From Tetrahymena thermophila SB210 (Eukaryota > Ciliophora > Oligohymenophorea > Hymenostomatida > Tetrahymenidae), in contig NW_002476326.1 in assembly GCF_000189635.1 (NCBI RefSeq), positions 62,001-126,000 of the forward strand: a stretch of 64,000 nucleotides of DNA, in the 5' to 3' direction. The position numbers and the translations under genes are program-made. The notes below the pieces were generated by a model. It worked only from the letters and a program-made list of their open reading frames with translations, searched no databases and was not told the DNA's origin. Shown here in pieces: positions 1 through 64,000 of this stretch. How positions within the stretch are numbered: the first letter of the stretch is position 1; every line of letters begins with the position of its first letter.

Positions 1-3000
1 ATAAATTCCAATTACAATATCCTAGATTTCTTTTTCTTCTTTAATAGCCTATACATTTGTAATATTTAATTATTTAATTAGGGATCTATTTGGTATAACA
101 TTTTAAATCATTAATCCACCAATAGTAGGTCCTAAAAAATTTGGCTTCAGAGTTATGCTTACATCTTATAATATTAAATCTTCAATAAATAGGATTGAAC
201 TATTTTATAGTTAGTTTTCAAAGTGTTCAGCAATTATCTTTTACAAATCTGCTTAAGAATCAAAGTATTACTTTATTTCTTATGCAGAAAAAAGAGATGG
301 ATCTTCTTGATTTATCTAAATAAATGGCTAGAGAAACATTATAAATTATCAAAAAAAATTTACTAAAAATGTTTTCTTTCTAAATAGAATCAAATAATTT
401 TACCTGTGATTGTGTTTCTACATAGTAAACATTAACACTTGTAATTTTGGCATAAATAAAGTAATTTTATACAATTAAACATGTAGAAATTATGTAAATT
501 TCCAAATTTTAATTTGAGCAAGTCACTGAAGAAATTTCCATAATTTTGGAATTTGAAACCTTTAGTAATTAAAAGCCAATACTATCTTAAATTTAAATAT
601 TATTGATTCTTGCTTCTTATACTCCACTAACTAGAATAGCATTAAGTCCATCCATACAGTTCGTTCCCTTACATTAAATATCTAATAATTATAGAAACAT
701 TTACTAAATAATGTAAATAAATTTTAAGAAATGAAATAAATTTATTATAATAATTAATTAATTTTTAAAATTTACATGAGAAAATAATGTTATTTAAAGT
801 GACAATATGGATCAAGTGAGATGTCTTTAATGGGATAAAAGGTACATTAATGAGAAAAGATTTTTATCTAAATATGGTTTGGTTGATAAATACAGATTAA
901 ACTGAAAATATTGACTAGGATTATGTTTATTTTTGTTTTTATACATCTTGTAAATCTGGAATTTATATTAATCTATACCAATTAAAATCTAATTACTCAT
1001 CTTCGCAGTCACTACAGCCTAGATTAATATTAAAAGCTTATAATTTTCTTGTTTAGATTAGAGATATGCCTTTTCCATTAGCAAATTTATTGGTTTAATC
1101 AATTTTAATTGTATTCAAAACTAAGTTTAGAAAGTCATTTTGATATTAAAATAAGCTTGACCCATCCAATAAACTTGAAACAATATTTAGATTTTATACT
1201 TTAACTTCTATTATTGAGTCTAAATTGCTTAAAGGAATGGCTTAATCACTGCTTAATGTTGAATTTATAAATTTAACATTATCAAGAGTAATATCATTAA
1301 AATTAATTTCAGATAATGGATTGACTATTGGAAATACTGTCTTTCCTGTAAATTTTACATTGATAATTTATAAAAACGAAATATCTGCTTCAAATTAAAA
1401 TAATTCTTGGTTATAATCATCAAATAAAAAAGGATTATTGTCTTTGCTATATTCCCAATCTTCTAAAATAACATCATTGATTGTTAATTTTTTTATATTA
1501 TGTAATATATTTTAAGGAAATATAGCAGGAGCTCCTTATACTTGAGTGGTTTATTTATTTTTTAAAAATTTTACATTATTGAACTCAACTTCTGATTTAA
1601 ACAAGTTTTTACTCAAATTTATACCAAAGAAGGTATTTATCTAATTTTCATTTATTTATGAATCAGTCATAACTAAATTTTTAACTATAATTTTTGAGAA
1701 TCCCTCGATATTTACACTTTCAGACATTTATAAATTTAAAATAAAATCCTCTTCAACTTATCCATTGACTAAAGGAACTAGTTTTAAAGATATTTCTTCT
1801 ACAGCAAAAACCTTACCTGCTAATTATGATTTTACTGTGAAGTCATTCTTAATGTAGCAAGTATTATCAGAATCAGGTATGACATAAATGATGTATTCAA
1901 AATTAGTTATCAATTCTTCATTCAATACAGTGGTTAAGTAAGGAATATTTTCATATTCAGAAAAATCCAATACTATTTTGCTGCTAAAATCTAAAGAGCT
2001 TTTGCTTGATATCTTGTAAATATTAGGATCTGCCAAAAACTCTTCTTTATTATAGGCATCAGATAATTTTAGAAGCTTAGGGTTATTTGAACAATCAATT
2101 ACTTTAGCAAACTTGATTGACTTCTTACATGAAATTTAATCATTTTTGCAAACAGTAAATCTATTAAATTTAGGGTTATAATAAATTCCTTAATCGTTTA
2201 TTTCTTTAGAGCATTTTACACTTTATGTAACTTACAGCTAATTCTCTTAGCTTATCTGAGAGCATTGTTAATCTAAAGGCCTATACTGAAGGCACTTTTA
2301 AGTGAAAGTTTAATAATATCCTTAAAGCTAGGTACTAGGATAGTTTAGAGTAAAGTAAGGATTAATCTATGATATTTCTGATTATGATCTTTTAATACAT
2401 TAATTGCAATACCTATCACACGTGGTACAATCAAATAGGTCAGATTTAACTTGTTTTCTTGATACTGAAGAAGGTTTAAATATTAAATCCTACTATTCAT
2501 TTCTTAAAGGATCTATATCTCTGCATTTCTCACAGAATTCTTTGCCAAATTAATCAAAATTGCATTTAAAGCAGCTAAAATATTATCAAAGAATAATTAA
2601 AATATACATCTCTTTAATTTAACCTAATTTTACCTTGATTGTGAGCATTCTGAAACATAGCATTTTTTATCAACTGGATTCATACCATTTAAGCAAGTAA
2701 TATCAACTAAGCCTTCTTTTAATTAAAAAAAAGCCACATAATTTTGTTCTTCATCTAAATATTTAAACAATAAATTTTGAAATAAATTTCATTTAATTAA
2801 ATTAATTTTTACATTGTGTGAACATTTTTTTAAATAACTACAAATAAATAATTGAAAATAGATTATTTTATCCACTTTAAAGTGAAATCTGAGAACAAAA
2901 ACGAGATTCTTTATTGCAAGGTAAGCATCCTAGTGGAGTTGGAGTGTACCCTTCCAAACATAAATCACAATAATTTAAGTTATCATTACTTTAATAAAAG

Positions 3001-4737
3001 CTAATGCATTTAGTATCTTTTAAATATTAGTCTAAAGAAATATTACATTTATTTGATCCGACTTTTTATCCCGAGTTAATGCAATATCTACAAGAAGAAA
3101 CATTATTATAAATTACAATGTGCGCACAATTTTATATATTTTGTTAAGGTTATAACTAATTATTTGGTAAGCATTATTCATCTTGCAAAGAAGAGCTTTT
3201 CTGTAAAAAGAAGCCATCTTTACATTTTAGGCATTTTGTTATAAAAGAATCATTTTTATATTTTTTATATTTATATTGAAGAGTATAATAACTTTATGGG
3301 TTTTAAATATCTTCTGTTATATCCCCTTAATAACAAATTTCACAATTTTAAATACATTTAGAACATTGGTAATAGCTATTTAAAAAATAATCCTATTAAC
3401 ACTAGTCGCAATACAATTAATATTAAGTATTTTCTTAAATTTAATTATTATCACTTTATGAACTGTAAAGAGCTTTTGATTAGTTCAAATAATTTATCTA
3501 AGTTCCTTCAGAATTTCTAAAAGAGCATTTATTACAAAATGAAGACTGAGAATTACCAGACTCTGTTTGATCACAAGAAATACAGCTCTTTAAATCTACT
3601 GATGGTATAAGTTATATTCCTTATTAAGAGCTTTATAAAATCCAAATAAAAATTTATTTATTTTAAATTAAATAAAAATTTTTAAAAATATATTTTTTCA
3701 AATATATGACATATTTATACAGTCAATAAATCAAATAATTATTTATTCTTATCAATCTGTTCTTCTTTAAATAAAGTTAGCAAAATCATAATGATTTAAC
3801 CTAAATTTATTTACTCTTCTAAAAAATAAATTCAGAAAATAAAACAAACACATTCAAAAAGTAAAATATTTAAATAAAAATAATAAAAAATGATAAAATT
3901 AGTTTAAATTACTTTTAACAACTTTAGCAATAAATAACATTATTCTTTTAACCACAAGATACACAATTTGATATGAAAGTGGAGCACAGCAAGCATTTAT
4001 TATCTTGCAATAGAAATCCTTAATCACATTCTGTACATACAAATTATGAACTTTGAACTTAGCAGGATTTACATCCTTCAGGACAATTTTTACAAATTAA
4101 ACTTTCTTATGAAGATAAATAAAAGGAGTTTTAGCATTATTGTTAGGCTACTTAAGCTAGTCTTAATATTTTTTTATCTGGATCAATTTCAAAGTTAAAG
4201 TTAGAGGATTTTATTATAAGTTGCTGTTGATCGTCTTAAGAATAAATTTATGTGCATCTTAAAGAATTTTACCTTTATTAGAATTATATTATTAAAATCA
4301 TTAATGTTATTAATTACCATAATTGCTAATCATTAACACAATCGAGACACATATAGTTTTTGGTTTGTAGGTTATTTTATTCTTGAATTACTGGACTATT
4401 TTGAATTAAAAAAAACAAGTAAATAAATTAATATATAAATATTGATTATAAGTAGATTTACCATGGTATACATATTTAACTATCCTTCTCTTTGTATAAA
4501 AAATAATTGAAATCACATTCCTAACAACCTACTCCTTCCTTATAGTTACTGCAATTGTGTATTTTTATCTCATTAGGAATTTATTAGCCGTTTATTGTCA
4601 AACTAGATATTAATCATTTATCTGAATAACTTTTTAGTTTTGTTAAATTTTAAATACCTCTTCAAAATAATTCCATACTCATCTGACCTTATGAGGAATA
4701 GCTGAGTTAGTATAAATATTAGCTAGTAATATCTCAT
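1..4737 (-). CDS. Large secreted/surface protein: Cys-rich N-terminal half, beta-helix-like C-terminal half (3' end outside window)
   Basis: Function unknown. The start at 4737 gives a signal peptide (MRYYQLIFILTQLFLIRSDE). A first intron (GTATTT...ATCTAG) leads into Cys-rich exons with many CxxC pairs, for example CQEC near 4530, CFKC and CEKC near 2530-2570 and CTTCDRYCNQC near 2400. From about 2040 downward cysteines become rare. The protein then has short repeated hydrophobic/Asn-rich strands such as IIVKNLVMTDSQ and LTINDVILEDW, typical of right-handed parallel beta-helix proteins. Several introns of about 60 nt interrupt it; one runs from about 2635 to 2576. The frame is still open at base 1, so the C-terminus, possibly with a membrane anchor, is missing. 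Ciliates carry large families of such Cys-rich surface proteins. The assignment rests on composition and motif spacing, not on a named family. Confidence 0.7.
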
Positions 4738-5484
4738 TTAAATAATTATATTCTCAGTTACTTTTTGCACTTAATATTTCTAGTTTTTTATGAGTTTTTT
4801 TTTACTTTTTTTTATATGATGTTAATTTGCTCTTATTTTGTATATTTTTATTCTAACAATTTTAAGAAAATAAAGTTATTTATTAAATAAATAATTGCGT
4901 CGAAATTAATTAAAGGTCTTAAAATTTATTTTTTAAAGATTTTTAATAAAAAGAAAATTTAATGAGCGTTTATAGTACCATTAAATTTTATGAATTTTAA
5001 GTGTAATTATAATAAATTTAGTCATAATTAACAAATTAAGCAAGCAAAATAATCTGTATGTAATATTATAATTTATTAATAAGAAAATGTATTTTTCATT
5101 AAACAAGAAAATATAAATTAATTTTTAAACATAGAATAAATTAAATTTCTTTTAGATTATTATATTTATTATTTTTATTATTCAAGTAAATTTTATAATT
5201 CATTTTAAGGTAAAAAGACAATTATTAAATTCGTTTAAACAGATTGTAAGAAACAGTATTAATTTCTTAATTAAATAGATATAGGTATAAAGTTACTCTA
5301 GTAGAATAATGGCAGTTTTTTATATAATTTGTATAGTAAGTATTATTAAAATGATAACATTTTAAATATTGTTTTTAAATTTTATATTAGTAAAATAAAT
5401 TATATTTTTTGAATAAGTTTATTTTTAATTTTTCTCAATTTATTTTGTTAAATAGAACATTTTTACAGATAATTGAAAATCCTT
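4738..5484. other. AT-rich intergenic spacer
   Basis: Spacer between the 5' end of the Cys-rich gene and the 3' end of the TTLL gene, both on the minus strand. It consists of homopolymeric A/T runs. I see no open frame with coding character and no RNA-like GC block. Confidence 0.6.
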
Positions 5485-8400
5485 TCACTCACTTTCTTCT
5501 TCTGCTAGTAGCTGTTCTTCTTCTTCACAGTCTTCTTCTAAAAAGTCATCATCTTTTTATTTATTAATTGATATTTAATTATTTGCATGTAAAGTAAAAA
5601 AATGATAATTTTATTACAATCACTTTTAGAAGGAAGGGTAGAGAGTTATTAAGCGTCTTGAAGTTCATCGAATATTAATTCAAATTTATTAGACTCAAAA
5701 ATATTTTCTGGGATTAAGTGCTTTTTACTCTTAGGGAAATTAGGAGGGGGGAAGATTGGATCAACTGCAACTTTAAATACATTTTCAACAAGAGTGGATA
5801 TGATTCTAGCTAGAAGTGGGCAGCTGGTTTCTAAACAAGGATTTGTATTTACTTCAATCAGCCATGTCTTATAGCTATCGTCAATCATAAAATCTAAACC
5901 AAATAGCTAAATTTATAAAATTAAAGGATTTATATATCTATAAATATTCTCAATTTAATTTACTTCAAAACTGAATTATTTTTTTTAAGGCTCAAGCTTC
6001 TTGAAAATTGCTTTGACACAATCTGTTGCAACACCCTATGTTATTTAATTAAAATATTTAGAGTGAAAAATATTAATTAATTAATTTACTTTCATATCTT
6101 GATAGGTTTTCTCCATAAAGTTATATTTAACTTAACTAGAACTGTTTATAGTATCCATATACCTCTAAAATTCATTAAAAGAAAGTTTATTTCCAATTTC
6201 AAATTTTCCGAATTCTTCCCCTTTTTTTTGAATTGCGTCGTTAGTCAAATGAATAAATTTGTTATCTAGATTTCTTAAAGTAAATTCTTTTGAACTAGTT
6301 CTTATATATCCTTCTTGATACCAATATCCTAAATAGATAAATTAAAAAAAACTATCATTCACATTTAATAAACTAATATATCTCTACCTTTTATGATACC
6401 GTTATAGGTTGTTATGAGCATATAGCATCTAATATCAAACTTTCTCTTGTTGTATAGCAGAGGTTTTTCAAGGTATTTCTGTATGATAAATGTTTTTTTC
6501 TTGCCATTATTATGCATTTCTTTAGTGTTAACTATATTTTATATAGACTACAAATCTGATGCAACTATTTATTTTAATTAAAATAATTGATTGATACTGA
6601 TTATTATTTTTCAAAATATTAATTTTACCTTGGATTCCATTTCCCCTGTTTGTAGCCTCACCTGGCTTGATTATCCAAACATTCTTAATTTATTTAGGCT
6701 TTTCAATATTGAGCTTCTCAGCATCTATTTTCTACCTAAGCTTCTCATTTTCTTGCATTTATCCTTCAATTTAATTATAGAAAGTTAAAAACTTCTCCCA
6801 TTCTTGATCACTCGTACCCTCCTTAATATGAAATGTTAGAGGAATGTAATCAAATGGATTTTTTTATATACATTCATAATATTATCTCATATTATAGAAT
6901 AATGCCTAGAATTAATAAAGTGAAAATTTGATGGTTAATGAAAAATACAAAATTTTATCATACTTTTTTATTGCAAATGTGAAAGTTATTTTAAACATGA
7001 TTATGAAGCTTATAATTTATGGGATCTTTTAATTTTGTAAAAGTTCTATTTTTACTTTGCTCTTCACAGTATTTCTCGCTACAAAAATCTTTAGATATGA
7101 ATGGAGGTGCAAATATTTTCTTAAATATTAATTAAAATTGATAAAAATTTAATCATTTAAATAAATATTTTACCTTATTTTACATTAAATAATTCTCCAA
7201 AGAATCAAAATCTGATTCATTAATAAGCTTTTAAACCAGTTTTTAATAAGATTCTCCTTTTTTCTTGGACTGCTCAATTGTCATCTTCTTTTTTAAAGTA
7301 GGTTTACTTTCATCCTCTCCTTTGTTTTCAACATTCTTGATTAGCTATTTTTCATATGTGAGCTGTGGAAGAGACTTCATATACTTTGTATACTCTTTCC
7401 TTCTCCACTACATCCACAAAAATTAGCAATCAGGCCAGTCATCATGGCTTTCGACTAGCTACCACCACCACCTAACAAAATTAAAATTCTAATTAGAAAT
7501 TGTTTAAAAATAAAAAAATACCTTGATTTAAAAATCTATCTAACTAAAATTCCATTATTACCCAATCCAATATATACTTTGTATAAAGGTGGATTAGGAT
7601 TTGATAAGTTGTAAGGAATAATTAAGTTGTTAGAGTAATTGAGGATATTTATGAAATCTCTATAATTTTCCATTTTTTATTATAGTATCTGCTATTTAGT
7701 TGAAACAACTTAGTTTTTCGGAGAATTATTTGTGTTTTTAATGCTTTTTCTTTTAAATTATTTATCATTTTATTGATTATTTTAGCTGATTGTATTTTAA
7801 GCAACTGCGATTCCACTTGCAGTTTGCTCATAATTCGAAACAGGTCGAGAATTTATCCTAGGAGTATGTTTTATTATCATTTTTTATGTTATTGTAGCAG
7901 AGGGCTAAGTACCTTCATTAAGAGCCTACTGAATAATTCCTAAATTATAAGAAATTTTCTTTGGAGGTTCATTTTTTTAATTTTATGTCTTTTAGATGTT
8001 ATTCATGTATCTCAGCTGATTATAATTAGTCAAAATTTAATTCCCTGAAACGAGAGGAAGCCCATTTACAATCCTCTTATTTTGTATCGAACTGCTCATT
8101 GGCCTGTTAGTGGGTGAATTAAAAGGTTAAAACATTTGCTATATGCTTTCTTTATCATAATCATCTTTTGCTCTGACAAGCCTGTATTCATTATTATTTT
8201 TAAAATCTTTTTAGTTATAATTAAGACTAGAGATCATTAAATTTTGTTCAATCTACTTTTTATTTGATAACTAATCATCAATCATAATCTAATCAGCATT
8301 ATTAGAATTTTAATATTAGTAGTTAGCAGAATAATATTATTAAGTTGGGTAAGAAACCACATTACTCGAAGGAGATATTGACAAATTCATTTGAGTTTCA

Positions 8401-9030
8401 TCTATACCACTCTTAGATATGGTATTTTAGCCAATCAATGACTGAACGTTAACTCTTTTATTGTAATGAGGTTATCTCTAGAAGGCATGTTATTTTTAAG
8501 TGACCAACTGTATAGACTCTCCACATGATACTGCCATTAATTCCGCTTAAATTAAAAAAATTCTATATATATATATTGAATTAAAAACATAATAAAAAAT
8601 GGATACATTCATTAACAACAATTCCTTTTTCTTGAAGCTGCCAAATCCTATAGAGAACATCTTCATCACAGTCTTTAAGAGATTTCAAGTGGCCTTACCT
8701 TTTTGCATCCAAAAACATAAAATAATCACCACCTAAAAGATTGGAAGGTTTTATTTCTCTTCTCTTCTTATTGAATTTAACTATTCTTTAACCACCTTAT
8801 AGCTATTTTTTAATCACTTGTTAAATCACTGAATGGTTTTTCTGCTACTGCTAAATGGGTAAGATAGCATTTGCATTAGAGTGGTTTTATTAAGTTGGAA
8901 CTGTCTATGAATTTTCAAGATAAGCTTCAATTTCGCAGTACCTTTCATTACTTAAGTTAATCTTATTTAGATTAACAATATTATATTATCTCGCACTAGG
9001 CCTGTTTATCGAAGCTTTAAATATTTACAT
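5485..9030 (-). CDS. Tubulin-tyrosine-ligase-like (TTLL) protein
   Basis: Predicted ATP-grasp ligase that adds amino acids, probably glutamate or glycine, to tubulin or another acceptor at cilia and microtubules. About 1000 residues. The start at 9030 opens a Q/N-rich, probably disordered stretch of about 500 residues. The catalytic region follows: ILVRQIFKSRWWW, HDDWPDCQFLWMQWRR (about 7430), NVWIIKPGEATNRGNGIQ (about 6650), FDIRCYMLITTYNG (about 6430), FIHLTNDAIQKKGEEFGKFE (about 6230) and FMIDDSYKTWLIEVNTNPCL (about 5850). Substrate contacts of the family (K in KPG, R in DIR, E and N in EVNTNP) are all present. An intron near 5620-5550 joins the core to an acidic tail (DDDFLEEDCEEEEQLL) ending in TGA. 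Other introns lie near 8600-8550, 7540-7480, 7190-7130, 6620-6540 and 6370-6320. Family certain; initiase/elongase and Glu/Gly specificity cannot be told. Confidence 0.93.
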
Positions 9031-9537
9031 TAAATTTTTATTACAAAATGATGATTTAGATAGGTAAACATAGTAGGTAAAATTAAGTAAATGGAAAATA
9101 AGCTTCTGTTGTTTTTTTGTAAAAATTTGTTGAATCTTTTAATGGAAGATTTGCAAAATAATAAGAATGAATATTTGATTGCACTTAATTGTTCATTCAT
9201 TCACTCAGTTACTAGTAACTTATTTGAAAAGTAATTTAGAAATTAAGTTACAACAAGAATTTAGTAAGAAAAAAAAAAATAATAGGAAAATATGAGAAAG
9301 AATTACTACTGTCTTTATTTTCAGTATTTTAATTCTTGTATATCTACTAATAAATTCGATTTCTCTCATTTACGTAGTCATTTAATTTATCTTCAAATTA
9401 TTAAATGTGGAGGGTATTGTAGTCCGCTAATATTTGATTTCCTATTTTTTTGTCAAAAATAACAAAACATTTTGCAAATAAATACTTTTCACAATTCTTA
9501 AAACAAAACGAAATCGTTCAAGAAAAAACTTATAAAT
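9031..9537. other. Intergenic spacer
   Basis: AT-rich spacer upstream of the TTLL gene. A short run at 9340-9430 is slightly less AT-rich, but its frames are interrupted by TGA. I cannot support a gene here. Confidence 0.5.
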
Positions 9538-10305
9538 TCATTTTAACCATTTAAACGCATTTCCTCTTTTTAAAAATTTAAACTGAGAAATTCTTTATGC
9601 TTGTTATTGATTGGATTTATTTGCATTTTTTTCTCCTTAAAATAAATTAACTTATCTTGGTTATACCTTTAACGTGTGGTTAGTTATTTGACTTTTGTGC
9701 TGAATACTCAGTAATACTTGGATTGACCTATGATTTAAGAAGAGCATTTTCTAGCTAAATTTATTGCTAATTTTATATCTGAGTGTGGTTTTACTGTAGT
9801 TTTTACAAATAGAGTTAATTATATTGCTTTTCTAGAATATTTTTTTTTGATTGTGCTATGTAGGATTAATGTGGATTCGCTTAGCGCCTAGTATAAATTT
9901 ATTTATCTTCAAAGTCGGAATTCTATTCTATTTAAAAGATATTTCTAATAAATATAAAAATAAGGAGCGATAAAACATATAAACATCTATTGAAGCATTA
10001 GCTTTAAAGTAAAGTAGTATTACATTTATTTATGATAGTAAATGAATTAGCATTAGACTTCTAAATTAATTGAGTGATAGGATTTTAGTGTTCTAATATT
10101 TGTTGATACTTCTGCTAAAATTTTTATAACTTTTCAATTAAGGGGCTATTGATTTAACCTGTAACTTAGCCAGCTTAAGGTGCTAAATTTTGGTTATTTC
10201 TAATCATCTAGTATGTTTGGTTGTTAGTTTGTTTTGGTTAACTTATATGTGTCTCTAGCTTTCGAATAATATTATGCGCTAACTCTATATTTATATTGAT
10301 TTATT
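9538..10305 (-). CDS. Gln-rich hypothetical protein
   Basis: Unrecognised. An open frame with TAA/TAG read as Gln runs downward from about 10305. Its first in-frame Met is at 10207 (MIRNNQNLAPQAGQ), but coding-like sequence extends upstream of it, so a 5' exon may exist. The product is Gln/Asn-rich (FQQKYQQILEHQNPITQLIQ; KLQQNHTQIQNQQQIQLE). A non-coding-like insert near 10010-9930 looks like an intron. A second short GT...AG intron (about 31 nt, near 9680-9650) would join to an exon ending FKFLKRGNAFKWLK and a TGA at 9538-9540. No domain is visible and the composition suggests a disordered protein. The exon structure is tentative; the alternative is two shorter unrelated frames. Confidence 0.45.
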
Positions 10306-10956
10306 ATTATGCTTCTTTACCTCTAAATCAATAATAAATTATTAATTTTTTTATTATCAATTTCTCCTTATTAGAATACTTTCTTTATAGCGAATAATTT
10401 GTTTATTTATTTTTTTGTTTTGATTACTTTTTTTACTTATTTAATATATTCTTTTTGGTTTTGTATTTAGTTATTTTATAATGATCAATTAATCAACCAA
10501 TCACATAAATAAACCAAATATATTATTTTTTTCTTCTACTCAAATAATACATATGATACTATTATTATTTATTTGATAATAGGATAATTAATTATTGAAA
10601 AGAGTATGTATGTGTATGTTTAAACAAAAAACATTTAAAGCTTTTGTGCTTGCTATTATAAACATTTGATCTCCAATTTTAAGGAAATTTTTTGATAAAG
10701 TTTTTTGATAGTTTGTTTGTTTGTTTGTTTGTTTGTTTGTTTGTTTGTTTGTTTTTTTGTTTATTTGTTTATATTTTTTAATTGTAAATTTATTTAATAA
10801 GTTTTGATTGATAAATAAAAAACTTAAAAAAAATAAATAAGCAAATGCTAAAATTATAATTAAAATAATAAATTCAACATCAATCTTTATTTATTTATTT
10901 ATATTTCATAAAATTCTTAATTTATAAAAATATAATTTATATATTTATTTATTTAT
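10306..10956. other. Intergenic spacer with microsatellites
   Basis: Very AT-rich spacer holding a (GTTT)n tract and several (TTTA)n runs near 10890 and 10950. I see no gene. Confidence 0.6.
10711..10755. repeat. (GTTT)n microsatellite
   Basis: About eleven head-to-tail copies of GTTT, ending in a T-run. Simple tandem repeat in a spacer, with no similarity to the ciliate telomere unit. Confidence 0.95.
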
Positions 10957-13350
10957 TCAAGCATTTTGCTAGAAATTCAAACCACATGGCTTGAGTATTT
11001 CCAGCAATTCGCTTTTATTTAGAATGTTTGATTCACTATTATTATTTTTTTATTGGTTATTTTAAATTATCTCGTCACTTACAAGAAATGAAGTCTCTTT
11101 TTATCCAAATATCGATATTTCGTTATTAGTTTTATTCAAAGAGACAATATTGTTTTACTTGATAGTTTTGAGCTCTGCTAGATTTTTTAAGAAAGACACA
11201 TCGTTTTCGTATTTTTTTTAATCTTGCAGTTTCATGATATTACATACTTATAAATTATTTATTCTCCCAATGCTAATTTCTCTATTAATTGTTAAAGAAT
11301 TATCATTATGAACGCTCTATTTGTTCTACATATTTTCACATATATTCTATTTAAATTCATTAAAAGTTAAAATATTACTATTATTTTTATTATAGTTATT
11401 TTGGTTAAAAGCTTCAGATGTTTAAAAGGATTTAATATCTGAGGTATTTCCATTATTAGAACCGATTTGTGGAAGTTACTTAACTGTATAAATTTCACAA
11501 GAAGAATTCAGTATTCGAGAATAAGTATAATTTTTTTTATTTTTAGGTTGCTTTAATTCTGTATTTGTATCTATGATAACATGCTACTCTTCTTAAATTA
11601 CTGATTCATCATGAAAGGCGAGTGAAGTATTTAGTTTTTTCTCTATGTTGTTATTTTATTCGGTGTTGCATTCTACTATTTCTTAGCTTATCTTATCAAG
11701 AGCTTAATGGTTTTCTTTTGTAGTTTCCTATTGGTTAACTTCAAGGATATTATCATCATTTTGTTCTACTTTATAGCTGTTAATAGAATTTGTATTTCTG
11801 TTCAAAATACTTTAAGGAAGAATATTGTTGTTGTTATTATTTTCAGATTCTCTTAAATTATTACTTTAGCTTTCTTACTTTTGAGTATCATCATCAACAT
11901 CAAAATCTTCCTCAAAAAAGCTGCTGCTGAAATTGAATAAATCATCAATGTCTCCATAAATATCTTCTTTTTATTATTCATTTTAGTTCTTTTCATCAAC
12001 TTCATTTTATTCTTACTTTTAATCCTATGCTTCTTTATCTTCGATTATTGGTTTTTATGTTTACTACTTCTCTGTCTTTTAAAGCTATTTGTCTGATTTT
12101 GCTTTCTATGTTTTAACTTTGGTCATTTATTTTTACATCTAGATTTTTTGTTAAGTGTTAATTTTTTACATTATTGACCTTCTTATATCATCAGTTTCTC
12201 TAGCTTTTCCTTTTTTTTATATCTTTTCAATTATAAAGTAGACTAAGAGGATTGTTCTAATATTCTATTGTAATTAAGAAACAGTATTTATGAATTGTAA
12301 AAAGTAATTAAAAGCTATAATGTAAAAGTTTCTAAAAAGAAAGACTTCTAGAACGCAAATCGTTAACCAAGTTAATGCAATTAAGTAATCTATATTGTAG
12401 TTTATCTCACTAGACATGCATATAGATTAATATACAGCAACCACCAAAATAGTGACAGAAATAATTATATTTGTAGTTCCCTTGCTCAATTTAAAGCAAG
12501 AACTTTTAATTTATTGTATTTCAGTTATTTTTTACTTTATATGCTAGTATTCGCTATAGATATTTTCAATTTGATGTTAAAAAAGCAAAAAAAGTGGTGT
12601 TATTATAAAAAACTGTATCAGAAAGCATATCATTACCATTTTAATTTATAAAGATGTATCTAAAGTTTACGAGTCTAAATTATACCAAGAAAATATAAAA
12701 GTTCTCCTAATTGATTAGCATAAAACAAGAATAGCAGCTATTTCTATGTTAAAAATAAAAATACTAGCAATTCTATGCAAGTATCCAATTTTTTCATCTT
12801 TTAGAATTAAGTAAAATACACTCTTTCTTTTTATTTGCTACTGTGCTAAAAACCAAACTAGTCTCAATTTCGATTTCTCATAGACCTTAACTTAGCTGAA
12901 TAGCTTATTTATGATAATGTTTTAGTACTCTATTAGTTGAAACCACCTTACTTTTTAGTATAGTTTTATGTCACTCATTTTAGAATTTTTGAAAGATTCT
13001 CCATTTACTTTGACAAGTCTCATAATCTTCAATATATTTACATTTTGCAATTGCTAATCCATAATTTTAAAATTGCCTATGTCATGTGTAATACATTCTA
13101 ACTCTTTGCTTTTTTTTTTGGGATTTTTCTGCTAATTTTCTTCATCCATTTATTTCGATTGGTCAATCTGCTAACTTTGTTTTTATTTCGAATGGTATTA
13201 AAGAAATTTTTTGTGTAAAATGTCTAGCTTTTTTTCATAGAGCTTAGTATTTAATTTATTTCTTTGGTTGCACAACTTTGTACACATTAAAACAAATATT
13301 ATAATTGATAAAAAAATATAAATTGTAAACTCTATAATAGGCCATACCAT
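10957..13350 (-). CDS. Polytopic membrane protein with acidic Asn/Gln-rich tail
   Basis: Unrecognised, about 760 residues. The start at 13350 gives MVWPIIEFTIYIFLSIIIFV, a first hydrophobic segment or signal anchor. Further segments follow near 12760 (IASIFIFNIEIAAILVLC), 12620 (MVMICFLIQFFIITPLFLLF), 12480 and 12330-12400. The second half is hydrophilic and rich in D, E, N and Q (EEDFDVDDDTQKQ near 11900) and ends with TGA at 10957-10959. The first half stays open to a TGA that overlaps ATGACC near 12125, and the second half is in another frame. A GTCAAT...AATCAG intron of about 86 nt near 12175-12090 would join them in frame. The alternative is two overlapping genes on one strand. The membrane half could be related to the tandem family at 14.5-20.8 kb, but I see no shared motif. 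Confidence 0.6.
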
Positions 13351-14533
13351 TCTACCTTTTTAATTTGTTTTAAAACAATTTACTATTAAATTTCAGTACT
13401 TTTTAATTGCTTTTTTAAAGTGTTTTATTTAAAAATGATTTAAAACCTTGTTTGTTTTTTATTATTTATCAACCTTTTTATTTTTAAATAGAGCTTTTCT
13501 TAATTGTTTGTCTGTTTCCTAAGTAGAATTAATTAATACTAAAAATTTATTAAAAAGTAATATTTAAATTATTCATAAAATCAATTAACGTTGAACCATA
13601 TTCGAAATTAATTGATGAATGATTTTTATATGAAAGTAAATTGTTATAATTTTATTTTCATCTTTATAATTTTAAGGTCCATTAAATATAATAAATTTAA
13701 ATAAAATTTAATTGAAGTTAAAGATTAATAATATTTTAAAAAATAATTTATATTTTTTCAATTAGATTATTGATTTATAAAATGGCAATCTTAAAATAAA
13801 TTTAAATTCACATATTATATAAGGCAAAAAGAATTCTAAAAAGTAATTAACAAGCAAATTTGGGTGAGAATTTAATTACAAATAAATACTTACTTATAAA
13901 AAAATAAAAAAAAATGAGATTTTATTGATTAATAGTTTATTTACATCTATCTTTTAAATTCTTAAACTGTTTTATTTAAAAATCCAAAAAATAGAATTTT
14001 AAATTTACATTTTAAATTTTTATGAATTACATTTTAAATAGAAATTTCTTTAGAAAAACAAACAATATGATAGATCTATTAGTGAATTTTAACTCTAATT
14101 TTAATTTGTTTTAATTTTCTAATTTATTTTATTTTATTATTTTATAATGTTTATATCTAAAATTGTAACAAATACCTTACTTTTATATAACAAAATGCAT
14201 TACATATTTTAGATAAAAATATTTTGTAATTAATTATTACATAAATTTTATTATGATAGAAAAAAATTAATTACTTTTTATAAAATAATAAATAGAAAAG
14301 TAAAAGTCTAGAGTAAGATATATAAGAAAGATAATAAAAATATAGGATGCAAATTTATAAATTAATTTAATAGAATTTAATACAAGCATGTTGCTAACTT
14401 TTTGAAAGTTAATAATTAAAAAACAATTAATTTCAATCATTCATTAAAAAATCTAAAAATTAATATTTTGATTTGCAAAAAAATAAATAAAGATATTTAC
14501 TCAATCATAAAAAAGCTATATAAACTATCAGAA
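13351..14533. other. Divergent intergenic region
   Basis: Spacer between two divergently transcribed membrane-protein genes, so it must hold both promoters. It is extremely AT-rich with (A)n and (TTTA)n runs. I see no gene or recognisable element. Confidence 0.6.
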
Positions 14534-16120
14534 ATGTTAGCCTAACATAATAACTAAAATATAGCTGACTAAAATGAATTTATCAGGACTTGTAATCTAA
14601 AAACTAGAAATTGGTTTTTTAAACTATCGATTGGGTATAGTTTGAATGTTATACTAAATTTTTTACTCGCTATTTAAATGTATTAGCAGTCAGCTATCTA
14701 TTTTATTCTTCTTGTATCTTATAGCATCCTTTCATTAATTATGATTTCAATTTTAGTGTATAAGAAACGCATAAATCTCAGCTTCCTATTTCAAGATATG
14801 TTCTTTGTGGGATTCTTCTATTTCAAAAATAAAAGCTTAAACTTGATGTAATAGAAAACTGCTCTACCTTATTTGTTTAATAGGATAGCTGCTCTTATTT
14901 TGATTTAATTAATTTCATTTTTCATATTAAAAAATGATTAAAGCTAATATATGCCTATATATATCCCAACTTTGCAATATGTTTGCTTTCTATTTTCTAT
15001 ATTATTGCTTATGGTTTGGTTCTCTTTAAGCAACCTGAAAAGTGAGTTTGACTGTTTTCAATTTAAATTAATGAATTCTTTTTTCTGCTACCTTTTTTCC
15101 TAAGGAGCAAACATAATTATTATTTCTTGCTACTTATAGTATAAAGATAATCGTGGTACTAATTTAGGTCTATATTTTATGGTAGTGAAAGAGTTCAATC
15201 TTTTTTTCTTCTAAATTTTGACGTACTTCAAATCGTCTTAAAATGGGTATGTCTCTCGAATATTTACTTAATTTTGTATTTCAATTTTCTAAAATACTAG
15301 AAATCCATAATTAACAATCACAAATAGCTTTAATATCCAAAATAAAAATATTACTCTTGTAGGATATATTAACTAATTAGTTCTACTAATAATTCTGATG
15401 ATATTTTCCTTTGGTTATATAAATGAAATATTTTAGAATACATAAACCTAAGATTAATATGCATATATAAAACTAATAAACACTCTCTTAGCTTTTACTT
15501 TGATTATTTTATATCTTATTTTCTATTTCAAAAGGACTTTCGTTTTCTTATTCAAATCTAAATACTTTATAGTTTCAGACGAAAATGAAGCAATTACAGT
15601 CGTGGATTTTCTGTTTAATGATTAGTTTAAAACAAAGATTATTTAGATTGAATTTATCAAAGAAAAATAATGTAAATCGTATGATATCTAAATAAAAAAT
15701 GAAGATGGAATAGCTTTTTGTACAAGTTAATGTGCTATTAATTATTCTTTATTGTAGAATATGACAAATGCTAAAAAACAAAACGTACACATAGTTTAAA
15801 ACCTCGAAAATTTTTAAATATGCAATTGCTTTCTGTTAAATATGGTAAGCAATCAAGAAATAGTCTTTGATTAAATAAGTTAAAATGCTGCTAAAATGGT
15901 TCACATATATAATTATTCTTTGGATTAAATAGTTTTTGAAAGGTTTGAAAAAGGTTTTTTATTTAGTAAATTTAGTTAGCTGCTACTCGAATAGCAAAAA
16001 CAAAGCAAACATCTAATTTTAATCTCTTATATGTTAGAATAAATAGCATTCCAAAAATATTTAAAAGAATTAATGGTTTTCTCACCTTTTATTATATAAT
16101 ATGATTTACTTGACAATTGA
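14534..16120 (+). CDS. Tandem membrane-protein family, member 1
   Basis: Intronless frame of 528 residues ending in TGA. About eight hydrophobic segments fill the first two thirds, for example LNVILNFLLAI, AIYFILLVSYSILSLIMISI, VCFLFSILLLMVWFSL, LVLLIILMIFSFGYI and LLAFTLIILYLIFYF. The last third is hydrophilic. It contains C396-x3-C400 (CTSQC), then 29 residues, then C430-x-C432 (ICNCF), and ends near FIIQYDLLDN. The two downstream genes repeat this layout and the cysteine spacing although the rest has diverged strongly. No known transporter or receptor motif is visible. The paired cysteines could bind a metal or form a redox site in the soluble tail. Same strand, separate transcription units 0.6-1 kb apart. 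Confidence 0.85.
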
Positions 16121-17074
16121 TTAGATAGATAAATAAAAGCTTTAAACTGAAAGTAAAATCTTGTTCAGGTTTACTATTAGCGACCAACTATAAAATTACA
16201 ATAGATTATTTTTTAATAACAAAAAATCACACATTACACTATCTTATAATAAAGAAATATCTTTTTAAAATAAGTATTTGCTCGCTCAAATATTTCTGTT
16301 AAAATATTTTTTAATTAAATTAAATATTCTTTTTAAATTAAATAAATAAATTATTGATGCTTATTTGTTTTATGTTTTCTTAAATAAAAACAATATTTTA
16401 TAAAGATTAAATTATTTTAAATATATATTAACTTCTTACTTTTAATTCTTTTTTTTAATTAATGAAATTAATCTCTCTCTCTCTATATATATATATTTAT
16501 TTTAGATGAATAAATAATAAATACTTTATTAATATTGCTTTATTCTCAGTAATTTTAACTTTTTAGTGTTTTTGAGCTTTAATAATTCTTATTTTTGATA
16601 AGGAATATCTGAAAATGTTTAAATTATAAATAATTTGATAGAATTATTTTAAAATGATATTTTTATTAGTTTTTTTTAATTAAAATATATTTATGTAAGT
16701 AAATCATAATTTTTAAATAAGATTTAAGATTTTAATATTCAATCATCAATTCTTACATTAAATTAATTAATTTTTGGATCTTATTGATTTACTCAAAGGA
16801 CTTACAGTTCTATGCTCTTTATTATTTATTTCTAAAGTAAGTAAGTAGATTGAGTAGGCTTTAAATTTACCTATTTGTTATAGATATTTAAATTCTAGTA
16901 AATATTTTTGATTTTTTTTAATTTTAAAGGTTTTACACTATTTAAGCATAAACGCATACATACATAGATGATATTTTTCTAATCTAAATTTAGTAAAGAT
17001 TTGACAGTAAATACTTTGAAAAGCCTACTACTAATAAATAACAATCAAAAAAGAAAAAGCAAACAATATAAATT
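16121..17074. other. Intergenic spacer between tandem paralogs
   Basis: AT-rich spacer with a compound microsatellite. The frames here are short and of low complexity. I see nothing else. Confidence 0.6.
16472..16496. repeat. Compound (TC)n(TA)n microsatellite
   Basis: A run of TC dinucleotides passes directly into a run of TA dinucleotides in the spacer after membrane-family member 1. Confidence 0.9.
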
Positions 17075-18622
17075 ATGAATAATAGTATAATTTCTAGTTT
17101 ATATTCATCTAGCGATAATATGATAAATAAAGTCACCTTATACTCTTTTTTACTTACTGTTATTAACATAATTTAGACATTTTTAGCTTTTCAGTAGCGT
17201 AGCTAACATAAAATTGCTTACTTTGATACCTTCTTAATTATTTATGGTTTTGATAAAATGATAAGCATTATTTTAGGAATAAATTATAAAAAATCAATTT
17301 ATTTCTATATCCTAGACTTTCTTTAATTAGGATTCGTTTACATTATTTTCCACTCAGAAACTGCTGAATAAATGCTATTTTTTTTTAATTTCAAATATTT
17401 AGTAAACGCATTTTTGCTAATTATTTTCTAGATTGTCTACTTGTTTGGATTTAAGATTATGTTTGATTAAAATAACATTGTTTATGAATCTATTCTTCTC
17501 TCAATTTTATTTCTAGCAGCTTTAATTTACTTTACTGCTCTTTTTACAGATTTGCAGCATAATAACTACTACTCAATCAGCAATCACATTATTTGCATTA
17601 TATCTCTTGGAGTCAATTTCATGTGGATTTCTAGTTTTTTGATCTTTACCGATTAGTATGGAAATAGCTTAATTTATTATTTCCTTTGCTTGATAGGGTT
17701 TGATGTTTTTATACTCTTAACAATGAATGTGTATGAAAACAAAATTTGCTTTTAAGCCTTTTATAAATCTTTAAAAGAAGTTGTTGGATGCTTTTTATTT
17801 ACTGGCACTCTGGAAGCTAAAAATAGTAAATACAATAGATCTGGATTAAAAAACATTTAAATAATCGATTATTTAAACAAATCAATTTAGTTAATAATAA
17901 TATTTTTTTATGCAATATTTGCTAATGATATTTTTTAGTCTATTAATAATCTTGATCATCTGATAAAATTTATTTAACTAGCTTTAACTTGTTTGCTTAC
18001 TCTAGCTTATATTGTTTATTTTTTTAAGCAATTAGTTTAGAATATTTTAAAAAATAAATTTATTCGAATCTACACATTTAGAGGTTTAGAAAAAGCTATT
18101 AAAAGTTTATAAGAAACAAAATTTAAATATAAAAAATTATAGATTGATTTATGCATTCCTATCAACTAAATTGAATCTTAATATTAGAGTTTATATTTTA
18201 ATTTATTAGAATAGAATTGCAATTAAACATGCTTATAGTATTATAATCTACTAAAATAATGTTGCTACTTATAAGAGAAGTTAGTGATAGTATAGATTTA
18301 TGATTTAAAAAATTAAATATGCAGATGCTGCTCGTTACAAATAATGTCTAATTAGAAAGTATTTCCTGATTTTTTAATTGAAAATCCTTACTTTTATAAT
18401 TAAATAATTGAAACAATCTTATTCAATAGATATTTTAATGGGTTTAGCCAAACAACTCAAACAAAATAAATAGAGCAGCTATAGTTGCTAAAAGACTCTG
18501 TTCGAACATTGTTTTTAAAACTACAAAGCCTTTTGTATCAAATTATTTTATTCAACAAAATAGATAAAATATTCATGGTAAATTCTCCTAGTTAAATTTT
18601 GTATGACCTTTACATTGATTGA
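17075..18622 (+). CDS. Tandem membrane-protein family, member 2
   Basis: Intronless frame of 515 residues from MNNSIISSLYSSSDN to TGA. Hydrophobic segments include LYSFLLTVINIIQTFLAF, FLLIIFQIVYLFGFKI, ILLSILFLAALIYFTALF, HIICIISLGVNFMWISSFLI, YYFLCLIGFDVFILLTM and LALTCLLTLAYIVYFF. The soluble tail carries C382-x3-C386 (CNQTC), 29 residues, then C416-x-C418 (ICRCC) and a C-terminal QILYDLYID. Layout and cysteine spacing match members 1 and 3; CNQTC is identical in member 3. The function is unknown. The three genes look like an old tandem array that diverged, since only the spacing and a few tail residues are kept. Confidence 0.85.
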
Positions 18623-19268
18623 TTTAAAGTATATGCTATAATAGTATAATTGAAATAAAATACTAAAAAATACCTAAATGATAGAGGGAGGAACTGCAGT
18701 AATTTAAATTTTATGATTATATATATAACTAAAACATTCATTTTTAATATTTATTGAAAAATTTGTAGACTTTCTAAATCTGAAACATTTAGTTATAATA
18801 GGATAACAAAATTAAACTACTACTTTGATTAGTATTTTCTTTTTATATTTATTAATAGCATTTTGATTATTATATTAAATTGTATTTACTAAAGTAATAT
18901 TTTATATAATCTTTGCAACACTAAAAAATTTTATTTAATAAAATATATACATTCATGAATTTTATTTTGTTTATTTGTATGATTTATTTTTTGAAAGAAA
19001 TATTTCACTTTTTTAGGATAAAACAAATAAAGAAATTTTTTAGTGATATTCTACAGTATCACTCAACATTTATTTTAAGTATTACTTAATTTTAAATTAA
19101 TAGAGAAAATTGAAATATTCAAAATTAATCTTTTATCAAAAAGTGTATATCTGTAAATAAATATTCTTTTACATTTATATTAAAGAATATTACAAATTAA
19201 AAACAAAAAAGATTTCTTATCTTACAAGCTGATAAAAAAACTGTTGAGCCTTTAATCCTTTAATCGAA
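18623..19268. other. Intergenic spacer between tandem paralogs
   Basis: AT-rich spacer. The frame of member 2 has further open stretches past its TGA, but they lack coding character. No feature found. Confidence 0.55.
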
Positions 19269-20780
19269 ATGCATCTTCTCATTAAATCGATAATCTATTA
19301 CTTAATTGGATTTATCAACATATTTTTAAGCTATAAAATATATTAATATGGTGATTCAGCATATTTTTTCACCTTTTGGTGCTTATTTTTGACAGACAAA
19401 ATTATTATTTTGATAATGGCTCTTTAACACACTATCAAATCTGATATTTTAGATTGGATTTTTGATGTACTTCAAATCGGGTTTGTAAGATAAATCTTTT
19501 CTTCTTAATTCTTCCCGTTCTCTTATTTTGAAGTAGTTATTAGCAAAGTTTTTACTCACGCAATATTAGGGATAGTATAGTTTTACTTTTTTTATATTTC
19601 TGAATTTTTGGATTCTTCTTAAATATAAGGTTACGTCTTAGCTTTGATACACATTAATTTTTTTGCAAGTATATTTTTTGCTTTATTTCTATGGTCTAAC
19701 GTAAATGAAGCTAAGGAAATTAGTAGGATGGAATTGTTTATAAGCATAGGTTCTAATCTGGTGACCTTTATTACTTTTTTATAGTATTAAAGTTAAGATA
19801 AGATTAATCTAGCTATAAACTACATAGGATTAGTATTACTTAATTTATCATGTTTGGTATTTTTTAATTAAGGTTTTGAGAGTACAATAGATAATTTAGT
19901 AAGTATTCTTAAATAATTAGTATAATGTACAATTTTTTGTACTAACTATGTGACTGAAGTTGATGAAATATTTTCTATTTCTCACCACACTACTTTAGTA
20001 ATGCTTTTAGGCTACCTAAATTAGATTTTAAAATTATTTATATTGCTAAACTCATGCTATGATTTTAGCTACAGTGTAATTGTTGGGCATGTTGAATAAA
20101 GTCCATAAAATTATTCTAAAATTCTACTTTCTATTATTTCATTTATTTTTCTTATGACTTTTATGATTTATTATCTCAGAAGAGTTAATTTTTTTGTCTC
20201 TTAGGTTAAGATTTATACAATAAGAAATGAACAAGAAATGAAGATATCTTACAAAAATATAGAAAAAGAAATCTAAAATAAATAAAAAATATTTTCGATA
20301 GTCACTTCAAGAATATATGAAGATAATAAAAAATAGCAAAAAATAAATGAATTTTGTAATTAAACATGTTATTTACTATTCAAATATCAAAAGAAACTGT
20401 TAAAAATAAAAGCAAAAGACCTTCAAGTATAGCTTCAAGATTTAGATAACTTTTGCTAGTGCTATACATTTAAATTAGCTTGTGATTAATACAATTGGTT
20501 ATTAATATTTGAAAATTCTTAAGCTAATCACATTTTAAATAAATTTACTAAAGATTAACTTCTATAACTACTTACTAATAGATACTAAAATGGTTTTATC
20601 AATGGAAAAGTTACTTAGTTTATTGAAAACTATTTGGAAGATGTGTACGGATATAAAAACTATGCTTTTAAATAATATAATTTCCAGGTCTTATGTTTTA
20701 TCAAATATTAATATTCACATATGTAAAATTGCCCTAAATAAATATTATACGATTTATATTCTTCAAATATATGTGAATGA
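19269..20780 (+). CDS. Tandem membrane-protein family, member 3
   Basis: Intronless frame of 503 residues from MHLLIKSIIYYLIGFINIFL to TGA. Hydrophobic segments also include FFTFWCLFLTDKIIILIMAL, LALIHINFFASIFFALFLW, LVTFITFLQY, NYIGLVLLNLSCLVFF and ILLSIISFIFLMTFMIYYL. The tail carries C363-x3-C367 (CNQTC), 28 residues, then C396-x-C398 (FCQCY), and ends with CPKQILYDLYSSNICE. This matches the tail of member 2 in motif and position. The predicted protein is shorter at the N-terminus than member 1, so an upstream exon cannot be excluded. Function unknown. Confidence 0.83.
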
Positions 20781-21179
20781 ATTTAACCTTATTAAAACTA
20801 AATAATTAGCTATTAAAAATTAATAATTTAAATTAATTGTGTTTGTTATGATAAGAATATTTATTTTTATGTGTTTAAATTAAAAATACTAAGTAAACTA
20901 TTAATTTTAATTATTGTTTTTCGATATTCTTATCAGATTATTCTAATAAAAATAATTTTTACAATTTCCATTGCATCTTATAGAATAAATAAAGAACAAT
21001 CTGTATCTAAGCATATAAAGATCATTTTAAATCAGAGATTTCACATTAAAACTTATTGTAAATGTATTATTATCACTCAATTATTTCGAACATTAAAAAA
21101 GTCATATTTTTATTTTTCAAAATTAATTAAATAATAATTGAACCAAATAAGAAAAGATAAGACAAAATAAAATAAACAA
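20781..21179. other. Intergenic spacer
   Basis: AT-rich spacer before the N-acetyltransferase gene. A standard-code open frame at 20871-21134 has no domain and the A/T-driven composition of the surrounding spacer, so I do not count it as a gene. Confidence 0.5.
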
Positions 21180-22052
21180 ATGATAAATAGCACTCAGTTT
21201 AAGTTATCTGAACCTGAAACAGATTAATTTTTAAAAACAATCTAACTAAATAAATATTAAGAAGGACAATGTAGGCTTGGTTACTTGAAATAAGCTATGG
21301 AAAAGACTTAGGAGCTCATTCCGTTTTAGAATTTATTTTTATTGGCTACACCCTTTGAAGAAAGAAGGTATTTAAGCTACAATGAGATAAAAGAGCTTGT
21401 TTTAACAGGTAAAGGAGGTTATTGCTTAGTAATGAATCCTGTATTCTGTGGTTTTTTGTAAAGTTTAGGATATGAAGCTTATCTAATTCATGGATCTTGT
21501 AGAAGAATACCTGAAAATCACTCTAGTATCTTAGTAAGAAATTTACTTGAGGATGGAGATAGGTACCTGGTAGATGTATGTTTGGGTTACAAAAACATGC
21601 CTTTAAAAATTGATTTTGAATAAAAAAGTGAACTGCAGTGCTATTCATTTGCTTCATATTATTATGAATGGGAGGATGAGACCAAATAAGTCTTAAATAG
21701 AATTGATTTACATAGCACTTTTTTTTGTTGCTTCACATTTTAGGTTTTTAAAGACTATGAAGATATGCTTGCTTATTAAGGAGATGTGTACACAAATATC
21801 AATAAATCGCCTTACCATACTTCATTTAGAATGATTAGGTTCCCTCCTTCAGGTGCTGTGTGCTTTAGAGACAATGAACTTCTAGTTGAAGATCCAACTA
21901 CAAAAAAATTAGTGGTTAAAGATTTAATTAAAAATTAAGATTAGTATTTAAGATATATTGAAGAATATTTCCCGATGGTAGATAAATAAATTGCCTTAAA
22001 TGCTTATAAAAATTTCTTTGAACTAAACAATTCTAATTTAATTAAAAAATGA
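21180..22052 (+). CDS. Arylamine N-acetyltransferase (NAT family)
   Basis: Predicted cytosolic enzyme moving an acetyl group from acetyl-CoA to arylamines or hydrazines through a Cys thioester. A single exon encodes 290 residues, the usual NAT length. The catalytic triad is visible in the family order: Cys82 in GKGGYCLVMN (family RGGYCxE-like), His114 in PENHSSILV and Asp132 in YLVDVCLGY. The Glu/Asn that usually follows the Cys motif is changed (LVMN for FEXN). The N-terminal helical block (QFLKTIQLNK, LGYLKQAMEKTQELIPFQNL) and a C-terminal beta region with FRMIRFPPSGAVCFRDNEL also fit. The gene stands alone between two spacers. It probably acts in xenobiotic metabolism. NATs are common in bacteria and patchy in protists, so transfer from bacteria is possible but not shown by the sequence alone. 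Confidence 0.92.
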
Positions 22053-23051
22053 AAAAATTAATTAATTAAAATTATTAAATTTATCTAATGATACAAGTAT
22101 TTATTTTTAAGTAATTTTTATAAAGTAAATAAAATTATAATTTCTAACAAATTTATGGTTAGTTATATTTTTTAGAAAATATTCTATTAATAAAAACAAT
22201 TTAAAAAATATTTTAAAGTTTGTTTAAATTTTTATATTAATTGGAAGGAATTATTTCTTTTTTGATAGAGAAAAAAATTATTTATTTATTAATTTTAAAT
22301 ATTTAATAAATTAATGTAATTTTTACAACTCAATTAAATAGGATAAATAGTAAATACTTACTAGTAATTTAATCATAAAAGCAGTTAATTTATATTAAAA
22401 TTTATTAAATAAATTAATTATTTATCATGTCTAATTTTGTTATCGATTTATTTTAAATATTTCTTTTTTGAAAAAAGCATTTTCAGAAATAAGTTTTTAA
22501 ATCATTTAATTAAAAAATATTTATAATTCTAATTATTTCACTTAAAACTTTAATTATTTTTATTATAAAAAACATTAAACATAATTGATAATATTTAATA
22601 ATCTTAATAAAAAGTATCTTAAGAATGTTGATGTATTTTTCTAATTTATTAATTATACTTCAAAATTAATTATTTACTCCTCATTTCAGAGAACTAAAAC
22701 TGATTATATTTATTCTTAAAAACATAACATAAATTCCTTTAAATAAAAGTACATGATTGAAAATATATAAATTAGTGAGTTCAATAAAATTTTGTTACAA
22801 TTATTGAAAAGGATTAAATTGATTAGTTTTTCATTTTTTACAAAATTTTTGTTAAGTTTGTTTGATAATTAATTAATTAGTTTATTTATTTTTTAACCAT
22901 AAAGAGTTTAATCTAATAGAAGAATATCTTTAATAAATTAAAAGTATAAACAATATATAAATTAGTTATAAAATTTCAATAATAAAGTTGAGAATGCAAA
23001 AAATCATTTTTGCTAATAGAATTTTTATCTTAATATATTTTATCTATGAAA
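22053..23051. other. Intergenic spacer between convergent genes
   Basis: About 1 kb of AT-rich DNA between the 3' ends of the NAT gene and the SLC30A9-like gene. I see no gene or structured element. Confidence 0.6.
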
Positions 23052-25548
23052 TCAAATGGGGTCTTCGTTATTTTTGTAGCAATCATCGTAATTTAAATCT
23101 TCCTCTATAATTTAAGCCCTTTGTTATTCATGAACAAGAGCTTTTTCTTGAATGAAGATGCGATGAATATTATTTGAGTAATGTTTTGGATTAATTTTAA
23201 AGTGAAGATTTTCATAAAACTATTAATCTTTGGTTTTTACTATAATTTACTTTTATTTGGTGAATTTCTTTTCCAACATTTATTAACTAGTTGTGATAAT
23301 CCACTCTCTAATCAATTTGTCATTTTCACTTTCTTCTTTTTCTTCGTCTTCACTTGATATTTCTTGATGGAATGAGTTTTTTATTTTTTCTTCATCATCT
23401 AAGAATTAATAGAGCTTATCTGTGTCAATATTTAAATCCAAATAATCACACTATGGATATTTTATTTTGATACTTTCCAAAATCAACTACTCCTATCTTT
23501 TAACTTCCTTTAACAATCTAATTGGAAAACTTTCCATTAATTCTTCAAGTTCTTCCTATCTATCTTTGTAATCCTAGCTGTAAATAATATAATCACTCAT
23601 TTATCTGTAATCTTCCATAGCATCCTCATTAAGTTACTAATTTTTTATTTATTTTCAAAACAATTTATAAATGCTTAGAATTAATTAAAATTATTATATA
23701 TTACTTCAAAATCATATTCAACAATAGCATAGTATTTAAATCTAACTGATCCAGACATAATACCTTTTTCGTCTCTAATACTCTTTACATAAGGATTCTT
23801 CATAATTTCATTATGAATATCATTCATAGTCTCTTCATCAACACTTTTACCTAAAATTGTTGATGCTACTTCTTTGAATAAACGCTATCCTAACAATCTT
23901 TAACATAATCAAAAGTTAGATATATTGACAATTTAACAATTCTTACAATTAAATTGACCCTATGACTATTTGCCCAATAAATTCAGGGAGATTTGATGGA
24001 ATGATCATGTTACTGACTTAATAAAAAAAATATATAAATTTTTAAGTTGATATTGAACTTATTATTTTATTTTATTTATTTATTTACTTCCTACCATAAG
24101 AGGAACGCTCATACTCATTAGTGTGATCATATTTTCATATAGAATAGCTTAAAGAAGAGGGTCTTTTTTTGCTACTAAAGTTTTCATAATTTAGAACAAA
24201 GACAATTTTTAATTAGTTTATTATGTTGAATTTATATTCTACATTTTCAATGAATCTCTAATATTGTAAGCAATAACGGATATTTCAATACAAAAACTTG
24301 CTAAATAGAGCTAAATTTAAATTAATTGCTTTTTAAAATATAAGTAATTCATTAATTAATTACTAAAATTGAATAGATATTATCAGATTATGCTGCCACA
24401 GCTGGACCTGCCGCTAAATATTCTGTAAATGCTGAGTAAATAGTGTAAGCTCCAAATGAAACGAATAGAGATGAAGGTATTAAAACAATTAACTGCTTTA
24501 TATTTTCTAAACCTAATTTTGTTAAATTAAATTAATTTATTTTAGACTTCTACTAAGTTACTATTTATTTATTTATTTTTTCTAACTTTTTCTAAATCTT
24601 TCTTTTACTTGATTTAAAGATTCATTTTTTAAAACTTGTTTTGACAAAACATCAATTTTATATAATTTTATATAGTCATATACCTTATGGATAGCGTTTA
24701 CTTGGCTTAACATCAATATAATTTGCAAAATAAAGTACTAAATGATTCACTGCATCAATAGATGAACGGCATAATTCTGCAAGGAAAGTACCAACAGATC
24801 TTTTGAAATATAAATAAAATTAAAAAAGAAGCTATAAACCAATGCCAATAGACATCATATTTGGTAATATGTTATAAATAGTTTATTAATATTTAAAACG
24901 AAATTTTTTACGCGTGTCCTGCAAAATTATATGCTAAAAACTTAATTGGCAATTGCATTGAATCATTAAATAGCTCTCTCTTTATTACATTCAAATTAGT
25001 ATTTTTAACCTTTTTTTCGAATTCTGCTAATTTCTATTCAGGATCAAACTTTTCCTCCTGTTTTTATCTCTTTTACTATAAAATATTTTGGGTTCAATAA
25101 AATCAATTTTTACTGATATTTATTTATTTATTTAAAAAATAAGAACTCATAAAGAGTTATTTAAAATTCATAGCTTAAAAGCTATTAAACATATTTAAAT
25201 TAGTTAAAGTACTTTTGAAAATATCAACTCAAGTTCCTTTGCTTTTTGATCATCTTCCTTAAAGGATTATCCTGCTTAACTTGTCCCTTACTATTATATA
25301 TTTGACTTCTACTACTATTACTGCTACTATTATTATTAATTATCTTTAGGAGGCTAAGGCTTGGCTGCAGAAAATGTATAGAAGGATTTAAAACAATGAA
25401 AAGGATAAGTGGGCTGCATTCTAGCCATTAAAGTATTTTAAGAAATCACTTTACTAAGAAAAGAAGAATTAGATCTTCTTATGCATTCTAAAGGCCGCTA
25501 ATTAATAGCTAATCTATTTATATTTTTTAGCGAAAATAAACGAAACAT
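23052..25548 (-). CDS. SLC30A9/ZnT9-like mitochondrial cation transporter
   Basis: Predicted mitochondrial inner-membrane cation (zinc) exporter of the cation diffusion facilitator superfamily. The start at 25548 gives an Arg-rich, targeting-like N-terminus (MFRLFSLKNINRLAINQRPL), then ten Gln written as nine TAA/TAG and one CAG. Segments in order: MSIGIGLQLLFQFYLYFKRS; FLAELCRSSIDAVNHLVLYF; RYPQGLENIKQLIVLIPSSL; IEISVIAYNIRDS; KDPLLQAILYENMITLMSM. The regulatory domain has LGKSVDEETMNDIHNEI and GSVRFKYYAIVEYDFE, followed by a part like the SLC30A9 terminus (KYPQCDYLDLNID) and an extra acidic tail of about 120 residues. At least six short introns are needed. In the TM2 metal site (HxxxD in SLC30A9) the His aligns with Arg (RSSID), so transport specificity may differ. 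Family call is by motif order. Confidence 0.78.
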
Positions 25549-27003
25549 TGTCTGTTCGCTAAATTTTTAATTAGATATCTTTTTGAAATAGTAATAATGT
25601 ATCTAATTTTGGTTTATCAAAAAGCAATTTTAATAAACATATTAGTTAATATCTCTCTAAGTTAAAAACCTAATTAAAATAATCAATTAAATTAATTACT
25701 CTAAAAATACTAAATATTTCATTTTATGATGTAATAATTTTAATGCTTGATACTTTTTTATTCAATGTTCTTAACTTTTCAAATGATCCTACTTAAAAAA
25801 TAAATAAATATTCATGAATGTTCTTTTGTTAAAGTAATTGTTTCACTTGAACTAATATTCATTATTTTTAAATAATAATTAACTAAAATTTAAAAATTAT
25901 TTCAAACCTATTTTTTTCATTTAAGTTTATTTAGTCAAAAAACCATATTTTTTTTTTAATTACATAGACAAAAATTAAATCTATCTTTATAAATTTTTTT
26001 AGATACATATTATTTACAAATGTATTTATAAAAATTGTTTTAAGTTAATTCAATTAAATACAGAGTAAATAATATACAAATTTATTAAAATTCTGGAAGT
26101 CATTTATTTATTCATAATAAAAATATTTATTTTCTTAATAATAAGTTTATGTTGTTGCTTTTTTCCTATAAGTTCTTATTATGCAAAATGACAGTCATAA
26201 TAGATTAGTTTTTTACTTGGTAATATTTATTAATTTATCTGTACAAATAACACTTAATAATTTAGTGCAAAATTTGACCAAAACTTAATATTCATATTTC
26301 TTGTCTGTCTTGGGATTTATAGTTTTACTTTACAAGTGCCATAAGAATATCATAAAGTAAAACATTTATTCTTTAAGGATGGCTCATTTGTTTTAATATT
26401 GAATATGTAGGTATGAGTCATGTCCTTATTTATAAAAAATCATATTATAAAAATACCATCATTTTATTTTGAAGAATAGAATAAATATATTAATTTTAAT
26501 ATGATTAATATTTTCTTTTACATTTTAATTACCTTAAGTATTTTAATCTTCATTCACTATTAAATTTGGATTTTATATCTATCTATTATTAAGAAAATCC
26601 GATCTTTGGTGTTTTAATAAGGATATCAATCATTATTAATTCAAAAAATAAAATATTTATTTTATTTTAAAATAAAAAAATAAATTCTTCAATAATATAA
26701 AAAAATATTATTTACTAAAATATGTTTGGGATGGATTTTAGACTTTCAAAAAAAATTGTAAATTAAAGTAAAAAAAAATGTTTGATAAAAATTTTGATTT
26801 TTTTAAAATAAAAAAATAGATAGATAATCTTGTTATATATTTACACAATTAAACATATAATTTCATAAACTATTCAATTATTTTTGATTGATTGATTGAT
26901 AGATAGATAAAAAATAAGTATTTATTTAATTTATTAATATATGTATTAAAATTAAATTATTATCTTGTTACATAATATTTGCATCAATTATCTTTATAAT
27001 AAA
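25549..27003. other. Intergenic spacer
   Basis: Long AT-rich spacer between the SLC30A9-like start and the OsmC stop, both on the minus strand. It holds poly-A/T runs and a short (ATTG)n(ATAG)n tract near 26886-26910. No frame with coding character was found. Confidence 0.6.
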
Positions 27004-27486
27004 TCACTTCTTTTTCCATTCTACTTCTAATTTACATCCTGAGAGGACAACCATATTAGCAATAGGACATCTATTTTTTACAATATTCTTTAATTTTTGT
27101 ACCTATTCTTCAGTACCATCGGTGTCAACAATTGCTGTTCCCCAAATTCTTTACAATCTAGCTACAGCGGGACCGGGTTCGTCTATTGGAATATGTCTAG
27201 GAGCCAATTCATCTCTTTCAGCTTGTATATCAAAGTCAATAGAAAATACTTTTATTCCCATTTAATTAGCTATGTATCTAGCAGTGGCTAATTCACATCC
27301 AACTAAAGAAGTTAATAAAAGTTAAATAGGCTAAGCGTATTCTCCTTGTCCTCCTTATTTTATAGGAGTATCTGAGCAAATTTAATAACCATCTTCTGTC
27401 ATCATTTTTACTTGACATTATTATCCACTACCCTTTAAACTGTAGTTTTTCATCATGGGTTAGTAATTATCTTAAGAGGAGGCCAT
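27004..27486 (-). CDS. OsmC-family (peroxiredoxin-like) protein
   Basis: Small single-exon protein of 160 residues from MASSQDNYQP to TGA. OsmC/Ohr proteins reduce organic hydroperoxides with a pair of cysteines on the central helices. Here these are Cys64 in LLTSLVGCELATARYIA and Cys140 in NRCPIANMVVLSGCKLEVEW, the expected spacing and context. The N-terminal beta strands precede a GGQGEYAQPIQLLL segment that matches the family's P-x-E/Q-LLL helix start. A third Cys, at 151, sits near Cys140. No targeting sequence is obvious, so it is probably cytosolic. OsmC proteins are mostly bacterial; a few eukaryotes carry them. It is isolated between long spacers. Codon use (TAA/TAG for Gln) is fully adapted, so any transfer is old. 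Confidence 0.9.
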
Positions 27487-29174
27487 TTAGTATTTAATTA
27501 AGCTGGTTAGTTGTTTATATTACTTTTTTATTATTTAAGTTGAAAGTTTTATTTAACTAAATAATTACATATTTTATTGTTTGTTTAGTAGTATTTTCAA
27601 ATCAAATATCAAATGCTTAATTACAGTAAATCTTTTTTGATAGAATTCTAAAAATATATTGATTGAGTCATAATCGTACAATCAGGATAATATTCTGATA
27701 TAAATAATAAAACTTTTCAAAAAATGTCTTAAATAGAAAAATTCTTTTGTTCTATTAGTACTAAATACCATAGTATTACTATAAATTAGAAATTTCTTTT
27801 CAAAACTTAACTTTTACTTAATTTACACCATTTATTTTACATATTCACACACAACTTGAATATTACTTATTTATTTATAGAATAACTAAATAAGTTAAGA
27901 GTTAAGCCATTAATACTTATTAATAATAAGTCAATCCAATAAAGATACTCAAAATATTTCAGAAATGAATTTATTTATTTATTACTTACTTACTTTATTT
28001 ACCTTCTTAAAGAATAAGTTAAAAATTAAATTGCAAATTATAAATTTTAAACAAAATTAAAAAAAATCAAACATATAAAATAAATTTTAAAATAATTCGA
28101 ATATCAGCTAGATACTGAATTATGTTTTTTGGCTAATTTAAAAAAATAAACTTTAAATAATATGAATAACCCAAATCTTTATTAGCTTTTAATGTATTTA
28201 GATTTAAAGGAGTGGAGAATTTTTAAGGTCTCAAATTTTCAATTAATTGTATTTTACAAGTATGGAGGGATATTTGTAGGTCAACTTTAACAATTGACTT
28301 TGAATTATTAATAAATATTAACTATGAATTTAAATTAATTAATATATTTATTATTTTAAAAGTATCAGTTATAAAATAAATAAACATCGGCCCAATTTTA
28401 TCAAAAAAGTTATTTTAAAGTTTTAATTTTTGAATATATAAATAAAACAAAATAAAAATATAGTAAAAAGTAAAAAGTAGAAATATTATTTTATTATTTA
28501 TTTTAGTAATAAATTAAATTTAAAAAAAAAATAGATTAAAAGCTTTTTTTTTATTAATAGATAACTATATTAATATATTTAATAGCATGTATTCATTAGG
28601 TTTATGATAATTAAATTATGGTTGCTTAAAGTTATTTGTTGAGGGTAATAAAATTTTATAAAAGTGGTTAGTCAAAATTAATATAAAATTTATTTAACTA
28701 GAATTTGCCAATTTACTTTTTTCCTTTTGAAAAATTATTAAAGTTTTTTGATAAAATAAAATTTGAATATATTTTAGAAGATTAAAAAGAATTTTAAAGG
28801 CAAAAATTTTTTAAAGTATTAAATTTATTTTTAAGTAAATTAATTTGATAAAATAAAATAAAAATATAGTAAAAAGTAAAGAATTATTAACAAAATAATT
28901 AATTAATTGATTGTTTACTATTTTAGTAAATATTATATTAGTAAATTATAAATATAAATAATAGAAATAAAGCTTGTTGTATAAATAGATAGATAGAAAG
29001 ATAGATTTATTTATGTATTATTTATTTTTAGGTCGATTGATGTAATTTATTGTGTCTGTTATTTATTATAAGTAAAATATGGATAAAAAATTTTTATGTT
29101 ATTAGTAAATTTTTCTTTAATTAGTTAAAATACGTTTTATATTCTTTATTATGTTGCTTTTTGATATATTATAT
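27487..29174. other. Long intergenic spacer
   Basis: About 1.7 kb of the most AT-rich DNA in the window, with short tandem runs such as (ATAG)n near 28985-29005. It separates the OsmC start from the TBC gene stop. I see nothing gene-like on either strand. Confidence 0.6.
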
Positions 29175-32100
29175 TCACATATTATTCTAAGTTTTTTTTT
29201 ATGTGTTGAATCCTAGAATTGAAAATAGGTTTTTTTTATTTTCGATTTAAGATTATGCATGCCCATGGCGTAAAAGACTCTGCAATTCAGGAGATTTTAC
29301 TTAATTTGCATGGCTTTTTGAAGTTTGTTGAGTATTAAGTTTACTCTGCTTTTGTTTACTCGCATTGTGTGGAGTAGAGTTGTGATGATTATATTAATTT
29401 TTCACCTAATTCTCATCTAAATTTTCAGTGTTAATTGCTTCTTCCATTTTTTTTAGGAAGGGCTTGTCTTTGTACAAAAAGTTGAGCTGCTTAAATTCAT
29501 TAATATAAGAAATTATTTCTTTTTTACTAAGCTCATACTACTGGGCTCTTTTGATGATTTTTTCAGGATCGATAACTATGTTTTCCTCTAAATTTAGAGT
29601 ATCTTTTTATAGGAAATTTATTAGAGGACTTAATAGAGGTCTAGGCTTACATGGTGAATTTCTTAATTCACCTTTTTGAACTGAACACTGTTTGAGTTTT
29701 TATATAAATTAGGAAATCTCATCTAATTCATTTTTTTTTATTAGGTGCGCATTATATTCATGTATCAAACTTAAACTAATACTGATAGCTGAAATGATTG
29801 ATCCTTAGTAAAAAATGTAATCCCAAAATCTACAAACAACATTTAGAGACAACGAGTTCAAGAAGATTGTTTAAAACCACTATACAACCCACATGGTTTC
29901 TGGAATTTTAAGTTTGTTGAAGTGTCTGAATAGCTTTGGGAATTTGCGTCCAAACTCTCTTTAGAAAACAAAATTCATAAATTAAATTAAGGGAAATTCT
30001 TCTTCGAATAATCCCATAATATTCAGCTTTTTTTCCATTTGAATAAACATTGAAAAGGCCTATAATTCATCCCCACCATTTATAAGTAATAGGAAAGCAG
30101 CTAAAAAGTTCATACCTTAGCAATAACCAACATTATCATAGTAGAGAGATACTGCTTTTAGCACATTCCTCAAAGATTATAAGCTTTTTTATGAATATTG
30201 AGGATCAGAAAAAAATGGCTCATCTGGTATAGTCCTTGTTATGTCTTTATTAATTTATTTATCTATTGGGTCAGTATAAGTATGATCAAAGTTTAAAGGT
30301 TCAGTAGGTTTTAGCTTTTCATATGTCTCTCTGTATTCTTCTACATTTAAATCTAACGCCACCTTCCATGCTGACCAACGATACCACATAGGAGGTCCTT
30401 TTTTAAGAGCTTTTAAGAATTCATTTTTTTGAATTTTTTTGAATTAGTATATGAGCTAAAACTCTTCTTCAGCTGTCAATTAATCATGATTTGTTAGTTG
30501 TTTTGTTAATTATTCATTTTCTTATGAGTTACTTTTTTTATGGGTGTTTGTTTGTTAGTCTTAAAATTGTTTATTTTTTGAAACAAAAGGAGAAAAAATA
30601 TTTGAATTATTTTAATCTAATAGTTTTTATTAAAATATTTTTCTTTTTAATAAATCAGCTTGATTTTTTTACATTTTTTCATCATTTTATGCATCAATTA
30701 TGTTTTCATTTTTAACTTAAGTAGTTTTTTAGTTATTTTGAAAGTCTTGGTCATTTGATGGCTCTATCTAAATAGAAACTAAGCAGTTTGAAGATAGCTT
30801 GAGCTTTTCATTTAGTTGTAAGTAATCATAATTTTCTTGAGACTTTCTATTTAAACTATTCTCAGCTTACTAAATCATTTTTAGCCATTTTTTAAGATTT
30901 CTTTTCTTTTTTTAGAATAATTTAGTATCACCGTAGACATTGCACATCTTTTCATAGAAATATTTACCTATTCCTATTTCTCTTTAGTTGATTTTATTTT
31001 ATTCTTTTTATTTTCCTTACTCTAATTATCTCTTGTTCTAAAATTCTTACTTTTAGAAACACTAAGCTCTATCTTGCATTTCTTAAAATGCAATAATATT
31101 ATTGTCTTATTCAGCTTCATCCTCTTCTTCATCTAACTCATCGTCTTCTTCATCTTCTTCTTCATAAAAGTCTTCAATTTCATCTGCACTCTAAGTAAAT
31201 AACACATCATGCTAGTTTTCAGAATTTTACTTTTCGTTGCTCTTTAATTAATTTTTAAAAATGGATTTTAATATAATTTAAAAAATAAATTTAAATAAAA
31301 TTTTCTACCAATTTATCTTCACTGGAGCTAGTTGTTTATTTTTCTGGTTGCTGAGCTTATTGCTATCCCCAAGATGAGATAATAAATTCAGGAAACTTAT
31401 CTGTTTCAGGACTTTCTTTTTAAATTTACTACTTATCTTCAATAATTTAATTATATTCCTTATTGAATGCATGCTCCTTATATTACTGTAGTCTGGTTAA
31501 AAAAGTAGAAGGTCTTCCTTTAAACTTGTCAATAAATTGTTCTGCAGAATTTCTTTACTCATTAATTTAACTAGATTAATTATATTTATTATTAATCGGA
31601 GTGTTGTTCTAACTAAAAGCCTTTATACGTTGCATACGAATCTTTTTTGAAGGAATTTCAACACAAAATTAAGTTATTATTTCGCCATCTGAGCCTTTTA
31701 GAATACTTTCATCAGGTGTTATTGTTTATTAAAGTTCATTATTTCCTTTTGTGCTACTGTTATTATTATCTGATTCTTCTTCAGTCTCAAATTATAAAAT
31801 ATGTGTTTTTTCTACTTTACCTTTTTAAGCACCAGAAAAAGAAGCTATTTTTTTGTCATCTATGTTTGTTTATTTATCATCTTTGTTTGAGGAATTTATT
31901 TTTTATTAGTTTTATCCAACTGCTTCTGTTAAAATTTCTTCTTTATTTTAGTAATTTGATAACACTAAATTATGAGAAACCTCAAAATTGTTAAAATCAT
32001 CCTACACTTGTTCATTAGATTATATTTTATCATTTAATTCTATTTAGTGATTTGAAAATATAATTAAATTGCTGTCTTTTTGATATTTAATTGTATTAAA

Positions 32101-34503
32101 ATCAAGTTTTGGTAAATTATTATTATTTTGTTGAGAAATTTCTTATTATTTAGGATCTTGAGAAACAGCAGAAAAATAAATTAGTCCTAAATCTCCTGTA
32201 TCGTTGTGTTGATCCTCAGAGTTTTAATTTTACTAATCTATAACAGCAGGTTTCATTTCATCATTTTCCTATTTTTCTTCTTAAGAATTTTATTCTCTTT
32301 CACTATCAGACTCATTGGAATCGCTCATGATTTATGTTTGAAATTATTAAAGGCTTATTTTTTTACTGGATTATTTTTTAGAATTTATATTTTAAAACAA
32401 CAAAGTAGGCACACTTTTATTTTCAAGATTCTATTATTTGATTTATGGAAAGGAAAGGGGAGAATCATCACTAAAAGAATTATCAAGTACAGCTTAATCT
32501 TAAATAACTTTTTATTCAATTTACTCAAATTGCTATTATTTTGAGCCACTTAAATTCTTTTTTAAATCTAAAGCAATTTTTTTGTAATTTGAGTTTTAAA
32601 AATCAGTGATGTTGATCTTATTTTTTTTTGTTTCTTCGTCAATTTCTAAATTAAAATCAGAGTCTTATTGTTGTTACGTGTTACTCTTAATCTACAAATC
32701 TGCCAAAGAATCATGTGAAGTATAAATTAGTTAAATATTACCTTCGAATATTTATCTTGTATTTTATTAATCAGGGTTGTTTTGGTTCTATTGCATCTTA
32801 TTCTTTGTACTTCTTTATATCCTTTTTCTCAAATTTGCAAATTGGCTTTAACTCTGATTGTTAATTTATTTATTGCTTTAATTTTCTAGCTCTTACTGCT
32901 TCTCTGGGCTTAATGTATAATCAGAAATGATTACATTAGCTTATTTTCCTTCATTATTTTAAAATTAACTAGACTCATTCAAAAGATGATCTTTTTTAGA
33001 ATTTTATTTATAATTTATTTCATCAAATTTTCTTTTTATTTCATGTAAATTAAGATTTGCTTCTGATTCTTCAGTTTCTACAGTCTGAGATGGAATTATT
33101 ACAACTGCAATCTCATTTTCTTCTAAATTTTATTTTTTATGAATTTCATCTTTTTGTATGCCAATTTCAATATACTCTTAATTATGAAGATCATTTATGA
33201 TAATTTCATCATTTTCACTCTTAAAATCTACTTTTATTTCATCAGTTTATTTATGAGATTCATCACTCATGTCACTAGTTAAGATTAATTATTCTAAATC
33301 CATATTTTATTCATTTGTGTGGGTATTTGTTTCCTATTTAGAATTAATATCTGATTTTATTTTTTCTTTTTAATTTTATTTTAATTAAGTTTTATCCTCG
33401 CTGTAAATCTAATTAGAAGATTAGTCAAAAATATTTTATTAGCTTTTCTAGTTTTGAGCATCTTCGCTGTTATTACTCTCGATAATTATTTATCTATCTG
33501 AAGTAACCTGGTTTTAACCTATGTTATATTTATTTAAACTGTACTCCTCGAATTATGTTATTTCTTTTTTACTTACTGGTGTACTATTCAGAGAATTGTA
33601 AAAGCTTAATGATTTACTATTAGATTTATTTTGGACAGATTAGTTTGTAGAAGCGTTGCTAAATGGAATAGAGTCTTTAGTTTATTAGTGTTGATATTTG
33701 TATTTATTTTGTAAAATTTAAGGTGAAGGGTCGTTTATAGAGCTTTTATGAGATTGCATAGGCTTAAATTACTCAATATAAGACTTTGATTATGGCTTAA
33801 TTTGATTATCAAATTATTGTTAATTGGACTACAAAGAATCTTAAATCGAACCTTAGCTTTTGATAATTTTTTAATCAATTTTTTTATTTGAAAATTAATC
33901 TATCATATGTATCTATGTGAGAGAAGATAGGTTGCTGTTATTGTTTTACATAGTTTCATTAAAAATTTGTTATTATTTTTACAATTAATTTTAATCACTA
34001 AAAATATTCGCTTTTTTTCTTTAGCTAATTTATAGATCTTTTTTTAGTGAGCTTTCATTAATCTAGAACTACTTTTAAAAGTGTTCCTCCCTTTCTTTCA
34101 ATTAATTTTGCTAGTATTGCTTTATCCTGCTAATTCCTAATTCAAATCCTTTTAACCCTGTATTTTAATTTTTATCATTTTAAGCCAACTTCTCATCGTT
34201 CCTAGACTTGCTATCACTAATCTGTTTATTTTAAAAGTCTTCATAGTCAGTAGCTTGCGTAATTGAAGTTTATTTTTCAGAATCTGATAAATTCATGTGT
34301 GATTCCTCATCGAATTTCATTAAGGAATGATCCATTTAATGCTTTAGCTCCTAATCTATATCTATATTTTGTTATTCAAACTAACTCTCTTCCTTCATCT
34401 GTTTAGTTTAAATCTATCCATATCTCTTACCAACAAACTTATATTCAACTTTTCTAATATTAGAAAGTGGATACTTTTCATTTTAATGAGCAGTATTTTT
34501 CAT
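29175..34503 (-). CDS. TBC-domain Rab GTPase-activating protein, 1753 residues
   Basis: Predicted GAP for a Rab GTPase in membrane trafficking. One reading frame runs from Met at 34503 to TGA at 29175-29177 with a single 67-nt intron (31308 down to 31242, phase 0), giving 1753 residues. The first 1300 or so residues are Ser/Asn/Gln/Glu-rich and probably disordered, with an acidic block near 31170-31120. The TBC domain lies at about 1340-1570: PPMWYRWSAWK, INKDITRTIPD (Arg finger), YYDNVGYCQGMNFLAAFLLL (Gln finger), WVVQWFQTIFLNSLSLNVVC and FWDYIFYQG. Both catalytic fingers, IxxDxxR and YCQG, are intact, so activity is likely. A Lys/Gln-rich tail follows. An internal ATG at 32328 could suggest two genes, but the upstream frame runs straight into it without a stop. 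Confidence 0.9.
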
Positions 34504-34836
34504 GTAAGAAATCTATCTATTCAAAGAAGATATTTAGTCCTTACTCTTGAAATTTGAATCTTATTTTCAATATTATCTATCTATTTATTAAATGGAAAAT
34601 ATGTATAGATTTCAGCCTAAAGTTTGTTTATTTGTTTGTTTAAAAACAATAGATCTAATTTAAAATAATACAAGTAATTGGTTTTCGATATTATTGTTTA
34701 TAAAGAATATAAACCTTTTTTAATATTGTATTAATTAATTAATTAAATTCTGACTGACTGACTGAATAAATGAATAAAAAATTGATTGATTTATTATTTA
34801 ATTATTTTTTATTCAATTAATAATCTAGTCACTCAA
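34504..34836. other. Spacer with simple repeats
   Basis: Short spacer upstream of the TBC gene. It contains (TTTG)n near 34625, (CTGA)n near 34752 and (ATTG)n near 34783. No gene was seen. Confidence 0.6.
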
Positions 34837-35193
34837 TCAATATCTCTTTATTTAAAAAAAATATTTTTAGAATTTAATTATAAATTCAATGTAATCTTAA
34901 AGTTGAGTTAGGTTAACATAATACTCAAATTTAATCTTAACATTTATTAGCTTATTCTAAATTTTTTGCATGAAAAAAATCAATCTTTGATTAAATTAAT
35001 CAAAAGCTAGTTTAACTCTTTTGGGATTTAAATTATCCATAGACTTTTTAAGCTATTGCAAATCTTGTTTAATTTTTTAGTTTTGAGTTGGCTAGATTAA
35101 TTTAATGATTTTCTCAAATTTAAGCAACTTTTATTTATTGGTATTGTAATAAAATTTGAGTTTTTCTAATTTCTGATACATTTCCCACACCAT
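34837..35193 (-). CDS. Small hypothetical helical protein
   Basis: Unrecognised. A 118-codon frame runs from MVWEMYQKLEKLKFYY to TGA and is rich in Lys, Leu, Gln and Asn, with a likely helical pattern (LLKFEKIIKLIQ, LQQLKKSMDNL). In-frame sequence continues upstream of the Met after a TTTGTAG that could be an intron acceptor, so this may be the last exon of a longer gene whose 5' part I cannot find in the AT-rich DNA above. No domain or targeting signal is seen. Confidence 0.45.
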
Positions 35194-35940
35194 TTCAAAT
35201 TTAAAATATCTATTCCAATTCTACAAATATTTTTAAATCAAAATATCTTAAAATAGTTAACTAATTCATGCTAATATTTTTGTAAATAATACTTTTTTAA
35301 TTTAAAAGTATTAAATTAAAAACCAATTTATTTCAATTGATTTATAAATTAATTTAATATTGGATGATAATTTAAAATTGTTTGTACGAAAAAAAAAGTA
35401 AAAATAAAAATACATTTTTATTGTTGAAATTTAAAATGTAATTGATAATTTTTACAATTATATGATGTTTATTTAAAATAGCAAATTCAAGACATTTTTT
35501 TCAAATATACTTAATATTTTAAGGGTTAAAATATAATTTTAACATAAATATTTTTTTTTTTTAATACAATAAAATAATTAACAATATAATCAATTTATTA
35601 AAGTAATTTTAAAAATATTTTTTTTAAATATGATTTTTAAGTAAATTTATAATATAGCTTGAATGTATTTTATTCTTTTACCATATTTTATTGTAAATAT
35701 TGAAGAAATATTACAAATTAAAAATATATTTTTATTAAACATGCAGTGTGCTTACATTAAAATATGTTAAGAGTTAAAAAATATTCTTCGAATTGTAAGG
35801 TTTTACATTTTCATAAATTTTTGGAAATTTATTATTAGTTTTTTTTACTTAGTTTTGTTTGTATTTCTTATAAAAATATTCATTTAATTTAATTTTACTA
35901 ATTTTAATAAATATTTTGATTGATTTACACTTGCTTTATA
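35194..35940. other. AT-rich spacer upstream of the divergent gene
   Basis: Poly-A/T-rich DNA with no convincing exon. It should contain the promoter of the plus-strand gene at 35941 and possibly a 5' exon of the small minus-strand gene. Confidence 0.5.
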
Positions 35941-38300
35941 ATGTCAAATTTAGATGAATATAGACCTAAAATGAGGTATCAGAATTTTCTGATTTTAAGA
36001 TAAAGCGAGAATTTTGATAGCACTAAAAGATCTAGCAATGTATAATCAAATTAAAATACTTAATCTGGATTTAGTGGAAAAGAAATATCAGTTAAATAGG
36101 CATTGGATTACAAAAAAGTGATGTCATTATCTTAGAATCGTGAGAACAATAGACTAGCATCTAAATGGAAAAGTAAAAAGCTAAAAATAATTGAATAAGA
36201 GTAAGAAATATTGAGAATATTGAAGTAAGAGTAAAATAAATCGCAAGATATTGAAATAAACTCTTTTTTAGATGATATTGAGAAATTAGAAAGTCCAATT
36301 AATAAAAAAAGATCTCAGATTGTGAGCTAGATTAAAAATTTATCATATTTTTAATCTGCTCCATCTAGCGGATAAAAGATTTAAAGAATATAAAATTAAC
36401 ATTTAAAAAACAGATATTATTTGAATACAGAAAATGATTATGAACATAACAAGATATAAAAGAGTGCAATTAACACTTCAATCAATGATAACAGCGCTAT
36501 CCTTCAGTTGTAAACACCAAATTAATAATCTAGAATCGATACTAGTTTTCCTAAAATAAAGTCACCAAATAATTTAATTAGCATTTAACGGTTTAGAGAA
36601 AATATTAATCAAAATACAAAATCTTCAGTAAGTGAATATATTTAAAAAAGAAAAAATGTACAAAGGTCCAGTAGCATAAATAAACAAGACAATTTAAAAT
36701 AAAAAGAATTTTATGATCAAAATAAAAATGATAACAATTCCAATTAATATTAATAATTACATTAAAAAAGAAGTCTAAGTAGCAGTAACAGAGGAAACGA
36801 AAAAAAAGCTTTATAAAATGGCGATTAAAAATAGAATTCTGTTTTTAATTATCCTAATTTAGCTGCTTAAGCTAATAGCTTACACTTATAAAACAATTTA
36901 TCAAAATCTTAAGAAAAAAGCAATCCCTAACTAGATTGTGAATAGTAAAATAATAATTAATAAGAAGCATAAAATGAAAATACAAATTCGAAGAACAATC
37001 TTAAAACAGAGGTACTGGAAGAAGTTTAAATGTAAAATTAAGAGACTAGCTTAGATCAATAAATAAAGTAAATTGAATTGTAAAATAAATTAAAAGAAGA
37101 TTAAAAGAATGAAAAATAAATAGTTGATGAATATTTAGAGTAATAAAAAATTGAAATTAATTAAGTAAATAAAAATACATCTAAGTAGATTTGTATGAGT
37201 GATCCTTCTTTTATTTATTAAGATGAAAAAAATACTAAAGTAAGTTAATAAAATCAGCATAATAATTTTTTTAAGAATTGTTATGAAAATCAGTAAATAC
37301 ATTGTGAAAATTATAGCAACAGAAAAAGTTGCTAAAACTCCTATGATTAATAGTTTGATAAAGAAAACTATGTTATTTATAGATAAGTAATTAAGGAACA
37401 AAAAAATCTTTAATCTTATTAGCAGACAATCATGAACAGAATTAATCATTTAGAAAAGGAAGAAACAAAAAACTTAATGAAAGTTGAAGAAACAAGAAAG
37501 AGAGTGTTTCAAATTTTATAAGACAAAATTAATTAGTAGTAGTTTTAGCAAAATTTACATAAACCAACAGTAAAATTAATTTATAAATTAAAAGATTAAT
37601 GTTAAATTTTAATTAAATAAGGCTGAGCAGTTAAATTAAAATCTAAAAAGAGATGATTCAAAATGGAATGACAATGTTTAAGTGGTTTAAAAAAAAATAA
37701 GATCAAAAAGTGTAGCTGAAACAAGAAATTTAGGATAAATTATTAAAAAGTAGTAAAAATTTTAGGAAGAAAAAAAGAAGGAAAGGGCAACATAAATTAA
37801 AACTGAACTCAAACAGATTTTAGAAGAGAATATAAAAAAGTAATAGTTTGATCAGCAATTGAAAGAATAAAAATGCCAAAGGATAAAAATTTAACTGCAA
37901 TAATCTCGTGAGCAAATTTACAGAGCTTTGCAAGAAAAAAAACAAAACGTCATTAACAATTTTAACATATCAGTAAAATATTTAATTCAATAAATTAAAA
38001 AAATTTATTTAAAAATAAATATTAAATTAAAAGATTATAGGAGAGAAACAAAGAAATTAAGTTATTTAAAAAAACATTTAAAAGCTTGAAGAAATAGAAG
38101 AAAACTTAATTTAAAATCTTAAATAAACATAAATTAGATAAGAAGGGGTGCTAAACGAGCTAAAAGATGTTCTTGCATTAAATCCTGAATAATTCAGTAA
38201 ATTACATTTTAAAAGTATAAAGCATGATTAAGATTAAATGCTGACAGAGCAATCTAATAAAATTCTGAATCTAAGACATAAAAAAGCTTTACTATGCTGA
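35941..38300 (+). CDS. Charged Gln/Asn-rich protein with coiled-coil-like C-terminal half
   Basis: Unrecognised; 748 residues after removal of two introns, 37570-37621 (52 nt) and 37973-38033 (61 nt), both GT...AG; with these the frame closes exactly on TGA. The first 350 residues are rich in S, N, Q and K and look disordered (NRYYLNTENDYEHNK, RSLSSSNRGNEK). From about residue 340 on, heptad-like Glu/Lys/Gln/Leu patterns dominate (EEVQMQNQETSLDQQIKQIE, EKEETKNLMKVEETRKRV, IQKLEEIEENLIQNLKQ), which suggests a long coiled coil. A short Cys/His-containing patch lies near 37300 (CENYSNRKSC). The composition fits a cytoskeletal or cilium-associated protein, but no named domain is visible. Confidence 0.75.
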
Positions 38301-39309
38301 AAAATCAATTAAAAAAAACAAACATTTTATTGTAAATAAGTATACTATTATTATCCACAAATTTCCATAAAATATTTTAAAAATATTTCAAAATATTATT
38401 TTCTTTCAAATTTATAATAACATCAAAAAATTATTGAAAATTTATTTTTTTTATTAAATTTTTAAATAAATTACAAAAATATTTGTTTCCATTAATATGC
38501 TATTTATTTTCATAATCAACATTTAACTAACTCATAAATTAAAAAAATATAATGTCCATCAATCTAAATAAAAAGAGGACTTAATTTGTTAATTTTATGC
38601 AAATAAATTGAAATATTGATAGATAAATTATAAACATGTATATTTATTTATAAATAGTTACAAGTTATTTATTTTGTATCAAGAGAAAATTAATTTTTAG
38701 TTTTTTGATAAAAAGTTGTTTTTTTTCATTTTGTTTATCAGAATAACTTTACCAAAAAGTATTTATTAAATTAGTATGAGAATTTAATAGAAATCTGTTT
38801 TTATTAGTATTATTTATAAAGTAATCAATTTATGCATAATATCGAATAACCACAAATCCTTTAACATCTAAAACATGATTAAAATTAAATAAATATTTAG
38901 AAACGACTATCTTAAAATTTTATATCAAAAATAAATTAATTTCAAAAAGAAAAATTAATTTTACTAATTTAAAGTAACTTTAAATTTTAATTAACATAAA
39001 TAAATTAATTTATATTTTTTTTAATTGAAAGTAAAGTAGAGTTTAAGTTTTAAAAGCAGCACATACATACATATTCAATATTGTAAAAAGAGAAAATTTA
39101 GATTAAACTGAACAATATTAGTAAAAGATACAAAAAGTAAAATTCCTATTTTCTTCGCAAAAATTGGATTATTCTATATCATTTGATTATAGTAATCTAA
39201 ATCAGAAAAAGTGGATTAATTCAACAAAACTTTAATAAATTAAATATTTACATAAAATTTGATTTTCTTTAAATAAATTAGAATAAAGTATTAAAATAAT
39301 TAAGCTTAA
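38301..39309. other. Intergenic spacer
   Basis: AT-rich spacer between two plus-strand genes, holding the presumed eEFSec promoter. No gene, hairpin or GC block was recognised. Confidence 0.6.
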
Positions 39310-41316
39310 ATGGTAGATTCGGTAGGCCCAAGCGGCAAGTATAGTTTCACTGAAGATGAATTAAAAAATATAAATCCTAAAACAGCTTATAATATCAACA
39401 TAGGTAATATTTTCTTAGTATTTGTTTAGTATCATATCTTATTTATTTATAATAAATTCAGGCGTTCTTGGACATATTGATAGTGGTAAAACTAGTTTAT
39501 CTAAGGCTTTAAGTGTAGTTACTTCAACAGCATCTATGGATAAAAATCCTTAAAGTTAAGAAAGAGGAATAACATTAGATTTAGGATTTTCTGCATTTTT
39601 TACTAAAACACCATAACGATTAAAAGAATAATTGAAATTAGATTATTTATAATTCACTTTAGTTGATTGCCCTGGTCACGCATCTCTAATTAAAACAATC
39701 ATTGGAGGAGCTTCTATTATAGATATTATGTTTCTCGTTATTGATATAAATAAAGGAATCTAAACTTAGACTGCTGAATGTCTAGTAATAGGTAATACTT
39801 TACTATTTTTTATTATAAATTTTAAATTTCTTTAAGTAAACTAAAGTTTTTCCTTCTCTTCTTTTAATGTTATCAAATAAAAATTGGTTAAATTCTTAAA
39901 AGTTAAAATAATTTTATAAATTAAATTAATAAATATAGGAGAACTACTGATGCAAAAGATGATAGTTGTATTGAACAAAATTGATATGATTCCAGAAGAT
40001 AAAAGAGCTGAAACTATTAGTAAGAAAATGGAATAATTAAGAAAAGTATTTTCGAAGACAAAGTTTGGAGCAAGTGTTCCAATGATTCCAATTGCTGCAT
40101 CCTAAGGAGCAATTGATGGATAATCATTACATATAGAGAATTTGATAGATTGTTTGCTTGGTGAAATAGAGATTCCTTAAAGATAAAAGGATGGACCATT
40201 TTTTTTCTTAATCGATCACTGCTTTCCTATTAAAGGAAAAGGAAGTGTTGTGACTGGAACAGTTATTTAAGGCTAGCATAAAGCAGGTGATGAAGTAGAA
40301 TTCCCTCTCATAAAAGAAGTTAAAAAATCAAAGCAAATTTAAATGTTTAAAAAACCAGTAGAAAGTATTATTTAAGGAGATAGAGCAGGTATTTTATTTA
40401 CATAGTTGGATAATACTTTAATTGAAAGAGGTATAGCATGCACTCCTGGCATAATTCAATTCATCTCATATGCAATTATTCCAGTAAAAGATTTGATTGT
40501 AAATATAACTTGTTAATTTCATCATTTTTTAAAAATAAGGTAAACAAAGTTAATTATTTCAAATATCCCATCTCGTCAAAAGGAAAATTTCATGTTACTA
40601 CCGGTCATTAAACTTTAATGGCTTCTATAAAGTTATTTAAGGTTTAGATTACTTAAGAAGAGCTTTTGATTTTAGAAAGTACAAAGCAGAATATTAATTT
40701 CTAGACTGATAAAAATAAAAAAGATACATTCAACTTTGATTTTAATAAAGAATATGAGTATGTTGAAAACTATGATGACTATCTTAAAGTTAAAAAACCT
40801 AATGAGTGCCTTTTTGCTTTATTAGAATTTGAGAAGCCAGTTTGTGCTTCAAATGGAACTCTTTTTATCTGCTCAAAGTTTGATACTGATATTACTGCTA
40901 ATATATGCAGAATAGGATTCTATGGAAATTTAATTACATAATTAACATAAGAAGAATTAAAAAACAAAAAACTTAAAATTTTTAGAGAGAAACTTAGAGA
41001 AGGTATCATCGAAAAAGTTAGTGATGACTACTCTGTTATAATAAAAGACATGTTTAAAAAAGAAACAAAAATTGAAGTGTATGTTAATAAGCCTATTGAG
41101 ATATCCTTAACTAAAAATGTTGGTAAAATATAAGGAGCCTTTGGTAAAAGCGGTAAAGTAAAAGCCGTTTTCCCTAACGGAGTCTTACACTAACCTATTC
41201 AAGTAAATGCTAATGGAGAAGAGTAGAAATAAAATTAAGATGATATTCTAACAGAAGAAAAATTAGTTGGACAAACTGTTATTTTAAAATACAATAAAAT
41301 TCTTTTCAACAAATGA
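39310..41316 (+). CDS. EEFSEC: Selenocysteine-specific translation elongation factor (eEFSec/SelB)
   Basis: GTPase that delivers Sec-tRNA to UGA codons marked by a SECIS element. Three GT...AG introns (39404-39461, 39792-39938, 40484-40539) give 581 residues, close to the human length. G1 is GHIDSGKT (35-42), with the Ile that separates eEFSec from EF-Tu-like GTPases; then ERGITLDLGF, DCPGH (100-104) and NKID (154-157). The following beta-barrels show the family blocks DHCFPIKGKGSVVTGTVIQG, QGDRAGILFTQ, ERGIACTPG, KGKFHVTTGHQTLMAS and LLEFEKPVCASNGTLFICSK. The C-terminal domain IV, specific for Sec incorporation, has DDYSVIIKDMFKKETKIEVY and GAFGKSGKVKAVFPNGVL. No key element is missing. The gene implies that UGA, the only stop here, is also read as Sec in selected mRNAs. 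Confidence 0.96.
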
Positions 41317-42153
41317 TTTTATCTTTATACTTTAAAAAAAATATTTAAAATAAATTGCAAACACGAATTTTCTTAAAATAGTAAAAAATTTTATTTAACA
41401 AATTTAAAAATTATCAACCAACTTTTTTAAATCTAAGTAAAGTAATTCATGTTTGTTTTCTAGTTTTAGTAACTATCCTAATAACTATTTGAAAATTCTA
41501 TTTTAAGTATTTCAATATTTATTACAATTATAAATGAAAAATGTATTTTAATTCATTTATAATTAATTACAAATGAAAATGTTAATACTATAATTAATGA
41601 TTAAAAAATAAAATCAATGTCTTAAACCCTATTTTTCTAGAAGGAAAATAGCACACAAAATATGCTTCAAAAATAATCTGTTATCTAATAATGTAAAAAC
41701 ATATCAATCAGAATGTCAATTTAAATAGTGTTTTAAATATTATCAAAATAAATTTAACAGCTTGAAGATTCTGACTTAAAAAGCTCAAATATTAATTACA
41801 TTTGCAAATGAAAATATGAATTTCATTGTAAAATTAATATAAGCAATTTATTTTTCATCAATCATATTTTTTATAAATTCGAGAAATTGTTATCATATCA
41901 ATGATATTCTTCACATGTTTTCTGATTATTTTATTCACTTAGTTAATTAAAAAACTCATAATTTATTTAATTTGTTAGAAAAAATAAATTTGTGGATGTA
42001 TTTGGTTAATTCTAACAAATAAATCTTGTTTATTTATTCGTTCAAAGTCAAATTTTTCGTCTTTTTTTTCAATAATATATTTATTTTTTTTGATTGCTAG
42101 ATATTATTTTTATTATTATATTAAAGAGAAAGATAGATAAATATCAAAAAAAA
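41317..42153. other. Intergenic spacer
   Basis: AT-rich spacer between the eEFSec and P450 genes, both on the plus strand. I see no gene or repeat of note. Confidence 0.6.
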
Positions 42154-43864
42154 ATGAAGATAAATTTAGATAAAATCATTCATTTTACTAAAAGAGATAA
42201 AATATTTCAATAGGGTATCTTTACTTTGATAGTTATAGTCCTTACAGTGACTATAATATCTTTAATTATTAAAAGAAGGCGAGCAAATAAAGCTAAATCA
42301 ATGCCCATTTAACATAACAGTCAACCTAAAGAAGTTTAAACTTGTGAATAAATGATGAAATAATTAGAAAATAATGGATTTATTAGACTTAAAAGCTATC
42401 GCCCATTTTAAGAAGAAGACTTATTCAAATACGATGATGAGCTTTACTCTGTTAAGCAATTTAAAAGCAGGTATCCGAATGCAAAAGGTTTTATTTGCTA
42501 TTCAGATAGTAGCCAGAAAGTACCATATAATTATATTGGAATTTGTGATGCAGATTTAATTCATGAGTTTATGGTAGAGAAAGAAAAATATTATGAAAGA
42601 GATGTAACACTTTCTTATGTAGCAAGGATTCTCGGAGATAGCTTACTATTTAATCTTTCAGATATATGGAGAATGAAGCGCAAAGTTTATGGATAGATGT
42701 TCCATTTTTATTAATATCATCAGCTTGTGAAGTTGGTGAGAGAAATAACTACAAAAAATTCTTATATAATAGACATGAATTCTTAAAAGCCTGTATAGCT
42801 AATATCTCACTTTGAAGATATTCTAGGAGAATGGTCTCTTCATCTATTTTTCGGATATAATGCTAGCTAATATGATTTACAATCTAAATTAAAAGCAGCT
42901 TATAACAATGCTCGCTCTGCCATACTCCTTTTACAGCCCCAAAATATAATAAACTGTCTTGACCCTTTAAAGGAAGTCCTCCTTGAATATCTATACATCA
43001 CTTCTGATTAGATAAAAAGCGATCCTGATTACTAAAGCAAACCTTAAAATAACATCACATGGTATAAAATTTAAAAATTAATTAAAAACAATAAAATAAA
43101 TGTTTTTTTTAGTTAGTTATTCATTCATTCATTCATTTTACTTACTAATAATTTTTTTGAAATTTAAAAACAGGTTTTTGCTAAATAGCAAAGAAGTTTA
43201 ATGGAACAAAGATTTCCTTGATTAAATTTGCTAAGATATTATCATCTTTTTCTTCGCTGGAAGAGATACGATGGCTCATACTCTTTAAATGATGTTTTAT
43301 TATTTATGTATTTACCCTGAATATAAAAAGAAGATAGACGAAGAAATAAATAGCCTAAACGGAGATTATTCTGTTTAAAATATTTCAAATTTAAATTATT
43401 TAGAAGCTGTTTTAAAAGAAACTCTTAGACACTATGGACCAACAACTACAATTTTACCTAAAGTTGTCATGGAAAGACATTCCTTTATGAACGATAAAGT
43501 ATTCTTAGAAGAAGGAACAATTGTTTCTTTGGCAATCCAAGAGCTTAATTATGATCCACAACATTATGAAAATCCCTTTAAGTTTTATCCCGAGAGATGG
43601 TTTGACGAAAACTTAAAACAGAAGGAGAAGAAAATTTTCATGCCTTTCTCATATGGCTCCCATAAGTGTATAGGAGATAAGTTGGCACTACCAGTGATGA
43701 AAATGCTATATATAACTCTGAATGAATATTTTTCAATAGACATTGATCCTAGCTTCAAATTAAAGCTTGTTGCCCTAATATAATATACTCCTTCTACTTA
43801 AATACCTTTTCTAATTACTAAAAAAAAAAATATTTAAAGCAATAACGAAGTGTATTTTTCGTGA
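42154..43864 (+). CDS. Cytochrome P450 monooxygenase
   Basis: Heme-thiolate monooxygenase, probably anchored in the ER. Two exons separated by a 112-nt intron (43062-43173) encode 532 residues. Residues 21-38 form an N-terminal membrane anchor (GIFTLIVIVLTVTIISLI) followed by Lys/Arg. The I-helix oxygen-binding motif is FFFAGRDTMAHTL (about 328-340), the K-helix ExxR is KETLRHYG, the PERF-like region is FYPERWFDE and the heme loop is FSYGSHKCIGDKLAL with the proximal ligand Cys468. His replaces the usual Arg two residues before that Cys. All core elements are present, so the enzyme should be active. The substrate is unknown; ciliate P450s are diverse and several are linked to detoxification or sterol-like metabolism. 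The intron carries a (CATT)n run. Confidence 0.95.
43121..43139. repeat. (CATT)n microsatellite in the P450 intron
   Basis: Four to five copies of ATTC/CATT inside the single intron of the P450 gene. Confidence 0.85.
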
Positions 43865-44126
43865 TTGATTAAATATTAAATAAAAAATAATTAAATGATT
43901 TATTTGTTTATTGTGCTAGCATAGCTATCTATGATTATAAGTCCATTAAATTAGATAAATTAAATGAGAGAAATTACTATGACAGAAAAAATATTTTCAT
44001 TTTGTATCAAAATTAAATTAATGAGTGATTTAATTAATTAAATTGTGATTATAACTAATATATATATGTATGTACATTAATAATATTACTTACTTACTTT
44101 TTTATAAATTTATCAACTAATATTTA

Positions 44127-45260
44127 ATGAATTTTGAAAATTACACTTACATATTTTATGTCAACACTTAAATTAGAATATATCATAAGCCATTAAAAGA
44201 AATAGAAGATGAAGTGAAATAGGCTCTTTTGGAAAACCCAAATGACGTAGAGCATTTAATAATATTTGATCAAATTCTCTTTAAATACCATCTTGATTAT
44301 ACTGCTGCTATTAAAGTTATAAAATAAGTTCTCTAAATCTAAGCAGATTGCATAGATGGGCGTATAGATTTGATACAAATAATACTAGATTTTAAACTGA
44401 GCTCATATGAAGATTGTTTTTAATTATTAGAAGAGTGCATGCGAATTGATCCTTCGTATTGGCGAATTTATTTTACGAAAATAAGGATTTTAGATAATAT
44501 TGGAGATGATGATGAAAAAGTAATGAAAGAAGTTGACAGATGCATGAAACTATATCCTTAAAATAAATATTTTATTATTTATAATGCATAAATTTTATCA
44601 GAGCAAACAGATAAAAGAGAGTAGGTGCAGTGCCTGCTTGATCCCTATAAAAATAGCACAGAGTTAGATTTTGATTTGCTAAGAAGAATCTCTTATGCTT
44701 ATGGAAACTTAAAATAAGGAAAAGAAGCTATTGAATACATAAAACAAGCTATTAAATTTAATTAAAATTCATACATAGCATATAATGAATTTGGATATTT
44801 AGAAAGGTCAGTTAATAATAATAATTACACTTGCTTGGAATATTGCTTAGTTTCCTTAAAGCTCAATCCTAGGTATACTTTTACTTTAAATAACTTAGCA
44901 GCTACTTTCAAAATTCTAAACAAATAATAAGAGTGCATAAAATGCTAGAAGAAAGCATTGCAGCTAAAGAGTAATCCTTTTTCATATCATTAACTTGTGT
45001 ACGATTTTTATGAAATGCAAAGCATAGATGAAGCTAAATACTATTCTTATAAAAGTGTTCAAAAATTCTAATAAGATAAGTCAAGCAATTTTCTATTACA
45101 AAAAATAAACAGAAAATAATTCAGTAATACAATTTTAGATTATGAAGAATAAGAATTATAAGGTATAAAATGTCTTAATTTTAAAGTGGAAAATCTATAA
45201 CAAGAAGAAGACTATGTGGAAACTTCAATAACATAAAATGAAGTTTACGAGGATGATTGA
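44127..45260 (+). CDS. TPR-like helical repeat protein, TPR-1
   Basis: Intronless, 377 residues, TGA stop. The protein is a chain of helix-turn-helix units with TPR-type spacing and motifs (EEVKQALLENPNDVEHLIIF-like first unit; AIEYIKQAIKFNQNSYIAYN; LEYCLVSLKLNPRYTFTLNN; CIKCQKKALQLKSNP). TPRs bind other proteins. It is the diverged founder-like copy of a family with two close members at 52425 and 56127: the blocks DPSYWRIYFTKI, LLRRISYAY and NLAATFK line up with NSNYWRTYF-like, LMRRLSYF and NNIAYTYQ blocks there. An acidic tail ends the protein (QNEVYEDD). It lies 5' of the GZ genes on the same strand. The partner is unknown; genomic pairing with GZ genes suggests one. Confidence 0.85.
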
Positions 45261-45491
45261 AAAAAAAAATATAATAAACTCTTAAAATTACTACACTAAA
45301 ATAATTATTAATCTTTTTTATATTACACATAAAATAGAATGTTACTTATAAATATTTAAATTTTAAACAGATAAATGTTAAAAGAATAAATTGGATGTGT
45401 ATGTGGTCTTTAATTAATTATTCATTTATTTTGTTTTGCAAAAAACTTAAAAAACAAGAATTAATTATTAAAAAAAAATTTTAAGTGGATT

Positions 45492-45944
45492 ATGCTAAAT
45501 TAATTAAAAGAATAATAGATAGCAGAAATAAAAAACTTTACCAAAAGATTAGAAAAGGCTCTCAATAAAATATTCAAAAAATAAAATTTTTATTTAACGG
45601 CTAGCAAAATATAAGATGCTTGTATACAATCTGTCTATCAATAAATATAAATTAATAAAAATGAAAAATACTTTGCATCATTTCTAAATAAGTAAGAATT
45701 TATATTCTAAAAAAATAGCATTCAGAATTTAGAAAAAGAAATAGATTAGAAAATTTCTTTGTTATAAAGGTATAAATTTTATATAAATTATTATTAAAAG
45801 CAGGCTATCTAAGTTATTTTAAATATTTTAAAAGTGAATAAGACTATTTTGATGCAAGGTTAGATCTTATAAATATTATGCTCCTATTTTAGGTTTGTAA
45901 ATTAGATTAATAAAATCATTTGTTATAGGAGTGTTTTTATTTGA
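45492..45944 (+). CDS. Small Lys/Gln-rich hypothetical protein
   Basis: A 150-codon frame from MLNQLKEQQIAEIKNFTKRL to TGA with TAA/TAG as Gln. It is rich in K, Q, N and I and looks helical (IQNLEKEIDQKISLLQRY). A GTATAA...AAAAG stretch near 45770-45800 could be a short intron. No domain recognised. It sits between TPR-1 and GZ-1. It could equally be a decayed remnant of another duplicated gene. Confidence 0.4.
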
Positions 45945-47103
45945 CAAAATTTATCTTTAAGTATAATGAGAATGAAAAAATAAGTTTGAAATTTTTGAAA
46001 TTAATTGAAAAAAAAGATTTACATTTTAATTTAATTAAAATATAACTTAAACAACTTAAAAAAGCAAGATCAAGTCTTTAAATCATTAAAACAAGAATTA
46101 AAATCAAATCTACTCAGCTTTTAAATTTATTAAAATCTTGGCTTAAAATTTCAATATTATTAAATTATCTATTTTATCAAATTAAATGAAAATAATTATT
46201 TACCTAAATCATCATATATTAAGTATGGTACTGCTAAATTAAGGTATTTTTCACAAAAAAATGGATATGATTAAGGTAGTTTTTCTAAAAAAAATCTTAA
46301 AATGAATTAAAAAAAAATAAAGTACTTTACTTAAAATTAAAAACAGTCTCAAGATTTTTTAAATATAATCAAGATAGTTGAGTGAGTAAGCGTACTTACT
46401 TATTATATGAGGATATTATAATAATTTTTTTTTTTTTCAAATAATAAAAATTCAAAATTTTTTATTATAAAATCACTAAAATTTAATTTTATGATTTACT
46501 TAAATGACCTCCTTTCTTTTACAAATTTAATTTGATTCATAAGTACATACATAATAAATAATAAAAAATGATATTTTTTATTTAATTTTAAAAATTAATG
46601 GTAATGTACTATTTAAAAGCAATATTAATTTTTTTAATTTGCTAAGTGCAATATTTTACTTACTTTTTTTTATTATTAATTAAATCTTTCATTTATTTTT
46701 GGATCAGAAAAATATCTCAAGATTCTAAAAGAATTTAGAAAATACAGAATATTTTAAAAATTTATTAAACTAAAAGATTTGATTTAAATTTATCTGAATG
46801 AGACAAATTTTTTGAGTAATAATCTAAAAATAAAAAATTAATAAAATTAAAAATTGCTTGAATTAAATGAAATAGCTATGAAATAGATGATGTCATATAT
46901 TAAAGATAGATAAATAATTAATAGACACCTTTACTTAACTTAAATTTATGCTCAAATAAATTTGTTAAATAAAAATATTTTATTTTTTATTAAATTCAAG
47001 ATTTTTGTTATTGAAAAAGATTCACAATATTTTTTATAATATTTAATGAATATAAAATAAAAAAAATCATACAAAATTACTAAATTTATTAATTATTTCA
47101 TAA
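45945..47103. other. Spacer upstream of GZ-1
   Basis: AT-rich. The last 400 bases or so (46680-47100) resemble the DNA just upstream of GZ-2 (49310-49730) and, more weakly, of GZ-3 (53770-54338), including a shared ATTTAGAAAATACA-like block and a block near GACAAATTTT. The promoters were therefore duplicated with the genes. No other gene is seen. Confidence 0.55.
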
Positions 47104-48444
47104 ATGGATAAAATTGAAGACAAAAAAAAAATAAAATATACAAAAAATTTGAAAGTTCCTCCTTACAATTTGTAAAATGATGGTAAATATTACAACGATA
47201 CATTAAAATTCAATGCGCACTAGGGTCATGGGTTTGCAGCTGAACAAGCGAACAATCTGGTTGATTAATATAAAGGAGATAAAGCTGTTGTACTTAATGA
47301 GAATGTGAAAAACGGACCTGATAGAATTGTAAATGGAGTTTAGATACAAACTAAATATTGCAAGAATGCTTAAACTGCTGTTTAAAACTGCTTTAAAGAT
47401 GGTAAATTTAAATATAGTGGTTAATAAATTGAAGTTCCTCCTGAATAATATGACGAGGTGGTACGATTGTTTGAAAAAAGGGGAATAAAAAATGCTATAA
47501 TCAGAAAGGGACATGTCAGCTATAAAGTAGCTAAAAATATTGCTAAGTTTGGTACTATTGAAGGTCTTACCTATGATGTTGTTACTGGTATAAATATAGG
47601 TATTAATGCTTTTGGTATTAGTGCTTTATTCAGTTTTGCTTTTACTAAATGGAATGGAGGGAGTACAGAAGAATGTGTTAAAAATGCTTTATAAACATCT
47701 TCATAAATTTTTGGAATGAATGTTGTGTCACATGTATTTTCTCAATAATTCGCTAGATCTAGTTTAAACGGTTTTGCTCATTAATCGACACTAAATGTAT
47801 TGTAAAAGGTCTTAACTAAAGATTAATTTGCTACATTTGCTAATAGCTTTAGAGACGAGGGTGCTAAGAAAATTTATGGTGCTGCTGCTTAACAAAATGT
47901 TGCTAAAATGGTGAAAGGTTAAGCTGTCTTTGCTGCTGGTATCTTAGTCCTTTAAACAGGTTGGGATGTAATAAGTGTAACAAGAGGGAAAATATCTGGA
48001 AAATAGCTTGCTAAAAATTTTTTCAGTAACCTTGGTAGCGCTGGAGGTGGTCTTGCTTGTGCAGTGTATGGAACTTGTATAGCAGGACCTGTTGGAGGTT
48101 TAATCGGGGGAATAGTAGGTGGAATAATTTCTTAATTTGCCGTTAAAAAAGTACTTGATTAAATTACTCCTGATGATCTAGATGAGATGGCAGAAATTTT
48201 AAATAATTAAATTATAAAACTTTAGAAAGAAGAATATTTGCTTACTGAATAAGAGTTTAATGAAGTTCTAAATAAAATTAAATCATAAATAAACAAAGAT
48301 TTCCTTCAAAATATGTTTGAAAGCTCAGATAGATAATAATATGCTAAAAAAAAATTAAAAGATTATTTCTAATAGGCTTTAAAAAATAGACCAAAGGTTA
48401 AAGTAAATGAAGAAATTAATAATTATTTTAAAAATGAAGGATGA
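47104..48444 (+). CDS. GZ family member 1: QxK-motif N-terminal domain plus glycine-rich hydrophobic C-terminal part
   Basis: Unrecognised family, 446 residues, intronless. Residues 1-110: GHGFAAEQANNLVDQ (Glu47), KAVVLNENV, NGPDRIVNG (Asp73), then IQTKYC (Gln82-x-Lys84). This is the order of a PD-(D/E)xK-like active site in its QxK variant. A linker follows (IEVPPEQYDEVV, IIRKGHVSYKVAKNIAKFG). Residues about 155-182 are hydrophobic (GINIGINAFGISALFSFAF). The block EGAKKIYGAAAQQNVAKMV leads to a glycine-zipper-like segment at about 318-345 (AGPVGGLIGGIVGGII) and a helical tail with DQITPDDLDEMAEIL and MFESSDRQQYAKK. Such segments commonly insert in or span membranes. Two paralogs lie downstream. 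The overall look is bacterial; I cannot check that. Confidence 0.85.
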
Positions 48445-49732
48445 GATAAATATTCATACACAAATAATAATAAAAATTATATTAGCATTTATTATATATA
48501 TATATGATCAAAAATATTTTTGTGTTTAAAATGAAACTAATATTTATTCAAATTTCAAATATTACTTTTTAGATATTTGATTCTTAAAATAAAAGATTTA
48601 ATCATTTTATTTATTTAAATTACAATATTTATTTCAAATAAATTCTTATTTTTAAAATTTAACTATTTTTTATTAAATCTGATATTGAAATTAAATTACA
48701 AATTGTAATTAATATTTATGAATTATAGAAATATATTTTGGATTTAATTAATATTTAAGGAAATTTATTTTGAATAAATTTAAGAAATTACGAATTATTG
48801 ATATTTATATTATGTATTTATTTATTTGTTTCTCCTTATTAATTTTTAAAATTGAAATATTTTTAGTTCATTGATATATTAAATAAGCCCAGTATAGAAA
48901 ACACTTTTCTCAAGAAAAATCTGGCTTTAATTAAACCATATTGAAAATTTTTTAGAAACCGGCCTTAATATATTGCGGACTTAATAAATAAACCTATACC
49001 TTATAATTTATTAAGAAAATTACACAAAATTATAATTATCTTAAAAATGCTATAAAATACATTTTTTCTATCTTAGCTACTTTTAAAAATGTAAATAAAA
49101 TAATATTTAATAATTTTCCCAAAGGAAGAGGTACATAAATATCTAATATAATAAACTAGACAGCTACACTTTTTAGTGAAAAAACAATATTTCGAGTTCT
49201 TTAATATTGAGATTTTAACTAATTTTTAGTAAAGTGTTTTGTTAATTACAAGCTAGATAGATAGACTTCAATTTTTATAATTTTTGAATAGAATCATTTA
49301 TTTATTTTTTGAATAAGAAAAACATAGTAAGTAATCTTCTAAAAAAATTTAGAAAATACAATATAATTTAAAAATTTGTTTAACTCTTCACTTTGATTAG
49401 AATTTATCTAAATGTGACAAATTTTGTAAGTTAAAATCAAATACTAAAATTTAGAATAGATTTTAATTAATGATAGATAAATAAAATATTATATGGATTT
49501 GATAATAATTATTTTTATTTATTTTTAAGAAATAAAAACATGAAAAGTTTAAAATTTGTAATTAAAATAAATTTAAATAGATTAAAAAATGCTTATATTT
49601 ATTTATTAGTTGATGAAATTCAATAATTTTTGTTATTTAAAAAGACTCACACACAATATTTTTATTATAATTAAACAATATTAAATATCTAAAATCTTAA
49701 TAAATTACTAAATTTATTAATTATTTCATCAA
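48445..49732. other. Spacer between GZ-1 and GZ-2
   Basis: The start (48480-48560) shares the 3'-flank block TATATATGATCAAAAATATT with the other GZ genes. No TPR gene follows GZ-1, unlike the other units. A less AT-rich islet lies at 48885-48985. The last 400 bases or so are a copy of the GZ upstream region. Confidence 0.55.
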
Positions 49733-51322
49733 ATGGAAGACAAAAAAAAACTAAATACAAACAAATTGAAGATTCCTGCTTACAATTTGTAAAATGATAT
49801 TAAATGTTACAACGATACTTTAAAATTCAAAGGACCCTAGGGTCATGGATACGCAGCTGAACGACTGAACAATCTGGTGGATTAATTTAAAGGAAAAAAA
49901 GCTGTTGTTCTTAATGATAATGTGAAAAATGGACCTGATAGAATTTCAAATGGAGTTTATATACAAACAAAATATTGCAATAATGCTTAAGCTACTTTTA
50001 AAAGCTGCTTTCAAGATGGTAAATTTAGATATAGTGGCTAGTAAATTGAAGTTCCTCCAGAATAATATGACTAGGTGGTAAAATTGTTTCAAGATAGGGG
50101 AATAAAAGATGTTACAATAAGAAAGGGACATGTAAGCTATAAAGTAGCTAAAAACATTGCTAAGTCTGGAACTATTGAAGGCCTTACGTATGATACAGTT
50201 ACTGGTATAAAAATGGGTGTTAATACTTTTGGTATTAGTTTCTTATTAACTTTTGCTTGTACTAAATGGAGTGGAGGCAGTACAGAAGAATGTGTCTAAG
50301 AATCTTTGTTAACAGCATTATAAAGTTCTGGAATGACTGCAGTTTCACATATATTGTCTCAACAATTCATTAGATCTAGTTTTAACAGGTTTAATAATTA
50401 AAAGACACTAAATCGATTGAAAAAGCTTTTAAGTAAAGATTAATTGACTTCGCTTGTTAACAAATTCAAAAAGTAGGGTGTGAAGAAAATTTATGCTTAA
50501 CAAAATGTTGCGAAAATGGCGAATATTTAAATTATCAATACTGTAAGTATTTTAGTCGTTTAAACATTTTGGGATGTAATTGAAGTAACTAGAGGAAAAA
50601 TATCTAAAGAGTAGCTTTTAAAAAATTTTATTTGTAACCTCAGTAGTGCAGGAGGTTCTCTTTGTGGTACACTGTATGGAACTTGTTTAGGAGGACCTGT
50701 TGGAGGGTTGATTGGGGGAATAGCAGGAGGATAAGTTGCTTAATATGCTATTAAAAAAATACTTGATAAAATTACTCCTGATCTAGATAAGATGGTAGAA
50801 ATTTTATAAAGCTAAATTTGTAAACTTTAGCAAGAAAAATATTTGCCTACTTAATAAGAGTATAAAGAAATTTTAAATAATATAGAATAGCATTTAAAAA
50901 ATTTTTTTTGTAACCTTGTAAGTGCTGGAGGTGTTTTTGCTTGTTCAGTGTATGTAATTTGTACAGGACCTGTTGGAAGTTTAGTAGGGACAATAGTTAG
51001 AGGATAAGTTACTTAATATATTGTTAAAAAAATACTTGATAAAATTACTCCTGATCTAGATAAGATGGTAGAAATTTTTTAAAGCTAAATTTGTTAACTT
51101 TAGCAAGAAGAATATTTGCTTACATAATAAGAGTATGAAGAAATTTTAAATAAAATTAGTTTAGAAATAAAAGAAGATTTCTTTAAAAGCATGTTTGAAA
51201 GCTCAGATAGATAATTATATGCTAAAAAGAAGGTAAAACCTTATTTCTAACAGGCTTTAAAAAATAGACCTAAAATTTAAGTAAATGAAGAAATAAATAA
51301 ATATTTAAAATTTAAATTATGA
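49733..51322 (+). CDS. GZ family member 2, with internal duplication of the glycine-rich module
   Basis: Intact intronless frame of 529 residues, TGA stop. It matches GZ-1 and GZ-3 from the start: GHGYAAERLNNLVDQ, NGPDRISNG, IQTKYC, IRKGHVSYKVAKNIAKSG. The EGAKKIYGAAAQQ block is shortened (GVKKIYAQQNVAKMA). After the first glycine-rich segment (GGPVGGLIGGIAGG) and ITPDLDKMVEI, the same module occurs again (SAGGVFACSVYVICTGPVGS, then ITPDLDKMVEI), followed by the normal tail (MFESSDRQLYAKKK). The second glycine segment has lost several glycines. Despite about 85 extra residues and many substitutions there is no TGA in frame, so the copy seems to be kept by selection or the duplication is recent. 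Confidence 0.83.
50624..51150 (+). repeat. Internal tandem duplication inside GZ-2
   Basis: Two direct copies of about 265 bases: 50624-50890 and about 50896-51150. Each encodes NF(I/F)CNL..SAGG, a glycine-rich hydrophobic segment, KKILDKITPDLDKMVEI and QSQIC.LQQE. The copies differ mostly in the glycine-rich part. Confidence 0.85.
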
Positions 51323-51394
51323 GATAAATGTAAAAATAAATACAAATTCTATTAGTATTTATATATATGATCAAGTATATTTTTGAGTTTAAAA

Positions 51395-51715
51395 TTAATC
51401 TAAAACATTATTTCAATTTATTTTTTATTATTTTTTGTTCATTAAAAAAGTTATTTCTTAATAGTTTGCTGAATTTAAAATCATTAAATTTTTAATATAG
51501 TCATATAAATAATAATTGTTGATAGTAGAAATCAAAGCTTAATATTCTGATTTATCATTAAAAAAGTATTTAAGAAACATTTTTAAGATATCGTTTTGAG
51601 TATGAATTAGACAAATTAATTTTAAAAAATAGTCATTTGATACTTAAAAATATGATTAAGTAAATTTGTTTGTTTTAATAATCTAAAAATAAATAACAAA
51701 TTTTATAAAATTAAA
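51395..51715. repeat. GZ-TPR spacer, copy a (no TPR gene attached)
   Basis: Spacer DNA following GZ-2 that resembles 52010-52424 and 55715-56126. Shared blocks are TCTAAAACATTAT, TTATTATTTTTTGT, TTGCTGAATTTAAAA and GATTTATCATTAAAAAAGTA. Here it is not followed by a TPR gene but by a GZ fragment. Confidence 0.75.
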
Positions 51716-51731
51716 TTATAGAAAGTAGAAT

Positions 51732-51929
51732 GAATATTAACTTACTTAATAAGAGTTTGATGAAGATCTAATTAAAATTAAATCACAAATAAACAATAAT
51801 TTCCTTCACAACATGTTTGAAAAATCTGATATAAAATAATATCTTAAAAAAAGGGTAAAATCTTATTTCAAATAGGTTTTAAAAAATAGATCAATGATTT
51901 AAGTAAATAAAGAAATAAATAATTATTGA
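51732..51929 (+). pseudogene. GZ C-terminal fragment
   Basis: A 66-codon frame ending in TGA matches only the C-terminal tail of GZ proteins: LTQQEFDEDLIKIKSQINNN, FLHNMFEKSDIKQY and SYFKQVLKNRSMIQVNKEIN. The rest of the gene is missing. It lies between two copies of the spacer, as expected for the remains of a GZ gene after unequal crossing-over. It has no start of its own and is unlikely to be expressed as a functional protein. Confidence 0.85.
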
Positions 51930-52009
51930 AAAGAATAAGGATGAGATAAATATTCTTACACATTAATTAAAAATTATATTAGTATATACTTTGATATATG
52001 ATTAAAAAT

Positions 52010-52424
52010 ATTTTTGTGTTCAAAATTAATCTAAAACATTATATCAACTTATTTTTTATTATTTTTTGTCCATTAGCTAAGCTATTTCTATTTATTTTAA
52101 TTTCAAATAATATTTTACTGAAATAGCTTAGAAACATTTCATGAATTTTAAAAAAAGCATTTGTTCTATTATTAATAATTTGCTGAATTTAAAAACATTT
52201 AATTTTTTATTTACTCTGATAAATATTAATTGTTGATTAGTAGAAAGTAAAGTTTAACACAGTAATCTAACATTAAAAAAGTATTTAAGAAACATTTATA
52301 AGAAATTGTTTTGAGTTGAATTAGACAAATCAATTTTAAAAAAATAATGATTTTTGATACTTAAATTAATCATTAAGTAAATTCCATTTGATAGTATAAT
52401 CAAAATAAATAACAACACTAACAA
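52010..52424. repeat. GZ-TPR spacer, copy b
   Basis: Spacer between the GZ fragment and TPR-2, similar over most of its length to 55715-56126. It includes AAGCTATTTCTATTTATTTT, TAGCTTAGAAACATTT, TTGTTGATTAGTAGAAA and GATTTTTGATACTTAA. Confidence 0.8.
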
Positions 52425-53549
52425 ATGATAGTTAAATAAAAAGAAATTCATGTGTTCTTTGCAAACAAATAAACTATTGTTTTTAATGAAAATATCAAGT
52501 AATTAACATAAAAAATTTAGAAATAATATTCTGAAAATCCTCATGATATACAATTACAAACCATCTTAGTTTAAATTTACTATAAATATTAAAATAATTA
52601 CAAAATTGCATTAAAGATGATAAAAGATATATTGTTATAAGATAAATTACAAATGGACGCAAGGCTAGATTTAGCTGAAGTTATGCTAGAATTTAATATA
52701 GGCAGCAAAGAAGATATCTAAAATTTAATCAATGAATGTTACAACTTAGATTCAAATTATTGGCGTACATATTTTACTCATATAAAATACTACGATTCGA
52801 TTGACTCAAATGATCTATTCCTCAGTAATGTACTCTAGAAATTTCTTATAAAATTCCCAGATAACATATGGCTGAAGGTTTATCTGTTATAAGTATTATC
52901 TGATTCAAATAAATCTTAATTAAAAGAAGAAAATGCAAAAGAAATTTTGGATTCTGAGTTTCTTGACTATGACTTGATGAGAAGATTATCTTACTTTCTA
53001 ATGAATGTAGGATTTAATGATAAAGTTGTATAGTTGTTAGAGTAAGGTTTAAAGTTAAATCCCAATTCTTTTATTTGTTTAAATAATTTAGGATACTTTA
53101 TGAAAACTAATCATAAAAACAATCTTAAATGCATAGAACTTTGTAAAAAAGCTTTACAACAAAATTGTAGAAGTTTGGCAACATTAAATAACATAGCTTA
53201 TACATATTAAAATATGAATAATTACAAAGAGAGCACAAAGTACTTAAAAAAATGCTTAGATGTTTATTCTTATAGTCCTTGCTAGTTCTAAAATATTGCA
53301 TATAATTATTAAGAAATAGAAGAATTTGAAATGTCATTTTATTATTTGTTAAAAGGATTGAAAAAATTTCCTAACTCTGCTATCTTAAATGTATAATAAC
53401 AACTCATATTTTTTTAAATAAGTGATGAAGGAATAATAGACAAAGAAGAATTCGAACTTCTTTCATAAAAAAACTGTGATTTATAATTAAAATTAAATGA
53501 GCCTTACTATTATAACACTCATCTAATATTTAACTTAGTATTTTAATGA
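52425..53549 (+). CDS. TPR-like helical repeat protein, TPR-2
   Basis: Intronless, 374 residues, TGA stop; a close paralog of TPR-3 and a distant one of TPR-1. Tandem helical units show TPR-type residues: IQLQTILVQIYYKYQNNYKI, LLEQGLKLNPNSFICLNNLG, CIELCKKALQQNCRSLATLN, NIAYTYQNMNNYKESTKYL and SFYYLLKGLKKFPNSAIL. The conserved blocks MDARLDLAEVMLEF and NYWRTYF are shared by all three members. The C-terminus is LNEPYYYNTHLIFNLVFQ. There is no signal peptide or membrane segment, so it is probably a soluble adaptor. It follows a GZ fragment and the conserved spacer on the same strand. Confidence 0.88.
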
Positions 53550-54338
53550 AATTTTAAATAAATTTTAAAAGAATAAATTAATTATAATAAGTTAGTTAAT
53601 TGTAAAATATATATAAAAGTAATTAAAAATAATAAAACTACAAATTTAAACTATAAAAATATTTTCATGTTTTTTAGTTACAAAATCATTAAAATATATT
53701 TTTTTTTATACATAATTACCCTCCTTTTTAAATCTTAAAATGTTCCCTTGTAACCTCATTTTACAAATTTTATTTAATGCATAAGTAGATATAAAATAAA
53801 ATTTATTAAACTATACAATTTATCTGATTGGAACAAACTTTATAGGTTAGAATTAAAAAGTAAAAAATAAAAATAGTTAATAATTATTTAGAATTAATTC
53901 AAATAAATGACAGATAAATAAAACAATTGTACATGTTTAATAAATAATTTGATTTAGTTTTAAGCCTAATAAAATAATTTGTGTGAAAAAAGAAAATATC
54001 TTTTTTTGAAATAGAAAATTTTTTATGAAATAATTTGTAAAATTTAATATAATTAAAAATTATTTAGAATTAGTTCAAATAGGTATCAGATATATGACGC
54101 TTAATATTTTAAATGTATATTAATAATTAATAAAAACTTTTATTTAGCTTAAATTGGTATTTAGATAAATTTGATAAATAAAAGTATTTTATTTAGTTAG
54201 CTAAACTTTTATAAAATTCAAGATTTTTATTATTTAAAAAGACTGACACGAAAAATTTTATAATTTAATTAAATAAAAGAAAAAATATTAAATCTTAAAA
54301 AAGTCCTAAATTAATTAATTAATTAAATATTTCATAAA
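53550..54338. other. Spacer between TPR-2 and GZ-3
   Basis: AT-rich. Its second half resembles the upstream regions of GZ-1 and GZ-2. A second, imperfect internal echo of AATTATTTAGAATTA appears near 53885 and 54060. No gene. Confidence 0.55.
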
Positions 54339-55670
54339 ATGGATGACCAAAAAAAAATCAAATATACAAAAAATTTGAAAGTTCCCCCTTACAATTTGTA
54401 AAATGATGGTAAATATTACAACGATACTTTGAAATTCAATGCACGCTAGGGTCATGGATATGCAGCTGAACAAGCGAATAATCTGATTGATGAATTAAAA
54501 GGAGATAAAGCTGTTGTTCTTAATGAATATATTAAAAATGGACCTGATAGAATTGTGAATGGAAATTTAATTCAAACAAAATATTGTAAGAATGCTTATT
54601 CTACTTTTAAAAACTGCTTTAAAGATGGTGAGTTTAGATATAATGGCTAATAAATAGAAGTACCTCCAGAATAATATGACGAGGTGATACAATTGTTCCA
54701 AGATAAGGGAATAAAAGATGTTACAATAAGAAAGGGACATGTCAGCTATAAAGTAGCTAAAAACATTGCTAAGTCTGGAACTATTGAAGGCCTTACGTAT
54801 GATACAGTTACCGGTATAAAAATGGGTATTAATGTTTTTGGTATTAGTGCTGTATTAACTTTTGCTTTTACTAAATGGAATGGAGGGAGTACAGAAGAAT
54901 GTGTCAAATAATCTTTATAAACAGCATCATCAATTTTTGGAATGTCTCTCGTGTCACATGTATTTTCTCAATAATTCGCTAGATCTAGTTTTAACGGGTT
55001 TGCTCATTAATCGACACTAAATGTTTTGAAAAAGGTCTTAACTAAAGATTAATTTGCCTCATTTGCTAACAGCTTTAGAGGCGAGGGAGCTAAAAAAATT
55101 TATGGCGCTGCTGCTTAACAAAATGTTGCTAAAATGGTGAAAGGTTAAGCTGTCTTTGCTGCAGGTATCTTAGTCCTTTAAACAGGTTGGGATGTAATTG
55201 GTGTAACAAGAGGAAAAATATCTGGAAAACAGTTTGCTAAAAATTTTTTCAGTAACCTTGGTAGCGCTGGAGGTGGTATTGCTGGTGCAGTGTATGGAAC
55301 TTGTATAGCAGGACCTGTTGGAGGTATAATTGGGGGAATAGTAGGAGGAATAATTTCTTAATTTACCGTTAAAAAAGTACTTGATTAAATTACTCCTGAT
55401 GATCTAGATGAGATGGCAGAAATTTTATAAAATTTAATTTGTAAACTTTAGTAAGAAGAATATTTGCTTACTTAATAAGAGTTCAATGATTTTCTAAATA
55501 AAATTCAATCAGTAATAAACAAAGATTTCCTTCAAAACATGTTTGAAAGCTCAAATAGATAATAATATGCTAAAGATAAGGTAAAACCTTATTTCTAATA
55601 GGCTTTAAAAAATAGACCAAAAATTTAAGTAAATAAAGAAATAAATGAATATTTACAAATAGAAGGATGA
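54339..55670 (+). CDS. GZ family member 3
   Basis: Intact intronless frame of 443 residues, TGA stop. It is closest to GZ-1 and nearly identical over its last two thirds. The N-terminal pattern is GHGYAAEQANNLIDELKGD, NGPDRIVNG and IQTKYC, with the E, D and QxK positions kept. IIRKGHVSYK is TIRKGHVSYK here. The glycine-rich segment is AGPVGGIIGGIVGGIIS and the tail ends QVNKEINEYLQIEG. It is paired with TPR-3, which lies 456 bases downstream on the same strand across a conserved spacer. The high identity with GZ-1 but different pairing suggests gene conversion or recent duplication within the locus. Confidence 0.87.
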
Positions 55671-55714
55671 TAAAACTTATATTAGTATTTTAAAATAAGA
55701 TCAAATATATATTT

Positions 55715-56126
55715 GTGTTTTTTATTTAATCTAAAACATTATATTGAATTACTTTTTATTATTTTTTGTTCATTAACTAAGTTATTTCTATTTATTTTAA
55801 TTTCAAATTAAATTTTACTAAAATAGCTTAGAAACATTTGAAGAATTTAAAAAATATTTTTTCTTTTAATAATAATTTGCTGAATTTAAAAACATTAAAT
55901 TTTATATTTAATCAGATAAATAATAATTGTTGATTAGTAGAAAACAAAACTTAATATTCTAATTTATCATTAAAAAATTTTATAAGAAAAATTTATAAGA
56001 TATTGTTTTGAGTGTGAATTAGACAGTCAAATTAATTTTATAAAAATATTGATTTTTGATACTTAATTATATCATTAATTAAATTCTATTTAATTTTATA
56101 ATCTAAATAAACAACAGGATTAACAG
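55715..56126. repeat. GZ-TPR spacer, copy c
   Basis: Spacer between GZ-3 and TPR-3; similar to 52010-52424 from TCTAAAACATTATAT through TTGTTGATTAGTAGAAA to the TPR start. It shows that each GZ and the following TPR gene were duplicated as one segment. Confidence 0.8.
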
Positions 56127-57248
56127 ATGATAGTTAGCGAAAAAGTAATTCACGTGTTCTTTGCAAAAAAATAAACTATTGTTTTTAATGAAAATATCTA
56201 ACAGTTAACAGAAAATATTTAGAAATAATATTCTGAAAATCCTCATGATATATAGTTGCAAACCATCTTAGCTTAAATTTACTATAAATATTAAAATAAT
56301 TACAAAATTGCATTAAAGATGATAAAAGATATATTGATATAAGATACATTAGAAATAGACGCAAGGCTTGATTTAGCTGAAATTATGATAGATTTTAATT
56401 TAGGAAGCAAAGAAGATATATAAAATTTAATCTATGAATGTTATAACTTAGATTAAAATTATTGGCGTACATATTATATTCATATAAAATACTACGATTG
56501 GATTCAATCATAAGATCTATTCCTCATTATTGTGCTCAAGTAATTTCTTATAAAATTCCCAAATAATATATGGTTAAAGGTTTATCTGCTATAAATATTA
56601 TCTGATTAAAATAAATCTTAATTAAAAGAAGAAAATGCTTAAGAATTTTTGGATTCTGATTTTCTTGACTATGATTTGATGAGAAGATTAGCTTACATTC
56701 TAAGGAATGAAGGATTTAATGAAAAAGCTCTATAGTTGTTAGAGTAAGGTTTAAATTTAAATCCCAATTCTTTTATGTGTTTAAATAATTTAGGATACTT
56801 TATGAAAACTAATCATAAAAACAATCTTGAATGCATAGAACTTTGTAAAAAATCATTACAATAAAATTTTAGAAATTTGGCAACATTAAATAACATAGCT
56901 TATACATATGAAGACATGAATAATTTCAAAGAGAGTACAAAGTACTTAAAAAGATACTTAGATATTTATTAGAGCCCTTATTAATTCAAAAGTATTGCAT
57001 ATAATTATGAATAATTAGAAGAATTTGAAATGTCATTTTATTATTTGTTAAAAGGACTTAAAAAGTTTCCTAATTCTCCTATCTTAAACAAAAGATAGTA
57101 ACTTATATTTTTAAAAATAAGTGGTTAGGAAATAATAGACAAAGAAGAATTCGAAAGTCTTTCATAAAAAAACTGTGATTTATAATTAAAATTAAATGAG
57201 CCTTACTATTATAACCCTCATCTAATATTGAACTTTGTATTTAAATGA
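56127..57248 (+). CDS. TPR-like helical repeat protein, TPR-3
   Basis: Intronless, 373 residues, TGA stop; highly similar to TPR-2 throughout. Examples of shared blocks are LMRRLAYILRNEGFNEKALQ, CIELCKKSLQQNFRNLATLN, NIAYTYEDMNNFKESTKYL and LNEPYYYNPHLI. Substitutions are scattered and conservative with no frame damage, so both copies seem functional. It is the last plus-strand gene of the GZ-TPR locus and converges on TAF2. Confidence 0.88.
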
Positions 57249-57499
57249 AATTTTTAATAAATTTCTATAATCCAAGAATAAATTTAATATTGTCAATTGA
57301 GTAATTGTAAAATATTTATAAAAGTAATTAAAAATAATAAAAATACAAATTTAAACTAAAAAAATTGATTAAAAAGTAATCATTAATTAATTAATAGTTA
57401 AGAAATAAGTAAATTAATTAGTTAATTATTAAGATATTTAATATTTAAATTTTAAATATTATTTATTTATTTATTAATATAATTTATTATTTGTCAATT
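57249..57499. other. Short convergent spacer
   Basis: AT-rich 250 bases between the stops of TPR-3 and TAF2, with (TTAA)n and (TTTA)n runs. It must contain both poly(A) regions. Confidence 0.6.
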
Positions 57500-60400
57500 T
57501 CAATTAAAATGTATTCTATTTTTTTCTTCCTAAATACTTACACGACGTTAAGGTTATCCTTGAGGTGGTGCTAGTGATTTTATCTGGCTTTTATATTATT
57601 ATTGGATCATCTAGTTGCTGTTATCGATGACAATATTTTTTTATTTTTTTAAATGGCCATTGTATATTTCTTAAGCAGTGTCAAAACAATGATTGATTAA
57701 TTCCTTTAGCAAAGTGCATTATTTTGAATTTATTTTTTGTTGGTTCATGTACTCGTCTGGAACTTAAAGTGTTTGTCTTTTAACCTCTTCGAATGTTTTA
57801 TATTTATCTTTTTTCAAGCTTCTCTTGACTTACTTAAATGTTTATAGTTTTACATTGATTGTAATGTTATTGGAGTTAGCATCCATCACTCCGTTGGACT
57901 AATTTTATTATAATTCTTGATTCATTTTGTTTTGATGATCAGTTTATTTTATTAAAAAGTCAAGAATAAACTTAGATATTCTAATAACATTAATGTTTCC
58001 TTTATCTTTTTTACAAAAACTTAAAATTTAATCTTTAATGTTAATTTCAGAATTGATTCTTTTTCTTTTTTTCTACTTGAAGATTTATCTGTACTTTTGT
58101 TCGTCTGACTGGTCCTTCTTATCTCCATCGCTCTTAGACCAATTAATCCAATTTTTATCAACACAAAATCCAATGTCCTCTTCTTCTTGCACATATTATT
58201 TTCTCAAAATCGTGCAAAAAGGAGCCCAGTGGAAGTAGATATCCCTAAATTGATAATAAAATTTGTAAGTAAATCCAATAACAAATAATAAGAAATCTTT
58301 ACCTGTACATTTTAACCCAATAAAGTCTAACATATGGATTAACAAGAGAAGCTGATGATACAAGCTATTCCCAGATTACTTATGCAAAGAGCATATTTTA
58401 ATGATAGTCTAACTTAAATTGCATGTCTTCAACAAAGCTATTAATATTTACATGCACATACTGTTTTAGAATGGCAAGATAATTGATGTAGTCTTGGCAT
58501 TTGACAAAATTCAACCTAGCTTTTTCTATTTTTTTAATTAAGTACATAAACATTTGGTGGGGGAGATAAGAATTTGAGTCTTCCTTTCTTAGAAATTTAT
58601 CATAAAGATATATCCCTTTCATATTAACTTGATTTTTCTATACCTTGAAATCCTATATCTATTGATTAATTTAATCAATAAAGACTTAAAGGTCTTGATT
58701 TTCTGTTTGAATAACTACTCCTTTAGACTCTTTGACCTTAGAGTAACCATTTATTCCATTTTCGTTTGAATTCCCATTTTTATATGGTTGACTATTTCCA
58801 TTTACTTACTTTACTTCACCATTATTCTCTTCTATCATTTTATCATTTAATTCAATTTTAATATCTTCTATTTCATCTTCTTCTCCTTCTCCAAATTTAT
58901 TTTTGCAAATTAATTCATTCTTCATCAAAAAGAAATAATAATTCATAATAATAGCTTTAAATACAACATCGTTCAAAGAGCATTCAATATATTCTAACTC
59001 TAAGCACCTATTAATTAATATTTTAAATTATTCTTGATCAATAATGTACAATTAACTATTTTACCTTATAACTTCCTTAAGAATAGTCTTTTTAAAGTAA
59101 GGATGATTAGTCAGCAAAAGCGAACCAATTAAATTGGCTCTGTATATAGAGTCATCAAACCTATTAATAGAATTATCATTTTCTTTTATGAGCTTAAGGA
59201 GGTATCGAATAGTATTTTCAGGAGGATATTATTTGTCAGCATCAACTGATATATTTTCGTCATAACAGTAAGGAAGACCTCTGATAATCGTCATCAATAT
59301 CATATATTTCTTGTAGCTTTAAAAATTATTAGGCAGAAGTGATTTATCCTAACCAATTACATTCTTTTTAATAAGCTCTTCTAACAAATTAAAACATTCT
59401 TACCTAGCCTTTTTGACCTTAGATGAATTTCTAATAATTACATCCAAGATCTCTACTTAAAGGTCAGTTTCTAAATCATCTTTTTAGATTATAAGTTTTA
59501 AGTTCTTAACTATATCATATGAATCCTAGTCATAATTTTTATTTCTAAGCTATCTTAGCAGATAGAGAGTAACCGAAATATATTTGTATCTATGTTTTTT
59601 ATCCTTCATCAGTTAAGTCAAGAGTGAATGGAGATTCTATTGAGGAAAATCCAAAGAAAGTAAGTACTTATTAGAAGGGTCTATTTTTATCCATACTTTC
59701 TCTAATTCATCTTATTTCTTCTTTGATCCTAAAACCCATAAGTTGATAAATAAATTATGAATAAACAAATAATTGAATTTCTAAATAAAACAAATAATTT
59801 TTATGATAAATAAATAGAATTTAAATGGTTTCTTTAAGAAAGTTTTGAAAATACCTTATTGCTTTTTTTTGCTGTCGTCTTCGTCATCCTCTTTCTTTTT
59901 ACCGTTATTTTTACGAGTTTCTGATCTGTAGGCGACATCTCTTTTGAATTTGTGGTTTTTATCAAGAGTGATCATCTTAATTTCATCATCTTTTTAAATG
60001 GAAACATTTTGCTGATCTTTATCCCTAACTTCTGATACGATTAATTCAAGCTTTCCTTAGAAAAATCTAGATGACTTTAATATTAATGGTACTATCAATC
60101 TTCCATTACCAAGATTATCTTTGGTAATTATTTTAGGTTTTTCATCTTTGTGGGCTTGGCTTTTTGATTCCTCTCCTTCTTCATCAGAAGAATCTCCTTA
60201 CTCACCTATTGTTTCATTTTCTAGCATTCTCATTTAGTGTGAATGGATGCAATTTTTCTTTTCGAGCTCATTTCTATAATAGTTATGGTATCTAAAATAC
60301 TCTTCTTATAAAGCAGTTTAAGTTACTTGCACAGAAATCTTTTTAATAAAATAGCAAATTGATTTTACAGAAATAAAACAATAGTTAGTTATTTTACTTT

Positions 60401-62587
60401 GTTTTCTTTACGAGAATCTTCATATTCAAAAGCAAAGTGAGGGATACCTGTGCATTCTATAAATTACTTTCTGAAATTTTTATCTTTTATTGAGTAGTTT
60501 TTATGAATAAATTTAAATATATAGTCTGTAGTTATTTTTTAGTCTTTTTCTGCACTATCGAGAATTGAATTTACAAATTCACTTCCTTTGCTATTACACT
60601 TTATAGCTAAAATATGGAATATTAATCTGGCTTTTAGTATATACACTTCGTCTACAAATTTTTCAAAACCAAAAGTAAGCTCATCAGCACATGATAAGGG
60701 AGCTACTTCTTCTCCTTGCTCCACCAAATAATTTAATTTCTCAAATTATTTAGCCATCAGTAATCTGAATTCAAATGCATTTTCTTTCTTTTTAAAAATA
60801 AAAAAAACAATTTTCAAAACCCATGCTTTTCATTTTCATTAAAAAGTTTTATTAAGTTTTAAAAATTAATTACATCACTTAGGAGAGTTTTGTAATACAA
60901 ATCAGTCATATATCCTATATTTTTTTAAAACAAGATTTGTATCTAAAATAAATTATCTTTAAATTTATTTACCATTTACGCCTATTAGAATCCAATAATC
61001 AACATGGTACCTGGTACCTACTGATACTTTTTATTAGCATATTGAAAAGTTAATCAATTTAAAATATTAAAGCAATCTAAAATTTTATTCTATTTAAGTT
61101 TAAGCAAGCAAAGGTGCTAAGAAAAATTCATCTATACATCCAAGCTTGTAAAAACCCTAGGGAAGTTAATCTAGTGTATAGTCAAATTGCTTAGTTATGT
61201 TTTCTTAATAGTTATACATTGAGTTAGCAATTAATTTATTGCTTTGAAAGGGAGTTTAGTTTGAATCGTTTTCCTCGAAAACTGTAACAGTCATATGACT
61301 TTACGTGAATATATTTGGAAGGAAAATAATTTTGTAAATATTAAGGTATTCTGAAAGATCTTAAAGCTGCTATTGAGCAATAGATTTCAATATTGATTCG
61401 ATAAGAATTAGAGTAACATCTAGTCTCTTTTTATCAACACCGATGCTTGAAGCTATCAAGACTTAATTATTTTTTTAAGTTTTAAAATTAGAGAGTTCTG
61501 TCTTAAATTTGCCAATGCATATACCAATATGATCGGTTTTAATTTTCTTCTGAATTGAATATTTAAATAGTATTTTTCCATTTTCGTCAATTAATTATTC
61601 CTTTAAATCTCCTGAACAAAGAGCCAAATAATCGTATTCTTATTATTAAAATATAGTTTTATCACTTTGAACAACTACATTAAGATCTGTTATGAAGACT
61701 TCCCTGTCTAAGCTAGGTACCCAATATTGAGCACTTCTAACAAAATACTCAGTTAGAACAAATATTTCATTAATTTTAACAGTTTGAATATCGCTAAACT
61801 CGCTTTCTTGTGTATTAACATATCTTTCATTTTCTAAAAAGCGAATTCCTGCTACAGGATTCTCCATTTCATAATCAACAGTTAACAAACCTTAATAATT
61901 CAATGCCTCAACCTAAATTTAATTTTAATCATCATTTGGATTTTCATCCTAATTATCAATTGCACTTTGCATTAATTCCTTATCGACATCAAAAAATAAC
62001 TATATTCCAGATATTTCTTTATTTTCAAAGCATTTGCGATGTGTTACGATGTACTAATCTATTGAAACAGGTGTTGGAAGAATTGAAGATAAAATTAATG
62101 CTTGCTTTTCAGGTGACATATAATAATACTCCCTTAAATTTAATATATCATCACCTTGTATTTTTTAGTAAACAATATTTGTCAGATTCATTTGTTAAGC
62201 ATATAAATGCATATTCATGCTTTCTGGAATTACATTTTCTTCCTTTTTACCTATTACATCTTTATCTAATCCTTCTATATTCATCTTTTCTTCTATCATT
62301 CTATCATCTATATCAGATAAAACACTCATATTTCTTTATAAATTCTAAACTCTAGGATCTCCCATCATTGATTGCTATTTTGCTATCTCATTTAACCCAT
62401 CTAATCCATCTTTTTTGACATTCTTTTAATTCTCTCCTTAAAAATTTTTATTATTATTTTGATTTTCTTTATTTTCGAATCCTTCAACGATTGTGAGTAA
62501 AAACTTGGTCTGACCTTTTACTGTTCTCTTTTTAGGATCTATTTCTAAAAATATTGATTGCTTTTCTACATGTAACCTATATGTCAT
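57500..62587 (-). CDS. TAF2: TFIID subunit 2 (TAF2-like)
   Basis: Nuclear general transcription factor subunit with an inactive M1-aminopeptidase fold that contacts promoter DNA. The start at 62587 gives MTYRLHVEKQSIFLEIDPKK, like the first TAF2 strands. Further blocks are NPVAGIRFLENERYVNT and SAQYWVPSLDREVFIT (about 61700), YWILIGVNG (about 60990), FGFEKFVDEVYILKARLIFH (about 60650), FIHKNYSIKDKKFQ and RMHRYPSLCFGYED, an acidic loop, then VWIKIDPSNKYLLSL (about 59660), a HEAT-like region and LLKLIKENDNSINRFDDSIY (about 59170), which matches the TAF2 motif around YNDNRKNKFSDNYYRAE. A Q-rich tail ends at TGA 57500-57502. Introns lie near 62250-62133 (or only 62154-62133), 61000-60850, 60410-60360, 59860-59740 and 58310-58245. 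No zinc-binding HExxH is seen, as expected for TAF2. Confidence 0.88.
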
Positions 62588-64000
62588 ATCTATCTAAGCC
62601 TATTTACACTTTATAATAATTTGCGAACTTTTTGAATTTTTGGATTAAATAATTAATATCTTTCAAACAAAAATTCTGATATAAAATTTATGTCTATTTA
62701 TATATTAATTAATTATAATTTTTTCATGCAATCATTTCAATTTAAATAAACCACTAAAAATGTTTGAAAATTAAAATATACAAAAAAGTAAAAATAATTA
62801 AATTACATATTATATATTTATTCTGAAAAATTGAAATTAAGAACTAAATCTCATATAAATTAGTATTTGAAATACAAATTTTTTAAAAAATAGAAATCAA
62901 TACTACAAATAAAAAAATAAAATGTAAATTATATTAATATGCTAATTTATTTAAAAGATAGGCTTTTAGTAGTTTCGTATTTTTTTTTAGAAAACAGCAA
63001 AAGAGAAAAAACATTTTAACTTGAATTTAAATAACTAAAATAGATTAAAGAGTGCCAAAAATAAATAAATAAATTATTATTTTATGATTTTTATTTGTTT
63101 AAAAAAAAACAAAATAAATTGTTGATTAAATCTTAAATAATTCTAAACTATACTTAAATTATCTAAAAAACATTTTTTCTAACTAGCTTAAATTTTTATA
63201 AGAATTAATAGGAAAATAACTTTTACTTCCTAGAATTTATTGAAAAATATTTTTTCATTTTACAAGTTTAAACTTTAATAAAATTAAATTTAAAAATAGG
63301 TTTTTAATGGTTTTGAATATTTTTAAAGAAAATAGTAAAAGTGAAGAAACAAATTAACTTGAATTATTATAACTTTGATAAATTAAATAGCATTAAAAAT
63401 AAATAAATTAATTATAATTATATTATCTTTATTTGTTCAAGTATAAAAATAAAATAAATTGATATAATATTTATACAATTTATTCATTTTAAATTACTTA
63501 AATCTTAAATGACTCTAAATTTTATTTAAATTAATTAGCTAAAAGAATATTTTTTCTAACTAAATTATATTTTTTAAGAATTAATAGATATGAAATACTT
63601 AATCTCATATATTTTATAGAAAAATACTTTTCATTTACATTTACTCAGTATGATTATGAATTTTTTAAAAGCTAAAAATAACATTTAAATAATTTAAATG
63701 ATGATAATCAGCTAAATATAAGTTGAAAATTAGTTATGTCTTAAACACTTCTAAATAATTTTAAATTCTAATAAATTAGCAAAAAGATAATTTTATGACA
63801 AAGTTATATTTTGATGAAAACTAATCAATTTATTTGAAACTTTTATTTTAATAGATTTTATTTAGTTTTTTGATTTATTATTAACTTATTTAATTATATT
63901 TAAAATGTAACAAATAAAAAACTTAAATACTATTTAAATAAATTAGAATGATGATCAACGATATATTAGTTATATATTACTTATATCTTAAATACTCCTA
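62588..64000. other. AT-rich spacer to the window end
   Basis: Upstream of TAF2. Two stretches (about 62930-63130 and 63290-63480) resemble each other loosely (TTAGAAAACAGCAAAAG/AAAGAAAATAGTAAAAG, ATAAATAAAT), possibly a degenerate repeat. I see no gene. Confidence 0.5.

What the first reader, a model, noticed from the sequence alone, without database searches (positions are those of the whole stretch)
44127..57248. Candidate undescribed two-component locus: GZ and TPR-like genes alternate and were duplicated together
Order on one strand: TPR-1, GZ-1, GZ-2, GZ fragment, TPR-2, GZ-3, TPR-3. GZ proteins join a nuclease-like motif pattern to glycine-rich hydrophobic segments; the TPR proteins look like soluble adaptors. 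Repeated co-duplication of two unrelated intact families suggests a working pair.
Basis: partly seen in the sequence, partly recalled or inferred. Interest (0 to 1): 0.85.

Follow-up and report, generated by a model that had tools for sequence, protein, structure and literature searches.

The report
Ciliate copies of bacterial membrane nuclease
A ciliate chromosome carries three full copies of a nuclease-like membrane protein otherwise seen here only in bacteria and their phages, interleaved with repeat-protein genes that look mostly carried along by one duplication rather than proven partners.

Summary
Gene order and reading frames are as described (ciliate code). GZ is not an orphan: it belongs to a widespread bacterial family that includes E. 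coli YeeR, for which I found no known function. Residues 31-142 have a confidently predicted PD-(D/E)XK-like nuclease fold, with E47, D73, Q82 and K84 kept in 59 of 59 aligned members, all three ciliate copies included; hydrophobic, glycine-zipper segments follow. "Repeated co-duplication" shrinks to one shared segmental duplication (GZ 3' end + spacer + TPR, 86%). TPR-1 is old (31% identity) and lay outside it. TPR-2/3's nearest relatives lie on another contig without GZ, and the genome's two other, motif-less GZ relatives have no TPR neighbour. So pairing in the ciliate is unproven. Unexpectedly, some bacterial GZ genes (12 of 26 Negativicutes loci with room downstream) are followed by a Sel1-repeat (TPR-like) gene, and two others by JukA, a known anti-phage sensor; a GZ + solenoid partnership is plausible in principle. 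Best reading: a bacterial-type membrane-anchored nuclease, probably horizontally acquired and tandemly amplified, with the TPR genes mainly passengers.

The parts
44127..45260 (+). TPR-1, 377 aa, TPR protein; ancient paralogue, not part of the recent duplication
47104..48444 (+). GZ-1, 446 aa, YeeR-family PD-(D/E)XK-like domain + glycine-zipper hydrophobic region
47194..47529 (+). PD-(D/E)XK-like domain of GZ-1 (residues 31-142; E47, D73, Q82, K84)
48031..48156 (+). glycine-zipper hydrophobic region of GZ-1 (residues 310-351)
49733..51322 (+). GZ-2, 529 aa, motif intact, pairwise dN/dS 0.74-0.84 with the other copies
50605..50883 (+). first copy of an internal duplication of the zipper segment in GZ-2
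   Evidence: 83.9% to 50881-51156
50881..51156 (+). second copy of the internal duplication in GZ-2
51729..51929 (+). GZ fragment: last ~65 residues of a former GZ copy, upstream of TPR-2
52425..53549 (+). TPR-2, 374 aa
54339..55670 (+). GZ-3, 443 aa, motif intact
56127..57248 (+). TPR-3, 373 aa, 81% identical to TPR-2
51698..53660 (+). copy A of the only duplicated block found that holds both families (GZ 3' end, spacer, TPR-2)
55420..57365 (+). copy B of that block (GZ-3 3' end, spacer, TPR-3), 85.6% identical

Best explanation
The locus is a small tandem array of a bacterial-type membrane nuclease gene (YeeR family) in a ciliate genome. Each GZ protein has an N-terminal PD-(D/E)XK-type nuclease domain and a helical body whose hydrophobic and glycine-zipper segments would insert into or assemble at a membrane, so the likely mode of action is a membrane-tethered, metal-dependent nuclease that cuts nucleic acid held at or passing through a membrane (in bacteria, plausibly phage or other foreign DNA; in the ciliate, perhaps DNA from prey or endosymbionts). 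The gene was probably acquired from bacteria and then amplified. The TPR genes belong to an independently expanded family of this ciliate; one was caught in a single segmental duplication with its GZ neighbour and is mainly a passenger. Shown: gene order, homology, motif conservation, predicted fold, single shared duplication, no pairing seen elsewhere in this genome. Inferred: catalysis, membrane insertion, horizontal transfer, biological role.
Confidence: 0.6

Rival explanations
1. A working two-component module: TPR-2/TPR-3 are sensors or adaptors that recruit or restrain the GZ nuclease, a eukaryotic parallel of bacterial GZ genes followed by a Sel1-repeat or JukA gene.
For: In 91 bacterial and viral GZ loci, 16 genes resemble the Sel1 partner, 14 of them 1-3 genes downstream on the same strand in 11 loci; in Negativicutes 12 of 26 GZ loci with room downstream (29 loci fetched, 3 cut by contig ends) have it, 5 of the 12 not in the first set. 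JukA/YaaW lies directly downstream of GZ in L116 and two genes downstream in L093; JukA is described as the sensor of the Juk anti-jumbo-phage system (passages of PMC13282480). Same order, GZ then solenoid, in the ciliate. TPR-2/TPR-3 dN/dS 0.51.
Against: TPR-1, -2 and -3 match TPR and not Sel1 models. GZ and TPR were not found together elsewhere in this genome. One duplication event only. The ciliate GZ lie outside the group that holds the Sel1-paired bacteria, though that fork is weakly resolved (87/89 for the group). Most of the 91 loci have no Sel1 neighbour.
Confidence: 0.25
2. A decaying array: GZ copies are relics of a past acquisition with relaxed constraint and no present function.
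For: GZ fragment (51729-51929), internal duplication in GZ-2, dN/dS 0.74-0.84 for pairs with GZ-2; two motif-less, divergent relatives on C409 and C138.
Against: Three long intact frames with all catalytic-type residues; GZ-1/GZ-3 dN/dS 0.43.
Confidence: 0.13
3. Bacterial contamination of the assembly.
For: All relatives found outside this genome are in bacterial, plasmid, phage or viral records; no eukaryotic collection was on hand.
Against: 22-36 in-frame TAA/TAG codons per gene, AT-rich composition like the rest of the window, one 597-kb contig.
Confidence: 0.01

Closest known systems
YeeR (E. coli CP4-44 prophage, flu-yeeR-irmA cluster) and its bacterial relatives
   Same: Shared core: GHG..AAE..N, GxDR, QTKY, EVPxxQY, and in untruncated relatives the hydrophobic helical and glycine-zipper part. 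K-12 YeeR ends inside the core; PMC6480617 (passages) says yeeR is truncated in K-12.
   Different: YeeR has about 370 extra N-terminal residues before the core (alignment); the ciliate GZ start almost directly before it. No function of YeeR is given in the passages I saw.
PD-(D/E)XK nuclease superfamily (Hjc, EndoMS, CdiA-CT, YaeQ, XisH, type II restriction enzymes)
   Same: Predicted core fold and E...D...QxK residues.
   Different: Q in place of the usual D/E of (D/E)XK, and fusion to a long hydrophobic glycine-zipper body; no activity tested.
PADLOC candidate PDC-M09B
   Same: 15 of 36 bacterial GZ match it, best E 9.6e-12; of nine scanned singly four match, one of them (L112, E 0.002) along both the nuclease-like and the zipper part.
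   Different: The three ciliate GZ do not match it at E <= 1; it is only a candidate defence protein and a search for its name found no paper.
Juk system (JukA sensor + effector)
   Same: JukA/YaaW homologue near GZ in 2 of 91 loci.
   Different: No JukB model is listed for any GZ scanned (3 ciliate; 36 bacterial); the ciliate neighbour is TPR, not JukA.
Ciliate TPR family of this genome
   Same: TPR-1 to -3 belong to a family with nine further long members.
   Different: No GZ was found beside the others.

Membership tests
YeeR core family | Homologous core over both nuclease-like and zipper parts in bacterial members | tested here: met
   28-37% identity in the best segment, mostly over about 400 residues, for the 80 loci kept; 41% over 106 aa with E. 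coli YeeR
YeeR core family | Long N-terminal extension as in enterobacterial YeeR (absent also from other bacterial members such as Selenomonas) | tested here: not met
   a feature of a subgroup, so the core membership stands
PD-(D/E)XK superfamily | alpha-beta-beta-beta-alpha-beta core | tested here: met
PD-(D/E)XK superfamily | Conserved acidic and (D/E/Q)xK active-site residues | tested here: met
   E47, D73, Q82, K84 in 59 of 59; these positions were not part of the genome scan pattern
PD-(D/E)XK superfamily | Metal-dependent nuclease activity | not testable with these tools
   needs a biochemical assay
TPR proteins | TPR motifs above Pfam cut-off | tested here: met
   P0001 TPR_8, TPR_17, TPR_2, TPR_14; P0004 TPR_10, TPR_14, TPR_17, TPR_19; P0006 TPR_14, TPR_19, TPR_2
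Bacterial GZ-Sel1 pair | Partner carries Sel1 repeats | tested here: not met
   no Sel1 match to TPR-1, -2 or -3 at E <= 1
Juk / PDC-M09 defence systems | GZ matches the system's effector model | tested here: inconclusive
   ciliate GZ: no match; bacterial GZ: PDC-M09B match in 15 of 36, no JukB listed

The most novel reading that the evidence does not exclude
A eukaryote has domesticated a bacterial membrane-tethered nuclease effector and wired it to its own TPR proteins as sensors, giving a two-component innate defence that parallels bacterial GZ-Sel1 and GZ-JukA gene pairs.
Probability: 0.15. Interest if true: 0.85.

Novelty: new variant of a known kind. Interest (0 to 1): 0.5.

Why it matters
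It gives a likely catalytic identity (PD-(D/E)XK-type nuclease tethered to a membrane) to the YeeR family of bacteria and phages, shows that a ciliate carries intact amplified copies, and exposes a recurrent bacterial association with Sel1-repeat or JukA proteins that points to a defence role. Each point is directly testable.

Tried and rejected
Bacterial contamination: rejected by the genetic code. Donor clade: two trees (92 rows; 65 rows, after I dropped long-branch, near-duplicate and short rows) put the ciliate GZ on one long branch at an unresolved fork, so no donor is named; no test of alternative placements was run. TPR-1 as part of the duplication: rejected. Pfam and NCBIfam give GZ no family above cut-off; the pdsO and tape-measure matches are weak resemblances of the zipper part. 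TPR-2 matches the PADLOC candidate PDC-M71B at E 1.1e-4 over 227-278, probably generic TPR. Solved structures by sequence: no useful match for GZ. Foldseek alone on the full model: 0 matches at E <= 0.001. A single-protein scan of viral contigs found nothing; the alignment scan confirmed 6 of 36 stretches. Papers, seen as listings only unless said: YeeR (41 papers hold the word, 30 listed, many unrelated; passages of two read), JukA (passages of one read), PDC-M09 none, glycine zipper with nuclease and anti-phage terms, bacterial genes in ciliates, Tetrahymena with glycine zipper one unrelated paper. The TPR proteins were not folded (both prediction jobs went to GZ).

Limits: E110 to Y116 look invariant partly because the genome scan used that stretch as its pattern. 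The query for the Sel1 enrichment was drawn from the neighbours themselves, and some of its hits match by the unnamed N-terminal domain rather than by Sel1 repeats; Pfam itself finds Sel1 in 11 of 84 downstream frames. For the Pfam tallies I gave 84 of 89 downstream and 52 of 77 upstream frames. The 91 loci hold near-copies (for example L096/L102; L043/L124/L129/L130), and genes in them were called by a simple longest-frame script. dN/dS are pairwise Nei-Gojobori values without a test.

Full report
What is there. The window lies in contig C206 (597 kb) of a 101-Mb, 445-contig genome held without a name; genetic code, size and composition suggest a Tetrahymena-like ciliate (my inference). Each of the six genes is one uninterrupted frame.

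Duplication history. Self-BLAST of 41,001-60,500 gives GZ-1 against GZ-3 86.2% over 1679 columns, GZ-1 against GZ-2 77.9% over 1646, and one block holding both families: 51698-53660 against 55420-57365, 85.6%, running from a GZ 3' end through the spacer and the whole TPR gene. The spacer alone is 385 of 450 aligned bases identical, with 50 gap columns. So the 'GZ fragment' reads as the stump of a GZ that once sat before TPR-2, and GZ-TPR was duplicated once as a unit. dS is similar for GZ-1/GZ-3 (0.20), GZ-2/GZ-3 (0.21), GZ-1/GZ-2 (0.26) and TPR-2/TPR-3 (0.18), which suggests one burst; TPR-1/TPR-2 has dS 1.8. GZ-2 also carries an internal repeat of its zipper segment.

The rest of the genome. 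With GZ-1 as query the whole genome yields seven matches, a lower bound by the tool's own words: five in this array, one on C138 and one on C409. The C409 frame (724 aa) and the C138 frame (565 aa) score mainly on the later part of the profile and lack the nuclease motif as far as I can read them. The TPR family has nine further long members on C17 (two), C174 (three), C308, C262, C311 and C394, plus a split one on C308, and weaker matches elsewhere. A GZ profile finds no GZ in the 9.9 to 15.5 kb fetched around these, and the TPR profile finds no TPR in the 9.9 kb around the C138 and C409 relatives; the weaker TPR places were not fetched. In the TPR tree TPR-2/3 group with the two GZ-free C17 genes (93/95, not starred) and TPR-1 does not.

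What GZ is. No Pfam or NCBIfam model claims it, but tblastn finds relatives on bacterial plasmid records (10 of 72,556, two of them over at least 80% of the query) and in one phage record (1 of 50,697); a scan of bacterial and archaeal genomes confirmed 110 of 116 stretches, 80 kept, and viral contigs gave 6 of 36. In E. coli the match is YeeR of the CP4-44 prophage. Papers on yeeR (PMC9431211 and PMC6480617, passages) deal with its cluster, duplication and regulation; the passages I saw give no function. Of 380 Negativicutes genomes 29 have a match at E <= 1e-40, the patchy spread one expects of accessory genes.

Bacterial neighbours. Of 84 downstream frames scanned, 11 match Pfam Sel1; of 16 Sel1-partner-like genes in 91 GZ loci, 14 are one to three genes downstream on the same strand, in 11 loci, and two lie upstream (L048, L100). 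Among 29 Negativicutes GZ loci, 3 are cut at contig ends; 12 of the other 26 have the partner downstream, and no such gene was found elsewhere in the 29 stretches. Two loci carry JukA/YaaW downstream; a review describes JukA as a sensor of early infection with diverse effectors (PMC13282480, passages). WYL domains are found in 6 of 52 scanned upstream frames. Fifteen of 36 bacterial GZ match the candidate defence model PDC-M09B, weakly for those seen singly. In a phage record GZ follows the annotated endolysin with one small gene between, and three further loci share that upstream gene, a cargo-like position. Together this suggests, without proving, a defence-type effector.

Verdict on pairing. 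The ciliate pairing rests on one duplication and was not found again in the genome, so passenger status is the simplest account. The bacterial Sel1 association makes a solenoid partner plausible, but the ciliate TPR are not Sel1 proteins, and in the trees the ciliate GZ lie outside the group with the Sel1-paired bacteria, at a weakly resolved fork.

Noticed in passing
window 42094-43864 (+): Frames upstream of TPR-1 carry a cytochrome P450-like heme-binding stretch (motif recalled), spread over two overlapping frames, so probably a gene with an intron.
   Followed up: no
L142 (C409) 5254-7527 (-): 724-aa relative of GZ that lacks the nuclease motif but by eye seems to hold two copies of the EVxxxQY stretch: a possible non-catalytic derivative.
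   Followed up: partly
L143 (C138) 3541-5280 (+): Frame whose second half matches only the zipper/helical part of GZ, with an unrelated first half.
   Followed up: partly
L039 7604-9771; also L047, L048, L050-L052, L064, L067, L069, L071, L072: Conserved downstream partner of bacterial GZ: an unnamed N-terminal domain plus Sel1 repeats, in L039 as two genes.
   Followed up: yes
L185, L186, L198 (zinc-ribbon-like); L191 (acyl-carrier-like): Bacterial GZ proteins carry varied N-terminal additions: a CxxC zinc-ribbon-like stretch in some, an acyl-carrier-like stretch in one, read by eye.
   Followed up: no
L043, L123, L129, L130: GZ gene just downstream of the gene annotated as endolysin in a Heliusvirales phage record and of its relatives in three other loci, a cargo-like position.
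   Followed up: no
L116 2506-3300; L093 9372-10226: JukA/YaaW homologues near GZ in a Prevotella and a Pantoea record.
   Followed up: partly
L075, L076, L078, L097, L103: A subgroup sharing an upstream gene (probably the DUF1232 matches) and a small downstream cysteine-rich gene in five loci.
   Followed up: no
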